Part shown: positions 1-64,000 of the stretch, one piece after another
How positions within the stretch are numbered: the first letter of the stretch is position 1
Layout: each line of letters starts with the position of its first letter
Origin: Candidatus Eremiobacterota bacterium
Lineage (GTDB): Bacteria > Vulcanimicrobiota > Vulcanimicrobiia > Vulcanimicrobiales > Vulcanimicrobiaceae
Direction: 5' to 3'
Length of the DNA stretch: 64,000 bases
NCBI GenBank assembly: GCA_019240525.1
Contig: JAFAYE010000001.1
Span: forward strand, 1,213,300 to 1,277,299
Position numbers and translations under genes: made by a program
Notes under the pieces: generated by a model
Database searches by the model: none
What the model was told of the DNA's origin: nothing
The model's input: the letters and a program-made list of their open reading frames with translations, nothing else

Positions 1-1770
1 GGTCGGCGTCCAGACGAAGCCGGCACGCGGATCGAAACTGTGCCCGAAGGTGCTGAAATCGCTATCGTAGGCAGCCAACGAATAGTGAATGTGACTCGTC
101 GGATCGCCGTTGTAGCGAAGCACGGCCGAACGCTCCGTTTGCGCCAGCGGAAAGGTCTGTACCGGGGGGATCCCGTCAGGATTGAAAACGCCGTTCGAAA
201 TCTGATCGGCAGGCATTGGAGTGTTGTTCGCACCAAACGGATTGCCGATTCGCCGAGCCTGCGCTGTGACCTGACTCTGAACGTAGTTTGTCGTGAGGTT
301 CTCGGTCTCGACGTCGTACTTGAACGACAGCATTCCGCTCGTAAAGTGATGGTCGAGTTCGAGCCAATCGTCGCCGAGCAGGTCGCGTTGATTGTAGAGA
401 TATGGCTGCGTTTCGGCCCCCGCGCCGGAGACCGACTGCGATGCGACGGTCGTCAAGTGACTGAATTGAAAGAGCGTCGCGGGCGCGCCGTTGACCAGTT
501 CGCCGCCCAACGGCAACTGCGTGTCGAGCCCGAGGTTGGACTGATGCGAGCCCAGCAGCGTGCCTGCGAAACTTTGATAACCGCCGCTCGGATTCTGATC
601 GAGCGGCGAGAGCGCGCCTCCCAGATGCACCGCGTCGTCTCCGCCACCGCCGGCGAAACCGGGCGGAGTGTAGTTGGTCAGCAACGAGGATTCGTCTTTG
701 CTCACGGCCTGATTGCGAAAATCGAGCTGGACGTAACCGTATCCATCCGGACCGCCGAGCTGATAACGCAACTTGCCGAGAATCGACGAACCGTACGAAC
801 CGCTGCCGACGTTTTGCGGCGTCTCGTCGTTGGCCGGCGGAGCAACGCCTGGCGGCGGTGCGAGGATCGTCTGGTTCACCGATCCGGCCGAGCTGGTGGC
901 GTGAAGCGAGAACGCATAGCCGATTCGATCGTCGGTGCCCGTTGTTTGAATGGTCTCGCCGTACGTTCCATACGAACCCCCGAAGATGCGCAGCAACGAT
1001 TGGGGCGCGATCGTCGGCTGCAGTGTCAAGATGTTAATGCCGCCGCCGATCGTGTTCGGACCGATGAGCGACGACGGAGCGATGCCGTAAAGCACCTGCA
1101 CTTCTTGCAACGCGGCCGGGTCGAGCAGTGACAAATCGAAGTCACCGGTGTTTCCGTTGTTCATCTGATGACCATCGATGTCGACCAACGTCTCGGTGGG
1201 GTCGGGGCCGCGCACGGCAAAGGCCACCGTCGCATTACTGCCACCTCCCAGCGGGAGAACCGGCGTTACCGAAAGCTGTGGCCAAACCATCGAAGCGACA
1301 CTCGTGGTTCCGGCCGCCGCGGCGCTCTGCGCGCTCAGTGTCGTGCTCGGCGCCGATGCGGTCGAAACGGTTTCACCGGCCGACGCGCGCACTTGGCCGA
1401 TGACCGTCAGCGAGTTCGTCGTCGCCGGCGAGAGGCTGATCGTCAAAATCGAATTGTTCTGATCGACGGTCACCGTGCGCTGGGAGATCGCTTGATAGCC
1501 TGGGGCTGCGGCGTGCAGCGCGTAGGTACCGGCGCGAACCGACTGAATGATGAAGCGTCCGCGAGCGTCAGTGCGCGCGCTTTTCGACGCGCCGCCGGAG
1601 GAAAGCACCACCGAAGCTCCGGCGATCGGCGTGCCATCGTTGGCCGTGACGCTGCCGGTGACGTCGGGGGCGGTGTTCTGCGCGGTCGCAATTACCGTCG
1701 GCGGGATCGAGAACGCGAGTAGGAGCGCGAACGATACGCACGCGCGCACGCATGCGATACGATAGACCAT
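1..1770 (-). CDS. TonB-dependent receptor with CarboxypepD_reg-like N-terminus, partial at window edge
   Basis: An outer-membrane beta-barrel receptor that would import a ligand using TonB energy. The reading frame is open from ATG at 1770 to the left edge, so the C-terminus is missing. The N-terminus has a hydrophobic signal peptide of about 30 residues. It is followed by a carboxypeptidase-regulatory-like beta-sandwich (VTGSVTANDGTPIAGASVVL, then DARGRFIIQSVRAGTYAL) and by a plug-like segment (AFAVRGPDPTETLVDIDG, then LQEVQVLYGI). The last visible residues read DPRAGFVWTP, typical of the barrel. A Shine-Dalgarno AGGAGG (1777-1782) lies 6 nt before the start. The 215-aa membrane-protein gene is 37 bp upstream on the same strand, so the two are probably co-transcribed. 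The ligand cannot be told from the sequence. Confidence 0.93.
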   Translation of the reverse strand, partial: MVYRIACVRACVSFALLLAFSIPPTVIATAQNTAPDVTGSVTANDGTPIAGASVVLSSGGASKSARTDARGRFIIQSVRAGTYALHAAAPGYQAISQRTVTVDQNNSILTISLSPATTNSLTVIGQVRASAGETVSTASAPSTTLSAQSAAAAGTTSVASMVWPQLSVTPVLPLGGGSNATVAFAVRGPDPTETLVDIDGHQMNNGNTGDFDLSLLDPAALQEVQVLYGIAPSSLIGPNTIGGGINILTLQPTIAPQSLLRIFGGSYGTYGETIQTTGTDDRIGYAFSLHATSSAGSVNQTILAPPPGVAPPANDETPQNVGSGSYGSSILGKLRYQLGGPDGYGYVQLDFRNQAVSKDESSLLTNYTPPGFAGGGGDDAVHLGGALSPLDQNPSGGYQSFAGTLLGSHQSNLGLDTQLPLGGELVNGAPATLFQFSHLTTVASQSVSGAGAETQPYLYNQRDLLGDDWLELDHHFTSGMLSFKYDVETENLTTNYVQSQVTAQARRIGNPFGANNTPMPADQISNGVFNPDGIPPVQTFPLAQTERSAVLRYNGDPTSHIHYSLAAYDSDFSTFGHSFDPRAGFVWTPT

Positions 1771-1807
1771 GGAGAGCCTCCTGAAGACGAGCTAGGGTTA
1801 CGAGAAG

Positions 1808-2455
1808 CTAACCGAAGCTGTAAACAGGAGGTCCGCGTTTGGCGAGGCGCAGCGCGTTGGGCGTGCAACGACTGCGCAGAGTAAAGGTCTGCCGAAGATC
1901 GTGGTAGCGGCTCGCGCAAACCGCACTGCGCAAAGGACGCAGCAACGTCTCGACGATCGTTACGATCGAGTCGCGATAGGAAATGAGCCATCGGGCTACG
2001 ACGCAGACGGCGAGTGCTACGAGCGCGGCACAGATCAGCGTGATCGCCAGCCCAAGAACGATCGAACCACCGAAAGCGTCGCCGAGTCGCCGTACGGGCT
2101 CACCATCCAGGCGACCGTCGAAGAACTCCATCGCCGGAACGATGGCCGAACTGGTGAGCATTGCCGCGGCGATCGTGCCGACGGTTTCGCGCAACCGCAG
2201 AACCGGCCGCATCAGGCGAGTTCGATTCGCCGCCGCGATTTCGCAGCAGATTCGCAAGCCCCGCGCGGCCAAAAAGGCCGCCGCTATGAAGGCGAGCGCC
2301 GCCAACGCTTCGCGTGACCCGTGACGAAGATGATCGTAGCTGTCGCGCGGGAGCGCGTAATCGCCAACGACGTCAATCGCGCAATGCGCGAGCGCCGCAC
2401 CGGCGGTCGCCGCACAAACAACGAGTGAAATCAGCGTTCGAAAACCGACGCGCAC
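1808..2455 (-). CDS. Hypothetical multi-pass membrane protein upstream of TonB receptor
   Basis: I do not recognise this 215-aa protein. It has about four hydrophobic segments: residues ~5-30, ~50-68, ~92-112 and ~128-158 (the last contains VLGLAITLICAALVALAVCVVA). The C-terminus is basic and Cys-containing and ends in a KRGPP-type tail. Small membrane proteins with such tails are often encoded just upstream of TonB receptors; that link is from general recollection. The start used is GTG at 2455. An AGGAGG-like site sits about 30 nt further upstream, so the true start is uncertain. The 37 bp gap to the receptor gene suggests one transcript. Confidence 0.6.
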   Translation of the reverse strand: MRVGFRTLISLVVCAATAGAALAHCAIDVVGDYALPRDSYDHLRHGSREALAALAFIAAAFLAARGLRICCEIAAANRTRLMRPVLRLRETVGTIAAAMLTSSAIVPAMEFFDGRLDGEPVRRLGDAFGGSIVLGLAITLICAALVALAVCVVARWLISYRDSIVTIVETLLRPLRSAVCASRYHDLRQTFTLRSRCTPNALRLAKRGPPVYSFG

Positions 2456-2489
2456 GCCCGGCGAGTTCGACGGGTCGGGAGGCCCTCCT

Positions 2490-2524
2490 GGAAAAGCAAA
2501 GGACCGATCGTTCGATCGGTCCTT
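2490..2524 (-). terminator. Intrinsic terminator after the 133-aa exported-protein gene
   Basis: A perfect 11-bp inverted repeat (arms 2499-2509 and 2514-2524, 4-nt loop) lies 20 bp downstream of the stop at 2544. Read on the minus strand, the stem is followed by a T-rich run (TTTGCTTTT). This fits a rho-independent terminator that separates this gene from the membrane-protein/TonB pair. Confidence 0.65.
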
Positions 2525-2543
2525 GGTTGTGCTGCTTTTGCGG

Positions 2544-2945
2544 TTAGTGGCTCGACGGAGCCATCCACATCGTTCCGCCGGCCCACTTCACTTCGACCGG
2601 GGCGCACATTGTGGTCTGCGCTCCGGCATAGGTGACGTCGTTATAGAGCGTCAGTTTGTGACTGATGGTCGCTCCGGGCGAGAACGTTCCCACGTCGGTA
2701 ACGCGACGAAGATAGTGGCTCGATGCATTGCGATAGCCGACGGCAAAGGTAATGCTCGCGGCCGTGCGGCGTCCGAGGACCACGTAAACGATGTTCGTGC
2801 CGCCGGCCATGTGGCTCATCGGCTTGGGCTTGGCGATGGTGCAGCTCTTGATAAGAATCGGCGCGGCGGCGCGGGCCGGTCCCATCGATGCCAGTGCCGC
2901 GGAAATACCGATAACGGCAACGGCAATCAGGCGGATAGCTTTCAT
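2544..2945 (-). CDS. Small secreted protein of unknown function
   Basis: A 133-aa protein with a clear Sec signal peptide (MKAIRLIAVAVIGISAALA, with an A-R-A-A cleavage region near residue 27). The mature part is beta-rich with two Cys residues, one near the N-terminus (IKSCTIAKPKP) and one near the C-terminus (TTMCAPVEVKW), possibly a disulfide. The family is not recognised; it looks like a small periplasmic or secreted beta-sandwich. The start at 2945 was chosen over longer in-frame options because it gives the signal peptide and has AGGAGA about 8 nt upstream. A strong hairpin terminator follows the stop. Confidence 0.8.
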   Translation of the reverse strand: MKAIRLIAVAVIGISAALASMGPARAAAPILIKSCTIAKPKPMSHMAGGTNIVYVVLGRRTAASITFAVGYRNASSHYLRRVTDVGTFSPGATISHKLTLYNDVTYAGAQTTMCAPVEVKWAGGTMWMAPSSH

Positions 2946-3091
2946 GCGGTTCTTTCTCCTGGAGTTTACGAAGTAAGCAGGAGGCAGCTTTCCTTTCGAA
3001 AGAAACGCTTCCCTGCCGGCCGGGGCCCGTACGTTCGTGGGTATAGTACCGACAAATGCACGGAATTTCATCAAGCCTCGGCGATCGGCCG

Positions 3092-3238
3092 CTACCCGAA
3101 GACGAAGAAAGCATCGCTCCCGATATAGCACCACGTCGCGATTTGCCGCTCGAGCCGGCTGATGCCATCGTTGCCGATCGCGACCGCTATGGCGATGACA
3201 GCGCGAATCCCAACCGCGAGGACCAAGAAGACGTTCAT
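3092..3238 (-). CDS. Possible 48-aa hydrophobic mini-protein
   Basis: A short frame on the strand opposite the 5' end of the permease gene. It would encode MNVFLVLAVGIRAVIAIAVA followed by an amphipathic stretch and a second hydrophobic end (IATWCYIGSDAFFVFG), which looks like a two-helix membrane mini-protein. The composition is more protein-like than the permease frame over the same bases. There is no good ribosome binding site and no family match from memory, so this is tentative. If real, the permease must start further downstream. Confidence 0.25.
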   Translation of the reverse strand: MNVFLVLAVGIRAVIAIAVAIGNDGISRLERQIATWCYIGSDAFFVFG

Positions 3239-4787
3239 CGCGGCACGGCCGACGACATCGTCTAGGAAACAATTCCCGGAGAGCCGATTTTCGCTCTTCC
3301 GAAACGTTAAACCGCTCGCAACCATCCTCGTCGAAGGGGCCGACGCGAAGCATGGGCTGAAGCGTTCGCTTGGGCGATGGTCGCTCACCGCGATGGGGAT
3401 CGGTTGCATCATCGGCACCGGCATCTTCGTGCTAACCGGCGTTGCGTCGGCCACTCGCGCCGGGCCTGCGCTGACCGTTTCGTTTGTGATTGCCGGCTTC
3501 GTAAGTATCCTCGCCGCGTTTTGCTATGCGGAAGTTTCGAGCAAGATTCCCATCGCCGGCAGCGCGTACACGTATACGTATGCGACCGTCGGCGAGCTAT
3601 TGGCGTGGATCGTCGGCTGGGGATTGGTCTTCGAATACGCGCTCGGCGCCGCAACGGTCAGCGTCGGCTGGTCGGGATATTTCACGTTCATCCTTCACGC
3701 GCTCTTCAATATTGACATTCCTCAAGCATGGCAGCACAGCCATTGGGACATGACTCCCGGCATCGCCAACGTTCCGGCGGCAGCCATCATTCTTTTGATT
3801 ACGGCGCTCCTCGTGCGCGGCACCAAAGAGTCGGGAACCGTTAACGCCGTCATCGTCACGATCAAGATTGCCATCGTTCTCTTTTTCATCGCGATCGGCG
3901 CGAGCCACGTCAACTATGCGAACTTTCACCTTCCCGCGGGCCCGCAAACGGCGGGCGGCGGCTATTTCCCCTTCGGCTGGGCTGGAGTCATCGGCGGAGC
4001 GGCGTTTATGTTCTTCGCCTACATCGGCTTCGACGCCATTTCTACCGCCGCGGAGGAAGCACGCAATCCGAGCAAAGATTTGCCGTTCGCCATCATGGTC
4101 AGCCTCACGATCTGCACGGCACTGTACATCATCGTTGCGGCGATTCTCGATGGAATCGTGCCGTTCTATAAGCTTAACGTCGCATTTCCCGTGGCCTTTG
4201 CGATGAACTATGTCGGCATGGCGTGGGCAGGCATCATCGTTTCCTTCGGGGCAATCGCCGGGCTCACGACGGTCATGCTCGTCCAGATGTTCGGGCAGAC
4301 GCGAGTCTTCTATGCGATGTCGCGCGACGGGTTGATTCCCTCGAGTTTTGTTCGGCTGCACCCACGGTGGCGCACACCCTTCTTTTCGCAGATCTTCTTC
4401 GGGATTCTCATCGCCATTGCCGGCGCGTTCTTTCCGATCGGCATCCTGGGCTCCGCGACCAACATGGGTACCTTGATGGCCTTCGTTCTGGTTGCCGTTG
4501 CTGTGCCGGTGCTGCGCAAACGCCATCCTGAGCTGCGCGGAACTTTCGCGGTGCCGTTTGGCACCTACGTCATTCCCGTGCTAACTGCGATTTCGGCCCT
4601 GTTCTTGATCTATTTCTTAAAGGTCGGCAATCCGTTAGTATGGGGATTTTTTCCGCTGGTCTGGCTTGCATTCTTGATCTGGCTCGTCGCCGGCCTCATC
4701 TTCTACGTTTTTTATGGACGTTATCGCAGCGCGGTCGCATTACAGCGAGCGGAAGGCATCGCACCAATACAGCCGCGGGTGAACTAA
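3162..4787 (+). CDS. APC-family amino acid permease
   Basis: A 12-helix amino acid transporter of the APC superfamily, cationic amino acid/YfnA-like. Evidence is the N-terminal GIGCIIGTGIFVLTG substrate-binding helix break, the KIPIAGSAYTYTYATVGE motif, FFAYIGFDAISTAAEEARNP, and continuous hydrophobic segments to the C-terminus. Homology begins only at about base 3288 (SLFRNVKPLATIL, then HGLKRSLGRWSL). The preceding ~42 residues from the ATG at 3162 look like non-coding translation. No ATG, GTG or TTG lies where homologues start (the codon there is TTT), so the start is unresolved. The function is confident; the substrate is unknown. Confidence 0.92.
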   Translation: MPSLPIATAMAMTARIPTARTKKTFIAARPTTSSRKQFPESRFSLFRNVKPLATILVEGADAKHGLKRSLGRWSLTAMGIGCIIGTGIFVLTGVASATRAGPALTVSFVIAGFVSILAAFCYAEVSSKIPIAGSAYTYTYATVGELLAWIVGWGLVFEYALGAATVSVGWSGYFTFILHALFNIDIPQAWQHSHWDMTPGIANVPAAAIILLITALLVRGTKESGTVNAVIVTIKIAIVLFFIAIGASHVNYANFHLPAGPQTAGGGYFPFGWAGVIGGAAFMFFAYIGFDAISTAAEEARNPSKDLPFAIMVSLTICTALYIIVAAILDGIVPFYKLNVAFPVAFAMNYVGMAWAGIIVSFGAIAGLTTVMLVQMFGQTRVFYAMSRDGLIPSSFVRLHPRWRTPFFSQIFFGILIAIAGAFFPIGILGSATNMGTLMAFVLVAVAVPVLRKRHPELRGTFAVPFGTYVIPVLTAISALFLIYFLKVGNPLVWGFFPLVWLAFLIWLVAGLIFYVFYGRYRSAVALQRAEGIAPIQPRVN

Positions 4788-4788
4788 G

Positions 4789-6516
4789 TTAGCGCATCGC
4801 CCAGTTCGGATCTTTTTCGCACGGCAGCGGTCCGGGCCGGCCAACGCTCCGCGTTGGGTAATCGGCATACGTCGCCGATTTGAGATACTCAATGATTGCG
4901 TATTTCTCATCATCGGAGAGCGCGCGTCCGATACGGCCGCGACGCGTGCGATCGTTGGTGAACCAGTGCCCGGCATTGCTATTGCCGGTCAGCGATGCGT
5001 CAAAGAGCCTATCGCCGGGACCTGAACTCTGCATGAAGCCGAGCTTCTGCGGGTCGAGTTCGCGCGAGCCGAACCAGAAACGCGACGGTCGGGTTTCGCT
5101 CAGCAGATCGTAGACGGTCGGCACCGAGCCGTTGTGGAGAAACGGCGCGGTTGCCCATACGCCGACGAGTGGACGCGCCTTGTAGCCGCACGGCGCGGGA
5201 AACGCATTCCCCTCGCGGCCAAGGCCATCGTACAGCGGCCATTGCGATTTTGGAATGCCGGCATCCTTATAGGCCTGCTCCTTCACGTGGGTCACGACGT
5301 AACTTAGGCCAACGTTCGCGCGCACCGACGCCCCCAGACCAAGCTTCGTCGCGTCGTACGTATTCCGGGCATAATCGGTGGCTTGATTCGGATCGGTACC
5401 GATGCGGTCGAGCGCAAGCACCGGCACGTGCCATTCGACCGGCTTCGTACCCTCGATCACCTGAACGCCGTGACACATCGCGCAATTCGCCGCAAAGAGC
5501 ACGCGCCCGCGCTCGGCTTTGGCACGATCGATCGGCCCGAAGGCCGCGCTCCAAACCGGCGGCCGCAGCGTGCTCAGCGCATTCTCCATCCAGTAAAGGC
5601 TCTCGATGCGCGTCGAACTTTTCCAGCGCAGCGGTTCGGGATTGAGATTGCCGCGCGCGTCGATGAAGTTGGTCTGCACGCCGACGCCGAGCGCCTCACC
5701 CACGTTGCGATCCATCGGTTGGCGCAACGACGCGTTGTACTGCACCCAATCGAGACGCGTGATGTCCCACAGGTACGGAAAATCTACCGGCGCGCTCCCT
5801 GCCTTCGCATTGTGCGGGACGCCGAGATCGAGCGCGAAGACGGTCGACCCGATGGCGTTGAGCGCATCGAGGCGTCCTGGTCCGGTCGGCGTCGAGCGCA
5901 GCGCAAACTCGGGCGTCATGCGATCGGTAGACGCGCTGGGCTCGAGTTCGGCCAACGCGGAAGCGAGTTGGGCGGCCGTCAAGCCGAGCTTGACGGTTTC
6001 TTGAACGAAAGCCGCATGGCGGACAGGATCTTTCGCGGTCGTCAGGAGCGCCTGGCGCATTTCGGTACGAAACTCGTTGATGTCGGCGCCGGCTTGGCCG
6101 CCGTCGATGCGGTAGCTCACCCCGCGGTACTGAATCTGCGCCGTATGGCAAGCCGCGCAGGTGAAGCCGGCCATAGCCACGCCCGTCGCGGCATCACGAT
6201 CGATCGTGAAGCCGACGGGCCAACCGTAGGGATTCGCCGCATCCATGCGATTCTCGTCGACGATGAAACCGAGGCGTCGCATATTCGGGGGCGCCATGAA
6301 TCGGTCGCCCGACGGCGAGCGCAGCGCTTCGAGAATCGCTGCAGGTATAAATCGCGTTCCCTGCGACTCGTAGTAGTACCGATGGCGCGTCGCCGCGCTC
6401 CAGCCTTGATCGAGCCACGTGACCGACGTGGTCTGCGCGCGCGTCAGCGCGACGACCGTGGCGAGCATCCCCGCAGCGAGCAACGCGATTGAAGCGACGC
6501 GTCCGATATACGACAT
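4789..6516 (-). CDS. Exported di-heme c-type cytochrome (RoxA/CcpA-like)
   Basis: A periplasmic cytochrome of about 575 aa with two CxxCH heme sites: CAACH around residue 120 and CAMCH in the middle of the protein. The C-terminal APFLHNGSVPTVYDLL block is typical of the RoxA/RoxB and di-heme cytochrome c peroxidase superfamily. These enzymes act as rubber/isoprenoid oxygenases or peroxidases, and the sequence alone does not say which. The start at 6516 was chosen over one 19 codons upstream because it gives a clean signal peptide (MSYIGRVASIALLAAGMLA) and has AAGGG about 8 nt upstream. It is convergent with the permease gene, with 1 bp between their stops. Confidence 0.9.
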   Translation of the reverse strand: MSYIGRVASIALLAAGMLATVVALTRAQTTSVTWLDQGWSAATRHRYYYESQGTRFIPAAILEALRSPSGDRFMAPPNMRRLGFIVDENRMDAANPYGWPVGFTIDRDAATGVAMAGFTCAACHTAQIQYRGVSYRIDGGQAGADINEFRTEMRQALLTTAKDPVRHAAFVQETVKLGLTAAQLASALAELEPSASTDRMTPEFALRSTPTGPGRLDALNAIGSTVFALDLGVPHNAKAGSAPVDFPYLWDITRLDWVQYNASLRQPMDRNVGEALGVGVQTNFIDARGNLNPEPLRWKSSTRIESLYWMENALSTLRPPVWSAAFGPIDRAKAERGRVLFAANCAMCHGVQVIEGTKPVEWHVPVLALDRIGTDPNQATDYARNTYDATKLGLGASVRANVGLSYVVTHVKEQAYKDAGIPKSQWPLYDGLGREGNAFPAPCGYKARPLVGVWATAPFLHNGSVPTVYDLLSETRPSRFWFGSRELDPQKLGFMQSSGPGDRLFDASLTGNSNAGHWFTNDRTRRGRIGRALSDDEKYAIIEYLKSATYADYPTRSVGRPGPLPCEKDPNWAMR

Positions 6517-6813
6517 TGCCGAACCCTTCGGGTTCGATGCCAAAACGACTTGTTGAGGGGACCCGGCCTGCATGCTTCAGAGCCGAACATGAGTACCACC
6601 GCCTGGCGCGCGGTGATCCTGACGTGTGCGCCATCGCAGCGATTCGCGCCGTCGCTGAGTTTTTCAGGACCCGACGTTCGATGCGCGCAGAGCGCGGGCG
6701 CTTTCTGAACCCTGTTTTCGGCGTTGGGTTCGGGCTATAAAGTGGTGTTTCCACGCATATGCCGGTTGCGTTGATGAGTGCATCCTGATCGTTAAGAAAG
6801 GAGCAAATCATCA
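6517..6813. other. Intergenic region between divergent genes
   Basis: This 297-bp stretch separates the divergent cytochrome and GloVer-protein genes and must hold both promoters. The right end carries the AAAGGAG ribosome binding site (6797-6803) of the GloVer gene. I see no RNA gene, repeat or convincing ORF in it. Confidence 0.6.
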
Positions 6814-8100
6814 ATGAACACCTGGAACAGGACAGCACTTCTCGGCTTCGTCGGCTTCGCCGGCCTCGCCGGCTGCGCGGGGGCAGGGATGGCACCAAAT
6901 CCCGACGGCGCCGGCTTCTCGGCGCTGCCAAGTCTACGGAGCGGGGGCGCACCGTTGCATCAGGCCAAGCCGCTGACCTCGAGCGGCAACAGCCCCCAGA
7001 GCATCTACGTCTTCGAGGGCCAGCCCGACGGCGGGACCCCGGATGCCGGTGTGATCAACAACGGCAACACCTTGTACGGAACCACCTATCAAGGCGGCAC
7101 GAACAATCTCGGGACAGTTTTTTCGGTGACGACCGGCGGCAGCGAGCAGATCCTCCATAGTTTCGCCGCCACCGATGGCGCAAAGCCGCAAGGGTCGCTG
7201 CTCGATGTGAAGGGCACGCTCTACGGCACGGCCTCAGCGGGGGCGAACAGTGTCGACACCTATGGGAATGTCTTCTCGATCACTCCCTCCGGAAGCTTCA
7301 AGGTCGTCTACGCATTCAAGGAGAGCCCGGATGGCGCGTTCCCGGCGTCGAGCTTGATTGAGTATAAGGGCGCGCTCTACGGCACTACCGAGGACGGCGG
7401 CACCGTCGGTTACGGCACTGTCTTCAAGATCCAGCTTAAGGGCAAGAGCGCCGGTCAGGAAAGCGTTATCTACAGTTTCAAGGGCGGCCCCGGCAGCGGT
7501 CCCGACGGCGCAGTTCCGAAGTCGGCACTCGTCCACGTCGGGAACGCCTTTTACGGTACCACGTACTCAGGCGGCGCGAATGGTGGTGGCACCGTCTTCA
7601 AAGTGACAGAATCCGGCACCGAAACAGTGCTGCACAGCTTCGCGGGTACTTGTTCGGCGGCGACCGACGGCACTGAGCCAACTGGCGGGTTGCTCTATTA
7701 CAAAGGCACGTTCTACGGAACGACGTATTGCGGCGGAGCAAATGGACAAGGCACGACGTTCTCGATTACCAAGGCCGGTAAAGAGAAAGTGCTGGATTCA
7801 TTTTATATCACAACCAAGGCACCCTATGTCGGCGTACACCCGATGGCGCCACTCACCAACATCGGCGGCACGATATATGGCACGACGACAGGCTCTTGGC
7901 CGGAGGGCAGTGGCATCGTCTTTACGATGACGCCGTCCGGTACCCTGACGACCGTCGGTGTCTTTTGTCGAGGCACCGCACAAGGGTGCCCGGAGACTCC
8001 GTGGAGCGACCCCATCGAGGTCGGCAACACCCTCTACGGAACGAGCGTCGGCAACGGTGGAAGTCACGGTCTGGGAACGGTCTGGGCGCTAGCCCCCTAA
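6814..8100 (+). CDS. GloVer tandem-repeat lipoprotein
   Basis: A 428-aa exported protein. The N-terminus is a lipoprotein signal (GFVGFAGLAGC, lipobox LAGC at residues ~20-23), so the protein is probably membrane-anchored. The rest is seven repeats of about 50 residues. Each has a core of (L/F/I)YGT, a Gly-rich turn and G-T/I-V-F, for example LYGTTYQGGTNNLGTVFSV. This is the choice-of-anchor GloVer repeat, a beta-propeller-like fold of unknown ligand. AAAGGAG lies 10 nt before the ATG. The gene converges with the LAL regulator (15 bp between the stops). Confidence 0.92.
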   Translation: MNTWNRTALLGFVGFAGLAGCAGAGMAPNPDGAGFSALPSLRSGGAPLHQAKPLTSSGNSPQSIYVFEGQPDGGTPDAGVINNGNTLYGTTYQGGTNNLGTVFSVTTGGSEQILHSFAATDGAKPQGSLLDVKGTLYGTASAGANSVDTYGNVFSITPSGSFKVVYAFKESPDGAFPASSLIEYKGALYGTTEDGGTVGYGTVFKIQLKGKSAGQESVIYSFKGGPGSGPDGAVPKSALVHVGNAFYGTTYSGGANGGGTVFKVTESGTETVLHSFAGTCSAATDGTEPTGGLLYYKGTFYGTTYCGGANGQGTTFSITKAGKEKVLDSFYITTKAPYVGVHPMAPLTNIGGTIYGTTTGSWPEGSGIVFTMTPSGTLTTVGVFCRGTAQGCPETPWSDPIEVGNTLYGTSVGNGGSHGLGTVWALAP

Positions 8101-8108
8101 CCACCAAG

Positions 8109-8148
8109 GTGCAACTTATGGTCGCGCGAGCAGCACTCCAAGTTGCAC
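8109..8148. repeat. 9-bp inverted repeat between convergent genes
   Basis: Perfect arms at 8109-8117 (GTGCAACTT) and 8140-8148, with a 22-nt spacer, lie across the last codons of the LAL regulator and just past the GloVer stop. There is no T-tract on either side. It could be a weak bidirectional terminator or a protein site; the function is unproven. Confidence 0.35.
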
Positions 8149-10878
8149 GCGCGATCGTAAGTTGAGTTTGCGCAACGCAGAAGAGACGTGCTTTTCGACG
8201 GTTCGCAGACTGATGTGCAGCATCCGCGCGATCTCGTCGTTCGAATGGCCCGACGCCGCCAAATCGGCGACCTCCCGCTCGCGCGGTGAGAGTATGGCGG
8301 CGGTGGCGTCGGGTCTCCTCATCTCGACGCGGCGCAAATCGCGAAGCGCTCCGATCGCGCGATAGACGTCACGAGCGCGGGCGGCCTCGCCGCCAAGCTC
8401 GTAACCTAGCGCGGCGAGCCACGGCCAGCCGATCGCCTCAAACGCGGACGCGGCCTCCAACGCGCGTTTTGCCTGATCGGCGCTAACGATGCCGCGCTGA
8501 GCTGCAAATGCATCGAAGAGTGCGAGCCCGGCCTTGTTCACGCGATCCTGCGGGCGCGCGGCAGCGTCGGCAAGCTTTCTGCGCATCAGAAGCACGTCTT
8601 CATTCGCGCCGAACTGCGCCGACGCCAGATAGGCAAACACAAAACGATGCGAGCAAGGCAGAACCGCAGCCAGACGCGCGATCCATGCGGCCGCGTCTTC
8701 CAATTCGCCACGCACGCCGAGCGCCCACGCATACGGTCCGCCGAGCAAGCCGAGTGCGAGGTTCATTCCGTGCGTCGCTCCATAATGCAAGAACGGCTCG
8801 ACGTCGTCGCGGCGAAGAAGCGTAACGTCGCCGGAGCAGATTCCTAACACCAACCGCGCGCCCTTGACGTGAATGTGGATCGCGAAGCTCTGCGTAGACG
8901 CGCGCGCGGCTTCGTCTAGTAGGCGCGTTGCGGTGTCGAAATCGCCTCGCAAGATGTGCTCGATCGCCGATGCCGCCGATGCAAGGCTTTGCTTCGGCTC
9001 GCCGTGCCCGGGCTCGCCATGCAACACGGCTTCAAAATGCCGGCGCGCGAGGTTCGTCTCACCAAAACCGACCGCATCGAGCGCGATCTGGCAGTGCGTG
9101 TGGCGCAAGCGCGACCCCCCGTCATCGAGTCGGCGGGCCGCCTCCAATGCCCGTTCGGTATCCCGACGCCACGATTCGATATCACCGTACATCGCCGCGA
9201 CTTTGAATCGCGTCTGGTAGAAGTGCGTCGCGGTGCGCGCCTCGGCGATCGGCTCGTGGACGCCGCTCAGAAATGCGCGCGCCGAATCGAAATCGAGCGC
9301 TGCCACGCAGTTGAACGCGAGCCGAGCGCGCAGAAGGTCGAGCTTTGCAGCGGGCAGCTTTGGCTCGAGTGCCTCAATGGCCTCACGGAACACTGCCATG
9401 CCCGCAGCCGGATCGCCGGAGTTATATAGCTGCGCGCCGAGTGCAGACGCATTCTCCGCGAAGGCTTCGAGTTCGCCGAGCCGCCAATAGCGATCGCCGG
9501 CCTGGCGCAAGCGTTCGATGCCGGCGTCGAGCTCGTTGAGCGATCCGAGCGCGAGGCCGAGCTTATGCAGGAGGCCGGCCGCCAACGCTTCGCTATCGCC
9601 GTCGGCCAAAGCGCGTTCGTAGTAGAGGATCGCATCGGCCATCGCGCCGATTGCGAACGCACGATCGCCGGCAATCTCCGCATACCTCGCCGAGAGCGCA
9701 CGATTCCCCGCACGCCGCCAATGGTGGGCAAGTTCTACGCTGACAGCGCTTGGATCGGAACTCAGCTCGAGTTCGCGCGCGATCGTCTCGTGCAGCGGGC
9801 GCAGGCGTTCAGCAAGGAGCTCGTCATAGAGCACCTCTTGCGTCAACGCATGACGAAACGCGATCGTACCCTGCGCCTCCGGTGAATCGTAGACCAGCTG
9901 TAACGAGCGCGCGCGCTCGAGCGCCTTCAGTACCTCGTCGCGATCACCGCCCAGCAACGACACCAGACGTTCGATCGAGAAACGCTCGCCAAGAACTGCC
10001 GCCATCGAAAGAATCTCACGCTCTCTGTCGGCAAGCATTGCGGCGCGCGCGAGTACCGCGCCACGCACGGATAGCGGAAGTCTCTTGATGCCCCCGGCAG
10101 CGTCGCGGGCAAGTCCGGCCTTGACGAGCTCTTCGATGAAGAACGGGTTGCCCTGACTACGCCGCACGATGTCGGCAAGCGTTGACGAATCGAGTGCGCC
10201 CTTGTGTGGCATGATTGCCTCGGCCAGCGTGCGGCTCGAACGTTCGTCGAGCGGCATCATGTCGAGCGGTGCGACGCATTCCTTACCGAGCAGCTTCGCA
10301 ACATCGGCAAGCCGCGGATGACTCGCGACCAACTCCTCCGCGCGATACGTTGCAACGACGAGCAATCGACGTCGCCGAATCCGATCCGCGAGATATGTGA
10401 GAAACGCGATCGTCGAACGATCTGCCCAGTGCAGGTCCTCGATGAGCAGGATCGTCGTGCGCCGCAGCGCGCAGCGTGAGAAGGCGCTATCGATCGAATC
10501 GAAGAGCGCGCCGACCGGAAGCGGTTCCTTTTCCGGTTCGACGTACCGCTCGAATGTAAGGCGCTCGATAAGTTCTGCCGCCGCGGCGCTCTCGTGCGCC
10601 GAGCCGCGGACATCGAGCTGCATCAGAAGGTCGCGTAGCGGCGAGAGCGGCGTTTGAACGAATTCGACACAACGGGCGAGCGCACAAAAAGATCGCGTAC
10701 CGGCAATCGCCATCTCGAAATGGCGGAGCAGTCGCGATTTGCCCACGCCGGCTTCTCCGGCGACTAACACGACCCGCCCGTGGCCATCCGCCGCTTCGTG
10801 GCGATGGCCGTTGAGAATGGCCGCTTCTTTGCCGCGGCCGATCAGCTCGCCGCGTGCGTCCGAAGCGAACGGCTTCAC
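8116..10878 (-). CDS. LAL-type LuxR transcriptional regulator with AAA/STAND ATPase
   Basis: A 920-aa MalT/LAL-like regulator. The N-terminal AAA16/STAND ATPase has a Walker A (GEAGVGKS, residues ~42-49) and a Walker B (TILLIEDLHWAD). A long helical TPR-like sensor region fills the middle. The C-terminus is a LuxR DNA-binding HTH (LSPREREVADLAASGHSNDE, then ISLRTVEKHVSSALRKL). Such proteins bind an inducer plus ATP, oligomerise and activate transcription. The start is GTG at 10878. Its neighbour is the GloVer lipoprotein, in convergent orientation. The inducer and targets are unknown. Confidence 0.94.
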   Translation of the reverse strand: MKPFASDARGELIGRGKEAAILNGHRHEAADGHGRVVLVAGEAGVGKSRLLRHFEMAIAGTRSFCALARCVEFVQTPLSPLRDLLMQLDVRGSAHESAAAAELIERLTFERYVEPEKEPLPVGALFDSIDSAFSRCALRRTTILLIEDLHWADRSTIAFLTYLADRIRRRRLLVVATYRAEELVASHPRLADVAKLLGKECVAPLDMMPLDERSSRTLAEAIMPHKGALDSSTLADIVRRSQGNPFFIEELVKAGLARDAAGGIKRLPLSVRGAVLARAAMLADREREILSMAAVLGERFSIERLVSLLGGDRDEVLKALERARSLQLVYDSPEAQGTIAFRHALTQEVLYDELLAERLRPLHETIARELELSSDPSAVSVELAHHWRRAGNRALSARYAEIAGDRAFAIGAMADAILYYERALADGDSEALAAGLLHKLGLALGSLNELDAGIERLRQAGDRYWRLGELEAFAENASALGAQLYNSGDPAAGMAVFREAIEALEPKLPAAKLDLLRARLAFNCVAALDFDSARAFLSGVHEPIAEARTATHFYQTRFKVAAMYGDIESWRRDTERALEAARRLDDGGSRLRHTHCQIALDAVGFGETNLARRHFEAVLHGEPGHGEPKQSLASAASAIEHILRGDFDTATRLLDEAARASTQSFAIHIHVKGARLVLGICSGDVTLLRRDDVEPFLHYGATHGMNLALGLLGGPYAWALGVRGELEDAAAWIARLAAVLPCSHRFVFAYLASAQFGANEDVLLMRRKLADAAARPQDRVNKAGLALFDAFAAQRGIVSADQAKRALEAASAFEAIGWPWLAALGYELGGEAARARDVYRAIGALRDLRRVEMRRPDATAAILSPREREVADLAASGHSNDEIARMLHISLRTVEKHVSSALRKLNLRSRVQLGVLLARP

Positions 10879-11075
10879 GCTACTAGCGCGAACCGTCGTA
10901 TCATGCCCAGGAAGTTACGAACCTACCGGTGTTGTCCTTTACACATCGGCCGATCCCGGCTCGCACTGCGGGCTAAATCTTCCTTAGTCGATCGGCCAGG
11001 GAACAAAGCGCCAAAAGGATGATACGCCAAGTGGCGGGTTTCATCGCAGTGACCGATTCGCGCAGTCAATGGGTT

Positions 11076-11693
11076 TCAATGGGTTCCGTCATCGTTCTGC
11101 ACCGCCGCAACAAGCTTACCGTCGCGGAAAATAACGAGCAGGCGGTGTGCCGGGTCACCGTTCTTTGGGTCGGCCAGGAGTTCAAACATGGTTAGGCCGC
11201 ATTGGTGCGTGCGCGGTGCACGAGGAAAGGAGGCCTCACTGAGCCCATCGATCACGCGCGCATATGGTATCATCTTGCCGGCCTCGAGGCCGAGCGTCTT
11301 CGCCTGAGCCGAAACCACAAAGCCAAAATCTTGGCTCTCCGGACCATTCCCGTCGAATCCCACGATTCCGGGAGCCTCGATTTCGGCGCTAAAGACCAAG
11401 TATCCGTGCTGGTCGCTCGTGAGTACAGTCCCCAAGTCATGGGTAGGGCGCGTTAGCTCGAGCGGTGCAAGCTGGGCGAATGGCACCGTGAACGGCGTAA
11501 CGGCCTTTCCTTCCGGCGGATTCCAGGGCGCTACATGGACCTGAATGCAAGACAACACCGGATTGTTGCGCGCGAAGGCAATCCAGCGCGGCACCAGTGG
11601 GCTTCGATACGGCGTGCTACTCGGCTCAGTCGCGCTCGATTGGGAACAAATCGCGACGGTCATCAGAAAAGCGGCACAAGCGCGTATCATCAT
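11076..11693 (-). CDS. Exported protein of unknown function
   Basis: A 205-aa protein with an N-terminal signal peptide (MMIRACAAFLMTVAICSQSSA). No family is recognised. The mature part is beta-rich with two Cys residues (LSCIQVHV and HQCGLTMF) and ends in LLVIFRDGKLVAAVQNDDG. It may be a small periplasmic beta-sandwich protein. There is no strong ribosome binding site. The 197 bp between it and the LAL regulator upstream hold nothing I recognise apart from a short direct repeat near 11067-11088. It is divergent from the decayed ATPase remnant. Confidence 0.7.
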   Translation of the reverse strand: MMIRACAAFLMTVAICSQSSATEPSSTPYRSPLVPRWIAFARNNPVLSCIQVHVAPWNPPEGKAVTPFTVPFAQLAPLELTRPTHDLGTVLTSDQHGYLVFSAEIEAPGIVGFDGNGPESQDFGFVVSAQAKTLGLEAGKMIPYARVIDGLSEASFPRAPRTHQCGLTMFELLADPKNGDPAHRLLVIFRDGKLVAAVQNDDGTH

Positions 11694-11714
11694 TATCGTT
11701 GCTTCCCGGCGCTG

Positions 11715-12126
11715 CGGCTAAGGTCCTTAAGTGAAGAAGTGATTTTCGAATGCAAACCAACAGCGGGCCACGTTGCCATCTTGAAACCCCTTAGGCAAGG
11801 AGATGTGCACGGAATTGCGTTGAGGCACTCCAGCGGAGGGCGTGACCGCTATATGCTGCCGAAGCGCTGCTAACGCTCGCAAAGGCAATCGGTGCTGACT
11901 CTTTGGTTACATCAGTGAACTTGGCTTTAGAGGAAACGCGTACCACTCAGGTGACGCCGACGCGGCGCTGCAAATAACGGCCGAAGTAGTCGCGAGCTGC
12001 CGGGCGGAAAATCAGCCAAGAGCTGCCTTTACGCTCTCCGACATGGCCGAGTACCTCGTTACATTAGTCGATACGATGAAGCGCGCGCGCATCCAAACGA
12101 GGCAGTGGAAATGGCTCACTGGCTAA
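11715..12126 (+). pseudogene. Decayed remnant of an XRE-STAND ATPase paralogue (TPR region)
   Basis: No intact gene occupies 11694-12306, but broken frames on the plus strand resemble the C-terminal helical region of the two XRE-STAND ATPases in this window. One frame (11724-11850) gives GDVHGIALRHSSGGRDRY. A second (11847-11936) gives AAEALLTLAKAIGADSL, which matches TEALRLAKVLGADRL of the gene at 13477. A third (11933-12126) gives GDADAALQITAEVVASCR and then LSDMAEYLVTL; these match GDAAAAQQLQSELLAS and LNQMATYLIGL there, and LSNMAAYLIAL of the gene at 25636. At least two frameshifts are needed and the P-loop and HTH parts are absent. The similarity was judged by eye. Confidence 0.55.
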
Positions 12127-12306
12127 GATTAGCATATCCTTGCTCAATCGCTCCGACATCTTGTCTCGAGCGCGCTGCTTCGGCCCGGCGATGAAACGTT
12201 GAAGCGCCGTTTGGCTTTTACGTGCGCGCTATTTCGGTTTAGGCTTCGTTGAAGCTCAATTGGTTAATTTGGCGAGGTCGAGTCAATGATGCCGACAAGC
12301 TGCGCT

Positions 12307-13344
12307 TTAGGGGATAAGTGGCGGAGTTACGGCTACACCTATGGGGCCACCACCTACGGTAATGCTGTTTTCCGGCGTCCCGCCTGCCGGAAAGTCGTAT
12401 TCATCTGCAAAGCCGTTGCTTCCCGGAAGTTGCGTCGCGTAAAAATCGCTTCCCGAAGCCAAGAAAGCAAAAGAATTCGGGAAAGAACCCGACGTCGTCA
12501 AAGGTGTCGTCGAGACGGGGCTGCCAAGAGCGCCCTTGTGCGGGGGGCTATAGGCGTAAACGGTATCAGCCCCTGCATCGAGCACGGCTATCTGATCTGC
12601 TTTGTCGATCTGGATACTATAAACGGCTTTGAGAGTATTTGCAGTTGTGAGCATTACAATTTTCTTTGCATTGCAGCCGCCTTTGACTTCAGCTATCGGA
12701 TTTTGGCTAAGGCTGGCAATGTATAGATTCCCTTTATCGTCGAACGCGCCGCTTTGCGGCAACAATAAACTGGAAGCGACGAGCGTTAGGCATGCCTGTG
12801 TCGAGTTGGCCGGGTAGAAGGCGATGCTGCCGGAGTTCAACGAGCAGCTTGATGCCGTGCAACTACTGTTCACGACCGCAACGAGACCCTTTTTCGAAAT
12901 TGCGACGCCTTGAGGGTAGTATCCCGTATCGTTTAAGATCAGCTTCGGACTTCCCGTATAAGGAGGTGCGTAGACGAGGACGTTTGAGGCGTCGGAGTTC
13001 GCGATGTACAGGTTATCTTGAGTGTCAGTCGCAATCCCTTGCGGGTAGCTCAAGCCTGTGATTTGTCCGACCATCTTGTTCTTGCCCGATTGCAGGTAGA
13101 TGTCAACGACATTCCCAGACTCGTCCGACACGAATATCAGCGGCTTTCCTTTGGCATCGTGGCGGAAAAAGTTGGCAGTTCGTATCGGGCGCTCAGAAGC
13201 GACCAACTGTTGGCGAGACAGCATACTATTAGGAATTTGGGGAACCGTTGGCGCCACTAGCGGACTGCCGCCGGAGCATCCGGCTAGGAGCGTCAAGGCG
13301 ATGGATGTCTTGAGCGCGCGACGCAGACTGATGGAAATGCGCAT
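12307..13344 (-). CDS. Beta-propeller (NHL/YVTN-like) lipoprotein
   Basis: A 345-aa exported protein with a lipobox (ALTLLAGC, Cys at about residue 23). The mature part has repeated propeller blades with the pattern YPQGIATD..NLYIANSDASNVLVYAPPYTG, then YPQGVAISKKG and similar. It probably sits on the periplasmic side of a membrane. Some propellers of this kind bind sugars or lactones, but no catalytic signature is visible. The start at 13344 was chosen over longer options because it gives the signal peptide and has GAGG about 8 nt upstream. It is divergent from the XRE-STAND ATPase gene, across 132 bp. Confidence 0.85.
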   Translation of the reverse strand: MRISISLRRALKTSIALTLLAGCSGGSPLVAPTVPQIPNSMLSRQQLVASERPIRTANFFRHDAKGKPLIFVSDESGNVVDIYLQSGKNKMVGQITGLSYPQGIATDTQDNLYIANSDASNVLVYAPPYTGSPKLILNDTGYYPQGVAISKKGLVAVVNSSCTASSCSLNSGSIAFYPANSTQACLTLVASSLLLPQSGAFDDKGNLYIASLSQNPIAEVKGGCNAKKIVMLTTANTLKAVYSIQIDKADQIAVLDAGADTVYAYSPPHKGALGSPVSTTPLTTSGSFPNSFAFLASGSDFYATQLPGSNGFADEYDFPAGGTPENSITVGGGPIGVAVTPPLIP

Positions 13345-13476
13345 GTTTAAATCCTCACAAGTTTGGAACCGATGGCGTAGCCGTGAGCCGCTTGTTATTG
13401 TCCGCTTACAGGATGAAGAGGTACAGGCACAAGTGTACAAGTTATCCGCACAAATGCGAACGAGGCCCACCGCCGA

Positions 13477-16065
13477 ATGGAGCTGGGCATGGAGGCCGCG
13501 GGTCGACCTGACTTTGGGACGCTGCTGAAGCAGTTTCGCCTTAGCGCGGGCATGACGCAGCACGAGCTAGCGGAACGGGCCAATCTCAGCGTGGAAGCGA
13601 TAGGCGCCCTAGAACGAGGGGCCCGAACCCGGCCCCAGCGGGAAACGTTAGTTTTGCTTGGGTGTGCCCTTCAGCTGTCGCCGGAACGCCAGCAGCTTCT
13701 GACAAGCGCAGTCGGCGCCGCACACCCGCCTCGCCGACGCGACCGCACCGGTGCAATGAGCGCACCGCTGCTACGCATAGTCCGACCAAACACCCGAGTT
13801 TCCCGTAATCATAACCTCCCTCAGCAACTTACATCGTTCATTGGGCGACAGCAAGAGATCGATGAGATCGGTGCGTTGCTTTCTAAGCACCGCCTTGTCA
13901 CAATCGTCGGAGCGGGCGGAGTCGGGAAGACGCGAGCTGCGATTGAGCTGGCACACAACGTGGTCGCGGCCTTCTCCGACGGCGCGTGGCTCGTCGAGCT
14001 TGCCTCGCTGGCACACGAAGGGCTGGTGGATGCCGCCGTTTTGTCGGCTGTGCGCCTTCCTACGAGCACCGCAGCCGCGCTTGAGGCCGCGATCGCATAT
14101 CTCAGGACACGGCGCCTTCTCCTGATCTTGGACAACTGCGAGCACGTCATCAATCGGGCTCGCCACGTCGCGGCTAGCATCGTTGAGGCGTGTCCGGGCG
14201 TACACATTCTCGCGGCGAGTCGCCAGGCATTCGAGATTGCTGGCGAACGAGTCTATCGCTTGCCCTCGCTTTCGGTCGCACCGGATACGTGCCGAACCGC
14301 GCACGAGGCGCTTTCGCACGCCAGCGTTGCGTTGTTCGTCGATCGGGCACGTGAATCGCAGTCCACCTTCGCCTTGAGTGACGACAACGCGTTCGACGTC
14401 GCAGACATCGCCCGGCGCCTCGATGGCATTCCACTTGCGATCGAACTTGCGGCCGCACGCGCGAACGTGCTTGGCGCGCGCCAAATCGCCAAGCTTCTCG
14501 ATCAGCGCTTTCGCTTGCTCAATCACGCGAATCCCGGAGTATTGCCGCGGCACCAGACGATGACCGCCCTGATCGACTGGAGCTACGATCTACTGACCCC
14601 ACGGGAACAGCGGTTTTTCGAGGCACTCTCCGTCTTCGCTAGTGGCTGCACGCTGGAGGCGGCTGCCGCCGTTTGCGGGGTAGAGGGAGAAGACGACGTC
14701 GACATCGTCAACCTTATCTCGTCGCTGGTTACGAAGTCGTTGTTGGTCGCAGAATCGGTCAGCAGCGAGCACCGCTATCGCCTTTTAGAATCGTCGCGGC
14801 AATATGCGTTGGGCAAGTTGGTCGCGAGTGGCGCGCGGGAGGAAGTAGCGGGTCGTCATGCCCGGTTTTACGTGGAGTTTGCGGAACACTTGGAACGCCA
14901 TTGGGGAACGATGCGCGATAGCGATTGGCTAGTGCCGACGAAGCCCGAACTAGAGAACTGGCGAACAGTGTTTGAATGGACGCTTTCGAAACGGAATGAC
15001 ATCACTTTGGGGCAACGTCTGGCTGCCTCAGGGCACGTCGTGGGTTGGTGCTTTCCGCAGGTCGAGACCCGGCGTTGGATGCGAGTGGCGTTCGAGTCGG
15101 CGGACGCTACTACCCCGCGTGGACTATTAGCACGCCTCGAACATGCGGAGGCGGACCACGCCAGGCAGCGAGGGGCATGGACCGAGTCACTTGCCGCGGC
15201 CGAACGGGCACTCGCACTCTATTGCGAACTAGGCGACAGCGCGGGCAGCGCCTGGGCCCAAAGCTTGGCGGGCGGAGCTTTGGCGCTTCTAGAGAGGCCT
15301 ATGGAAGCGGAGCCATTGCTACAAGAGGCCTTAAAATCAGCGCACGGGAGGGGCGATCTGCGCTTGACCGCTACCGTTCTTCAGCAAATGGGGTGGGTAA
15401 AGAGCATCGCCGGCAATTTAGGCGCGGCACGCGAGTGCCTTACGGAAGCATTGCGCCTCGCGAAGGTCTTAGGCGCGGATCGTTTATGGACAGCCATAAT
15501 GGGAGCATTGGCCGAGAACGAATTTCTTTCTGGCGATGCAGCGGCGGCGCAACAACTGCAATCGGAGCTTCTGGCGAGCATTCGCCCCATGACCTCGTGG
15601 GGCAATGGCATTGCGGCGAACCTTAATCAGATGGCTACGTACCTGATCGGATTAGCTCGGTACGGTGACGCCAAGGCACATGCAGATGAGGCCCTTGAGC
15701 TTGCCAGCGGGCTCGGACTCTCGGTTATGGTCCTACTAGCACTGCACCATCTCACAGCGGTAGCGCTCTTCCGCTCACGAAATGACCAATGCGGTGCTGC
15801 GGCTTATGGGGGGATTGCTCGGCTCCTCGGCTTCATCGATTCTCGGCGCACCGCTTTGGGGATTTCAAAGCACTACGGCGTGCCGCATCAGTATGATGAT
15901 TTAATTAACGTTCTTCACGATGTCATCGAGGCCGGCGAACTTGGGCGTCTGCTAGCTTTAGGCGCGACGATGACCGAAGACGAGGCAATCGTACAGGCGC
16001 GTGCCTTCGGCTGCGATGCAAGAGCCGATGATACACAAAATTCTCAAGGTGGCGGGAGCGTGTAG
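13477..16065 (+). CDS. XRE-family HTH regulator fused to NB-ARC/STAND ATPase and TPR domain
   Basis: An 862-aa predicted signal-transducing ATPase. The N-terminal XRE/Cro HTH (residues ~14-70) reads LLKQFRLSAGMTQHELAERA. It is followed by a STAND NTPase with P-loop GAGGVGKT (~145-152) and Walker B LLLILDNCEH (~214-223). The C-terminal half is TPR-like helices. The NTPase core and TPR part resemble the AfsR/SARP-associated ATPases. It is probably a transcription factor that switches on ligand binding. A paralogue lies at 25636-28149. The last five codons run into the convergent tRNA-Sec gene (overlap 16050-16065). There is no clear SD, so the start is approximate. Confidence 0.92.
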   Translation: MELGMEAAGRPDFGTLLKQFRLSAGMTQHELAERANLSVEAIGALERGARTRPQRETLVLLGCALQLSPERQQLLTSAVGAAHPPRRRDRTGAMSAPLLRIVRPNTRVSRNHNLPQQLTSFIGRQQEIDEIGALLSKHRLVTIVGAGGVGKTRAAIELAHNVVAAFSDGAWLVELASLAHEGLVDAAVLSAVRLPTSTAAALEAAIAYLRTRRLLLILDNCEHVINRARHVAASIVEACPGVHILAASRQAFEIAGERVYRLPSLSVAPDTCRTAHEALSHASVALFVDRARESQSTFALSDDNAFDVADIARRLDGIPLAIELAAARANVLGARQIAKLLDQRFRLLNHANPGVLPRHQTMTALIDWSYDLLTPREQRFFEALSVFASGCTLEAAAAVCGVEGEDDVDIVNLISSLVTKSLLVAESVSSEHRYRLLESSRQYALGKLVASGAREEVAGRHARFYVEFAEHLERHWGTMRDSDWLVPTKPELENWRTVFEWTLSKRNDITLGQRLAASGHVVGWCFPQVETRRWMRVAFESADATTPRGLLARLEHAEADHARQRGAWTESLAAAERALALYCELGDSAGSAWAQSLAGGALALLERPMEAEPLLQEALKSAHGRGDLRLTATVLQQMGWVKSIAGNLGAARECLTEALRLAKVLGADRLWTAIMGALAENEFLSGDAAAAQQLQSELLASIRPMTSWGNGIAANLNQMATYLIGLARYGDAKAHADEALELASGLGLSVMVLLALHHLTAVALFRSRNDQCGAAAYGGIARLLGFIDSRRTALGISKHYGVPHQYDDLINVLHDVIEAGELGRLLALGATMTEDEAIVQARAFGCDARADDTQNSQGGGSV

Positions 16066-16143
16066 GAATCGAACCTACCAGTCGCCTTGCGACGACCTCA
16101 GCGATTTTGAAGACCGTGCGAACCACCAGATTCGTACGCTCCC
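16050..16143 (-). tRNA. selC: tRNA-Sec, anticodon TCA
   Basis: A 94-nt selenocysteine tRNA including an encoded CCA (16050-16052). Diagnostic features are an 8-bp acceptor stem (GGGAGCGT paired with ACGCTCCC), a 6-bp D stem with a 4-nt loop, anticodon loop CTTCAAA with UCA reading UGA, a long variable arm with a GTCG/CGAC stem, and a 5-bp T arm (GTAGG, loop TTCGATT, CCTAC) followed by discriminator G. The anticodon stem contains a G-T pair and a possible A-C mismatch. Its 3' end lies inside the last codons of the convergent XRE-STAND ATPase gene. It fits with selA and selB in the same window. Confidence 0.95.
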
Positions 16144-16354
16144 ACGAGCAAGAAAGATCCTGACGGCGCGGACTTACTCAAACAGCGTTAGCATCAGTCT
16201 ACTAAATTGCGTCGCCGGCTTCGCAGGACCTGTTGCAACCCAACAAAGTGGCGATACGTTCCCCCGCGCTGAAGCTTAAAGATGTTAACGAATCCGCCTT
16301 TTACGAGGCTGGCTCGGATACCATCTAGAAACGGCTTAAACGGCAACGCAGAAA

Positions 16355-17104
16355 ATGAAGTCAAAATTTTTTCAGCTTGTATTGTTTTTGTTCGCTCCGC
16401 TGGTGCTCGGTGCCACGGTATCGGGCTCCGACTGTCCGCAGTGCGGGGGAGTGGAGCGGTGGAGTGTCAAGGTCCTCACGGCGGCCAATACTTCAAGCAT
16501 CGACTTCAGCCCCCAAACTGCCCTTGTGAGTGCCCTGGGGGAACTGAGCCCACCGACTTCGCTACTCGAGACCGCTCACGTTGCACCCTACGAACTCGAA
16601 AAATTTACGATCGATGGTTGCCTCTTTTTCGTCCGCCAAGAAACCGATGCCGATTATCACCTGGCATTGGCCGACCTGGCGCAAGCAAACGACACACTGA
16701 TAGCAGAAATTCCAGACGCCGCTTGCGCCGACGTATGCGAGACGCCCTTCGCTAAGAACTACACGGACGCCTTAAACGCCCTCTTGACGGATCCACAGAT
16801 GCCCCGCCCTGCTTCCTTAGCAGTGCTGCAAGTGCGGCAAAAGACTTTGAGCGCAACCACTACCGCGTCCGCAATGGCCGCATACCGCACGTCGCTGGCG
16901 ACGAGTTACCTACAGAACCCCCGAAGGGTTGAGCTGAGCGGGGTAGGTTTTTTCGATTTTCCCCACGGCCAGGTTGGCAAAGCTCCAAATGCCTTCGAAA
17001 TACATCCCGTACTCTCGTTTAAGTATCTGCAGGGAACCTGTACTCCCCCTGATGCGCAACATCTCAACGCCTGGATCATGCACGCACTCCCGACGAGTGA
17101 TTAA
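16355..17104 (+). CDS. Secreted protein of unknown function with GVGFFDFPHGQ...NAFEIHPVL motif
   Basis: A 249-aa exported protein with a signal peptide (MKSKFFQLVLFLFAPLVLGA). Early Cys residues form CPQC, and two further Cys lie in ACADVCETPF. The C-terminal block GVGFFDFPHGQVGKAPNAFE followed by IHPVLSF recurs in many secreted hypothetical proteins of soil bacteria. It is His/Glu-bearing and could be a metal site, but no activity is established. Central residues (HLALADLAQANDTLIAEIP) belong to the same conserved core. The 211 bp between tRNA-Sec and this gene hold nothing recognisable. The ribosome binding site is weak. Confidence 0.75.
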   Translation: MKSKFFQLVLFLFAPLVLGATVSGSDCPQCGGVERWSVKVLTAANTSSIDFSPQTALVSALGELSPPTSLLETAHVAPYELEKFTIDGCLFFVRQETDADYHLALADLAQANDTLIAEIPDAACADVCETPFAKNYTDALNALLTDPQMPRPASLAVLQVRQKTLSATTTASAMAAYRTSLATSYLQNPRRVELSGVGFFDFPHGQVGKAPNAFEIHPVLSFKYLQGTCTPPDAQHLNAWIMHALPTSD

Positions 17105-17123
17105 GAAATCGCCCGCGCAGAAT

Positions 17124-17384
17124 TTAGTCTTCCATTTTCACGCTCTGCCCTCGACTCTCGCCACCGCTGCTGCGCGGCTCAGAATCGCGGGAGCCACCAT
17201 CCTCGCCGGTGGTGCTTACGTCGACTTCGAGCAACGTCAATGCGTCCGATCGGTCTGATTCCTCCACACCGTCGAGCAGAATATCGACGGGCCCGGAATA
17301 ACCGGCGGGATAGGAGCGGCGAACCGTTGCGACCGCACCCGTACTCAAGATAACGCGATCGCCTTCGCGCAAAGCTCGTTCCAT
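17124..17384 (-). CDS. Small acidic-tailed protein, possible SH3-like barrel
   Basis: An 86-aa protein. The first half (REGDRVILSTGAVATVRRSY, then SGPVDILLDGVEES) has the spacing of a small SH3/KOW-like beta-barrel. The second half is a low-complexity Ser/Gly/Glu/Asp tail that is probably disordered. No catalytic residues are visible and no family is assigned. AAGGAG lies 5 nt before the ATG. It lies 14 bp downstream of the Pro-rich exported-protein gene on the same strand, so the two may share a transcript. Confidence 0.6.
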   Translation of the reverse strand: MERALREGDRVILSTGAVATVRRSYPAGYSGPVDILLDGVEESDRSDALTLLEVDVSTTGEDGGSRDSEPRSSGGESRGQSVKMED

Positions 17385-17398
17385 AGTTACTCCTTACG

Positions 17399-17872
17399 TT
17401 AATGCACTTGCAGCGCTACGTCTTGCTCGATCGCGGTGCCGGCCGTATTGCGCGCGATGACTTGCAAGTTGAGATTGTGGCTCATGAAAAAAGGCAGACG
17501 CGGCACCGTCGAGGTCATGGTGAAGTGCCCAACGTCGGTCTTGGTCATGCCGCTGCCGTAGCCGCCCACTCTCAGCTCGACGCTCGCAACGTTCGACGAC
17601 GTCAATACGGTCACGGTCAGCACGTCGCCCGCGCGCGGCGTCGTCGAGCTCAGTTGCACGTAGAGAATTTGCGGCGCCGCGTCCGGTGGCAACATCAGAA
17701 TTGTCGGCGTTGCAAACGGCGTCGGCGACGGACTAGCGCTCGCTGCCGGCATTGGGCTGGCGCTCACTGCCGGTGAAGGCAATGGGCTTTGGGGGGACAC
17801 CGACGGCATCGGCGAGGGCGGCGGCGCAATGCCGGCCAAGAGCAAACAAGCGACGGCGAAGAGAGCGCGCAT
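17399..17872 (-). CDS. Secreted protein with Pro/Ser-rich linker and Ig-like domain
   Basis: A 157-aa exported protein. A short signal peptide (MRALFAVACLLLAGIA) is followed by a linker of about 40 residues of Pro/Ser/Ala repeats. The C-terminal domain of about 90 residues (ILYVQLSSTTPRAGDVLTV, then VRNTAG-like ends) looks like an Ig-like/bacterial surface beta-sandwich. It is probably a cell-envelope or surface protein; no ligand is evident. It is divergent from typA, with about 93 bp between the starts. Confidence 0.65.
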   Translation of the reverse strand: MRALFAVACLLLAGIAPPPSPMPSVSPQSPLPSPAVSASPMPAASASPSPTPFATPTILMLPPDAAPQILYVQLSSTTPRAGDVLTVTVLTSSNVASVELRVGGYGSGMTKTDVGHFTMTSTVPRLPFFMSHNLNLQVIARNTAGTAIEQDVALQVH

Positions 17873-17965
17873 ACGGTCACCTTCGAGGCGCGCGTGCGAT
17901 CACCGCCGCGTCCCGACGAGTACGCCGCCGAAGAAGCTGACCGCTCGAGAGCGAAGCAGGGCGCG

Positions 17966-19804
17966 GTGAAGACTCGCTCCGACATACGAAACGTCGCGAT
18001 CGTCGCCCATGTCGATCATGGGAAAACGACGCTCGTTGATGCCATGCTCAAGCAGAGCGGGGTCTTTCGCGAAGGCCAGCACGTTGCAACCCGCGTTCTC
18101 GATTCGAACCCGCTCGAACGCGAGCGTGGCATCACGATCCTGGCCAAGAACACCGCGGTGCGTCACGGCAGCGTCAAATTCAACATCGTCGACACGCCGG
18201 GACACTCCGATTTTGGCGGCGAGGTCGAGCGTGTGCTGCAAATGGTGCAGGGCATCTTGCTGCTCGTCGATGCCGCCGAAGGGGTGATGCCCCAAACCCG
18301 TTTCGTGTTGCGCAAAGCGCTCGAGCTCGATCTGCGCGCCATCGTCGTCGTCAACAAGATCGACCGCAAAGACGCGCGTCCGCAAGAAGTCGTGAATCAA
18401 ACCTTCGATCTCTTCGTCGAGCTCGGTGCCAACGACGAGCAGGCCGATTTTCCGGTCCTTTTCACGAACGCCAAAGCGGGAACGGCCACGCGCTCGCTAC
18501 CGGTCGCGAGCGATTCGCTGGAACCGCTTTTCGAAACCATCGTCGCTCGCGTTCCCGAAGCGCCGGCAGAAGATGGCCCCTTTCAGCTGCTCATTTCGGC
18601 GATCGATCATAACCGTTACGTCGGCCGCGTCGGGGTCGGACGAATATTTCGCGGCAGCTCGCGCCGCAACGACCCCATCGTCAAGATCTCTCGCGAGGGC
18701 GAGATCACGCCGGGCTTGCGCCTCACGAGCTTACTGACCTTCGCCGGCTTAGAGCGCATTGACGTCGAGGAAGCGACGGCGGGCGACATCGTCGCCGTCT
18801 CCGGCATCGACGATCTTAACATCGGCGACACGATTGCCGAGGCGAGTGCGCCCGAGCCGATTCGCGCGGTTGCCGTCGACGAGCCGACCGTCTCGATGTT
18901 CTTTAGCGTCAACAACTCACCGTTCGCGGGACGTGAAGGAAAGTTTCTCACGTCGCGTCAGGTGCGCGAGCGGCTCATGCGCGAGCTGGAATCGAACGTC
19001 GCCCTGCGTGTCGCCGAAACGTCGTCGCCCGACACGTTCGAAGTGCGCGGACGCGGCGAGCTGCATCTCGCGATTCTCATCGAGACGATGCGCCGCGAAG
19101 GCTACGAGCTCGCCGTCTCCAAGCCGCAGGTCATTCTCACCGAGCGCGATGGTGCGCGCTACGAGCCGGTGGAATACGTGGTGGTCGACGTCGCCGAGCA
19201 ATATGCGGGCGCGGCCATCGAGGCGCTCGGCCGGCGCAAGGCGGCGATGTCGAACATGCTGACCGTCGGCGACCTTCAGCGTCTGGAGTACACGATGCCG
19301 ACGCGGGCGATCTTCGGCTTGCGTGGCGAGCTGCTGACGTTGACGCGCGGTACGGCCGTGCTCTCACACACGTATTACGACCATCAGCCGTGGCAGGGCG
19401 AGCTTCCCAGCCGTAACGTCGGTGCACTGGTCGCTAGCGAAACGGGGCGCACGACGGCCTACGCCCTGATGGGTTTGGAACAACGCGGACGTTTCTTTGT
19501 TGGGCCGGGGGTTGACGTCTACGAAGGCATGGTCGTCGGCCACGCCAACGACAACCACGACGTGGCGATCAATGTCGTGCGCGAAAAGAAGCTCACCAAT
19601 ATGCGCGCCGCGGGATCCGACGAGAACGTGAAGTTGGCGCCCCCCGAGCAACTCTCGCTCGAAGCCGCAATCGAGTTCATCGACGACGACGAACTCGTCG
19701 AAGTGACGCCGGCATCGATCCGGCTTCGCAAACGACTGCTCAACGAAACCGACCGGCTGCGGCTGCGAAAGCGCGACGCCGCGGCGGCAGCCGCTAAGGT
19801 TTGA
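17966..19804 (+). CDS. typA: Ribosome-binding GTPase TypA/BipA
   Basis: A translational GTPase related to EF-G that binds 70S ribosomes and helps large-subunit assembly under stress. Evidence is the G1 motif [11 protein letters not shown]3 [18 protein letters not shown]4 VNKIDR, the domain II/III signatures and the C-terminal [14 protein letters not shown] region specific to TypA. The GTG at 17966 gives 612 aa, the normal family length. Upstream in-frame ATGs would add unrelated residues that overlap the divergent gene. The last 11 bp overlap the 3' end of the S9 peptidase gene. Confidence 0.97.
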
Positions 19805-21842
19805 GCTGCCGCGTCAGATAATCGGCCGTCGCCTGGTCGGCCCTCAACCACGACTCGTAGCGTAAGAAACCGTGGATTTCGTTGGGGATGACGATTTGCG
19901 CGTAGGGAACGCGAGCGATGCGCAAGCGCTCGACGAGATCGACCATTTGATGGAACTCGACGTTGCGGTCGTCGTCGCCTTGGATGAGCAGCACCGGCGA
20001 CTTCCACGTCGCGATCGCCGAATCGGGCGACGATTCCCAGGCTAGCTTCATCAGCGCCTTCGTGTTGTAGCGTTCGTACCGCTTGAGCTGCGTAAATCCC
20101 CAGACTGGATTATCAATATCCAGCGACCAGTCGTGGACGCCGTGGAAATCCACGCCGGTTTTGAAAATGTCGGAGTTGCGCGCTAACGCTAGCGCGGTCA
20201 GGTAGCCGCCATAGGAGCCGCCCCAGATGCCGATGCGGTGTGGATCGACGTTGGGGTTGCGCGCGAGAAATCGCGCTCCGGCGACGACGTCTTGATACTC
20301 GGATGCGCCGGTCGGTCCCCAGCGCGGCGGAAAGTTGAAATCATGGCCGTATCCGATGCCGAGGCGGTAGTTCACCGACAACACCACGAAGCCGCGGCTC
20401 GCCAAATACTGATTGACCGCGTACGAGTTCGAATAATAGTCCATGTAATGCCACGTCAATAACATTTGACGCGGCGGACCGCCGTGCACGAAAATCACGG
20501 CTGGATGTTTTCCTGGCGATGCGGGTTCGAAGAGCTGACCCTCGATCCGCCAACCGTCGGGAGCGCGGAAGGAAACCTCGTGCGGCGTCAGCAGCTGCGA
20601 CGACGGAAAATCGGCCGGCAGCATCGCTGCATCGAGCGCGCGTGGCGCACCACCGTCGAGCATCGTCACCAGCGGCGGCTGCTGCGCGGTCGCGCGCGCA
20701 AAGGCGACGCCATCGCCGCCAAGCGCGACCGGCTGCCACTCGCTGCTCGCGCCGCTGGTGAGATCGGCAACTGCGCCGCCATCGGCTTGCGCGCGAAAGA
20801 GATGGCGGCGATCGTCGTCGCCCGAGGTCGAGCCGGTATTGGCCGAATAGACGACCGATTGCAAATCCGGGGCAACCGAGACGTCTTCAACCATAAAAGC
20901 GCCCGAGGTCAGCAGCTGCGCCGCGCCGCCGCTCGCCGAGACCGCGTAGAGATGCGGCCAGTTGTCTTGTTCGCTGTTGAAGAGAAGCCGATTTCCCGCG
21001 AGCCACTCGAGCAGCGGTCCTCCGCCGCTCTGCGGCAGCGATCCGCGCGGCGCGTTCGAGCTCGACCAGACGCGCCGGCCGGTGCCGCTGCGCGCGTCGG
21101 CGACCCAGATCTCCCATGGCTGCGGATTCCAGACGAGCGGATTCTGCGGCGGACCGCCGTCGCCGTGCAGTCGCAGAAACGCGACCTTCGCTCCGTCGGG
21201 CGACCAGCGCGGCATGAAGTCTTGCGACGTCGTCGGCGCGAGATACTGAATCGGCATTATGTCGCTGCGATAGATCGCGATGAAGCTATGATCGGTGCGG
21301 GTCGATACGAATGCCAGCGACGAGCCGTCGGGCGACCATCGCAAATCTGAATCTTGGCCTCGATCGAAGAAGAGGCGTTTCGCCGCGGCGCTGCCATCGG
21401 TAGGCGCGACCATGACCGCGCCGCCGCTGGTGAAGACCACGCGCGTTCCGTCGGGTGAGATCGCGGGCGCATCGCCGCTGCCGAGAAGTTTCGACGCGCC
21501 GCCGGCGGTCGCGACCGACCAAACTTGCATTTGAGGTTCGGATGCCATCGAAGCGGGGCCGGGCATCAGCGGCGCGGGCCAGTTCGCATCGTGATCGCCG
21601 CCGCGCACGTACACCACGTGCAAGCCGTCGTTCGAAATGGCGAGATTCGTCAGCTCTTGGCCGTCGTCGCCGTTCGACGAGAACAGCTGTACCGGCGTCC
21701 ACTGCGGTGCCCGGGCGAACCAAATCGTTCGAACGCCTTGCGTATCCAGCGCGTAGGCAATCGCCGTTCCGCGTCTGTCGCGTACGAGCTGCGCGGGGAA
21801 CGGATAACTCAAGAGCTGGGCAAAGGTGAATGCGGCAATCAT
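19794..21842 (-). CDS. S9 family (prolyl oligopeptidase-like) serine peptidase
   Basis: A 682-aa acylaminoacyl-peptidase/DPP-like enzyme. The N-terminal part (to ~residue 420) is a TolB/WD-like propeller with ISPDGTRVVF and WSPDGSSLAF blades. The C-terminal alpha/beta-hydrolase domain holds the nucleophile GGSYGGY, an Asp in LLIQGDDDRNVEF and the His in IPNEIHGFL. It probably cleaves short peptides. A weak hydrophobic N-terminus (MIAAFTFAQLLSYPF) could direct export. The start is 10 bp downstream of the clpB stop on the same strand, so it may be read through from clpB. Confidence 0.93.
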   Translation of the reverse strand: MIAAFTFAQLLSYPFPAQLVRDRRGTAIAYALDTQGVRTIWFARAPQWTPVQLFSSNGDDGQELTNLAISNDGLHVVYVRGGDHDANWPAPLMPGPASMASEPQMQVWSVATAGGASKLLGSGDAPAISPDGTRVVFTSGGAVMVAPTDGSAAAKRLFFDRGQDSDLRWSPDGSSLAFVSTRTDHSFIAIYRSDIMPIQYLAPTTSQDFMPRWSPDGAKVAFLRLHGDGGPPQNPLVWNPQPWEIWVADARSGTGRRVWSSSNAPRGSLPQSGGGPLLEWLAGNRLLFNSEQDNWPHLYAVSASGGAAQLLTSGAFMVEDVSVAPDLQSVVYSANTGSTSGDDDRRHLFRAQADGGAVADLTSGASSEWQPVALGGDGVAFARATAQQPPLVTMLDGGAPRALDAAMLPADFPSSQLLTPHEVSFRAPDGWRIEGQLFEPASPGKHPAVIFVHGGPPRQMLLTWHYMDYYSNSYAVNQYLASRGFVVLSVNYRLGIGYGHDFNFPPRWGPTGASEYQDVVAGARFLARNPNVDPHRIGIWGGSYGGYLTALALARNSDIFKTGVDFHGVHDWSLDIDNPVWGFTQLKRYERYNTKALMKLAWESSPDSAIATWKSPVLLIQGDDDRNVEFHQMVDLVERLRIARVPYAQIVIPNEIHGFLRYESWLRADQATADYLTRQLKP

Positions 21843-21852
21843 AGCCGCATCG

Positions 21853-24480
21853 TTACGCCGTTGCCGCTGCCGCCTCCGCTACCGTAAACGTCAGCTCCCC
21901 GCGGATCTCGTCGAAGCCGACGTTCACCGTGTCGCCCTCGTTGATATCGCCGGCCAAGATTTTTCTGCCGATCGGCGTCTCGAGCTCTTTCTGAATCGTG
22001 CGCTTGAGCGGACGCGCCCCGTAGTGCGGATCGTAGCCGACCTTCACGATATGGCGCTTCGCCGCATCGTCGAGCACGAGCGCGATTCGCCGCTCGGCCA
22101 GGCGCTGACGCAAGCGCTGCAGTTGCAAATCCACGATCGAGAGCAGTTCCGCCTCATCGAGCGCATGGAAGACGATGATCTCATCGACGCGATTGAGAAA
22201 CTCCGGGCGAAAGTGTTGGCGCAGCTCGTCGAGCACGGTTGCGCGCATCACGGCGTAGTCGGCGCCGTCGAACGATCCCTTGTAATCAAGGATTCGGTGG
22301 CTGCCGATATTCGAAGTCATGATCACGATCGCGTTCTTGAAATCGACTGTGTGCCCCTGACCATCGGTAAGCCGGCCATCGTCGAGAATCTGCAAGAAAA
22401 CATTGAAAACGTCGGGGTGCGCTTTTTCGACCTCATCGAAGAGAATGACTGAGTACGGCCGGCGTCGCACCGCTTCGGTGAGCTGACCCCCTTCTTCAAA
22501 TCCAATATATCCCGGCGGCGCGCCGAGCAGCCGCGCGACGGTGTGGCGCTCTTGATACTCCGACATGTCGATGCGAATCAGCGCGCGCTCGTCATCGAAA
22601 AGATACTCTGCGAGCGCACGCGCAAGCTCGGTCTTGCCCACGCCGGTGGGGCCGAGAAAGATGAACGAGCCGATCGGGCGATTCGGATCCGCGAGACCCG
22701 AGCGCGAGCGCAGCACCGCCTGCGCGACAGCGTCGACGGCTTCGTTCTGACCGATGACGCGGCGGTGCAGCTCGTCCTCGAGGTGCAGCAGCTTTTGCTT
22801 CTCGCCCTCTAGGAGCTTGGTGACAGGGATGCCCGTCCAACGCGAGATGACGCCGGCGATGTCGTCTTCGTCAACCTCTTCCTTCGAAAGCCGCGCGCCG
22901 TCTTGGCGGGCGAGGTGCTCCTCTTCGGTCTGCAGCTCTTTTTGCAGTTGCGGCAAGGTGCCGTAGCGCAGTTCGGCGACCCGATTGAGATCGTATTGGC
23001 GCTCCGCCTGCTCGATCTGCACCTTGGTCTGTTCGATTCGATCGCGAAACGTGCGCAGTTTGACGGCGGCGTTCTTCTCGGCGTCCCAGCGGACGCGCAG
23101 CCGCGCCTGATCTTCGCGCAAGGTCGCGAGCTCTTTCTCGAGTTGCTCCAGTCGCCGGCGGCTTGCGTCGTCGTTCTCTTTGCGCAGGGCTTCGCGCTCG
23201 ATCTCCAGCTGAAGAACGCGGCGCGAAACTTCGTCGAGCTCTTGCGGCATCGAGTCGATTTCGGTCCGCAGCTTGGCCGCGGCTTCGTCGACCAAGTCAA
23301 TCGCCTTATCGGGCAGAAACCGATCGGTGATGTAGCGGCTGCTCATGGTGGCGGCCGCGACGAGTGCGGCATCTTTGATGCGCACGCCGTGATGTGCCTC
23401 GTACTTCTCGTTGAGCCCGCGCAGAATTGAGATCGTATCTTCCACGCTCGGCTGATCGATGATGATCGGCGCGAAACGGCGCTCGAGGGCCGCATCCTTC
23501 TCGATGTATTTTCGGTACTCGTCGAGCGTCGTGGCGCCGATCATGTGCAGCTCGCCGCGCGCAAGCATCGGCTTGAGCAAATTGCCGGCGTCCATGGCGC
23601 CCTCGGCTTTGCCGGCGCCGACAACGGTGTGCAGCTCGTCGACGAAGAGCACGATCTGCCCCTCGGCTGCGGCCACGTCTTTGAGCACGGCTTTGAGGCG
23701 TTCTTCGAACTCCCCGCGATACTTCGCACCGGCGATGAGCGCGCCCATATCGAGCGACACGATGCGCTTGTTCTTCAAACCCTCGGGAACGTCGCCGCGC
23801 ACGATGCGCTGCGCCAGTCCTTCGACGATCGCCGTCTTACCGACACCTGGATCGCCGATGAGCACCGGATTATTCTTCGTACGCCGCGAGAGCACCTGAA
23901 CGATTCGGCGAATCTCTTCATCGCGACCGATGACCGGATCGAGCTTTCCGCGCTCGGCTTCGAGCGTGAGATCGCGTCCGTAACGCTCGAGGGATTTGTA
24001 CGTCCCTTCGGGATCTTTGCTCGTGACGCGCTGGTTGCCGCGCACGTCGCGCAGCGCTTGCAGCAGCTTATCTTTGGTCAAACCCGCGTCGCGAAAGATC
24101 CGCGCAACGGCGCTCGAGGATTCTGCCATCGCCAGCAGCACGTGCTCGACCGACGTGTAATCGTCTTGCAGCGCTTTCGCTTCGTTTTCGGCAACGGTCA
24201 TAATACGCGCCAACTCGGGCGAGAGCGTCACCTGCGCGCTATCGGCTCCGCTGCCGGTGAGGCGTGGAAGCCGGCCGATCGCTTCGTCGACCTGACGCTG
24301 CAACGCCTTAGGATCGGCTCCGGCGGCCGCAAGAATGTCGGGCGCAATGCCCCGCTCTTGCTCGAGCAGCGCCGCGAGCATGTGCTCGGGCGCGGTCTGC
24401 GTGTTGTGTTCGTGGAGAGCTCGCGCATAGGCGGCGTTGAGCCCGTCGCCAACGCGCTCGGTCATCTTCTCTACATTCAT
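21853..24480 (-). CDS. clpB: ATP-dependent disaggregase ClpB
   Basis: A hexameric AAA+ chaperone that, with DnaK, extracts and refolds aggregated proteins. At 875 aa it is of family length. The Clp N-domain with two repeats (~1-145) is followed by AAA domain 1 with GDPGVGKTA (~206), a coiled-coil middle domain (~400-530) rich in Glu/Arg/Lys, AAA domain 2 with GPTGVGKTE (~610), and the ClpB C-terminal domain. No strong SD precedes the ATG at 24480. The 93-bp gap to the divergent gene at 24574 should hold the heat-shock promoter; I see no CIRCE-type repeat. Confidence 0.98.
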
Positions 24481-24573
24481 GTGTCTATTTCATCATACCG
24501 CGACCTCGCGCGAAGGGTTGCAGGGTCGTCCTGCGCCAGAGGAGCGCACGGCGTGCCGTCATAAGGCGCGACA

Positions 24574-25656
24574 ATGCTCGAGATTTCCGGGGCGGTGCGA
24601 GCCTACTATCTCTTCGACGTCGCCGACACGATCGATTTGGCGAAGATCGGCGCCTTCGACGGGAAGACCCGCGCCCCGGCCGCGCTTCCGCTGCGCCGTC
24701 AAGCGCCCCCGTATCTGCAGTTTCCCGTCCCGCCGCTGGTTGCGAATCTGCCGGCTGCGGAGTTCGACGAGTTGCGCGCCGGCATCCGCGTCAAGTTCTA
24801 CGACTACGGCGTCGTTTCGCTGCGATTGACCTTCGCGGCCGCCGGTTGGAACGAGCTTACGCAGCTCGCCGAACGCGCGCGCAGCGACGACCGGATCCTG
24901 AACTTCGCGCAAGCCGAGGTGTTGCGAATCTGCGACGAGTACGCCGGCGCGTTCGACGATCGCCATGCGCCACTCGTCGAGGATTATCTGATCGTCGAAA
25001 TCGAGCGCCTCCCCGAAACCCACGACGCCGAGACGCTCTTGGACGATCATTCCGCCGCGTTGGCCAGCCTGCTGCTCGGCGAGCGCCGCGCTCTGTCGCG
25101 CGAAGAGACCGCAGAGGCGCTTCGAACTCGCTTCTCCTACCACGATGACGACCTTACCATCGTGCAGTGGGATACGGCGATCGTCTACGACCGCGGCGAA
25201 AGCGCTCGCGCGATCGAGGAAATCTTGGAGTTTGCGAACTCGCAGCTCTTGGAGCTTCGCACGTACGACGCGTTGCTCGACCGGGAGCTCGATACGATTT
25301 ACAAAATGCAGCCGGGCGAAACGCCCCGCTCGCTGCGCGGGCGCCGCCAAGCCGAACAGGCGGCAACCTTGCGCTATTTGATCGTGGACGTTCTCGAGCT
25401 GACCGATCGTGCGAGCAATGCGCTCAAAATCGTCGGCGACGCCTACTACGCGCGCATCTACCGGGCGGCCGCCGCGCGCTTGGGACTCGCCGACTGGCAA
25501 CGGCAGATTGATGCAAAGCTGGCCAGCGTGGGCGAGATGTACCGCTTCTTGAGCGACGATGCGCGCAGCCGGCGCGACTCCTTTTTGGAGCTGACGATTG
25601 TGGTGCTCGTCGCCTTCGAAGTGTTGATCGGAATTCTAACGCTGCTGCATCTCTAA
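24574..25656 (+). CDS. RMND1/Sif2/Sif3-like (DUF155-type) membrane-anchored protein
   Basis: A 360-aa protein. The N-terminal two-thirds is soluble alpha/beta (starts with GAVRAYYLFDVADTIDL, later FYDYGVVSLRLTF). It is followed by long amphipathic helices and a single C-terminal transmembrane helix (LELTIVVLVAFEVLIGILTLL). The order, with RRDSFLELTIVVLVAFEVLI at the end, matches the RMD1/Sif2 family, whose biochemical role is unclear and whose eukaryotic members act in mitochondria. It is divergent from clpB. The last 21 bp overlap the convergent XRE-STAND gene. Confidence 0.75.
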   Translation: MLEISGAVRAYYLFDVADTIDLAKIGAFDGKTRAPAALPLRRQAPPYLQFPVPPLVANLPAAEFDELRAGIRVKFYDYGVVSLRLTFAAAGWNELTQLAERARSDDRILNFAQAEVLRICDEYAGAFDDRHAPLVEDYLIVEIERLPETHDAETLLDDHSAALASLLLGERRALSREETAEALRTRFSYHDDDLTIVQWDTAIVYDRGESARAIEEILEFANSQLLELRTYDALLDRELDTIYKMQPGETPRSLRGRRQAEQAATLRYLIVDVLELTDRASNALKIVGDAYYARIYRAAAARLGLADWQRQIDAKLASVGEMYRFLSDDARSRRDSFLELTIVVLVAFEVLIGILTLLHL

Positions 25657-28149
25657 GAGCTCGAAAGCCACGGCGACGGCTCCGTCTTCGGTCCACTCCG
25701 CGCCGAGCGCCATGACCTCGTCAAGACGACCGCCCAGTGCCGGCCGCAGCACTCCCACAATTCGTTCGTACTCTTGGCGTTCGGTGTATTCGCGATGAGT
25801 CTCCAGCGCAGCCAGTCGCGCATCGACGAAGCCAACCAGCATCGCGGCCCGCTCCTTCGCATCGCGCGTACGCCGCTCGTCGGAATAGCCTTGCAATGCG
25901 GCAAGAGCAGCAATATGCTGCAGTACGCACGCCGTCAAAACCGTTCGTTTGACGTCGCGAACGGCGGTCAAGGCCTGCCCGGCGTACATGCGGGCGTCGT
26001 CGAAACAATTGAGCGCGATCAGATACGCCGCCATGTTTGAGAGATCGTTGGCAACCGAACGGCGGTTCCGCGTCTCTTCGTGACCGGCGCGTGCCTCCTC
26101 GGCGCGAAACAGCGCAGCGGCGGCATCGCCGGCGGCAAATTCGACTTCGGCGAGATTTCCCGCGATCGAAGCGGCGGGTCGCTCGAGACCCAGGGCGATG
26201 TAAAATGCAAGTGCGTCGGCGTAAAAGCGGCGCGCTCCCTCCAAGTCACCGCGACGCGAGCGGGCAGTTCCCAAATCGCCGAGCACGAGTGCTTGCAAAC
26301 GGCGGTTGTCGAGCCGCTGCGCCGCCGCGAGTGCTGCTTCCAAGAGGACTTCGCCGTCGCTGCCGCAACCGAGTGCGGCCTGCGCGCTGCCGGCGGCTTG
26401 CTGCGCCCGCGCCGTCTGCAAGTCGTCGAGTTCGCCGTGCAATCGTAGCGCCTTTTGGGTCGCCGCGAGCGACGCTTTGAACTCTCCGAGCGACCCGCAC
26501 AGTTCGGCCTCGGCGATGTACAACTGCGCGGTCACGTCGACCGGTGTTTCCTCATCGGTCGTTTCGAGCGCCAGCCGAACCCAACGCCGGCCCTCGACCG
26601 GCGAGAGCGAATACCAGACGCGCGCGAGCGCGCCGGCGAGAAGACGTCCTGAGCGCAGATCCCTTCGCTCTCCGAGCGACCAGCTCAGCGCCACGCGAAA
26701 GTTATCGAGCTCGGCCTCGGCTTCGCGAAACCACGTGCGCTCCGCAGCGCCATACCAATCGCGGTCGAGTCGCTGAGCCACGCGCAAAAATCGCAGCGCG
26801 TGCCGGTGCGCGAGTGATTGACGTTGGCCCCGCTCGGCCAGCTTCTCGAGAGCGTATTGCCGAGTCGCCTCGAGCAGATGGTAACGCACGTCGCCGCGTT
26901 CGAAGTTCACCATGATCAGCGACTGCGTAATCAAGGTCGACAGCAACTCCAAAACGTCTTCGGGTGGCAGCGCCGCGTCGCCACAGACCTCGCTTGCCGT
27001 CTCGAGGCCGAATCCGCCGGCAAAGATCGCAACGCGATCGAAGAGCAGGCGCGCCTGCGACGACAGAAGCGCATAGCTCCAATCGATCACCGCGCGCATC
27101 GTTTGGTGGCGCGCTAGGACCGTTTGACCGTTACCGGTCAGAACGTCGAAAATTCGATCGAGTCGCTCGCAAATTTGCTGCGGCGACAGAACGGTTGCCC
27201 GTGCTGCGGCCAGCTCGATTGCGAGCGGCAGTCCATCCAACCGGCGGCAGATCTCCACTACCGCGTGGACGTTGTCGTGAGTAACGGCGAAACGCGAATC
27301 CACCGCCCGGACCCGATCGGCGAAGAGCTCGACCGCGCCGTATCGAACGGCTTCGTCCGGCGAAGGGTTTGGGTCTGCTGGAACCGCGAGCGGAGGAATT
27401 CGATAGACGCGCTCGCCGGTGACGCTCAACGGTTCCCGGCTCGTCGTCAGCAATGCCACAGTCGGACACTCGCGAAGCAGCGACCCGACGACGCGGCGCG
27501 CCTCCGCAATCACGTGCTCGCAGTTGTCGAAGACGACTAAGAGACGCTTGTGCACGAGGTAGGCGAGCAACGTATCGAGGATCGGTCGTTGCGGCGTCTC
27601 CGGTACGTGCAGCACCTCTGCCAGCGCATATGCGACGAGCACCGGATCCTCGATCGGCGCGAGGCCGACGAAAACAACTCCGTCGGGGAAGCGACTCAAG
27701 AGCGCGGTCCCGGCAGCCACCGCAACCCGCGTCTTGCCCGCGCCCCCCGCGCCGACGATGCTGACGAGTGGAGCGGCTTCAACCAACTCTGCCACTTCTT
27801 TGACGACTTCGTCACGACCAAAGAACGACGTCAACTGGCGGGGCAAGTTGTGCTGCGCAACGCTCTTGGGCTCGGCGAGGCGCAACCCGCGCGCGCGTCT
27901 TGCGGAGAGCTCGAGCGCCGCGCGCACCTCGTCCGAAAGCGCGAGGGCATCGGCAATCCGCTCGAGGGTTTTGCGATACGGTACTTTGCGATAGCCTCGC
28001 TCGAGCGCGCTAACGGCCTGCACGCTGATAAGCGCGCGATCGGCGAGCATCTGCTGCGACAGGCCGGCCTTGGCGCGAAGCGTCTTGAGAAGCGTTGCTA
28101 AATCGGCGCTTTCGCTACCGTCGCCTGCGCAGACACCCAACGGATCCAC
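25636..28149 (-). CDS. XRE-family HTH regulator fused to NB-ARC/STAND ATPase and TPR domain (second copy)
   Basis: An 837-aa paralogue of the protein at 13477-16065 with the same architecture. The XRE HTH (residues ~19-75) reads LLKTLRAKAGLSQQMLADRA. The STAND ATPase has P-loop GAGGAGKT (~133-140) and Walker B LLVVFDNCEH, with MRAVIDWSYALLSSQARLLF in the winged-helix region. TPR-like repeats run to the C-terminus. The start is GTG at 28149. The propeller lipoprotein gene lies 52 bp upstream on the same strand and may be co-transcribed. It is probably a ligand-gated transcription factor; the ligand is unknown. Confidence 0.92.
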   Translation of the reverse strand: MDPLGVCAGDGSESADLATLLKTLRAKAGLSQQMLADRALISVQAVSALERGYRKVPYRKTLERIADALALSDEVRAALELSARRARGLRLAEPKSVAQHNLPRQLTSFFGRDEVVKEVAELVEAAPLVSIVGAGGAGKTRVAVAAGTALLSRFPDGVVFVGLAPIEDPVLVAYALAEVLHVPETPQRPILDTLLAYLVHKRLLVVFDNCEHVIAEARRVVGSLLRECPTVALLTTSREPLSVTGERVYRIPPLAVPADPNPSPDEAVRYGAVELFADRVRAVDSRFAVTHDNVHAVVEICRRLDGLPLAIELAAARATVLSPQQICERLDRIFDVLTGNGQTVLARHQTMRAVIDWSYALLSSQARLLFDRVAIFAGGFGLETASEVCGDAALPPEDVLELLSTLITQSLIMVNFERGDVRYHLLEATRQYALEKLAERGQRQSLAHRHALRFLRVAQRLDRDWYGAAERTWFREAEAELDNFRVALSWSLGERRDLRSGRLLAGALARVWYSLSPVEGRRWVRLALETTDEETPVDVTAQLYIAEAELCGSLGEFKASLAATQKALRLHGELDDLQTARAQQAAGSAQAALGCGSDGEVLLEAALAAAQRLDNRRLQALVLGDLGTARSRRGDLEGARRFYADALAFYIALGLERPAASIAGNLAEVEFAAGDAAAALFRAEEARAGHEETRNRRSVANDLSNMAAYLIALNCFDDARMYAGQALTAVRDVKRTVLTACVLQHIAALAALQGYSDERRTRDAKERAAMLVGFVDARLAALETHREYTERQEYERIVGVLRPALGGRLDEVMALGAEWTEDGAVAVAFELLEMQQR

Positions 28150-28201
28150 CGGCCTCGGCCTTCGCGCCGCGGGATGTTACTCCATGCGCGGAGCGCCGAG
28201 G

Positions 28202-29233
28202 TCAGCCACCCGGCGCGGGCGCGATTCCAACCGGCGGATCCGAGGGTCCGCCGACGGCTTGGGTCGTCGACTCGATCTCCCCATTCTTGGGGCTAATGGC
28301 ATAGATGTATCCGGTCGAGTCGGAGAGCCAGAGATCCTTAGAGCGGTGGTCAAAATTGAGGTTTGTCGGATGTCCGAATTCGATCGTCGGAAGGCGGCGG
28401 CAGTTCGCCGTCTTATTGCACTGATAGACTCCGTTCCCGAGGCTTCCTTGCTCTACTTGGTTCACGAAGTAGAGGTCGCCGCTTTGATCGAACGCCATGC
28501 CGCCAACCATCGGAATTCCCGACCACACCACCGAACCCGAACCCTCGCAATTGCTAAACTCGACGATCGATCCGAAGTGCGTGGCGTCGTCATTGAAAGC
28601 CCAGAAACAGTTCCCTTGATGGTCGATGGCGATGCCCTCACCTTGAAGCACGTCGCTTCCGTAGGTGAGAAGCCGCGAAGGCTCGGTACCACGATTGAGG
28701 TAGATGCTCACGCTTCCGGACTGACTCGCGCTCCCGGCATTCGAGACCGCGACCAGGGTGCGACTCGGAGTGACGTCGACGTTTGCCGGAATCTGACCGG
28801 GATCGCTCAGGGGAACGCCGATCGGACCTTGGGGCCCGTCGTGCGTCGTTTTGTAGATCAGCACGTTCGCATCGCCGCCGTTGGCGACGTACCACCACCC
28901 GTCCGGGGTCGCGACCGTGCCCGAAGGCGCAGAGAACGGGCCGCCGCTAATCGTTTCGTCCCACGTCAGCGCGACGCCGCTTCGCGTGTAGACGCTCACG
29001 TCGTTGCCATAATGCTGCGCGGTGTACATCCAGTCGTTGCCGTAGTGCTGCGCCTGCCGCGTTATCACCACCTGGGCCAGCGCCCTCGCCGTTTCCAGCG
29101 GCGGTTGCGAAGAGATGCCGGCAGAGCCGCTGCAGCCACCGAGCACGACGATTGAGGCTAGTGCAATGGTGACGAGCCGAGCCAAAACGATAGCGCACAT
29201 TTTCCTGACGATTCTTTGCGGCTCCCGATGCAT
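28202..29233 (-). CDS. Beta-propeller lipoprotein upstream of XRE-STAND ATPase
   Basis: A 343-aa lipoprotein: a basic n-region, hydrophobic core and lipobox (VVLGGC at ~residue 34). The rest has propeller-like blades (VATPDGWWYVANGGDANVLI, MAFDQSGDLYFVNQVE, LNFDHRSKDLWLSDSTGYIY). An odd local duplication, AQHYGNDW/AQHYGNDV, lies just after the signal region. A later ATG at 29200 also leaves a complete signal peptide, so the start is uncertain by 11 codons. Similar in type to the lipoprotein at 12307-13344. It lies directly upstream of the second STAND regulator. Confidence 0.82.
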   Translation of the reverse strand: MHREPQRIVRKMCAIVLARLVTIALASIVVLGGCSGSAGISSQPPLETARALAQVVITRQAQHYGNDWMYTAQHYGNDVSVYTRSGVALTWDETISGGPFSAPSGTVATPDGWWYVANGGDANVLIYKTTHDGPQGPIGVPLSDPGQIPANVDVTPSRTLVAVSNAGSASQSGSVSIYLNRGTEPSRLLTYGSDVLQGEGIAIDHQGNCFWAFNDDATHFGSIVEFSNCEGSGSVVWSGIPMVGGMAFDQSGDLYFVNQVEQGSLGNGVYQCNKTANCRRLPTIEFGHPTNLNFDHRSKDLWLSDSTGYIYAISPKNGEIESTTQAVGGPSDPPVGIAPAPGG

Positions 29234-29471
29234 GTCCTAGGAACGTTGCGCCCGCCACGTTTCTTTCAGAGGAGGCAGAAAGATGCGAGGCGGGCGTCGT
29301 TGCGAGCTCCAAGCTCCGCGATGTAGCGACAATCTTACTTCGTACGCTTCATCGGAGAAGTTTGCGCGCGCCCCGTGGTTAACGCGCGCAGGTCGATCAT
29401 ACTCGCCCGGGGCCGCCTCCGACCAGATGCGGTTCGCAGCGTGTCGGCGACTGTGCGAGTAAGTGTGTGGG

Positions 29472-29903
29472 CTAGAGCTGATTCGTGATGCTGAGCTGAG
29501 CCGAGCCGATAACCTTACCGTGCTTACCGCTGGTGTAGTCGAAGGTGGCGGTGCACGAGCCGGCGGTCGTTCCGGCAGTGACGATCCACGTGTTACCCGA
29601 GCCTTGCGTCACCGTTGCGATCCCCGAAGGCCCGCCGCAGTTATCCGACTCTGTGAGGGTGCCTTTCTTTTTGTGGGGCGTGCTGACGGTAACCGTATCT
29701 GGGCCGGGATTCGACGCCGTGAACGTCACGGAACACGGGTTTACCCGCACTCCTCCGTGGGCGACGCAATGATTCTTCACTTGAGGAAGACTCTGGGCCC
29801 AGGTCGATGGCATCGGTTCAGACTGCGATCCGCCGCAACCGGCTACTAAAGCAGCCGCCGCTGCGAGCGAGGCAACACCAAGCGAGTAACGAGCAAATTT
29901 CAT
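29472..29903 (-). CDS. Small lipoprotein with Ig-like domain
   Basis: A 143-aa lipoprotein. The signal peptide ends in the lipobox ALVAGC (~residue 23). The mature part is a Thr/Ser/Gly-rich beta-sandwich (NPCSVTFTASNPGPDTVTVS, CTATFDYTSGKHGKVIG) with four Cys residues that probably form disulfides. It resembles Ig-like/BACON-type surface domains. GGAGA lies 7 nt before the ATG. It follows the selB stop by 61 bp on the same strand. The 238-bp gap to the next propeller gene (29234-29471) shows no gene. Confidence 0.75.
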   Translation of the reverse strand: MKFARYSLGVASLAAAAALVAGCGGSQSEPMPSTWAQSLPQVKNHCVAHGGVRVNPCSVTFTASNPGPDTVTVSTPHKKKGTLTESDNCGGPSGIATVTQGSGNTWIVTAGTTAGSCTATFDYTSGKHGKVIGSAQLSITNQL

Positions 29904-29964
29904 GAGTTGTTCTCCGTTTTGAAGTAGGTTCGGAAGATCGTAGCATCGCGCAGCCGATCGGAAA

Positions 29965-31851
29965 TCATGCAGTGTCGACTGTGTTGCGCAGCGGAGCAGA
30001 AGTGTGTGGGCGCAGGGAGCGATAGTCGCCGTTGCGGATGGTCACGCCGTGGCCATCGAGCCATTCCAGCAGCGGGACGGCGTACTTTCGCGAGGTTCCG
30101 AGCATGTCGCGGAACTCCGCGGCGCTCATGCGGATGTTGGCGCGGAAGTGTGCCTCCACGCGCGCGCGAATTCGCGAGATCTGCGAACCGCGATAGAGAT
30201 CGTCGCCAACCTTGACCAGCTCGCCCCGCACGAGCAGCATGTCGAGCGCCTTCGACAGGCCCGGGATCTGCGACTGTTTGACCGCCCCGACCGCACCCGC
30301 GAATGGAATCGGAACGAATGGTTGCTCTTCGTCGACCGGTAGGAGATGTTCGAAGAAGGCACGTTGTTGCGGCGCCAACAACGGCTGATGTTGGATCGTT
30401 GCGAAATAACCGGCGCGATTGACGAGGCTGCCTTCGGCGACGTAGTGTTCGGCGATTCGGACCAACGTCGATTCGGGGATTCCGGTTGCCCGTGCGAGCG
30501 CGAGCGAGGTCATTCCCATCGACCACGGTTCACGGCGTTGCGCTTCTTCGAGCTGCGCGTTAACGGAATTCACGAGTTGCTGCGCCGCCCCCGCATCAAC
30601 GTATGCCGGCGGCCGCGCCACCCGAATGGCTTTGCCGCGATCGGCGAGCCGCTCGAGCGCTTCACCGGCAGCGTCCTCGCGTATATTGGCCGCGACCGCG
30701 ACCGCGCTGGGCTGCACCGGCTCGATTCCTCGCCGGGCGAGAATCGCGAGCGCCAGATCGTCGTTCGAGCCGCGCTTCTCGCCCGAATCCGCCACGTCGA
30801 GACCTTCTACATGACCGCCGCCGAGCAACGACATCGGCGAGGGACGCCGCACCACGAAACGCAAGCCGGGAAATCCGACAACCGGTTCGCGTAGATGCAG
30901 CTTTGCACGCATCTCGTGCAGCCCCGGTGCATCGTGCTCCGCGATTAATGTCCCCAGAATTTCCGCCGAACCGATATAAGCGCGCACCGGCGTGCGCCGC
31001 CGAATCAGCGAGCGTGCACTCTGCAATGGAACGAATCGAACGGCAAAGTCGCGGCGTGCGGAAAACTCGTGGCCGACGATCGCCTGCCCGCGCCCGATCT
31101 CGCACCGGTCGACACCCGAAAGGTTGAGCGCGACGCGCGACCCGGCTTCGGCGCTCGTGCGCGTCGACTCGAAGACGCCGATGCTGCGCACGTGCGCCGG
31201 CGTTCCACCGGGCTCCACGACGAGCGTTTCGCCGACGGTGATGCGCCCTTGCATGAGCGTTCCGGTCACGACCGTTCCCAATCCCGGAAGCGTGAAGACT
31301 CGATCGATCGGGAGATAGGCCGGCGCGTTGAGGTTGCGCGGCGGCAGCGCTGCGAGTTCGTCGTGCAGTCCCGCTTTGAGTTCGTTGGTGCCAATGCCCG
31401 CAATCGCCGAAACGGGGTACATTGGCGCGCTCGCCGCGATCGTTCCCTGCAGCTCGCGTCGAACTCGTTCGAGCGCGCCATCGCGCTCGTCCGATTCGAT
31501 CAGATCGATTTTGCTCGCGGCGACGATAACGCGGCGAACGTTCAGAAACTGCATGATCTGCAGGTGCTCGAGCGTCTGCGCCTTGACGCCTTCGTGCGCG
31601 TCGACGACCAAGAGCAAGATCTCGATCCCGGCCGCGCCCGCGAGCATATTGTGTAAGAAGCGCTCGTGACCCGGCACGTCGACGACGCCGGCCTCGACAC
31701 CATCGTCGAATTGTAAGTGCGCGAAACCTAGGTCGAGCGTCATGCCGCGCCGTTGCTCCTCGACCAAACGGTCCGGATTCGTTCCGGTGAGTGCGGCAAT
31801 GAGCGCCGACTTGCCGTGGTCGACGTGTCCGGCCGTTCCGACGATGTGCAC
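29965..31851 (-). CDS. selB: Selenocysteine-specific translation elongation factor SelB
   Basis: A GTPase that brings Sec-tRNA to UGA codons by binding a SECIS hairpin in the mRNA. Evidence is the G1 motif GTAGHVDHGKSALI with TGTNPDRLVEEQRRGMTLDL, which is the SelB form, then DVPGHERFLHNMLAGA, G4 ASKIDL, EF-Tu-like domains II/III, and tandem winged-helix domains for SECIS binding in the last ~250 residues. The GTG at 31851 gives 628 aa, normal for SelB; upstream ATGs lie inside the preceding amine-oxidase gene. The gene starts 16 bp after the amine-oxidase stop. There is no clear SD. Confidence 0.97.
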   Translation of the reverse strand: MHIVGTAGHVDHGKSALIAALTGTNPDRLVEEQRRGMTLDLGFAHLQFDDGVEAGVVDVPGHERFLHNMLAGAAGIEILLLVVDAHEGVKAQTLEHLQIMQFLNVRRVIVAASKIDLIESDERDGALERVRRELQGTIAASAPMYPVSAIAGIGTNELKAGLHDELAALPPRNLNAPAYLPIDRVFTLPGLGTVVTGTLMQGRITVGETLVVEPGGTPAHVRSIGVFESTRTSAEAGSRVALNLSGVDRCEIGRGQAIVGHEFSARRDFAVRFVPLQSARSLIRRRTPVRAYIGSAEILGTLIAEHDAPGLHEMRAKLHLREPVVGFPGLRFVVRRPSPMSLLGGGHVEGLDVADSGEKRGSNDDLALAILARRGIEPVQPSAVAVAANIREDAAGEALERLADRGKAIRVARPPAYVDAGAAQQLVNSVNAQLEEAQRREPWSMGMTSLALARATGIPESTLVRIAEHYVAEGSLVNRAGYFATIQHQPLLAPQQRAFFEHLLPVDEEQPFVPIPFAGAVGAVKQSQIPGLSKALDMLLVRGELVKVGDDLYRGSQISRIRARVEAHFRANIRMSAAEFRDMLGTSRKYAVPLLEWLDGHGVTIRNGDYRSLRPHTSAPLRNTVDTA

Positions 31852-31867
31852 GTGCGCGGTCTGCGGT

Positions 31868-33415
31868 CTAGCCGGCCTTGTTCGACACGATCCCATGTCC
31901 GGCGAGAATCTCGTCGGCAGCTCGAAAGCCCGACTCGGCACCGCCTTCCATGAAGCCTTGATACGCCACCGACGTGTGCTCGCCGGCAAAATGCACGCCG
32001 CCTTGCGCGCGCGCTTCGTGACCGGCAATCGTGGTGCATTGTCCAACCAACCAACACGAATAGCTTGCACGGATATTGGGATCGGCTTGCGCATTGCCGA
32101 ACGTCGCCTTCCCGTTCCAGCTCGACGAAACGCCGGGCCAAATTCGATCGAGCTGTTCGAAGAAACGCCGCACGTGCCAATCGACGAATGCTGAGTCGGC
32201 AATGCGAGCGTACGGCATCGGCGGCGTTACGAGCATTGCCGGGTCGGCTGCCGTGAAGACCTCGATGAGACCGTCGGATCCGCTCTGTCCTAGCGAATAA
32301 TCGAGCGCGCTTTGAACCGGCAAGGTGGTCCAAATCTGTCCCGTCGTCGGCTGCGGCCAGGGATGATCGGCGCGCATCCACGCGCGCCGATCGAACTGAA
32401 GGTGGAGTTTCGTATGATATCCATAGCCGAGATTCTCAATCGCTGCGATCTTCGCCGCATCGAAGCCGGCGCCGGAATAATCGACCGATCGCAACACGAT
32501 GAACGGCAACGCGAGCACGACTCGCTCGGCTTGCACGGTCGCAACCTCGCCGTCGCGCACAAATCGAAGTTCGTAGAAGCCCCGCATAGTGCGGCGCAGA
32601 CCGACGAGCCTTGAGTTGAATCGGATCGTCTCCGGCGGCAGCGAGGCCGCAATCGCCTCGGGAAGCGACTGACTGCCGCGCGCGAGGATATATCGCTGGT
32701 CGGAGTAGCCCAAGACGTTCATCTCGCGCGTACGCTCGTATTCGTGCTGCTGTCCCAGTTGCTGCACGAGATCGAGACCGCTCAGCTCGCTGGTCCGGCG
32801 GCCGTACTCGTTGCGGTACGATTCCTTAATGAGCCGGCCGAGTTGGGAGCGCAGGCCGCCCGGCACGTACCGTTCGATCCAATCGTCCATGCTGATCAGG
32901 TCGAGACGCCGCGCCGTGCGCGTCGCATTCGCGTACGTGGGCGCTCCGGGTACCTGCGCCAGTTGCTCCTGAAGAATCGGATAGATTTTCGCGAAATCTT
33001 TGTCGGCGTCGGCCATGGAATAGTACGAGTCGTCGAGATAACAAGTGTCGCGAGCGCGCGGTGGACGCGCCGCGTACGTATCGAGCAGAGCCAATCCGAA
33101 ACGCCGTGCGAGTGCGTGAATATTCGCATGCGTCGTATCGATCATTGCGCCGCACCATTCGGTGTGCTGCCCGTCGCCCCAATAGTTGCGCTCGGAATGC
33201 ATCCGGCCGCCCACGCGCGACGACGACTCGTAGACCACCGCGTTGACCCCATGATCGCGCAAGTGCATCGCCGCGACCAAGCCCGCGATCCCCGCTCCAA
33301 CGATCGCGACCGATTGGCGATCCAGCGCCTCTGCGCTGCGCCAGGCAATCTCCGGCGCAGCCGCCGCGCCGAGCGCCGCGATTCCGGCGCGCCGGACGAA
33401 CTCCGCGCGCTTCAT
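31868..33415 (-). CDS. Exported flavin-containing amine oxidase
   Basis: A 515-aa FAD-dependent monoamine/polyamine oxidase-type enzyme. The FAD-binding Rossmann motif AIVGAGIAGLVAAMHLRDHG and the GG motif SSRVGGRMHSE lie near the N-terminus. The C-terminal GVHFAGEHTSVAYQGFMEGG binds the flavin. The N-terminus MKRAEFVRRAGIAALGAAAA looks like a Tat or Sec signal, so the enzyme may act outside the cytoplasm. It probably oxidises primary or polyamines to aldehydes with release of peroxide and ammonia. Its ATG overlaps the TonB receptor stop (ATGA), so the two are coupled. Confidence 0.9.
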   Translation of the reverse strand: MKRAEFVRRAGIAALGAAAAPEIAWRSAEALDRQSVAIVGAGIAGLVAAMHLRDHGVNAVVYESSSRVGGRMHSERNYWGDGQHTEWCGAMIDTTHANIHALARRFGLALLDTYAARPPRARDTCYLDDSYYSMADADKDFAKIYPILQEQLAQVPGAPTYANATRTARRLDLISMDDWIERYVPGGLRSQLGRLIKESYRNEYGRRTSELSGLDLVQQLGQQHEYERTREMNVLGYSDQRYILARGSQSLPEAIAASLPPETIRFNSRLVGLRRTMRGFYELRFVRDGEVATVQAERVVLALPFIVLRSVDYSGAGFDAAKIAAIENLGYGYHTKLHLQFDRRAWMRADHPWPQPTTGQIWTTLPVQSALDYSLGQSGSDGLIEVFTAADPAMLVTPPMPYARIADSAFVDWHVRRFFEQLDRIWPGVSSSWNGKATFGNAQADPNIRASYSCWLVGQCTTIAGHEARAQGGVHFAGEHTSVAYQGFMEGGAESGFRAADEILAGHGIVSNKAG

Positions 33416-36400
33416 AACCGGATGCTTAAGTCGGCAAAAAACCCAAAAGGCTGCAGGACCGACGAAATGCCGACCTCGGTGATATTATAAAACGTTCCGT
33501 AGGGATATCGCACCTGAACCGGCGGATTTTTCACGAAATTCCCCGACGGCGCGAGAATGTTCGAAGGAAGATTCGAGTAGACGCACGTGACCGAGTTGTC
33601 CCACGCGTATCCGCGCTGGAAGCAATGATTGTAGAGATTGACGGCCTGCACCGTGAGCGTCATGCGTGGATTCAACGCATAGCTGGTCTGCAAATTCGCC
33701 GAAAGCTCGGCGGGCTGCACGAACGCCCCGAGATTATCGAATCGCCCGCTATACGGATCGGGCAGAAAGACCGCACCGATGGCGCCCCCCGGGCAGCTCG
33801 CCCCGGGGGTCAGCGGCGTCTTCGACGGCTGCGCCGAGCACGATTGCGGCACGTAGCCGGGCCAGACCAGCGGCGAACCGTAGCTCGAACCATCGTTATA
33901 ATGCAGCGACGGCGTGAGCGTAAAACGATTGTGGCGGTAGTTGAGAATCAGCGAGGCGACGTCGGGTACTTCGTAGCCGTTGGCGGCGTTGAACGGACTG
34001 GGAATCACGTCGTACGGCGTGTACCATGCGGCGGGATCGAAGAGTGGCTGCAACGCGTCCCCGTAGTAGGGGTTCGGAATCTTGAGCTTGCCCCGGTTGC
34101 GCGTTCCCGCTTGATTGTTCGGCAGCAGCGCCGCTGCATTGCCGGCGTAGGCGCCGCTTCCGCAGGCTTGCCAGTTTGCCGAGCTCTTCGTTACCCCCGA
34201 ACAGGCGGCGGTGTAGGAGTTGTAAAGCTCGACCTGGGCGTTGAGCGCGTCGATGACGCTGACGCCGTTGATCTGACTGAAGCGAATGCGGTTCTGCGTG
34301 TGGGTGTACGAAAAGAGACCGGAGAGACCGTTGCGGCCGAAATCACCGTATTGCAAAGAGAGTTCGGCGCCGTACGACTCCTGAGTGCCGACGTTGAGGC
34401 CCGCGAGCGTGCCCTGCACCGGATTGATCGCTTGGAACTGCAGCTGATTGCTCGTATCCCGATAGAAGGGCGTGATCTTGTACGACAACTGCGTTCCTTT
34501 CACGTGCTTTTCCAGCGAGAGGTCGAAGTTGTCGGACGTGTCGGGATAGATGTCGTGATCGGGCGTATGGTAACCGTAGGGATAGAACTGCGCGATGAAC
34601 GACGCGAGATTCTGCTGATAAGTATTGTATTGATAGTACGACGAGCCTTCGGCCCGCGCGTACTTTCCGGCCGAGCCGCGGATCACCGTATCGGGGTTGA
34701 GCGTATACGTAAACGAGACGCGCGGCTGAAAAACGTTCGAGACGTTCGTGCCTGCCCCAACGTTATAGAGCCCGTTGCCGGGCGCGGTCAGCGGCGAGAG
34801 TCCCGGCGAGCATGCGTTAAAGGAATCTGTTTTCGGGTTCCAGGTCCATTGCGGCGTCGAAGCCGGCGCCCCGCAATGCTCGTTGTTGTAGGCGTCGAAC
34901 CAGAACTGGCGCGCCGGATACCCGTTCTCTAAATTATTCGTGGAGTATTCGAACTGATCGACGCGCGCACCGGCATTGACGACGAGCCGATCGTTGGGCT
35001 CCCAGAGATCGGTCAATGCAAACGAATCGAAGTGCGGCGTGACGTTATCGACCTGCGCGCTCTGGCCGTTTTCGGTCATCATCCAACGCGCGCCGGCCTT
35101 CGCGGCCGGGGAACCCGCGGGCGCATAACCGGGAATCAAATTGAAATCGTAGGAGCCCTCGCCGGGATAGCAACCGCTGCGGGTTAGGCAACCACCCTGG
35201 CTGCCGCGATCGAAACAGCTCCACTGCTGGCCGGTTTTGTAGTTGTAACATACGCCGTTCGGCGTGCCGTAGCTGGAAAGAATCGTGCCTAGACCAGTCG
35301 CCGCGAGGCTCGTCGTGGACGGATCGGTCGAGCTGAAGCCGGCATTATACGTTTGAAGCCGCTGCGTATTGTACGACGCTTCCGCGGTGAGCAGATTCTG
35401 TGTCGCCAGTTGATTCGCGTAGATCAAGCTTCCACCGAAGCCGTGCTCGAGCACTTCGTAATCCGCGGGATCGGAGCCAAAGACGAGCTGCGCGCTGTTC
35501 GGCCCGTTGATGAACCAGGTCGAGTACTCGCCGTAAACGAGTGCCCGCACATAGGAATGCGGATCGATATTCTTTTGGTACTGGAGTTTCTCGATCGAAT
35601 ACCCGTTCCAATTCCCATCGCGATTGCTGAGGTCGATCGGCGAGCCCGGTGGCCGCCCCGATGGGCTACTCGGAAAGAGTCCGGCGACGACGTCTTGCTG
35701 GCGCGGCGCTTGCATGAGCGGGCCACCGTAATAGAGCGAATCGAGATAGGGCATCGGATAACCGATGCCGGTCTTCTTGCCGTCTTCGGGCGTGTACCAA
35801 ATATCGTTGGCGGAACTATAGAACTGCGCTGCAATCCCACCGGTGACGTAGAGCATCTGAACGTCGTCGCGCAACGACGAGTCGCGATGCGGAATCCCGA
35901 TGTGAAGATTGACCACGTTCTCGCGGTCGAAGTCCGCGGCTTGGGCGTAGCTGTAACCCGGCTGAGCGATGAAGCCGTAGTTGGGCGCCTTTCCCGCCGA
36001 GCCGTCGAGAATATTGTAGACATTGTTATTGCTCGGCACGTTGAGCGGATAGAAGTAGAGCGGATCGCTCACCCCACCGAACTGACTCCCGTAGCGAAAG
36101 GTCTGATTGGTGCCCGAGAATCCGACGTAATATGAAAAAAGCCGGTCCGGAGTGGCGCCGCCGAGCTCAACTGTGGCCTGGTGGTAGAAGGCCGGTCCGC
36201 CGATGCCGAAATCGGCCGTCGCGTAACCGGGAAACGTTCCGGTCTTGATGACTTGGTTGATGTAACCGGCAAGTCCGGAAGAGTTTGAGGTGGCGGGCGT
36301 TCCACCGGTGTAGACCTGCACTTCTTGACTGCCCAACGACGTCAAAGTGGCGATCGGCGCCAGGTCCGATTGGCGCGTCGTTGGCAGGCCGTCGAACTCG

Positions 36401-36972
36401 TAGGCGACCTGATCGACGTCGCCTCCGCGAATGTAGACGCTTTGATACCATCCTTGCTGATTCGAAGGGATGTTGACGCCGGGGGCGCTCGCGATCGCGC
36501 CGTAGGCTTGAGTGAGCGACCCCGAGCCATTCAACGTCGAGGCGGCCTTCTGGCCGGCGGGGTTAACCGAATACACATCGCTGGTCACACCCGAGCGGAC
36601 GAGCGACTGCGTCGAACGCGAGGTCGTCCGCGCAATCGTCTTGAGGGCTTTTGCCAGCAGCAAGGTGACGGTCGCGGATTGATCCGCGACGACGCTGATG
36701 CCGGGCTGCGATTGTGGATCGTATCCGGGCTTGCTCGCGCTGATCGTGTACGTGTCGGGCTGCAACGATATAAAGGAGAAGGATCCGGACGGATCCGTCG
36801 TGCTCTGCGCGGTTTGCGAGGGTGATACGGCGGTTACGGTCGCGCCCGCAATCGGCGCTTGGGTCGTCGCGTCGACGATTCGGCCGCGCAACGTGCCCGT
36901 CGTTCCCGCGCGCGCCCCGAACGGCACCGCCGCGAGGGCGAAGATCGTGACCGCGAAGAGCGCTTTTCTCAT
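33412..36972 (-). CDS. TonB-dependent receptor with CarboxypepD_reg-like domain
   Basis: A 1186-aa outer-membrane receptor. Signal peptide (MRKALFAVTIFALAAVPFGA), then a carboxypeptidase-regulatory-like domain (LRGRIVDATTQAPIAGATVT, residues ~25-110), then a TonB plug (PGVNIPSNQ, VYIRGGDVDQVAYEFDG) and a long barrel that ends in an aromatic-flanked strand (FGFFADLSIRL). The barrel carries extra Cys-containing loops (CFDRGSQGGCLTRSGCYPGE). It heads an operon with the amine oxidase and selB. It is divergent from gabT with only 47 bp between. An import role for an amine substrate is an attractive guess only. Confidence 0.94.
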   Translation of the reverse strand: MRKALFAVTIFALAAVPFGARAGTTGTLRGRIVDATTQAPIAGATVTAVSPSQTAQSTTDPSGSFSFISLQPDTYTISASKPGYDPQSQPGISVVADQSATVTLLLAKALKTIARTTSRSTQSLVRSGVTSDVYSVNPAGQKAASTLNGSGSLTQAYGAIASAPGVNIPSNQQGWYQSVYIRGGDVDQVAYEFDGLPTTRQSDLAPIATLTSLGSQEVQVYTGGTPATSNSSGLAGYINQVIKTGTFPGYATADFGIGGPAFYHQATVELGGATPDRLFSYYVGFSGTNQTFRYGSQFGGVSDPLYFYPLNVPSNNNVYNILDGSAGKAPNYGFIAQPGYSYAQAADFDRENVVNLHIGIPHRDSSLRDDVQMLYVTGGIAAQFYSSANDIWYTPEDGKKTGIGYPMPYLDSLYYGGPLMQAPRQQDVVAGLFPSSPSGRPPGSPIDLSNRDGNWNGYSIEKLQYQKNIDPHSYVRALVYGEYSTWFINGPNSAQLVFGSDPADYEVLEHGFGGSLIYANQLATQNLLTAEASYNTQRLQTYNAGFSSTDPSTTSLAATGLGTILSSYGTPNGVCYNYKTGQQWSCFDRGSQGGCLTRSGCYPGEGSYDFNLIPGYAPAGSPAAKAGARWMMTENGQSAQVDNVTPHFDSFALTDLWEPNDRLVVNAGARVDQFEYSTNNLENGYPARQFWFDAYNNEHCGAPASTPQWTWNPKTDSFNACSPGLSPLTAPGNGLYNVGAGTNVSNVFQPRVSFTYTLNPDTVIRGSAGKYARAEGSSYYQYNTYQQNLASFIAQFYPYGYHTPDHDIYPDTSDNFDLSLEKHVKGTQLSYKITPFYRDTSNQLQFQAINPVQGTLAGLNVGTQESYGAELSLQYGDFGRNGLSGLFSYTHTQNRIRFSQINGVSVIDALNAQVELYNSYTAACSGVTKSSANWQACGSGAYAGNAAALLPNNQAGTRNRGKLKIPNPYYGDALQPLFDPAAWYTPYDVIPSPFNAANGYEVPDVASLILNYRHNRFTLTPSLHYNDGSSYGSPLVWPGYVPQSCSAQPSKTPLTPGASCPGGAIGAVFLPDPYSGRFDNLGAFVQPAELSANLQTSYALNPRMTLTVQAVNLYNHCFQRGYAWDNSVTCVYSNLPSNILAPSGNFVKNPPVQVRYPYGTFYNITEVGISSVLQPFGFFADLSIRL

Positions 36973-37019
36973 AAAGAAGAGCGGCTTTAAACTCGACGAA
37001 TAGAAGTTCCTCGCCGCCT

Positions 37020-38294
37020 ATGCGAGTACGAGAAAAAGCACCGAGATCGGATACTGAAGCGTCGCTGCACCAGCGACGCCATGAGAGCGTTACGCGCGGA
37101 GTTGCGACCACGCATCCCATTTTTATCGAGCGCGCGAGCGGCGCATCGGTTTGGGACGTGGAGGGTCGCCGCTACATTGATTTCGTCGGCGGAATTTCGA
37201 CGCTCAATGCCGGCCATGCCCATCCCCGCGTCGTTGCCGCAATCGGGCAGCAAGCCGCGCGCTTCACGCACGCTTGCTTTCAAGTCGCGATGTACGAATC
37301 GTACGTTCGCGTCGCCGAAGAACTGAACCGGCGCGCGCCCGGCACGTCGCGGAAAAAAACGCTGCTCTTATCGACGGGCGCCGAAGCGACCGAAAACGCC
37401 GTGAAGATCGCCCGCGAATACACACGCCGGCCCGCGGTCGTCGCGTTCACGCACGGATATCACGGCCGCACTTTGCTGGCGCTCTCGATGACCGGAAAGA
37501 ACGAGCCATACAAACAGCATTTCGGCCCGTTCTGCAGCGAGGTTTACCACGCGCCGTTTCCGTACGAGCACCACGGCGTTACGACGCGCCGCGCACTCGA
37601 CGCGCTCGACGAGCTCTTCGGTGCGGTCGTTTCGCCCGATCGTGTCGCGGCGATGATCGTCGAACCGGTGCTCGGTGAGGGGGGCTTCGTGCCGGCGCCG
37701 CGCGATTTCTTGCCCGAACTGCGCCGGATCACGAGCGAACATGGCATCGTTCTCATCGCCGACGAAATCCAGACCGGCTTCGGTCGAACCGGCACGTTTT
37801 TCGCCTGCGAGCAGTACGGAATCGAGCCCGATCTCGTCGCGGTCGCGAAATCGTTCGGCGGTGGATTACCGCTCGCGGCAGTCGTCGGCAAGGCCGAGAT
37901 CATGGACGCCCCCGCTCCCGGCGGCCTGGGCGGCACCTTCGCTGGAAATCCCGTCGCATGCGCGGCGGCGCTGGAGATTTTCGATCTGATCGACGACGCA
38001 TTCTTGCAGCGCGCGCGAGCGGTCGGCGAGCGCATCGCCGGCGCGCTGCGAGCGTTGCAAACGGAGTTTCCGCAAATCGAAGACGTTCGCGGCCTGGGCG
38101 CGATGCTTGCGATCGAGCTTACGTCGCGCGCGCCGGAGATCGTTGAGGCCGCGCGCGAGCGGGGACTCTTACTGCTTCTCGCCGGCAAGCGCAACGTTAT
38201 TCGCATTCTCGTTCCGCTTGTCGTCGGTAACGACGAGCTCGACGAAGGTCTCGATATTTTACGTGCCAGTCTTCACGACGTCTTTACGAGGTGA
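37020..38294 (+). CDS. gabT: 4-aminobutyrate aminotransferase
   Basis: A PLP-dependent class III aminotransferase that converts GABA plus 2-oxoglutarate to succinate semialdehyde plus glutamate. At 424 aa it is of family length. Motifs: YIDFVGGISTLNAGHAHPRV near the N-terminus, LSTGAEATENAVKIAR, the Asp in LIADEIQTGFGRTG and the PLP lysine in VAVAKSFGGG. The stop codon TGA is embedded in a Shine-Dalgarno-like sequence for patA. The first gene of a three-gene catabolic operon. Substrate assignment to GABA is from neighbours and motif likeness to GabT. Confidence 0.93.
   Translation: MRVREKAPRSDTEASLHQRRHESVTRGVATTHPIFIERASGASVWDVEGRRYIDFVGGISTLNAGHAHPRVVAAIGQQAARFTHACFQVAMYESYVRVAEELNRRAPGTSRKKTLLLSTGAEATENAVKIAREYTRRPAVVAFTHGYHGRTLLALSMTGKNEPYKQHFGPFCSEVYHAPFPYEHHGVTTRRALDALDELFGAVVSPDRVAAMIVEPVLGEGGFVPAPRDFLPELRRITSEHGIVLIADEIQTGFGRTGTFFACEQYGIEPDLVAVAKSFGGGLPLAAVVGKAEIMDAPAPGGLGGTFAGNPVACAAALEIFDLIDDAFLQRARAVGERIAGALRALQTEFPQIEDVRGLGAMLAIELTSRAPEIVEAARERGLLLLLAGKRNVIRILVPLVVGNDELDEGLDILRASLHDVFTR
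38288..38294 (+). promoter_or_regulatory. Ribosome binding site of patA overlapping gabT stop
   Basis: GAGGTGA is a seven-base match to the anti-Shine-Dalgarno complement. Six bases later comes the in-frame ATC at 38301. The overlap with the gabT TGA suggests translational coupling. Confidence 0.7.
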
Positions 38295-38300
38295 CCGAAA

Positions 38301-39677
38301 ATCAACGGTGCTAGAGAGCGTACGGTTTACGATTATACAGAGCGCGTTTTAGATCTCATCGCCCAGAACGAGATAACGCCGGCGCAGGCGCAGTGGATCA
38401 CGCGCGAGAGCGTCGATTCGTTCCGCGATCATGTGAATCCAGGATTTCTCGACTACCGCAAGGCGACCGACGTCCAAGGCGCCGGCGCGGTCGTCGAATG
38501 GGCCGACGCCGGACCGAACTCCTATCGCGACGTGAACGGGCGGACGTACATCGATTGCTTGGGCGGTTTCGGCATCTTCAATGTGGGCCATCGCAATCCA
38601 AAGGTCGTTAAAGCGGTCGGCGATCAGCTGCGCCGGCAACCGCTGCATAGTCAGGACTTGCTCGATCCGCTGCGCGCCATGCTCGCCAAGACGCTGGCGC
38701 TGCTGACGCCCGAAGGGCTGGAGTACAGCTTTTTTTGCAACAGCGGCACCGAAGCCGTGGAGGGCGCGCTGAAACTCGCGCGCGCGTACGATCCGGCCAA
38801 ACAGACGATCGTGGCGGCGACGAAAGGCTTTCACGGCAAGAGTTACGGCTCGCTGTCGGCGAGCGCGAAAGCCGAGTTTCGCCGGCCATTTGGCCCGATG
38901 CTCCCCAACATCGAACACGTTCCGTTCAACGACGTGCTCGCGCTGCGCGACATGATGACGTCGTGCAAAGCCGTCGGCGAAGACGTCGGCGCGGTCCTGC
39001 TCGAGCCGATTCAAGGTGAGGGCGGCGTCAACATACCCGACGACGATTACCTTCCCAATGTCCGAGCGCTCTGCGACGAGTTTGGAGCGCTTTTCATTCT
39101 CGACGAAGTGCAGACCGGAATGGGACGGACCGGCAGAATGTTCGCCTGCGAGCACTATGGCGTCGCACCCGATTTGATGTGTCTGGCAAAGGCATTCGGC
39201 GGCGGCGTGGTACCGGCCGGCGCGGTCATCGGCCGGCGGGATATCTTTGCGCGGCTCTTCGACAATCCGTTTCTGCACACGTCGACTTTTGGCGGCAATC
39301 CTCTGGCGTGCGCCGCGGCCCTTGCAACCATCAACGTGTTGATCGAAGATCGCCTACCGCAGCGAGCCGCGGTCATGGGCGAGCGAATGCTCGCCGGCTT
39401 GCGAGAAGCCATCGCCGGTCACGAGAACATAGTCGTCGCCGCCCGCGGCAAAGGGCTTTTGATGGCGCTAGAGTTTTGCGACGACCGTACGGGTTTCGAA
39501 CTTGCAAAACGCATGCTCGAGCGCGGCGTCCTCGTCTCCGGAACGCTGGTCAACGCCCGCGTCATCCGCGTCGAACCGCCACTGACGATCACGGTGGAAG
39601 AGGCGGATTACGTGTGCCAAGCTCTGCGCGAAAGTCTCGATTCGATGGCGGCCTTCGTCCGCATGGGAGCGTCATGA
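38301..39677 (+). CDS. patA: Putrescine aminotransferase with non-canonical (ATC) or frameshifted start
   Basis: A PLP class III aminotransferase that converts putrescine plus 2-oxoglutarate to 4-aminobutanal plus glutamate. Strong likeness to E. coli PatA/YgjG: CLGGFGIFNVGHRNP, QPLHSQDLLDPLRAMLAKTL, FFCNSGTEAVEGALKLA, DEVQTGMGRTGRMFACEH, PLP lysine in CLAKAFGGGV. Homology continues upstream of the first canonical start (GTG 38433), through ERTVYDYTERVLDLIAQNEI, then RESVDSFRDHVNPGF. An in-frame TGA (gabT stop) bounds it, and the span has no ATG, GTG or TTG. ATC at 38301 gives 458 aa, against 459 for E. coli. A frameshift from the GTG at 38291 is the alternative. Confidence 0.88.
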   Translation: MNGARERTVYDYTERVLDLIAQNEITPAQAQWITRESVDSFRDHVNPGFLDYRKATDVQGAGAVVEWADAGPNSYRDVNGRTYIDCLGGFGIFNVGHRNPKVVKAVGDQLRRQPLHSQDLLDPLRAMLAKTLALLTPEGLEYSFFCNSGTEAVEGALKLARAYDPAKQTIVAATKGFHGKSYGSLSASAKAEFRRPFGPMLPNIEHVPFNDVLALRDMMTSCKAVGEDVGAVLLEPIQGEGGVNIPDDDYLPNVRALCDEFGALFILDEVQTGMGRTGRMFACEHYGVAPDLMCLAKAFGGGVVPAGAVIGRRDIFARLFDNPFLHTSTFGGNPLACAAALATINVLIEDRLPQRAAVMGERMLAGLREAIAGHENIVVAARGKGLLMALEFCDDRTGFELAKRMLERGVLVSGTLVNARVIRVEPPLTITVEEADYVCQALRESLDSMAAFVRMGAS

Positions 39678-41212
39678 TGGAAACAGCGACTCGTTCTGCA
39701 GCGAATGCCGACGCGATACTGCGCAATCTTCCGCGCATCGACGGCGTCATTCCGATGTACGTCGGCGGCGAATGGAGGCTCGGCTCCGACGGCAGCACGC
39801 GCGAACTGCGCAATCCGGCCAACGATCGCGCGATCGCGAGGATCGCCGAAGCAACGGAGGCCGACGCGCATGCCGCGATTGCCGCCGCGCGCGCAGCCTT
39901 CGACCAAGGCCCCTGGGGGACGATCAGCGCAGCCGAGCGTGCAGCGCTCCTCTTCAAGCTCGCCGACGCGATCGATGCCCACCGTGACGAGTTCATGCGC
40001 ATCGACACGCTCAACAACGGTAAGCCGTTGCGAGAGACCGAGTACGACGCGGTCGACGCCGCAAATTGCTTTCGCTACTATGCTGGGCTGGCGACAAAAC
40101 CGCACGGACAAACGTTCGACGTGCCCGCCCCGTCGCAGACCTTTACGGTTCGCGAACCGATCGGCGTCTGCGCGCAGATCGTTCCGTGGAACTACCCGCT
40201 GTTAATGTCGGCCTGGAAGCTGGCGCCGGCGCTGGCCGCCGGCAACGTTTGCATTCTGAAACCGTCGGAGCTCACGCCGCTCTCGGCGATTCGCCTCGCG
40301 GCGCTCTTCGAGGAGCTTGCGTTTCCGGCGGGAGTCGTCAACGTGGTCCCAGGCGCGGGCGCGACGGTCGGCCATACGCTCGCGGCCAGCTCGCTCGTCG
40401 ATAAAGTCGCCTTCACCGGCGGCACCACGACCGGACGCAGCATCATGCACGACGCGACGGCGAATCTCAAGAAGATCTCGCTCGAGCTCGGCGGCAAGTC
40501 GCCCAACGTGGTCTTTGCCGATGCAGATTTCGAGACGGCCGTCGACTACGCGCTCTTCGGCATCTTTGCCAATGCCGGACAAGTCTGTTCCGCCGGATCG
40601 AGGCTCATCGTCGAACGCACGCTGCACGATCGGTTCGTCGAGCGGCTCGTCGAACGGGCGCAAAAAATTCGCGTCGGAGACGGTTTCGATCCGAAGACGG
40701 AGATGGGTCCGATCATTTCCCCGCAGCACCGCGAGCGCGTCGAAGCGTACATTGCCGCGGGAAAATCCGAGGGGGCGTCGCTCTTGTGCGGCGGCAACCG
40801 GCTTGGCGGCGCGCTGGCCGAGGGCAACTTCATCGCACCAACGATTTTCGACGATACGTCGCCACAGATGCGCATCGTTCAAGAGGAGATTTTTGGGCCA
40901 GTCCTCGTGGTGCAGACCTTCGATGACGAAGCCCAAGCAATTGCGCTGGCAAACGATACGATCTATGGCTTAGCCGGAGCCGTCTTCACCACGGACATTG
41001 CGAAGGCGCATCGCGTCATTCGCAAAATGCGCGCAGGCATCACCTGGATCAACACCTATCATCCGACGTATAACGAAGCGCCGTGGGGAGGCTACAAGCA
41101 GTCGGGTATCGGCCGCGAGCTCGGCACCTACGGCTACGACGCGTATACGGAGGTCAAACAGATCAACGTGAACCTCGACGTCGAGCCGTCGGGTTGGTTC
41201 GCAGCGGACTGA
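39674..41212 (+). CDS. Aldehyde dehydrogenase, probably for 4-aminobutanal
   Basis: A 512-aa NAD(P)-dependent aldehyde dehydrogenase. N-terminal YVGGEWRLGSDGSTRELRNP, the proton-shuttle Asn in VPWNYPLL, general base Glu in LELGGKSPN (~272), catalytic Cys in ANAGQVCSAGSR (~305), and C-terminal EEIFGPVLVV and NEAPWGGYKQSGIGRELG. It is close to betaine-aldehyde/gamma-aminobutyraldehyde dehydrogenases (PatD/PuuC-like). The ATG overlaps the patA stop (ATGA). In context it would turn the PatA product into GABA for GabT. A second ATG follows at 39677. The end overlaps the convergent fpg gene by 50 bp. Confidence 0.93.
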   Translation: MMETATRSAANADAILRNLPRIDGVIPMYVGGEWRLGSDGSTRELRNPANDRAIARIAEATEADAHAAIAAARAAFDQGPWGTISAAERAALLFKLADAIDAHRDEFMRIDTLNNGKPLRETEYDAVDAANCFRYYAGLATKPHGQTFDVPAPSQTFTVREPIGVCAQIVPWNYPLLMSAWKLAPALAAGNVCILKPSELTPLSAIRLAALFEELAFPAGVVNVVPGAGATVGHTLAASSLVDKVAFTGGTTTGRSIMHDATANLKKISLELGGKSPNVVFADADFETAVDYALFGIFANAGQVCSAGSRLIVERTLHDRFVERLVERAQKIRVGDGFDPKTEMGPIISPQHRERVEAYIAAGKSEGASLLCGGNRLGGALAEGNFIAPTIFDDTSPQMRIVQEEIFGPVLVVQTFDDEAQAIALANDTIYGLAGAVFTTDIAKAHRVIRKMRAGITWINTYHPTYNEAPWGGYKQSGIGRELGTYGYDAYTEVKQINVNLDVEPSGWFAAD

Positions 41213-42059
41213 TTCCAAGCCGCGAGAGCGCGCGGTCGGCGAGAACGCGTCCGCCCGTTTGGCAGCGCGGGCAGTAGTTGGTTTCATTGTCGGCATAGCG
41301 TATTCGCCGCACCGTGTCGCCGCATCGGGCGCAAGGCTCGCCGTAGCGGCCGTGGACGGCCATCTCGCTGCGAAATGCGGTCACGTGCTCGGGAAAATCG
41401 TCGGCCGCTCGCGCGCTCAAACGATCGGTCCATTCGGCCAGCGTCGATCGCGTGGCGTCGAAGAGCCGCTCCCATTCCTCTGATTGCAAACGCTGCGTGA
41501 GCGCGGTCGGCGAGAGACGCGCTAGGTGAAGAATCTCATCGGAATATGCGTTGCCGATTCCGTCGACGAGCTGCGGGTCGGTCAACGCTCGTTTGAGCGT
41601 GCGATTATCGGCACGTAGCGCAGCGACGAACGCCTCGAGATCGCAAGCGAAGACGTCGAGACCGCCGCGATCGAGCGCTGCAAGCGCCTGCGTGCCTTCC
41701 ACCACATAGAGCGAGGCGCGCCGTTTGCTGCCGGCTTCGGTGAGAACGAGCGAGCCGTTTGAAAAATCGAAAGCGGCCAAGGTGTTGCGTCCCATCAGTT
41801 TCGCTCCCGGCGCACGCCAATGCAAGCGCCCGGCGATCATCAAATGCAAAACGAGCCACAGATCGCCGTCGAGGCCGATCGCAATCCGTTTGCCGATGCG
41901 ACGAATTTCACGAACTTCGCGGCCCTCGAGTTCGCGCACCGGCGGGTCGGCCGTGCGCAAGAGCGAGACTGCAGATAGACGGATTCGCTCCAAGGTGCGG
42001 CCGACGACGCGCGGCTGGAGCGCGGCGATGTAAGCGGCAATGTCCGGCAGTTCCGGCAT
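41163..42059 (-). CDS. Formamidopyrimidine-DNA glycosylase/endonuclease VIII family protein
   Basis: A base-excision repair glycosylase/AP lyase of 298 aa. The N-terminal MPELPDIAAY supplies the nucleophilic Pro2 and Glu3 (the usual PELPEVE has Glu at the sixth position; here Asp). The helix-two-turn-helix region includes LVDGIGNAYSDEILHLA. The C-terminal zinc finger is CARC, 16 residues, CPRC, followed by QTGGR. Fpg and Nei cannot be separated by eye, so no symbol is given. It is the last gene of the gyrA-trxA-selA run, 9 bp after selA, and converges with the aldehyde dehydrogenase gene. Confidence 0.92.
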   Translation of the reverse strand: MPELPDIAAYIAALQPRVVGRTLERIRLSAVSLLRTADPPVRELEGREVREIRRIGKRIAIGLDGDLWLVLHLMIAGRLHWRAPGAKLMGRNTLAAFDFSNGSLVLTEAGSKRRASLYVVEGTQALAALDRGGLDVFACDLEAFVAALRADNRTLKRALTDPQLVDGIGNAYSDEILHLARLSPTALTQRLQSEEWERLFDATRSTLAEWTDRLSARAADDFPEHVTAFRSEMAVHGRYGEPCARCGDTVRRIRYADNETNYCPRCQTGGRVLADRALSRLGISPLRTNPTARRRGSR

Positions 42060-42068
42060 CGGTCGCTG

Positions 42069-43400
42069 CTATCGCGAAGCGAGGTCGCGGCAGAGCGCGG
42101 CGATCACGATCTCGTCTTCTTCGGGCGCCATCGTTCGCAAGTCGAGCATGAGCCGGCCGTCGGCGATCCGCGCGACGATCGGCGGAGTTCCCGCCCGTAG
42201 GCGCCTCGCGAGCAGATCGGGGTGGTCGTCATGGATCGCTATGGCAACGGAGGGAACCCGCTCCTGCGCGAGCGCGCCGCCGCCGACGTACGCGTCGCTC
42301 TCGTGCGGCACGGCGCCCGGTACGGCGTCGGCATAGTTCTTCGCCCGTTCGCGCAGTTCGTCCAGACTCGCCGAGAGCATCCGGTAAATAGGCACTCGTT
42401 CCTTGAACGAGCCGCTGCGATAGAACTCGAGTGTTGCGCCGAGCGCCGCTAAGGTCATCTTGCCGACGCGCAATGCGCGAAGCAGGGGATTGGCGCGCAA
42501 ACGCGCGATCAGATGCGCGTGTCCGACGATGATGCCGGCTTGGGGACCGCCGAGCAACTTATCGCCCGAGAAGACGATCACGCCGACGCCGTCATTCACC
42601 GCCTCTTGGACGGTGCGCTCGTGAACGACGCCAAAGGCCGCAAGATCGACGAGCGCGCCGCTGCCCAAATCTTCGGCCACCGTGATCCCGGCGCGCCGGC
42701 CGAGCTCGACCAGCTCGCGCGCGCTCGCATCGTGCACGAAACCGTCGATTCGGTAGTTCGACGGATGCGTGCGCAAGAGCAGCGCCGTCTGCGGCGAGAG
42801 CGCCCGTTCAAAATCATCGGCGTAGACGCGGTTGGTCGTTCCGACTTCGACGAGCCGCGCGCCGCTGCGCTCGAGCACATCGGGCAGGCGAAAGCCGCCA
42901 CCGACCTCGACGAGCGCGTTTCGGGCAACGATCACCTCTCGCCCACGTGCAAACGTGTCGAGCACCAGCAGCACCGCCGCGGCGCAGTTGTTGACGACCA
43001 GCGAATCGGGAGCGCCGGTGACATCGTTGAGCAGCCCGGCAACGCGTGAATAGCGCGAGCCGCGTTCGCCGGTTTCTACATCGTACTCGAGGTTCGAATA
43101 TCCGCGACTCAACTGAGCAACCGCGGCGAGCGCGCTCGCTCCGAGCGGCGCGCGCCCGAGGTTCGTGTGGATGACGATTCCCGTGGCATTGATGACCGGC
43201 AAGAGCGCCTGCCGGCGAAGGCCCTCTAAGCGTTCGCCGACGTTTTCGACGATCGCGTCGTAAGAATCGCTGCCGCTTGCACGCGCGCGGCCGAGTTCTT
43301 CCTCGGCCGCGCGACGGACAACGTTTCTTCCAAGTTCGGCCTCGTACGCAGCGAGGCGCCGATCGGCGAGCACCGCGTGCATCGCCGGAATGGCTCTCAC
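42069..43400 (-). CDS. selA: L-seryl-tRNA(Sec) selenium transferase SelA
   Basis: A PLP enzyme that converts Ser-tRNA(Sec) to Sec-tRNA(Sec) using selenophosphate. Family motifs: LLPVINATGIVIHTNLGRAP, GYSNLEYDVETGERGSR, NNCAAAVLLVL, VEVGTTNRVYADDFE and the PLP lysine in FSGDKLLGGPQAG. The GTG at 43400 overlaps the trxA stop (GTGA) and gives 443 aa, including the conserved N-terminal RAIPAMHAVL. A longer frame would only overlap trxA. Expression is probably coupled to trxA and gyrA. Its product would charge the tRNA-Sec encoded at 16050-16143. Confidence 0.97.
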   Translation of the reverse strand: MRAIPAMHAVLADRRLAAYEAELGRNVVRRAAEEELGRARASGSDSYDAIVENVGERLEGLRRQALLPVINATGIVIHTNLGRAPLGASALAAVAQLSRGYSNLEYDVETGERGSRYSRVAGLLNDVTGAPDSLVVNNCAAAVLLVLDTFARGREVIVARNALVEVGGGFRLPDVLERSGARLVEVGTTNRVYADDFERALSPQTALLLRTHPSNYRIDGFVHDASARELVELGRRAGITVAEDLGSGALVDLAAFGVVHERTVQEAVNDGVGVIVFSGDKLLGGPQAGIIVGHAHLIARLRANPLLRALRVGKMTLAALGATLEFYRSGSFKERVPIYRMLSASLDELRERAKNYADAVPGAVPHESDAYVGGGALAQERVPSVAIAIHDDHPDLLARRLRAGTPPIVARIADGRLMLDLRTMAPEEDEIVIAALCRDLASR

Positions 43401-43723
43401 GCCACGTGTTTGCCGAGCATCGACGATACGACGTTTTCGGGAACGTAGCCGACGATGCGATCCACGGGCTGACCGTCTTTGAACAAGATGAGGCACGGGA
43501 TCCCCGAGACCTGATATTGGCCCGCGAGGTTCGGATTCTCGTCGGTGTTCAACTTGACGAACTTGGCCTTGCCCGAGTTGGCGGCGGCGACTTTCTCCAC
43601 GATCGGCGAGAGCATGCGGCACGGCCCGCACCACGGTGCCCAAAAATCGACCAGCACCGGCTGCGAGTGTTGCAGCACCTCGGACTCAAAGTTTGTCTGC
43701 GTAACGTCTGGTATTGCGCTCAT
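43397..43723 (-). CDS. trxA: Thioredoxin
   Basis: A 108-aa cytoplasmic disulfide reductase. The redox-active WCGPC is in VDFWAPWCGPCRMLSPIVE, and the cis-Pro loop is SGIPCLILF. An additional Cys lies beside the cis-Pro (IPC). AGGAG sits 5 nt before the ATG. It follows gyrA by 18 bp, and its stop overlaps the selA GTG. Thioredoxin beside selA is suggestive, since selenium metabolism draws on thioredoxin-type reductants, but the pairing may simply be operon packing. Confidence 0.97.
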   Translation of the reverse strand: MSAIPDVTQTNFESEVLQHSQPVLVDFWAPWCGPCRMLSPIVEKVAAANSGKAKFVKLNTDENPNLAGQYQVSGIPCLILFKDGQPVDRIVGYVPENVVSSMLGKHVA

Positions 43724-43741
43724 GATGCTCCTGTAACACTT

Positions 43742-46246
<2,505 letters not shown>

Positions 46247-46261
46247 TAATCACCTACACTC

Positions 46262-46678
46262 ATGCGTTTGACTCTTTCCACCGAAGCCGAGTTCGTCCAA
46301 TTTGCGCAAACATTTGCGCGCGGTCTGCGGCTCGGTGACGTCGTCGCGCTCTCCGGCCCCGTCGGCTCGGGAAAGACCACGTTCGTCCGAGCAGTCGTAA
46401 CGGCGCTTCACGGCGCCGATCAAAGCTGCAGCCCAAGCTTCACGTTCCGGCACCGTTACGACGGCGATCCGCCAATCGAGCATATCGATTTCTTTCGAAT
46501 CGACGACCCGCGCGAACTGCGCGAGCTCGGGCTCGAAGAAGCGCTCGACGACCGCTCGATCGCGTTGGTCGAATGGTGGCAGAATGCGCCGGACGCTATT
46601 CCGCAGCGGCGGTACGAAATCGAAATCGAAGGCGCCGGGAACCAGCCACGTCGGCTTTCTCTTCGCCTGCCGCAGTGA
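46262..46678 (+). CDS. tsaE: tRNA t6A37 biosynthesis ATPase TsaE
   Basis: A 138-aa P-loop ATPase that recycles the TsaBD complex during threonylcarbamoyladenosine formation on tRNAs that read ANN codons. Walker A is GPVGSGKTTF (~33-42). The family motifs SPSFTFRHRY, HIDFFRI and LVEWWQN (usually VEWPE) are present. There is no ribosome binding site before the ATG; with 15 bp to gyrA the mRNA may be nearly leaderless. The stop overlaps the tsaB start (GTGA). Confidence 0.95.
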   Translation: MRLTLSTEAEFVQFAQTFARGLRLGDVVALSGPVGSGKTTFVRAVVTALHGADQSCSPSFTFRHRYDGDPPIEHIDFFRIDDPRELRELGLEEALDDRSIALVEWWQNAPDAIPQRRYEIEIEGAGNQPRRLSLRLPQ

Positions 46679-47325
46679 ACGTTCTTGCCCTGGATGGGGC
46701 ACTCGGCGCCTTTTCCGCCGCCGTTGCTGACGATTCGCGCGTCGCGGCGGCGCAGAGCGAAGCCGGCAATATCGCACTGGAACGCGGTTTGGCAATCGTC
46801 GGAGAGGTGCTGCACAAGGCCCGGCTTCAGGCCGCCGGCATCGATCGCGTGGCGGTGGGCATCGGGCCTGGAAGCTTTACCGGATTGCGCATCGCCATCG
46901 CGTATGCCAAGGCGCTTGCCGCGGCCTGGAATCGTCCGCTGGTTCCTGTCAATTCCTTCGACCTTCTGGAGTTCGGAGGCGAGTTCGAGCGCGTGCTCAC
47001 CGTCGTTGTGGGACGGGCGGGCGTTATCTCGGCTCGCTTTCGAGCGAACTCGCATTCGCGGCGCGCCTCCGGACGCATTGACGACGTGCTCGACGAGCTG
47101 CTCGCCGGCACAAACGCCGACCGCATCGATGTCGTCGGGGCGCCGAAGGACGTGCTGGACGCACTCGCCGAACGCGGCAGAGTCGTGCGTCCCCTGCAAC
47201 CCGCCGTGACCCCCGCCGCCGCAGCCCTCGCCGCAATCGCCGTCCTCCGCACGCCCCTTGCAAGTCCACATTCGGTGCAGGCCGATTATGGCGAACTTCC
47301 TGCGGCGAAACCGCCTCGATCGTAG
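46675..47325 (+). CDS. tsaB: tRNA t6A37 threonylcarbamoyltransferase subunit TsaB
   Basis: A 216-aa ASKHA-fold partner of TsaD. It begins VNVLALDGALGAFSAAVADD and contains the family hallmark GIGPGSFTGLRIAIAYAKAL. The GTG at 46675 overlaps the tsaE stop by 4 nt. An upstream ATG would lie inside tsaE. The Ala-rich C-terminus is shorter than in E. coli. tsaE-tsaB-rimI is a common bacterial order. Confidence 0.94.
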   Translation: MNVLALDGALGAFSAAVADDSRVAAAQSEAGNIALERGLAIVGEVLHKARLQAAGIDRVAVGIGPGSFTGLRIAIAYAKALAAAWNRPLVPVNSFDLLEFGGEFERVLTVVVGRAGVISARFRANSHSRRASGRIDDVLDELLAGTNADRIDVVGAPKDVLDALAERGRVVRPLQPAVTPAAAALAAIAVLRTPLASPHSVQADYGELPAAKPPRS

Positions 47326-47338
47326 CGCCACAACTCAT

Positions 47339-47875
47339 ATGAAGATGGAGCTCGATCGTCCCGCGCAGCGTCCCAGCCGTTTGGCGATTCGGCCGATGGT
47401 GACGTCCGACATCGCCGCGGTGACCCGGATCGAACGCACCTCCTTTTCAACCGTCTGGCCATCCGACGCTTTTTACAACGAGTTGGGTACCAACAAGCTC
47501 GCGCACTATTTCGTAGGTCTTTTCGAGGAACGGCTCGTTGGGTACGGCGGAATATGGTCGATCCTCGAAGACTCACACGTCACGACCCTCGCCGTCGATC
47601 CAGCCTACCGCGGGCGGCGTTTCGGCGAGGTGCTGCTGCTGCGCCTGATCGACGAGGCCATCGATCGCGATGCGGCGTGGATAACCTTGGAAGTGCGCGA
47701 GAGTAATACGGTCGCTCAACGGCTTTACCGCAAGTACGGATTCACAACCGTCACGATGCGTACCGGGTACTACAGCGACGACAACGAAAGCGCGCTCATC
47801 ATGTGGGCGGGCAGCTTGCGCAGTGAACTCTATCGGAACCGGTTACGGGTCTTGCGCGCCCGCGTCGAGCAGTAG
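47339..47875 (+). CDS. rimI: Ribosomal protein S18-alanine N-acetyltransferase-like GNAT
   Basis: A 178-aa GNAT acetyltransferase. The acetyl-CoA loop is VDPAYRGRRFGEVLL, preceded by VTTLAV. The C-terminal NTVAQRLYRKYGFTTV is typical of RimI. It sits directly after tsaB, the usual RimI position. The ATG at 47339 lies 13 bp after tsaB; an earlier ATG (47288) would overlap tsaB. The last base of its stop is the first base of the yqeK start. Confidence 0.9.
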   Translation: MKMELDRPAQRPSRLAIRPMVTSDIAAVTRIERTSFSTVWPSDAFYNELGTNKLAHYFVGLFEERLVGYGGIWSILEDSHVTTLAVDPAYRGRRFGEVLLLRLIDEAIDRDAAWITLEVRESNTVAQRLYRKYGFTTVTMRTGYYSDDNESALIMWAGSLRSELYRNRLRVLRARVEQ

Positions 47876-48438
47876 TGCACGATCGGACGAGCTTTACGCA
47901 GTTCGCGCGACGCATTCGCGACCACATCGGACAAGATCATCGCTACGCCCACAGCGTGCGCGTCGCGCGTTGCGCGGCGACGTTGGCCCGGCGGCACGGC
48001 GTTGACTCGGGCAAGGCGCGACTTGCCGGAATGCTTCACGACCTCGCGCGTCTCTATACCCCCGAGCGCCTCCTCGCCGAATGCGAAGCGAGGAATCTGC
48101 CGATCGGAGCCGCGGAACGCGAGCACCCGATGCTGTTGCACGCTCGCTTGGGCGCGGCGCTTGCACGCGAGCGATTCGGCGTCGACGATCGCGACGTGCT
48201 CTCGGCAATCGAAAAGCATACCAGCGGAGCCGAGCAGATGTCGCCGCTCGACTGCGTCGTCTACTTGGCCGATTCGCTCGAACCGCAGCGGACGTTTCGC
48301 GAACGCAGCGAGCTTTGGGAGTTTGCGCTGCGCGATCTCGCCGGCGCGACCCGGGAAACCATGCGAGTGACCGCGCTGCATCACCTTCGAAAACGGCAAC
48401 GCGCACGAGCTCAAGGGGAAGTGCCATCGCTGCCCTGA
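47875..48438 (+). CDS. yqeK: HD-domain hydrolase YqeK (Ap4A hydrolase, symmetrical)
   Basis: A 187-aa HD phosphohydrolase. Metal-binding residues: HRYAHSVRVA, GMLHDLARLY, EREHPMLLHARLGA and DVLSAIEKHTSG, with the terminal VVYLADSLEP. YqeK family members split diadenosine tetraphosphate to two ADP. The GTG at 47875 overlaps the rimI stop. YqeK is almost always beside rsfS, as here. Confidence 0.93.
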   Translation: MHDRTSFTQFARRIRDHIGQDHRYAHSVRVARCAATLARRHGVDSGKARLAGMLHDLARLYTPERLLAECEARNLPIGAAEREHPMLLHARLGAALARERFGVDDRDVLSAIEKHTSGAEQMSPLDCVVYLADSLEPQRTFRERSELWEFALRDLAGATRETMRVTALHHLRKRQRARAQGEVPSLP

Positions 48439-48767
48439 TCGAGATCGTCCGCGAGAGCGCGCTCGATAAGAAGGGTGAAGGGTTCGTCGCGCTCGACGTC
48501 GCCGGTCGAACGATTCTCGCCGATACCTTCGCGATCGTCACCGGTCGTTCGAAGATACAAACGCGCGCCATCGCCGACTCGATCGTGCAGGCCGCGCGCG
48601 GAGCCGGCCACGACGCATCGCGCGTCGAGGGTTACGGCGACGGGTCGTGGATTCTGATCGATTTGGGAAACGTCATCGTGCACGTTTTCACCCCGGAGCA
48701 ACGCACGTTCTATAATCTCGAACGTTTGTGGTCGCCGCTCGCCGAACGAAAGGCTCAGGGATCGTGA
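48426..48767 (+). CDS. rsfS: Ribosome silencing factor RsfS with non-canonical start
   Basis: An Iojap-family protein of about 113 aa that binds L14 and blocks subunit joining. Conserved: KKGEGFVALDVAGRT, DTFAIVTGRSKIQTRAIADS, VEGYGDGSWILIDLGNVIVHVF and FYNLERLWS. No ATG, GTG or TTG lies near the expected start. The next downstream GTG (48586) would cut away half the domain. ATC at 48426 follows AAGGGGA by about 6-7 nt. CTG at 48435 would form a CTGA overlap with the yqeK stop. An upstream TTG near 48315 would add about 40 unrelated residues inside yqeK. Confidence 0.9.
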   Translation: MAALIEIVRESALDKKGEGFVALDVAGRTILADTFAIVTGRSKIQTRAIADSIVQAARGAGHDASRVEGYGDGSWILIDLGNVIVHVFTPEQRTFYNLERLWSPLAERKAQGS

Positions 48768-48916
48768 GGCGCCGGCGTTCGAGTCATCAAACGCGCGCGG
48801 CGCGAGCGCGGCGTGATTTCTGGAAACGTTTCGGCGTTTGGATCTTCATCGTTTTCTTCGCGCTGAGCGTTGCCGGCGGCCTGATCGTCGTCAGCACCTC
48901 GCTGCGCGCCCGATGA
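48764..48916 (+). CDS. 50-aa basic single-pass membrane protein
   Basis: A small protein: a strongly basic cytoplasmic N-terminus (RRRRSSHQTRAARARRDFWK) and one transmembrane helix (VWIFIVFFALSVAGGLIVV), then a short tail. The GTG overlaps the rsfS stop (GTGA), and its stop overlaps the ATG of the aminotransferase (ATGA), so translation is tightly coupled. The layout resembles the first 50 residues of an LCP/LytR protein, whose gene often sits beside rsfS/yqeK. It may be a stump of such a gene or a genuine mini-protein. Confidence 0.65.
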   Translation: MRRRRSSHQTRAARARRDFWKRFGVWIFIVFFALSVAGGLIVVSTSLRAR

Positions 48917-50247
48917 ACGCCGTGAACGCGCCCTCCGCCGGCGCGGGTGCGTTGCACGCGCGCTACGTCTTGACGCCGTGGGTCGCGCAGAGCGGCCGCA
49001 CCCCGCCGGTCATCGTGCGCGGCGAGGGATCATATCTCTACGACGAGGACGATCGCCGGTATCTCGACTTTTCCGCCGGCTTGGTCGCGGTCAACCTCGG
49101 GCACGCGCATTCAGGCGTGGCGACCGCAATTGCGGAGCAAGCGCGGCGGCTCGCCTACGTCGCCCCGACTTTTGCAAACGATCGGCGCGCCGAGCTCGCC
49201 CGCGCAATCGTGGAGATCGCGCCGTGGTCCGAAGGCGCGCGAGTCTTCTTCACCACCGGCGGCGGCGAAGCGAACGAAGATGCCATCAAGTTCGCGCGAA
49301 GCCTGACCGGCAGACACAAAATTTGTAGCGCCTACCGATCGTTTCACGGCTCAGCACCGGGTGCCGGAACGCTCAGCGGCGAGAATCGGCGCTGGCCGAA
49401 CGAGCCGGGGATTCCCGGCGTCGTTCGCTTCTTCGCGCCGTTCCCGTACCGCAGCCCGTTCCACGCGCGCGATCTCGACGAAGAGGCCGACCGCGCGATC
49501 GAGCATCTCGAAACCATCGTCGCCTACGAGGGCGCTGCGAACATCGCCGCTTTGCTTATCGAACCCGTCGTCGGAACGAACGGCGTCGTCGTTTATCCCC
49601 AGGCGTATCTGCCGCGCGTGCGCGAGCTCTGCGATCGTCACGGCATCCTTTTGATCTTCGACGAAGTGATGACGGGATTCGGCCGCACCGGCGCGCCGTT
49701 CGCGGCCCAGCGATTCGACGTTCGCCCCGACATCATTACGTTCGCCAAGGGTGTGACGTCGGCGTACGTTCCGCTCGGGGGCGTCGCCTTGCGCGAAGGC
49801 CTCGCGCAACACTTCGATCGCCGTCCGCTGCCCAGCGGCCACACCTTTAGCGGACACCCGCTCGCAATGGCCGCCGGCGTCGCGGCGTTGCGCGCCTATC
49901 GCGAGGAGCGGCTCTTCGAGCGTGCTCGCGAGATCGAAGCGTGGCTGCGCGCGCGTTTCGAATCGCTTGCCCGGCGACATCCCGTGGTCGGCGAGGTGCG
50001 GGGCGTTGGCGCGTTCTTTGGTATCGAGCTGGTCTCCGATCGGCAGACTCGTGCACCGCTGGTTCCGTGGCAAGGCGCAACGACGCTTCACGATTTCTTC
50101 AACGATCTGCTGGCGAACGGCCTCTATGTGCTCGGACGTTACAACGTCGCCATCGTCGCACCGCCGCTGACGATCGAACCCGAGCAGCTCGACGAAGGGT
50201 TTGCGATCCTCGACAACGCCTTAGAGCGTTTGGAAAGCCGCGCGTAA
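48913..50247 (+). CDS. Class III aminotransferase, omega-amino acid type
   Basis: A 444-aa PLP aminotransferase. Motifs: LYDEDDRRYLDFSAGLVAVNLGHAH-type N-terminus (seen in two adjoining blocks), FFTTGGGEANEDAIKFAR, Asp in LIFDEVMTGFGRTG, PLP lysine in ITFAKGVTSAY, and GHTFSGHPLAMAAG. Relatives include taurine/beta-alanine:pyruvate transaminases; substrate is not settled by sequence. The following mmsA-like gene, 5 bp downstream, makes beta-alanine or a similar amine likely because malonate semialdehyde is an MmsA-family substrate. It continues a plus-strand run of translation-coupled genes. Confidence 0.9.
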   Translation: MNAVNAPSAGAGALHARYVLTPWVAQSGRTPPVIVRGEGSYLYDEDDRRYLDFSAGLVAVNLGHAHSGVATAIAEQARRLAYVAPTFANDRRAELARAIVEIAPWSEGARVFFTTGGGEANEDAIKFARSLTGRHKICSAYRSFHGSAPGAGTLSGENRRWPNEPGIPGVVRFFAPFPYRSPFHARDLDEEADRAIEHLETIVAYEGAANIAALLIEPVVGTNGVVVYPQAYLPRVRELCDRHGILLIFDEVMTGFGRTGAPFAAQRFDVRPDIITFAKGVTSAYVPLGGVALREGLAQHFDRRPLPSGHTFSGHPLAMAAGVAALRAYREERLFERAREIEAWLRARFESLARRHPVVGEVRGVGAFFGIELVSDRQTRAPLVPWQGATTLHDFFNDLLANGLYVLGRYNVAIVAPPLTIEPEQLDEGFAILDNALERLESRA

Positions 50248-50252
50248 GATTC

Positions 50253-51644
50253 ATGCGACTCCAAGTTCACGATAAGGCGACGCGCGAGCTCATTGGCGAG
50301 GTCGAGATCGCGCGCGCGGCCGAAGCAGGCGCGGCGGTACTCCGTGCCCACGACGCGTTCGAAGGTTGGCGGGAGATTCCGGTGGTCGAGCGCGCGCGCT
50401 GCTTCTTCCGCTATGCCGACGCACTCGAAGGCCGGCGTGAGGATCTCGCGCTTTTGGTTTCGCGCGAAAACGGAAAGACGCTCGCCGACGCGCGCGCCGA
50501 AGTCCGGCGCGGCATCGAGGCGGTCGAGTTCGCCTGCGGGATGCCGTCGCTGATGATGGGCGATGCGCTCGCCGACGTCGCTCGCGGAATCGATTCGATT
50601 TGCGTACGCCGTCCGCTCGGCGTCTGCGTCGGAATCACTCCGTTCAACTTTCCCGCGATGATCCCACTCTGGATGTTTCCGATTGCGATAGCCGCCGGCA
50701 ATACGTTCGTGCTCAAGCCGTCGCCCCAGACGCCGTTGACGTCGGAGCTGCTGCTCGAGCTCGCAGCGAAATCCGGTCTTCCCGATGGTGTGCTCCATGT
50801 CGTGCACGGCGATGCCGAAACCGCGCAAGCATTGATCTCGCATCCGCAGGTTGCGGCGGTCTCCTTCGTTGGCTCTTCGAACGCCGCGCGACAAGTGCAA
50901 GAGCAGGCGGTGCGGGCCCACAAGCGAGTGCAAGCGCTCGGAGGCGCCAAGAACTATTTGATCGTCACGCCCGACGCCGCGAACCGCGCGACGTGCGATG
51001 CGGTCATCGGCGCGGCATTCGGCGGCGCGGGTCAACGGTGTTTGGCCGGATCGGTTCTCGTTGCGGTCGGCGATGCGGGCGATGTATTGGGGCCGATGCT
51101 GGTCGAGGCCGCAACGCGATTGCGCTTGGGCCGCGGGGCCGACGATGAGGTGGAACTTGGGCCGGTCGTCAGCGACGAAGCCTTGGCGCGCATCACCGGT
51201 TACGTCGATCGCGCGCGTAACGCCGGCGCGCACGTTCTTCTCGAGCCTCGTCGTGCGAATGGCTCCGGCGCCTTCGCATCGCCGGCGATCTTTGACCGCG
51301 TCGATCCCAATAGCGAGCTGGCGCAGGAAGAAATCTTCGGACCGGTTCTCGCGATCGTGCGGGCCGCGGCGCTCGATGAAGCGATCGCCATTGCCAACCG
51401 CTCCCGCTACGGCAACGCGTCCTCGATCTTCACGCGCGATGGCGCCGCCGCGCGCAGCTTCGCTTCGCGTATCGAGGTCGGCATGGCGGGAATCAACGTC
51501 GGTATCGCCGCACCGATGGCATTCTTTCCATTCGGCGGCGTCAAGGATTCAATTTTCGGCGATCTTCGTTGTCACGGCAAGGACGCGGTTGCATTTTACA
51601 CGCAACAGCGCGTCGTCGTCAGCCGCTGGCCCGCATCCGAGTAA
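50253..51644 (+). CDS. CoA-acylating (methyl)malonate-semialdehyde dehydrogenase-like protein
   Basis: A 463-aa aldehyde dehydrogenase of the MmsA/IolA group, recognised by GVCVGITPFNFPAMIPLWMF, LKPSPQTPLTSELLLEL, catalytic Cys in FGGAGQRCLAGS (~263), and FFPFGGVKDSIFGDL. MmsA proteins turn malonate or methylmalonate semialdehyde into acetyl- or propionyl-CoA with NAD and CoA. It is about 25-30 residues shorter than usual at the N-terminus (starts MRLQVHDKATRELIGEV), missing the first strand. The last 26 bp overlap the convergent permease gene. Confidence 0.9.
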   Translation: MRLQVHDKATRELIGEVEIARAAEAGAAVLRAHDAFEGWREIPVVERARCFFRYADALEGRREDLALLVSRENGKTLADARAEVRRGIEAVEFACGMPSLMMGDALADVARGIDSICVRRPLGVCVGITPFNFPAMIPLWMFPIAIAAGNTFVLKPSPQTPLTSELLLELAAKSGLPDGVLHVVHGDAETAQALISHPQVAAVSFVGSSNAARQVQEQAVRAHKRVQALGGAKNYLIVTPDAANRATCDAVIGAAFGGAGQRCLAGSVLVAVGDAGDVLGPMLVEAATRLRLGRGADDEVELGPVVSDEALARITGYVDRARNAGAHVLLEPRRANGSGAFASPAIFDRVDPNSELAQEEIFGPVLAIVRAAALDEAIAIANRSRYGNASSIFTRDGAAARSFASRIEVGMAGINVGIAAPMAFFPFGGVKDSIFGDLRCHGKDAVAFYTQQRVVVSRWPASE

Positions 51645-52995
51645 GCCGGCGGCCGAACCATAACGCTCCGATCGCCAAGAACCCGATGAAATAATAGGGA
51701 AACCAGCGTTGCGGCGGGGCCGGATTCGAATAGACGAGTGAAACGGCCGGCACCGCCAGGAGGATCACCGCGAGCGCGGAGATTGCGCCGTCGATCCAGC
51801 GCAACGCTCCGATGCGTTTCACGTAGAGATATGCGGCAATCGAAATCAGCGCATAAATAACGATGAACCCGAACGAGCTTAAGGTCCCGCAGTTATTGAA
51901 AGCATCGATTGGGGCGACGCCGGCGGCCAGCGCCGCGACGGCAATCGCGAGCGTCGTTGCCGTCACCACGGTGACGGCGATATTGGGGGTATCGTGTCGA
52001 GGTTCGATCCGAGCCAAGGCCGCAGGAAACAAGTTTGCGAGCGCCATTGCGTAAGCAACGCGGCCGGCCGTCGTAATGCAGGCAAGACAGACCGAAAAGG
52101 CGCTAGCGAGCGCGCCGATCGCAATCGGAACGCGCAAGTAACCGGTATGGTACAGAGCGACCAGCGTTCCGAGCGGAAAGGTCTGCTGGTCGAGCGGTTT
52201 TGGCGCGTGCGCGAGACCGACGATCTCCGCATACGTTGCGATGATAAAGAAAGCACTCGCGAAAACGACGCTCCCGATCACGGCGCGAGGGATGGTCACG
52301 AGGGGGCGTTTTGCTTCTCCGCCAAAGGCCGTCGCGCTTTCGAAACCGACCAAACTAAAGACGGCGGTCATCACCGCCAGACCCCAATTGGGAACGCCGC
52401 CCTTGATCGTCAACTGCGTTACATCGACTGAAAATCCATGACGCGTTAGGACGATTGCGACGAGCAGCAGGATGATCGACACGGAGACCGCTTCCAGAAT
52501 AAGCATCACGACGGCCGAGACTTGGACGCCCCGATACGCGGCTTGCCAGCAAACGGTCCCGACGATCGCCGCGATGACGACGTCGGCCGCAACCGTCGGT
52601 GTCGCGAGCAGCCCAGCATCTTGCAACAGCAAACCGACGAAGAGCGCCATTGCGCCGATGACCGCGGCGGCCACCAAAACATAGGCCCAGAGTAAGCTCC
52701 ATCCCGCGAGCGCACCGAGCGCGGGGCCGAGATTCTCAGCCGCGTACTCGTACATCGAACCGGCACCGGTAAAGCGGCGAGCAAACTGGTTGATGTTCAG
52801 GGCGACCACGATCAGCATACCGCCGCCGAAGAGATAGGCCAGCCACGTTGCATTGCCGGCGTTGGCGTACATGTACGGCGCAATTAAAATTGGCGTCATG
52901 CTTGGCCCGATCAGTGCGATCGACGTTGCCAGGACCTCGACGAAACTCAGCGATCCAGCCTTGAGCCTGGTGGCATTTCGCATCGTTTCGTTCAT
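51619..52995 (-). CDS. APC-family amino acid permease
   Basis: A 458-aa transporter with about 12 transmembrane segments. The first helix region (SFVEVLATSIALIGPSMTPI) and FSLVGFESATAFGGEAKRP are typical APC helices 1 and 6. Differs from the permease at 3162 and looks nearer to the polyamine/amino acid transporter subgroup. ATG at 52995 was preferred; GTG at 53004 and ATG at 52983 are in frame. It converges with the mmsA-like gene and may supply its pathway. Confidence 0.9.
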   Translation of the reverse strand: MNETMRNATRLKAGSLSFVEVLATSIALIGPSMTPILIAPYMYANAGNATWLAYLFGGGMLIVVALNINQFARRFTGAGSMYEYAAENLGPALGALAGWSLLWAYVLVAAAVIGAMALFVGLLLQDAGLLATPTVAADVVIAAIVGTVCWQAAYRGVQVSAVVMLILEAVSVSIILLLVAIVLTRHGFSVDVTQLTIKGGVPNWGLAVMTAVFSLVGFESATAFGGEAKRPLVTIPRAVIGSVVFASAFFIIATYAEIVGLAHAPKPLDQQTFPLGTLVALYHTGYLRVPIAIGALASAFSVCLACITTAGRVAYAMALANLFPAALARIEPRHDTPNIAVTVVTATTLAIAVAALAAGVAPIDAFNNCGTLSSFGFIVIYALISIAAYLYVKRIGALRWIDGAISALAVILLAVPAVSLVYSNPAPPQRWFPYYFIGFLAIGALWFGRRLTRMRASG

Positions 52996-53076
52996 CCACC
53001 GCACATGTGAGCCGGGCGAGCGCCGAGTTCCCGCAACCGCGCGAAACTTCGCGCGCGGGCGCTGGTAGGACGCCGC

Positions 53077-54048
53077 ATGAAGGGCATTTCGATGCGATAT
53101 CTGCGGCTTACGGCTTCGCTCGTCGCGTTTGCCTACACGTTCGCTCTGCCCGCCGTCGCGCGCGACTTCGTGCAGGACCAGGCGGGGATGTTCTCAGGTC
53201 CGACCGTCGCGCAGCTCAACGCGCGAATTTCGAGCTTCAACGCCCAGACCGGGAAGGACGTCGTCGTCGTCACCACTCCTTCGCTCGGCGGCGCTACCCT
53301 GCAAAACGCAGCGACGTCGGCGTTTTCGCAACAGAACGTTAACGGCGTCCTGATTTTCATCGCGCGCGACGACCGCCGCGACATCATCGTCCCCGATCGC
53401 GCGGGAGCGCAGTCGAATTGGTTCACGCCCGACGTTTTGCGCTCGATTCGCACATCGATGGAGAGCCAGTTTCGCAGCGAAAATTACGATGCCGGTATCA
53501 CCGGCGCCGTTGACGGCGTCCTGAACGTCTATCGGGCGCACCTGGGCGATGTACGCGCATCGAACGGCGCAGCGGTGCCGGGGCAGCGGAGCTTATCGAC
53601 TGGAGGATTTCACATCTCAATGTTTTGGTGGATCATCATCGCGATCGTCGCGTTCTTGCTGCTGCGCTCGATTTTGCGCGCGATGTCGGCACCGCGCTCC
53701 TACGGCGCACCGGGCGCGCCGCCGGCCGGCATGCCGCCGAGCGGACCCGGATACGGGCCGGGGTACGGCGGTTTCGGCGGCGGCGGAAGCTTCTGGAGCG
53801 GATTGCTCGGCGGCCTTGGCGGAGCGTGGCTCGGCAACGAGCTCTTCCGCGGCGGCGGCATGGGGGGCGGCATCGCACCAACCGACGCCGCGCAGCTGCC
53901 GGCCGACAGCGGCGCGGGTTGGCAGAGCGATGCCGGACAGGCCGACCTTGGCGGCGCGAGCGCCGGCGACTGGAGCGGCGGCGGTTTCGGCGGTGACGCC
54001 GGCGGTGATTTCGGTGGGGGAGGCGGAGACAGCGGCGGCGGATGGTAG
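53077..54048 (+). CDS. TPM-domain membrane protein with Gly-rich tail
   Basis: A 323-aa protein. Signal peptide, then a TPM (YgcG-type) domain (residues ~28-160: VQDQAGMFSGPTVAQLNARI, GKDVVVVTTPSLGGATLQ, NGVLIFIARDDRRDIIV). It continues with one transmembrane helix (FWWIIIAIVAFLLLRSIL, ~187-205) and a Gly/Ser/Asp tail of ~110 residues that ends in repeated GGG and GGW. TPM domains are tied to photosystem II repair or phosphatase activity; the bacterial role is unclear. A downstream ATG at 53092 is possible. The next gene starts 6 bp after its stop. Confidence 0.85.
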   Translation: MKGISMRYLRLTASLVAFAYTFALPAVARDFVQDQAGMFSGPTVAQLNARISSFNAQTGKDVVVVTTPSLGGATLQNAATSAFSQQNVNGVLIFIARDDRRDIIVPDRAGAQSNWFTPDVLRSIRTSMESQFRSENYDAGITGAVDGVLNVYRAHLGDVRASNGAAVPGQRSLSTGGFHISMFWWIIIAIVAFLLLRSILRAMSAPRSYGAPGAPPAGMPPSGPGYGPGYGGFGGGGSFWSGLLGGLGGAWLGNELFRGGGMGGGIAPTDAAQLPADSGAGWQSDAGQADLGGASAGDWSGGGFGGDAGGDFGGGGGDSGGGW

Positions 54049-54054
54049 GCGTTC

Positions 54055-57000
54055 ATGCGACGCCTTTTCGCTTTTTGCATTTCCTCTATTCTCCTGACGG
54101 CTGCCGCTGCGGCCGCAACGCCGACCGACGCCGGCATCTCCGCCTCGTACTTCACTTCGCTCCATTGGCGCTTGATCGGGCCGTTTCGAGGCGGCCGCGC
54201 ACTGGCGGTTACCGGCGTTCCCGGCGAGCCGAATCACTTCTATTTCGGCGCCGTTGACGGCGGCGTTTGGGAGAGCCTCGACGCGGGGCGAACCTGGCGC
54301 CCGATCTTCGACGGCCAAGATATCGGATCGATTGGTTCCATCGCGGTAGCGCCGAGCGATCCGCGCACGATCTATGTCGGCACGGGCGAAGCCGACATGC
54401 GTTCAGATATTGCCTACGGCGATGGCGTGTACAAATCGATCGACGGCGGGTCAACCTGGACGCACCTCGGATTGAGCGACACGAAACAGATCGGCGCGAT
54501 CATCGTCGATCCGCACGACGCGAATATCGCCTACGTTGCGGCGCTCGGCCATCCATACGCCGCCAACACTCAGCGCGGCGTGTTTAAGACGACCGACGGC
54601 GGCAGATCGTGGACGAAAGTGCTCTACCAAAATGCCGACACGGGCGCAACGGCACTGGCAATGGATCCCAGCGACCCCAACGTTCTTTACGCCGCGCTGT
54701 GGCAGACGCGCCGCCCGCCGTGGAACGTCTATCCGCCGTCGAATGGACCCGGCAGCGGGCTCTACAAAAGCTCCGACGGCGGCGCGACCTGGACGCAGCT
54801 GACGCAAGGCCTTCCGCCGCGCGTCGGCCGCATCGGCCTCTCGATCTCGGCCGCAGCGCCGCATCGCGTTTACGCAAACGTGGACAGCGGTCCGCACCTC
54901 GGCGGCGTCTATCGGTCCGACGACGCGGGCGCGAGCTGGACGCATGAGGATGGCGAGCAACGCATCTGGCAACGCGGCTGGTACTTTAGCGGTATCACCG
55001 CCGACCCGCGTAACCCCGACGTGGTCTACGTGATGGATACGTCGACCTATCGCTCGACCGACGGCGGCAAAACATTCGATGCCATTCTCGGCGATCCGAG
55101 CGGCCAAGACCACCATGCACTCTGGATCGACCCGGCCGACTCGAATCGCATGATTCTCGGAACCGACCAAGGCGTCATCGTGAGCGTCAATCGAGCGAAG
55201 ACGTGGAGCTCGTGGTACAACCAGCCGACGGCGCAGTTCTATCACGTCACTACCGATAACGCGTTTCCCTATTCGGCGTATGGCGCCCAACAAGATTCGG
55301 GCGCCGCGATGGCGACGAGTCAGGGCCGATACGGCACGATCTCAAATCAAGATTTTCGCCCGCTCGACGTCGGCGGCGAAAATGGTAACTTGTCGCCGGA
55401 TCTGCGCCACCCCGGTTTGGTCTATGGCGATTCGAGCGGTCAAGGCGGACCGACGGTCACGCGCGAGGTCGTCGGGACGGGCTGGGAACAGAACGTCGAT
55501 CCGGTCATTGCGCATCCGGGAAGCGTCTGGCGCAATACGTGGACCTTGCCGCTCGCATTTTCTCCCGTCGATCGTACAACGCTCTACTTTGGACACCAAA
55601 ATATCTTTCGTTCTCGCGACGGCGGTGAGACGTGGAGGATCGTCAGCCCCGATCTGTCGCGCTCCGACGAAGGCACGCCCGAAAATCTCGATCCGACAAC
55701 GCTTGCCGAGACGAACGGGGTTCGCCGGCACGGCGTCGTTTATGCCATCGCGCCGTCGCCGCTGCGCGCCGGGACGATTTGGGCGGGCACCGACGATGGT
55801 TTCGTCTGGATCACGCGAGACGACTCGCGCAGCTGGCAGAACGTCACGCCGGCAGCGTTGACGCCGTGGAGCAAGGTTGGCATCATCGAAGCCTCGCGCT
55901 TCGATGCGGGAACAGCTTATATCGCGGTCGACCGACATCGGCTCGACGATTACACACCATACATCTATCGAACGCGCGACGGCGGCGCGCATTGGACGCC
56001 CATCGCCGGCGGCATTCCGAACGGCTCGTTCGTCAATGCGGTACGCGAGGATCCCGTTCGACCTGGCCTGCTCTATGCCGGAACCGAGCGAGGCGTCTAC
56101 GTCTCATTCGACGACGGCGAACTCTGGCAACCGCTTGCGCTCAATCTTCCGGTAACCTCGATCCGCGACATCGCCGTACACGGCGACGATCTCGTGGTCG
56201 CCACGCACGGCCGCTCCTTTTGGGTGATGGACGATATCACGCCACTCCGTCAAATCAGCGATGCCGTTCACCGCGGTGTCTATCTTTTCGCCCCGGCGCG
56301 CGCCTATCGAGTGCGTGACACGAACCAAGAGGGAACGCCGCTGCCGCTCGACGAGCCGCAGGTCGACAACGCTCCGGTCGGGCTCTACGTCGACTATTAC
56401 CTTGCCGAGGCGCCGCATACGCCGGTGGTGATCGACGTGCTCGCCGCTGACGGGAGCGTCGTGCGCCACTGGTCGAGCGCGCATCCACCCGAAGCGGTAG
56501 ACCCGAAGTCGCTCGACTACACGATGCATTGGGTCGAAAAGCATCCGGTACCCGTCGCCGAGGCCGGCGCCCACCGCTTCGTTTGGGACTTTCACGCGAA
56601 CACGCCGGACGGTCCGCTCGTTCCGCCGGGAACGTACACCGTGCGCCTGAGTGTCAACGGCCAAGTCTTTTCGCGCCCCGCGCGTGTCTTGCGCGATCCG
56701 CGAATCGCGGCAAGCGACAGCGACCTGCAAGCTCAGTACGTGCTGGCCCGCGCCGTCGCTACGCTCCGGTCCGATGCGCATACGGCGCGTGCTAAAGCGG
56801 AAGAGTCCGCCAAGCGGCTGTCCGGCGAAGACGCGGCGACGTATTGGCGCGAAATCGTCGGCGAGACCGCTGCCGAGAATCCCGACGATTCAGTCGGCGC
56901 TTACTCGCAGGACCTTACCAGTTTTCTCTATCTCGAGAACGCCCTCGACTACCTCGAGAGCGCGATCGAAAGCGCCGATGCGGCGCCGACTCCCGACATG

Positions 57001-57069
57001 CGCACGGGCTACGCGAAGCTCGCGGCGATCTATCGTCAGACGCTAGAACGGTCGCAGGCGGCGCACTAG
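54055..57069 (+). CDS. Exported BNR/sortilin-type repeat protein (glycosyl hydrolase-like)
   Basis: A 1004-aa secreted protein. Signal peptide (RRLFAFCISSILLTAAAAAA), then repeated BNR/Asp-box blades (SLDAGRTW, SIDGGSTW, TTDGGRSW, SSDGGATW, SRDGGETW, TRDGGAHW) that form one or two large propellers to ~residue 720. The C-terminal ~280 residues are a Fn3-like region (GAHRFVWDFHANTPDGPLVP, then a TYTVRLSVNGQ strand) and a helical end. Often labelled VPS10/sialidase-like; no catalytic residues are proven. It follows the TPM gene closely and is convergent with the S10 gene, 4 bp between stops. Confidence 0.9.
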   Translation: MRRLFAFCISSILLTAAAAAATPTDAGISASYFTSLHWRLIGPFRGGRALAVTGVPGEPNHFYFGAVDGGVWESLDAGRTWRPIFDGQDIGSIGSIAVAPSDPRTIYVGTGEADMRSDIAYGDGVYKSIDGGSTWTHLGLSDTKQIGAIIVDPHDANIAYVAALGHPYAANTQRGVFKTTDGGRSWTKVLYQNADTGATALAMDPSDPNVLYAALWQTRRPPWNVYPPSNGPGSGLYKSSDGGATWTQLTQGLPPRVGRIGLSISAAAPHRVYANVDSGPHLGGVYRSDDAGASWTHEDGEQRIWQRGWYFSGITADPRNPDVVYVMDTSTYRSTDGGKTFDAILGDPSGQDHHALWIDPADSNRMILGTDQGVIVSVNRAKTWSSWYNQPTAQFYHVTTDNAFPYSAYGAQQDSGAAMATSQGRYGTISNQDFRPLDVGGENGNLSPDLRHPGLVYGDSSGQGGPTVTREVVGTGWEQNVDPVIAHPGSVWRNTWTLPLAFSPVDRTTLYFGHQNIFRSRDGGETWRIVSPDLSRSDEGTPENLDPTTLAETNGVRRHGVVYAIAPSPLRAGTIWAGTDDGFVWITRDDSRSWQNVTPAALTPWSKVGIIEASRFDAGTAYIAVDRHRLDDYTPYIYRTRDGGAHWTPIAGGIPNGSFVNAVREDPVRPGLLYAGTERGVYVSFDDGELWQPLALNLPVTSIRDIAVHGDDLVVATHGRSFWVMDDITPLRQISDAVHRGVYLFAPARAYRVRDTNQEGTPLPLDEPQVDNAPVGLYVDYYLAEAPHTPVVIDVLAADGSVVRHWSSAHPPEAVDPKSLDYTMHWVEKHPVPVAEAGAHRFVWDFHANTPDGPLVPPGTYTVRLSVNGQVFSRPARVLRDPRIAASDSDLQAQYVLARAVATLRSDAHTARAKAEESAKRLSGEDAATYWREIVGETAAENPDDSVGAYSQDLTSFLYLENALDYLESAIESADAAPTPDMRTGYAKLAAIYRQTLERSQAAH

Positions 57070-57073
57070 CGAT

Positions 57074-58570
57074 CTATCGGCCGAGCACGCGCCCGTACCA
57101 CGATTCGAGATCGTCGTGAAAGCGCGCAAGAGCATCCGGGTGCAGGTAGACCATGTGCCCGGATTCATAGAAGCCGTAAGTGATGTTCTGCTGCAGCTGC
57201 GATGGGATCGTCAGATGGTTCAGCGTATAGACGGTCGCCCAGAACGGCGTCGCGAAGTCGTAGTAGCCATTCGCTGAAAAGACGCGAAGATTCGGATCGA
57301 AGACCATCGCCGAGGCGAGATCCTGCGCGGTGTTAAGTGGTACGGCGCCGTTATGCTTCCAATCCCATTCGCGGAAAAGGTTCGTGATCGGCCGATAGAT
57401 CAGTCCCGTGTGGTAGCCCAGCACTTGACGCATGTAGTAGTTACCGGTCGCCACGAAGGCGGCGTCGATTGCCGAATCGGTCGGATCGAAGTCGGGGCGG
57501 TCGCCGAGCCGATCGAGATTGTACGACGTGTAGCGCGCGTCGTAGCGCCCGACCGCCACGCCGCTGTCGCGAAAGAGTTGCGTTTCGTAGCGCCAGTAGG
57601 GAACGCGAAGGTTCGACTCGCGGATATAACTCTCCGAAAGCCCGGTATATTGATGGAGTTTCGACGCGACGTCGTTGTAGAGGCTCGGCGAAACTCGCGA
57701 TCCTTGCGCGAGAGCATTGAGATACTCGTGCATCGCAAAGTTTTCGACTTGCGGCAGCAACACGTCCAAGGTTGTTGACGGCCCGGGCAAGGCGTGGTGA
57801 TACCACGAGGCCGCGGCTTCGGTCGGAAGGTAGAGCGGAAACGCCCAATCGCCTCCTCCGATTGCGGTCGGAGTAAAGTTGATGCTCCAATCGAGCGAGA
57901 AATCGAGCACCGACGAGAGCAGGACGACGCCGTTGATGCCGATGCCCTGACGCTGCAGGTAGTTCACGAGCATCGCCGAGCGCGGCGTACCGTAGGATTC
58001 TCCGAACAAGAACTTTGGCGAGTTCCACCGGCCGTACGACGTGATATATCGCGAGACGAACTGCGCGAAGGCGTGCACGTCGGCGTCTGCTCCAAAAAAG
58101 TCGCTAGGCTTTCCTGGGCCGACAATTCTGCTGAAGCCCGTGTCGGGCGCGTCGACGAAGACTAAGTCGGTTCGGTCGAGCAGCGAATACTGGTTATCGA
58201 CCAGATTGAACGGCGCGTCGTGCGTCGCGGCCGCGTCTCCGACCTGCACCCGCATCGGGCCGACCGACCCCATGCGCAGCCAGATCGTGGAGCTCCCCGG
58301 GCCGCCGTTGTAGAGAAAGGTCACCGGACGCGATCGCGGATCGGCGCCGTCGACGGTGAATGCGGTGTAGAACATCCGCGACGTCGTGTCGCCTTTGTCG
58401 TTCTCGAGCGCGATCGTCCCGGCGCGTGCCGTGTAGGCGTAGGTCTTGCCGCTCAGCACGATCGAATGCTGTGTCACCGAATCGGAACCGTCGGCGGACG
58501 GCGGCTTTGCGGCCGGCGCCGGTCCGGCGGCAATCAACAGTGCCGCGGCCGCGACGAGCAGATTACGCAT
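57074..58570 (-). CDS. S10 family serine carboxypeptidase, copy 1
   Basis: A 498-aa exported peptidase. Signal peptide (MRNLLVAAAALLIAAGPAPA). The nucleophile is in FLFGESYGTPR, the oxyanion region YNGGPGSS lies upstream, the Asp is in FSANGYYDFATPF and the His in YESGHMVYLHP. S10 enzymes remove C-terminal residues at acid pH. The start codon lies inside the last 8 bp of the S10 copy-2 gene. The two are homologous over their whole length, so this is a tandem duplication. Confidence 0.95.
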   Translation of the reverse strand: MRNLLVAAAALLIAAGPAPAAKPPSADGSDSVTQHSIVLSGKTYAYTARAGTIALENDKGDTTSRMFYTAFTVDGADPRSRPVTFLYNGGPGSSTIWLRMGSVGPMRVQVGDAAATHDAPFNLVDNQYSLLDRTDLVFVDAPDTGFSRIVGPGKPSDFFGADADVHAFAQFVSRYITSYGRWNSPKFLFGESYGTPRSAMLVNYLQRQGIGINGVVLLSSVLDFSLDWSINFTPTAIGGGDWAFPLYLPTEAAASWYHHALPGPSTTLDVLLPQVENFAMHEYLNALAQGSRVSPSLYNDVASKLHQYTGLSESYIRESNLRVPYWRYETQLFRDSGVAVGRYDARYTSYNLDRLGDRPDFDPTDSAIDAAFVATGNYYMRQVLGYHTGLIYRPITNLFREWDWKHNGAVPLNTAQDLASAMVFDPNLRVFSANGYYDFATPFWATVYTLNHLTIPSQLQQNITYGFYESGHMVYLHPDALARFHDDLESWYGRVLGR

Positions 58571-60080
58571 GCGCGAGCACCTCACCATACCAGCGCTCCA
58601 AATCGTCGTGGAAACGCGCCAGAGCCTGCGGTTGAAGATAGACCATGTGCCCCGACTGATAGAAACCGTAGCTGATGTTGCGCTCAATCGCCGGCGCTAA
58701 ATACAGGTGCCCGAGCGCATAGACCGTTGCGAAGAACGGCGTGGCGAAGTCGTAGTATCCGTTGGCCGAGAAGACTTTCAAATTCGGATTATAGGTCATT
58801 GCTTGGGCAAGGTCCGGCGTCACGTTGAGGTTTTGATTGTCGGCCCCGTGTTTGAAGTCCCACGTTTGGCCGTCGGCGTAGATCAAATCGTAGATCTGAC
58901 CGCGATAGAGCAGGGGCGTCTTATACTGAAGCACTTGGCGCAGATAGTAGTTGCTCGTCGAAACGAAGGCCGAGTCGATCGCGGCGTCGGTCGCGTCCCA
59001 ATCGGGTGAGACTTCCGGCCGGTCGAGTACGTAGGTTTGAAAGCGCGTGTCGATCCGTCCAACCGTGACGCCGCGCTCGCGCATCAGCTCATTCTCGAAG
59101 CGGTCGTACGGAACGCGCAGGTTCGAATTACGGATGTACTGCTCGGAGAGGCCCGTATACTGGTGAAGCTTGGCTACGACGTCGTTGTAGCGATCCGGTG
59201 CAAGCTGCGCACCCTGCGCGAGCGCGTCGAGATACTCGCCCAAGGCAAAGCTCTCAACCGTAGCGAGCAGATTTCCGAGCGCCGGCGGATTGCTCAGCGC
59301 GTTATGGTACCAGGCCGTCGCGACTTCGGTCGGTAGATAGAGAACGTAGGCCCAATCACCGCCTCCGACCGGGGCGCCGTCGTTGTAGTCGATGTTCGAG
59401 TTGAGGAACGATGAGAGCAGCACCACGCCGTTGAGCGAAATTCCCTCGTCTTGGAGATACTTTGCCAATGCCGACGAGCGTGTCGTGCCGTACGACTCGC
59501 CGAAAAGAAATCGCGGTGAGTTCCAGCGATTGAAAGTGGTGATGTACCGCTGGATGAACTGGGCAAACGCGGCGACGTCCTCATCGACGCCCCAAAAGTC
59601 TTTCCGCGTTCCGGCGCCGATGAAGCGCCCGAATCCGCTGCCCGGCATATCGATGAAGACCAGATCGGTTCGATCGAGCAGCGAGTATGGATTCGAGGCG
59701 ATTCGGTATGGCGGTGGTCCGGTCAGGCGGCCTTGTGCGGTGACGACTCGGACCGGGCCGACGGAGCCCATGCGCAGCCACATCGTCGAACTGCCGGGGC
59801 CGCCATTGTAGAGAAAGGTTACGGCGCGCTTCGAGGGGCTCGCGCCGTCGAGCGTATACGCCGTATAAAAAACACGGGCCGTCGGCTGATCGTCGGCATT
59901 GCGCAAGGTAATCGTGCCGGCACGAGCCGTGTACGCGAGTCGCTGGCCGGCGAGCACGATTGTGTGATGGGTGACCGCATCGCTGGTCAGGGGCGGCGAG
60001 GGCGGCGATGCCGCCAAAGCGTTCGGGGGGGCGAGCGCAAAAATGAGGGCGGTCCAGAAAAGCGCGTACCGCGAGCTCAT
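58563..60080 (-). CDS. S10 family serine carboxypeptidase, copy 2
   Basis: A 505-aa paralogue of the downstream gene with the same catalytic set: GESYGTTR, NGYYDFATPFF and YQSGHMVYLQP. Signal peptide (MSSRYALFWTALIFALAPPN, then ALA). The start overlaps the padR stop by 4 nt (ATGA), so the peptidases are translated behind a PadR regulator that may control them. Confidence 0.95.
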   Translation of the reverse strand: MSSRYALFWTALIFALAPPNALAASPPSPPLTSDAVTHHTIVLAGQRLAYTARAGTITLRNADDQPTARVFYTAYTLDGASPSKRAVTFLYNGGPGSSTMWLRMGSVGPVRVVTAQGRLTGPPPYRIASNPYSLLDRTDLVFIDMPGSGFGRFIGAGTRKDFWGVDEDVAAFAQFIQRYITTFNRWNSPRFLFGESYGTTRSSALAKYLQDEGISLNGVVLLSSFLNSNIDYNDGAPVGGGDWAYVLYLPTEVATAWYHNALSNPPALGNLLATVESFALGEYLDALAQGAQLAPDRYNDVVAKLHQYTGLSEQYIRNSNLRVPYDRFENELMRERGVTVGRIDTRFQTYVLDRPEVSPDWDATDAAIDSAFVSTSNYYLRQVLQYKTPLLYRGQIYDLIYADGQTWDFKHGADNQNLNVTPDLAQAMTYNPNLKVFSANGYYDFATPFFATVYALGHLYLAPAIERNISYGFYQSGHMVYLQPQALARFHDDLERWYGEVLAHA

Positions 60081-60439
60081 CCGTATAATTCCGTTTTCAA
60101 GCGTGCAATCGCTCCGGCGACCGAGTCAAGATAGGGAAGCATCAAGCTCTTGATGCGCTTCAGCCGTTCGGCTCCCTCCTGCGTGATTGCGTAGACCCGC
60201 CGAGATCGCTTGGTCGGGTGCTCCCACGAGGCGGTGACGAACCCCCGCTCCTCGAGCCGCCGCAGCAACGGATAGATGGTGTTGGTGTTGACGGCGATCA
60301 AGTCGCCGCACAACGCTTCGATCTGCTGCATCAGTCCATAGCCATGATCGGGGCGCTGCTGGATCAGATGAAGGATCAGCGCGGGAAAAATCGTCTTGCT
60401 TTTGACCGGCCCGCGAATCAGCTCGTCGACGCGGTGCAC
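60077..60439 (-). CDS. PadR-family transcriptional regulator
   Basis: A 120-aa winged-helix repressor. HTH core: ILHLIQQRPDHGYGLMQQIE, then NTNTIYPLLRRLEERGFV. The terminal part supports dimerisation. It begins at GTG 60439, 2 bp after the fadD stop, and overlaps the S10 copy-2 start. PadR proteins usually repress their own operon and release on binding a small molecule; the signal is unknown here. Confidence 0.92.
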   Translation of the reverse strand: MHRVDELIRGPVKSKTIFPALILHLIQQRPDHGYGLMQQIEALCGDLIAVNTNTIYPLLRRLEERGFVTASWEHPTKRSRRVYAITQEGAERLKRIKSLMLPYLDSVAGAIARLKTELYG

Positions 60440-60441
60440 GG

Positions 60442-62244
60442 TCAGATCGAGGCGGCCGGCGAAATCTCGCCATACGCCTGCGCGATATCGCGCGCGTACC
60501 GCTCTTCGACGACGCGGCGCTTAATTTTCATCGAGGGTGAAAGCTCGCCGCTCTCGACGCTGAACTCTTGACTTACGACGATCACGCGCCGAATTTGTTC
60601 GTGGGTCGCCAATCCATGGGTCTGCTTGTGCACCTCATGCGAGATGAAAGCGCGAACGTCGTCGCGCTGCGCCAGCAACTCGGGCGACAGATCGTTCGAT
60701 AGGTTCAGCTCGACGCGCACGAGCGGCCAATTCGGCGATACGAGTGCGATCGGATAGGCGCGGCCGCTGCCGATCACCAGCGCGTGCGCCACGAATATGG
60801 AGCGTTTGATATTCGCCTCGATGCGCGCGGGCGATACCCATTTTCCGGTTCCGGTCTTGAAAATCTCGCGCTTCCGGTCGGTGATGCGCAAAAAGCCGGC
60901 CGCATCGATTTCGCCGACGTCGCCGGTGTGCAGCCAACCATCGACGATCGCCTCCGCGCTGGCCGCGGGGTCGCGATAGTATCCTTGCATCACGTTGCGT
61001 CCGCGAACCAAGACTTCGCCGTCGCCGGCGATGCGCACGTCGACGCCGGAGATCGGGCGCCCAACGGCCCCATACTCGTTCTGCGAAATCCGGCTTACCG
61101 AAACGACCGGCGAGGTTTCGGTGAGGCCGTAGCCCTGCATGATCGGAATGCCCAGCCCCAAGAACGTCATGGCGGTATCGATATGGAGCGGTGCGCTTCC
61201 GCTCGTGAGAAACTCGATGCGGTCGAGCCCAAGCGCGCGGCGAATCTTGGCAAGCACGAGCTTTTTTGCAACAGCGTATTCCAGGCCGGCCCGTGCGCCG
61301 CTACCGTCGCCGCGAGTCGTCGCCCAGGCGTGGCGCCGGCCCACGTCGAGCGCCCACGGCACGAGCCTGCCTCGCAGGCCACCGGCGCTGCGCGCCTGCC
61401 CTCGTATTCCCGCGAGCACGCGATCGAAGATCCGCGGCACCGCCGTCATCTCGACCGGTCGCACCTCGCGAAGATCGTTGAGCAGCTCGTTGGGGTCGTG
61501 GCAGATGAAATACCGAACCTTCGCGATGAGGTAGATATAGATAACGGTGTGCTCGTAAATGTGCGAGTACGGCAGTACCGATAGGACGTCGCGGCCCACC
61601 TCGATTCCCTCGAATCCGCACTCGAGCGAAACCTGCGCGTTAAAGCTGAGGTTATCGTGCGAAAGCATGACGCCTTTCGGCGACCCCGTCGTACCTGACG
61701 TGTAAATCAAGACGGCCAAATCATCGGGAAGCAAGGTCGCTTCATACGCCGCGGGCAGTGACGGCTGGGCCGCGCGCAGCGCGGCACCCCGAGCTTCGAA
61801 CGCCGCGAGCCCGTCGGGGCCTAGCGAGTCGAAACGCACGAGCGTTGCCGCCGGCGCGCCCGAGTCACCTACGCGTGCTGCCGTCGTTTCATTGTCGACG
61901 AAGAGCAGCTGCGCACCGGAATGCTCGAGAATGTAGCCGAGGTGATCGAGGGCCTGCGTCGGGTAGATCGGCACGACCACGCAGCCGGCAAAGAACGTCG
62001 CAAAATCGCAGACGATCCAATCGATGCAATTGTGCGCGATAAGCGCAACGCGATCTCCCGCGCCAAGACCGCTTCCCCGGATCGCGCACGCGACGTCGTA
62101 CACGCGTTGCAACAATCGCTCGCTCGACGTCGGCGTCCACGTGCCGCCAACTCGCTCGACGAGGACTTCATCGCGCGGTTGAGCCAGCGCTCGTCGGATT
62201 AGGCTCGGAAGCGTCTCTTTTGCGGGAAGCGCCGCGGACAGCAC
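60442..62244 (-). CDS. Long-chain acyl-CoA synthetase (AMP-binding)
   Basis: A 600-aa ANL-superfamily enzyme that activates fatty acids with ATP and CoA. Motifs: LIYTSGTTGSPKGVMLSH (A3), GYGLTETSPVVS (A5), WLHTGDVGEIDAAGFLRITD and KTGTGKWVSPARIE (A8). The lid region and the SPSMKIKRR end resemble FadD15-type synthetases. It is the first gene of fadD-padR-S10-S10. Specific chain length is not predictable. Confidence 0.94.
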   Translation of the reverse strand: MLSAALPAKETLPSLIRRALAQPRDEVLVERVGGTWTPTSSERLLQRVYDVACAIRGSGLGAGDRVALIAHNCIDWIVCDFATFFAGCVVVPIYPTQALDHLGYILEHSGAQLLFVDNETTAARVGDSGAPAATLVRFDSLGPDGLAAFEARGAALRAAQPSLPAAYEATLLPDDLAVLIYTSGTTGSPKGVMLSHDNLSFNAQVSLECGFEGIEVGRDVLSVLPYSHIYEHTVIYIYLIAKVRYFICHDPNELLNDLREVRPVEMTAVPRIFDRVLAGIRGQARSAGGLRGRLVPWALDVGRRHAWATTRGDGSGARAGLEYAVAKKLVLAKIRRALGLDRIEFLTSGSAPLHIDTAMTFLGLGIPIMQGYGLTETSPVVSVSRISQNEYGAVGRPISGVDVRIAGDGEVLVRGRNVMQGYYRDPAASAEAIVDGWLHTGDVGEIDAAGFLRITDRKREIFKTGTGKWVSPARIEANIKRSIFVAHALVIGSGRAYPIALVSPNWPLVRVELNLSNDLSPELLAQRDDVRAFISHEVHKQTHGLATHEQIRRVIVVSQEFSVESGELSPSMKIKRRVVEERYARDIAQAYGEISPAASI

Positions 62245-62309
62245 AGGTCAGCCCAATGCGCTTCGCTCACCGGCCTCCCCTGTTGGCACAGAACTTGCTT
62301 GACGCCGCT

Positions 62310-62945
62310 TTAGGGTTGGCGGAGATACGGACGGGCGCGCTCGAGCCGCGAATCGGTCATTCCCGCCACGTCGAGCAACTCGTCGAGCGTCGTGAAGCTT
62401 CCGTCGCGTTCGCGAAGCTCGACGATTCGGCGCGCGATCGCATCGCCGACTCCGGGGATGCGGGCAAGCGCCGCGGCATCGGAGAGGTTCACGTCGACGC
62501 TGGCCCGGGGCGGCGCGTTTCGTGAATGCCGACGACTGCGGCTATGGCGACGCGGGCCGTGGCGAGGCGAGCCGTTCGTCCGCGGTGACTCGCCGGCAAT
62601 CGGGACGTCGATTTCGTCGCCGTCGGCGGCCCGCTGCGCCAGATTGACTCCGGCAGCGTCGGCCGAGCTGTCGAAGCCTCCCGCCAGAGCGATCCCGCGC
62701 GCGTACCGATCGCCCGAGTGCAGATGATAGAGGCCCGGCCGTTTCACCGCGCCGGCAACATCGACGACGAGATCGTCGACGGGGTCGTGCGCAAGGGTGC
62801 GATGCGGCCGGTCGTTCGCCCCAGCGAAGGAACTTTGCGGCGCCGGCGTGACCGCCGACTGCGCGATCGGTGAGCGAGCAGAATGCGCCAGCATGAAAGC
62901 GCCCAGCGCAAGCACGGCGACGGCGAGAGCGATTCGAGGTATCAT
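62310..62945 (-). CDS. comEA: ComEA-like DNA-uptake protein (SLBB plus helix-hairpin-helix)
   Basis: A 211-aa protein. N-terminal membrane anchor (IALAVAVLALGAFMLA), SLBB domain (~60-115: VDVAGAVKRPGLYHLHSGDR and GVNLAQRAADGDEIDVP), a basic His/Arg/Ser-rich linker, and a C-terminal HhH pair (SVDVNLSDAAALARIPGVGD and SFTTLDELLDVAGM). ComEA binds incoming DNA in the periplasm during natural transformation. Divergent from leuS with 64 bp between starts. Confidence 0.9.
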   Translation of the reverse strand: MIPRIALAVAVLALGAFMLAHSARSPIAQSAVTPAPQSSFAGANDRPHRTLAHDPVDDLVVDVAGAVKRPGLYHLHSGDRYARGIALAGGFDSSADAAGVNLAQRAADGDEIDVPIAGESPRTNGSPRHGPRRHSRSRRHSRNAPPRASVDVNLSDAAALARIPGVGDAIARRIVELRERDGSFTTLDELLDVAGMTDSRLERARPYLRQP

Positions 62946-63009
62946 GGCCTTCTATCACGCGCGCGGCGCCGGCGAAAAGGGTAGCGCTCGCACGCGCAAA
63001 GCGTGTACG

Positions 63010-64000
63010 ATGCTGGCCATGTACGACTTTGCCGCCGTCGAGCGCAAGTGGCAACGGCGCTGGGCAGAGGAGCATCTTTATCGCGCGCCCGACGAGAGCG
63101 CGAAGCCGAAGTACTACGCCATGGAAATGCTTCCATATCCTTCGGGCGATCTTCACGTCGGACACGCCAAGAACTACACGCTGGGTGACAGCATCGCGCG
63201 TATGATGCGAATGCTCGGCTACAACGTGCTGCATCCGATGGGCTGGGACGCGTTCGGCCTGCCGGCCGAAAATGCGGCAATCGATCGTGGAATCGACCCC
63301 GCGGCCTGGACGGCAGAGAACATCCTCAATATGCGCCGGCAGATTCGCCTGATGGGGACGAGCTATGACTGGTCGCGGGAGATCGCGACGTGCGAACCCG
63401 AGTACTATCGCTGGAATCAATGGCTCTTTCTTCGGCTTTTCGAGAGCGGGCTGGCGTATAAGCGTGAAGCGCCGGTCAACTGGTGCCCGCACGATCGCAC
63501 CGTGCTCGCCAACGAGCAGGTCATCAACGGCCGCTGCTGGAGATGCGACCATCTCGTCGAACGGCGCAACCTTTCGCAATGGTTCTTGCGGATCACCGCG
63601 TACGCCGAGCGGCTGCTGCGCGACATCGATGGCTTGTCGGGCTGGCCGGAACGCACGCGGACGATGCAGCGCAACTGGATCGGCCGTAGCGAAGGCGCCA
63701 ACGTCAGCTTTGCCGTTTCCGGAACCGACGATCGCATCGAAGTCTTCACGACCCGGCTCGATACGCTCTACGGCGTCACGTTTCTCGCGGTCGCGCCCGA
63801 ACACCGCATCGTCGAATCGCTGCAACGCATCGTCGGCGCACCAGTCGCCGAGAAGATCCGAAACTTTGCGCTGAGCTTACAATCCAAATCCGAACTCGAG
63901 CGCACGAGTCTGATGGCCAAAGACGGCGTCTTTACCGGCGCGTGGGCGATTCATCCGCTCTCCGGCGAGCGCGTGCCGATTTGGCTGACGAACTACGTTC
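63010..64000 (+). CDS. leuS: Leucyl-tRNA synthetase, partial at window edge
   Basis: A class I aminoacyl-tRNA synthetase; the C-terminus lies beyond the window. MYDFAAVERKWQRRW at the start, the HIGH motif as HVGH in PYPSGDLHVGHAKNYTLGD, AFGLPAENAAI, and the zinc knuckle with CPHD and CWRC. The CP1 editing domain begins at VEVFTTRLDTLYGVT-like residues near 63740. ATG at 63010 is the longest canonical start; 63019 gives MYDF and fits the family equally. No SD for either. Confidence 0.97.
   Translation, partial: MLAMYDFAAVERKWQRRWAEEHLYRAPDESAKPKYYAMEMLPYPSGDLHVGHAKNYTLGDSIARMMRMLGYNVLHPMGWDAFGLPAENAAIDRGIDPAAWTAENILNMRRQIRLMGTSYDWSREIATCEPEYYRWNQWLFLRLFESGLAYKREAPVNWCPHDRTVLANEQVINGRCWRCDHLVERRNLSQWFLRITAYAERLLRDIDGLSGWPERTRTMQRNWIGRSEGANVSFAVSGTDDRIEVFTTRLDTLYGVTFLAVAPEHRIVESLQRIVGAPVAEKIRNFALSLQSKSELERTSLMAKDGVFTGAWAIHPLSGERVPIWLTNYV

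Follow-up and report, generated by a model that had tools for sequence, protein, structure and literature searches.

A regulator gene ending inside the tRNA-Sec gene of a Candidatus Eremiobacterota bacterium, and marks of repeated DNA joining at this tRNA among its relatives

The tRNA-Sec gene and the selenocysteine system

The only tRNA gene recognised by ARAGORN in the window, i.e. the whole 64-kb stretch of DNA analysed here, is a tRNA-Sec gene with anticodon UCA, read on the minus strand from 16143 to 16050 (Table 1). Its match to the Rfam family RF01852 reaches 71.3 bits, over the cut-off of 47 (E 2.6e-14), and its encoded 3' end is ...CGCTCCC-G-CCA; the acceptor and T stems, read by eye, count 8 and 5 pairs, which with the G before CCA is the bacterial pattern. 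The initial annotation had proposed a complete tRNA-Sec with UCA anticodon and encoded CCA, and ARAGORN, Rfam and the sequence itself bear this out. On the Rfam alignment, also by eye, we observe a seeming bulged C in the anticodon stem and a seeming one-base linker after the acceptor stem; a bulge at 43a is reported for other unusual tRNA-Sec in PMC5330540.

A DNA search of the own genome found one copy of this gene, the other matches being short, with E 0.06 or worse. No convincing second copy or fragment appeared either in this search or in 104 kb of the own contig, nor any convincing repeat of either end of the tRNA across these 104 kb: the best pieces score 23-28 vs maxima of 27-32 in ten shuffles, one piece out of four (score 28, opposite strand) being one point over its own shuffle control of 27. 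The earlier statement that no second copy of the tRNA end was to be found thus holds over 104 kb.

Both selA and selB lie inside the window, on the 5' side of tRNA-Sec. Their family matches, TIGR00474 for selA (G000:C1:1255392-1256696) and TIGR00475 for selB (G000:C1:1244098-1245144), are over the cut-offs, as is that of selD (386.2 bits), which is outside the window in the same genome. With selA, selB and selD all present, a tRNA-Sec left as a relic without its system is ruled out; judged by its company, the tRNA-Sec appears to be a working gene. Besides, two putative formate dehydrogenase alpha matches, one covering positions 53-672 of 672 and the other partial, contain one in-frame TGA each and stay below the family cut-off. 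Scores of 63 bits or more for RF01852 were counted from the rows in 42 of 60 genomes, own included, and 44 of the 60 are over the cut-off once lower scores are admitted; low scores mean little because the search responds in all 14 controls and exceeds the cut-off in 5 of them. Of the 51 genomes whose selD match exceeds the cut-off, 27 have, by our own count, an in-frame TGA in this gene; the selD of the own genome has none.

Table 1. Coordinates of the features at the locus, in positions of the window
Feature	Positions	Strand	Basis
Amino-acid permease, taken as paralogue	3162..4787	+	Pfam, tblastn
Variable block between tRNA-Sec 3' end and first gene in order with same-genus G014; edges inferred	3354..16049		synteny, distances
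RoxA-like cytochrome c protein	4789..6573	-	Pfam
AAA-LuxR regulator	8116..10878	-	Pfam
NHL-repeat gene, divergent from XRE-STAND; pair recurs in G102 and twice in G048	12307..13563	-	Pfam, tblastn
XRE-STAND regulator gene (HTH_3, TPR_12, weak AAA_16 and nSTAND1); start may be 13489	13477..16065	+	Pfam; alignment with two G048 homologs
C-terminal extension GCDARADDTQNSQGGGSV plus stop, not common to closest homologs	16009..16065	+	homolog tails, alignment, translation
Overlap: last base of codon 858, codons GGC GGG AGC GTG, stop TAG; antisense of tRNA 3' end	16050..16065		sequence
tRNA-Sec, anticodon UCA, encoded GCCA 3' end	16050..16143	-	ARAGORN; Rfam RF01852, 71.3 bits; genome search
BipA/TypA, 5'-side neighbour of tRNA-Sec in many family members	17789..19804	+	Pfam, tblastn
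selB open frame	29965..32202	-	family match 30799-31845, TIGR00475 267.5 bits, over cut-off; ORF
selA open frame	42069..43643	-	family match 42093-43397, TIGR00474 507.1 bits, over cut-off; ORF

The XRE-STAND gene and its tRNA-coded tail

The XRE-STAND frame is open from 13477 to 16065 and its TAG stop (16063-16065) lies within tRNA-Sec. The overlap, formerly described as the last five codons and the stop, is real, but its 16 nt amount to four whole codons, part of a fifth, and the stop. The protein ends at residue 862, and the last four residues of GCDARADDTQNSQGGGSV, GGSV, are coded wholly by the tRNA; the proposal that the acceptor end writes the protein's tail is confirmed, this tail being absent from the closest homologs. 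Indeed the window protein extends 17-18 residues beyond the end of its closest relatives: the two best full-length homologs, both in G048, end on alignment at the equivalent of residue 845, and among 29 homolog tails compared the end corresponds to query residues 843-849 in 25 and to 852-855 in three (L102, L105, L106); the alignment of the remaining one, L090, extends to residue 860. Since the homologs stop at about 845 and the window protein at 862, the native stop appears to be gone, the tRNA supplying a new one. The tail of L090 also ends in GGG; a tRNA-like end was ruled out in that case, as ARAGORN finds no tRNA at the locus and the DNA is unlike one. From L090 we see that tails may become longer with no tRNA involved, and that a long tail alone is no proof of a join.

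The antisense of the tRNA 3' end reads GGC GGG AGC GTG TAG in one of its three frames, so that a join in that frame gives any gene the residues GGSV followed by a stop. The tRNA-coded tail itself is probably neutral. The initial annotation held that such tails arise by insertion of DNA at the tRNA 3' end; this fits the marks found in relatives (see below), but a plain deletion or rearrangement can also give the tail, because the tRNA end carries the antisense TAG by itself. One must then consider that the XRE-STAND gene was already in the variable region and that a deletion or end-joining, with no site-specific recombinase, put its 3' end on the tRNA; we take this possibility seriously without favouring it, and come back to it with the evidence from relatives.

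Together with the divergent NHL-repeat gene, the XRE-STAND gene forms a pair (12307-16065) whose relatives are scattered. The two copies in G048, a member of another family, encode regulators 56 and 55% identical to that of the window; in G102 (same family, other genus) the identity is 62% over 419 residues (4-422) with no match beyond, the regulator being cut short. In the own genus the matches, among those listed, go up to 45%, or 47% for the partial one of G004. An XRE-STAND-type gene stands 5.6-6.7 kb after tRNA-Sec in G019 (45% over 393 residues). At the DNA level the regulator gene matches elsewhere by pieces only, which mostly fall at 3.1-4.0 kb of the query; the longest piece, 1.3 kb at 66%, is in G102. 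ARAGORN found no tRNA in the two G048 stretches carrying the pair, and the tRNA-Sec pieces near these pairs, scored with no shuffle control, reach only 21-28, none being convincing. The patchy spread of the pair would fit a transfer; loss within the genus would fit too.

Two sources of the regulator were tried and rejected: a viral origin, none of 35 candidate stretches in viral contigs encoding a relative, and a donor among named genomes, where the best-segment identity is only up to 47% (best 80 loci). In the latter scan 9 of the first 12 rows are Eremiobacterota MAGs. A second gene of the XRE-STAND family lies in the window at 25636-28149, between ClpB and selB, and the family has 7 matches in the own genome.

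The variable block and its edges

From about 35 kb left of the window to position 3353, gene order is largely kept in the same-genus genome G014. There, tRNA-Sec and the first gene of this order are about 2.2 kb apart, vs 12.7 kb in the window. None of the seven large frames spread over 3.16-16.07 kb was found in place in the 3' flanks compared, and the block was therefore put at about 3.35-16.05 kb; matches to 6814-8100 in the 3' flanks of relatives are at 31-47%. The permease frame that straddles the left edge matches the same place of G014 as another permease left of the window, which matches better. An edge at about 6.8 kb had been suggested at first; synteny with G014 moves it nearer 3.4 kb.

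The block is absent from the same place in the relatives compared, as an island would be. Its G+C per kb (0.53-0.65) overlaps that of the surroundings (0.55-0.65), and its genes are ordinary, with no transfer or phage gene among those scanned with Pfam. No integrase (PF00589) is found in the window; the whole genome has four PF00589 matches, none near tRNA-Sec. Concerning a direct repeat of the tRNA 3' end, which the initial annotation suggested searching for beyond the window, the 104 kb of own contig yielded nothing convincing, including at the far end of the block, where a displaced fragment of tRNA-Sec would be expected. Thus, of the island proposed to the left of the tRNA, the site is supported by relatives, but the block of this genome carries neither integrase nor direct repeat.

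The join among family members

We compared the DNA between 11.0 and 17.7 kb with 99 genomes of the family, 86 of which match, own included. Among the matches listed, at least 63 other genomes match at tRNA-Sec (own count; G100 only in part), and in these the match ends at most 12 bp beyond the tRNA, on either side. The join of the window is seen, among the same matches, in the own genome only, and other genes come after tRNA-Sec in the 3' flanks compared. The same gene order and overlap throughout the lineage, which the initial annotation had named as what would refute an acquisition, were looked for in the relatives and are not there. An ancestral overlap conserved in the lineage is thus scarcely credible: we found nothing to support it, and at the level of the family it is refuted as far as these at least 63 genomes go, none having the join.

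The overlap might also be functional, either by read-through of the XRE-STAND gene producing an RNA antisense to tRNA-Sec, which would tune the use of selenocysteine, or by the tail altering the regulator. The two genes are convergent, and no terminator-like site was found beyond 15019 in a scan of 13200-17200; however, the scan, with three such sites vs a shuffled mean of 4.5, says little, and a join confined to the own genome among the matches listed argues against a function. We consider this very unlikely.

To compare the surroundings of tRNA-Sec, 83 loci of 81 genomes were gathered (G001 and G046 with two contigs each), leaving out G100, where ARAGORN gives no tRNA-Sec in the stretch taken. 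Each locus was taken with at most 20 kb of 3' flank and 10 kb of 5' flank; many flanks are shorter, and they often stop at contig ends, so that misses are no proof of absence. A gene of the own genome's left flank is found on the 3' side in 29 of the 83 loci, own included, counting as anchor a match of at least 38% identity to any one of ten left-flank genes; some of these anchors may be paralogues. The distance is 1.7-15.4 kb in 28 of them; the 29th anchor, in G026, is at 23.3 kb with 43% identity and may be a paralogue. On the other side, BipA is 0.13-8.4 kb from the 5' end of tRNA-Sec in 33 of the 83 loci.

Integration marks at tRNA-Sec in relatives

An integrase-like frame is close to tRNA-Sec in 11 of the 83 loci, as detected by a profile grown from three seeds to 14 frames, which misses distant integrases. 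Eight are on the 3' side and antisense (G003, G005, G008, G021, G031, G090, G097 and G102), those of G005 and G031 being pieces at contig ends and that of G021 standing 0.7 kb away; three are on the 5' side and on the tRNA strand (G014, G040, in pieces, and G041). Repeats of the tRNA-Sec 3' end occur in three of the 83 loci, G013, G022 and G026: nt 68-94, 71-94 and 69-94 are found again 2.1, 2.2 and 5.8 kb downstream, with scores of 44, 40 and 52 vs shuffled maxima of 25-28 (the threshold of 32 points was our choice; the highest shuffled score anywhere in the census is 34). The loci with these repeats hold a pentapeptide-repeat gene, a TPR-sulfotransferase gene and a set of HTH, C5 methylase, Vsr and UvrD-like helicase genes; neither PF00589 nor our own profile recognised an integrase inside the three stretches. 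In G026 (G026:C4:218824-238823, L080) the latter set is bounded by tRNA-Sec on one side and by a perfect 26-nt copy of the tRNA 3' end on the other. In G001, two contigs agree in the tRNA and in the 30 bases that precede it, and their sequences part right after CCA; these two versions may be population variants or an assembly effect. From such marks, tRNA-Sec is an integration hotspot in this lineage.

The use of tRNA-Sec by integrative elements in relatives and the divergence of the two G001 versions right after CCA both speak against a plain rearrangement at the window locus. On the other hand, this locus has no integrase or repeat, the antisense TAG gives GGSV to any gene joined in the right frame, and the genes ending at the tRNA belong to three unrelated families, which fits chance joins. 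These genes come from the 78 loci whose 3' flank measures 300 bp or more, in which 25 frames of at least 100 codons enter tRNA-Sec. Frames that stop at the acceptor end and are supported by outside homologs or Pfam occur in four of the 78 loci: the window genome (G000), G027, G047 and G050; three more such frames (G006, G046a, G064), for which the set offers no homolog, are possibly spurious. The gene for an FAD-dependent oxidoreductase in G027 ends LGGSV, six residues past three relatives (G092, G093, G094), and seven relatives of this gene are 3.6-6.9 kb from their tRNA-Sec; the GNAT genes of G047 and G050 end GGRR at tRNA-Sec. Tails from the tRNA thus look like a by-product of joining, met with unrelated genes.

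Displaced 5' halves

Displaced 5' pieces of tRNA-Sec lie upstream of the gene in nine loci of relatives, eight in the census and that of G041 from longer stretches. Five of them (G048, G097, G115, G101 and G077) cover nt 1 to 38-40, with scores of 65-78 vs shuffled maxima of 24-29. In G096 the piece is nt 13-39 and sits at the edge of a contig; in G047 it is nt 3-22, preceded by matching DNA, and in G001 nt 1-29 with mismatches; the weakest scores, 38 for G001 and 40 for G047, are near the highest shuffled score of 34. Our own profile recognised no integrase between piece and tRNA in the eight census loci.

The repeat of G041 (G041:C11:184500-252500, L284-L287) had been missed by the 10-kb limit of the census on the 5' side. 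It is a perfect copy of nt 1-42 (score 84 vs shuffled 28), about 60 bp after the selB stop. The whole tRNA-Sec follows 64.3 kb downstream, so that the copy bounds a 64-kb element beside selB; an integrase (PF00589, 3.4e-22) ends 22 bp before the whole tRNA-Sec. Eight longer stretches were searched in this way, seven of which held a tRNA (that of G022 held none): no 5' piece was found in those of G025, G003, G014 (1.1 kb upstream only) and G046, and that of G008 gave only a weak piece (33) on the other strand. The same architecture is found at the tRNA-Ser(UGA) of G013 (G013:C7:526300-566299, L291, L292), where nt 1-39 are displaced by 31.0 kb (score 78 vs shuffled 23) and an integrase (1.5e-24) is about 100 bp upstream of the tRNA. 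The element encodes a ThsB-like TIR protein and a ResIII-endonuclease paired with a methylase. Another integrase frame stops some 90 bp short of the displaced half, which would fit a second element formerly present at this spot.

These observations might make tRNA-Sec a two-ended integration site in the lineage, combining ordinary use of the 3' end with integrases that use the 5' half. An element of the second kind would bring its own 5' half and the DNA preceding it, leaving the old half upstream, and its integrase would stand immediately ahead of the rebuilt tRNA, on the strand of that tRNA; the tRNA-Sec of the window would be the worn product of traffic from both sides. We give this extended proposal an even chance of being right. 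If true, in such cells tRNA-Sec, and the use of selenocysteine with it, would be expressed from element-borne DNA.

Interpretation and comparison with known systems

Altogether, the reading that we prefer, with a probability of roughly 0.57, is that tRNA-Sec is a recurrent DNA-joining site and that a segment with the NHL/XRE-STAND pair was joined to its 3' end in the window genome. The join would have cost the regulator its own stop; 13 codons would then run through DNA without counterpart in the closest homologs, before translation enters the antisense of the acceptor end, where the tRNA would give GGSV and TAG in one of three frames. That the block arrived by site-specific integration, its integrase and second repeat being lost later, is likely; we infer it from the marks seen in relatives, because neither of these two hallmarks is present at the block itself.

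A protein gene can thus gain a new end from a tRNA gene, and annotators may take GGSV or GGRR tails beside tRNA-Sec as possible marks of junctions, not as features of the protein. More widely, an integration hotspot is mapped in a little-studied bacterial group, with relatives carrying methylase-and-helicase and other cassettes; in the literature searched we found no work on tRNA-Sec islands in Eremiobacterota.

In the selC islands of enterobacteria, too, DNA is joined to the 3' side of the tRNA-Sec gene. The present case differs by its phylum, by small cassettes devoid of a recognised integrase and by many displaced 5' halves. With the tRNA-targeted islands of Islander, as presented in PMC4383910, relatives share the regenerated tRNA and the displaced fragment, and G041 also the adjoining integrase; by contrast the window block, having neither fragment nor integrase, would fail that search. 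The tRNA-Lys of phage Fionnbharth, which overlaps gene 37 on the opposite strand (PMC10865867), is likewise a tRNA gene overlapping an opposite-strand protein gene, but it is borne by a phage, whereas that of the window is the only tRNA-Sec found in its genome.

The bacterial elements based on a 5' half, met as a by-product, are more unusual than the window locus. In archaea, pTN3-like integrases work with the 5' half of a tRNA, a mode which the review PMC8371274, citing Williams 2002, describes as seldom met in bacteria. The elements of G041 and G013, which are relatives and not the window genome, resemble them in supplying the 5' half, with the integrase upstream on the tRNA strand, and differ in being bacterial: here a tRNA would be rebuilt, by way of the 5' half, by elements of bacteria.
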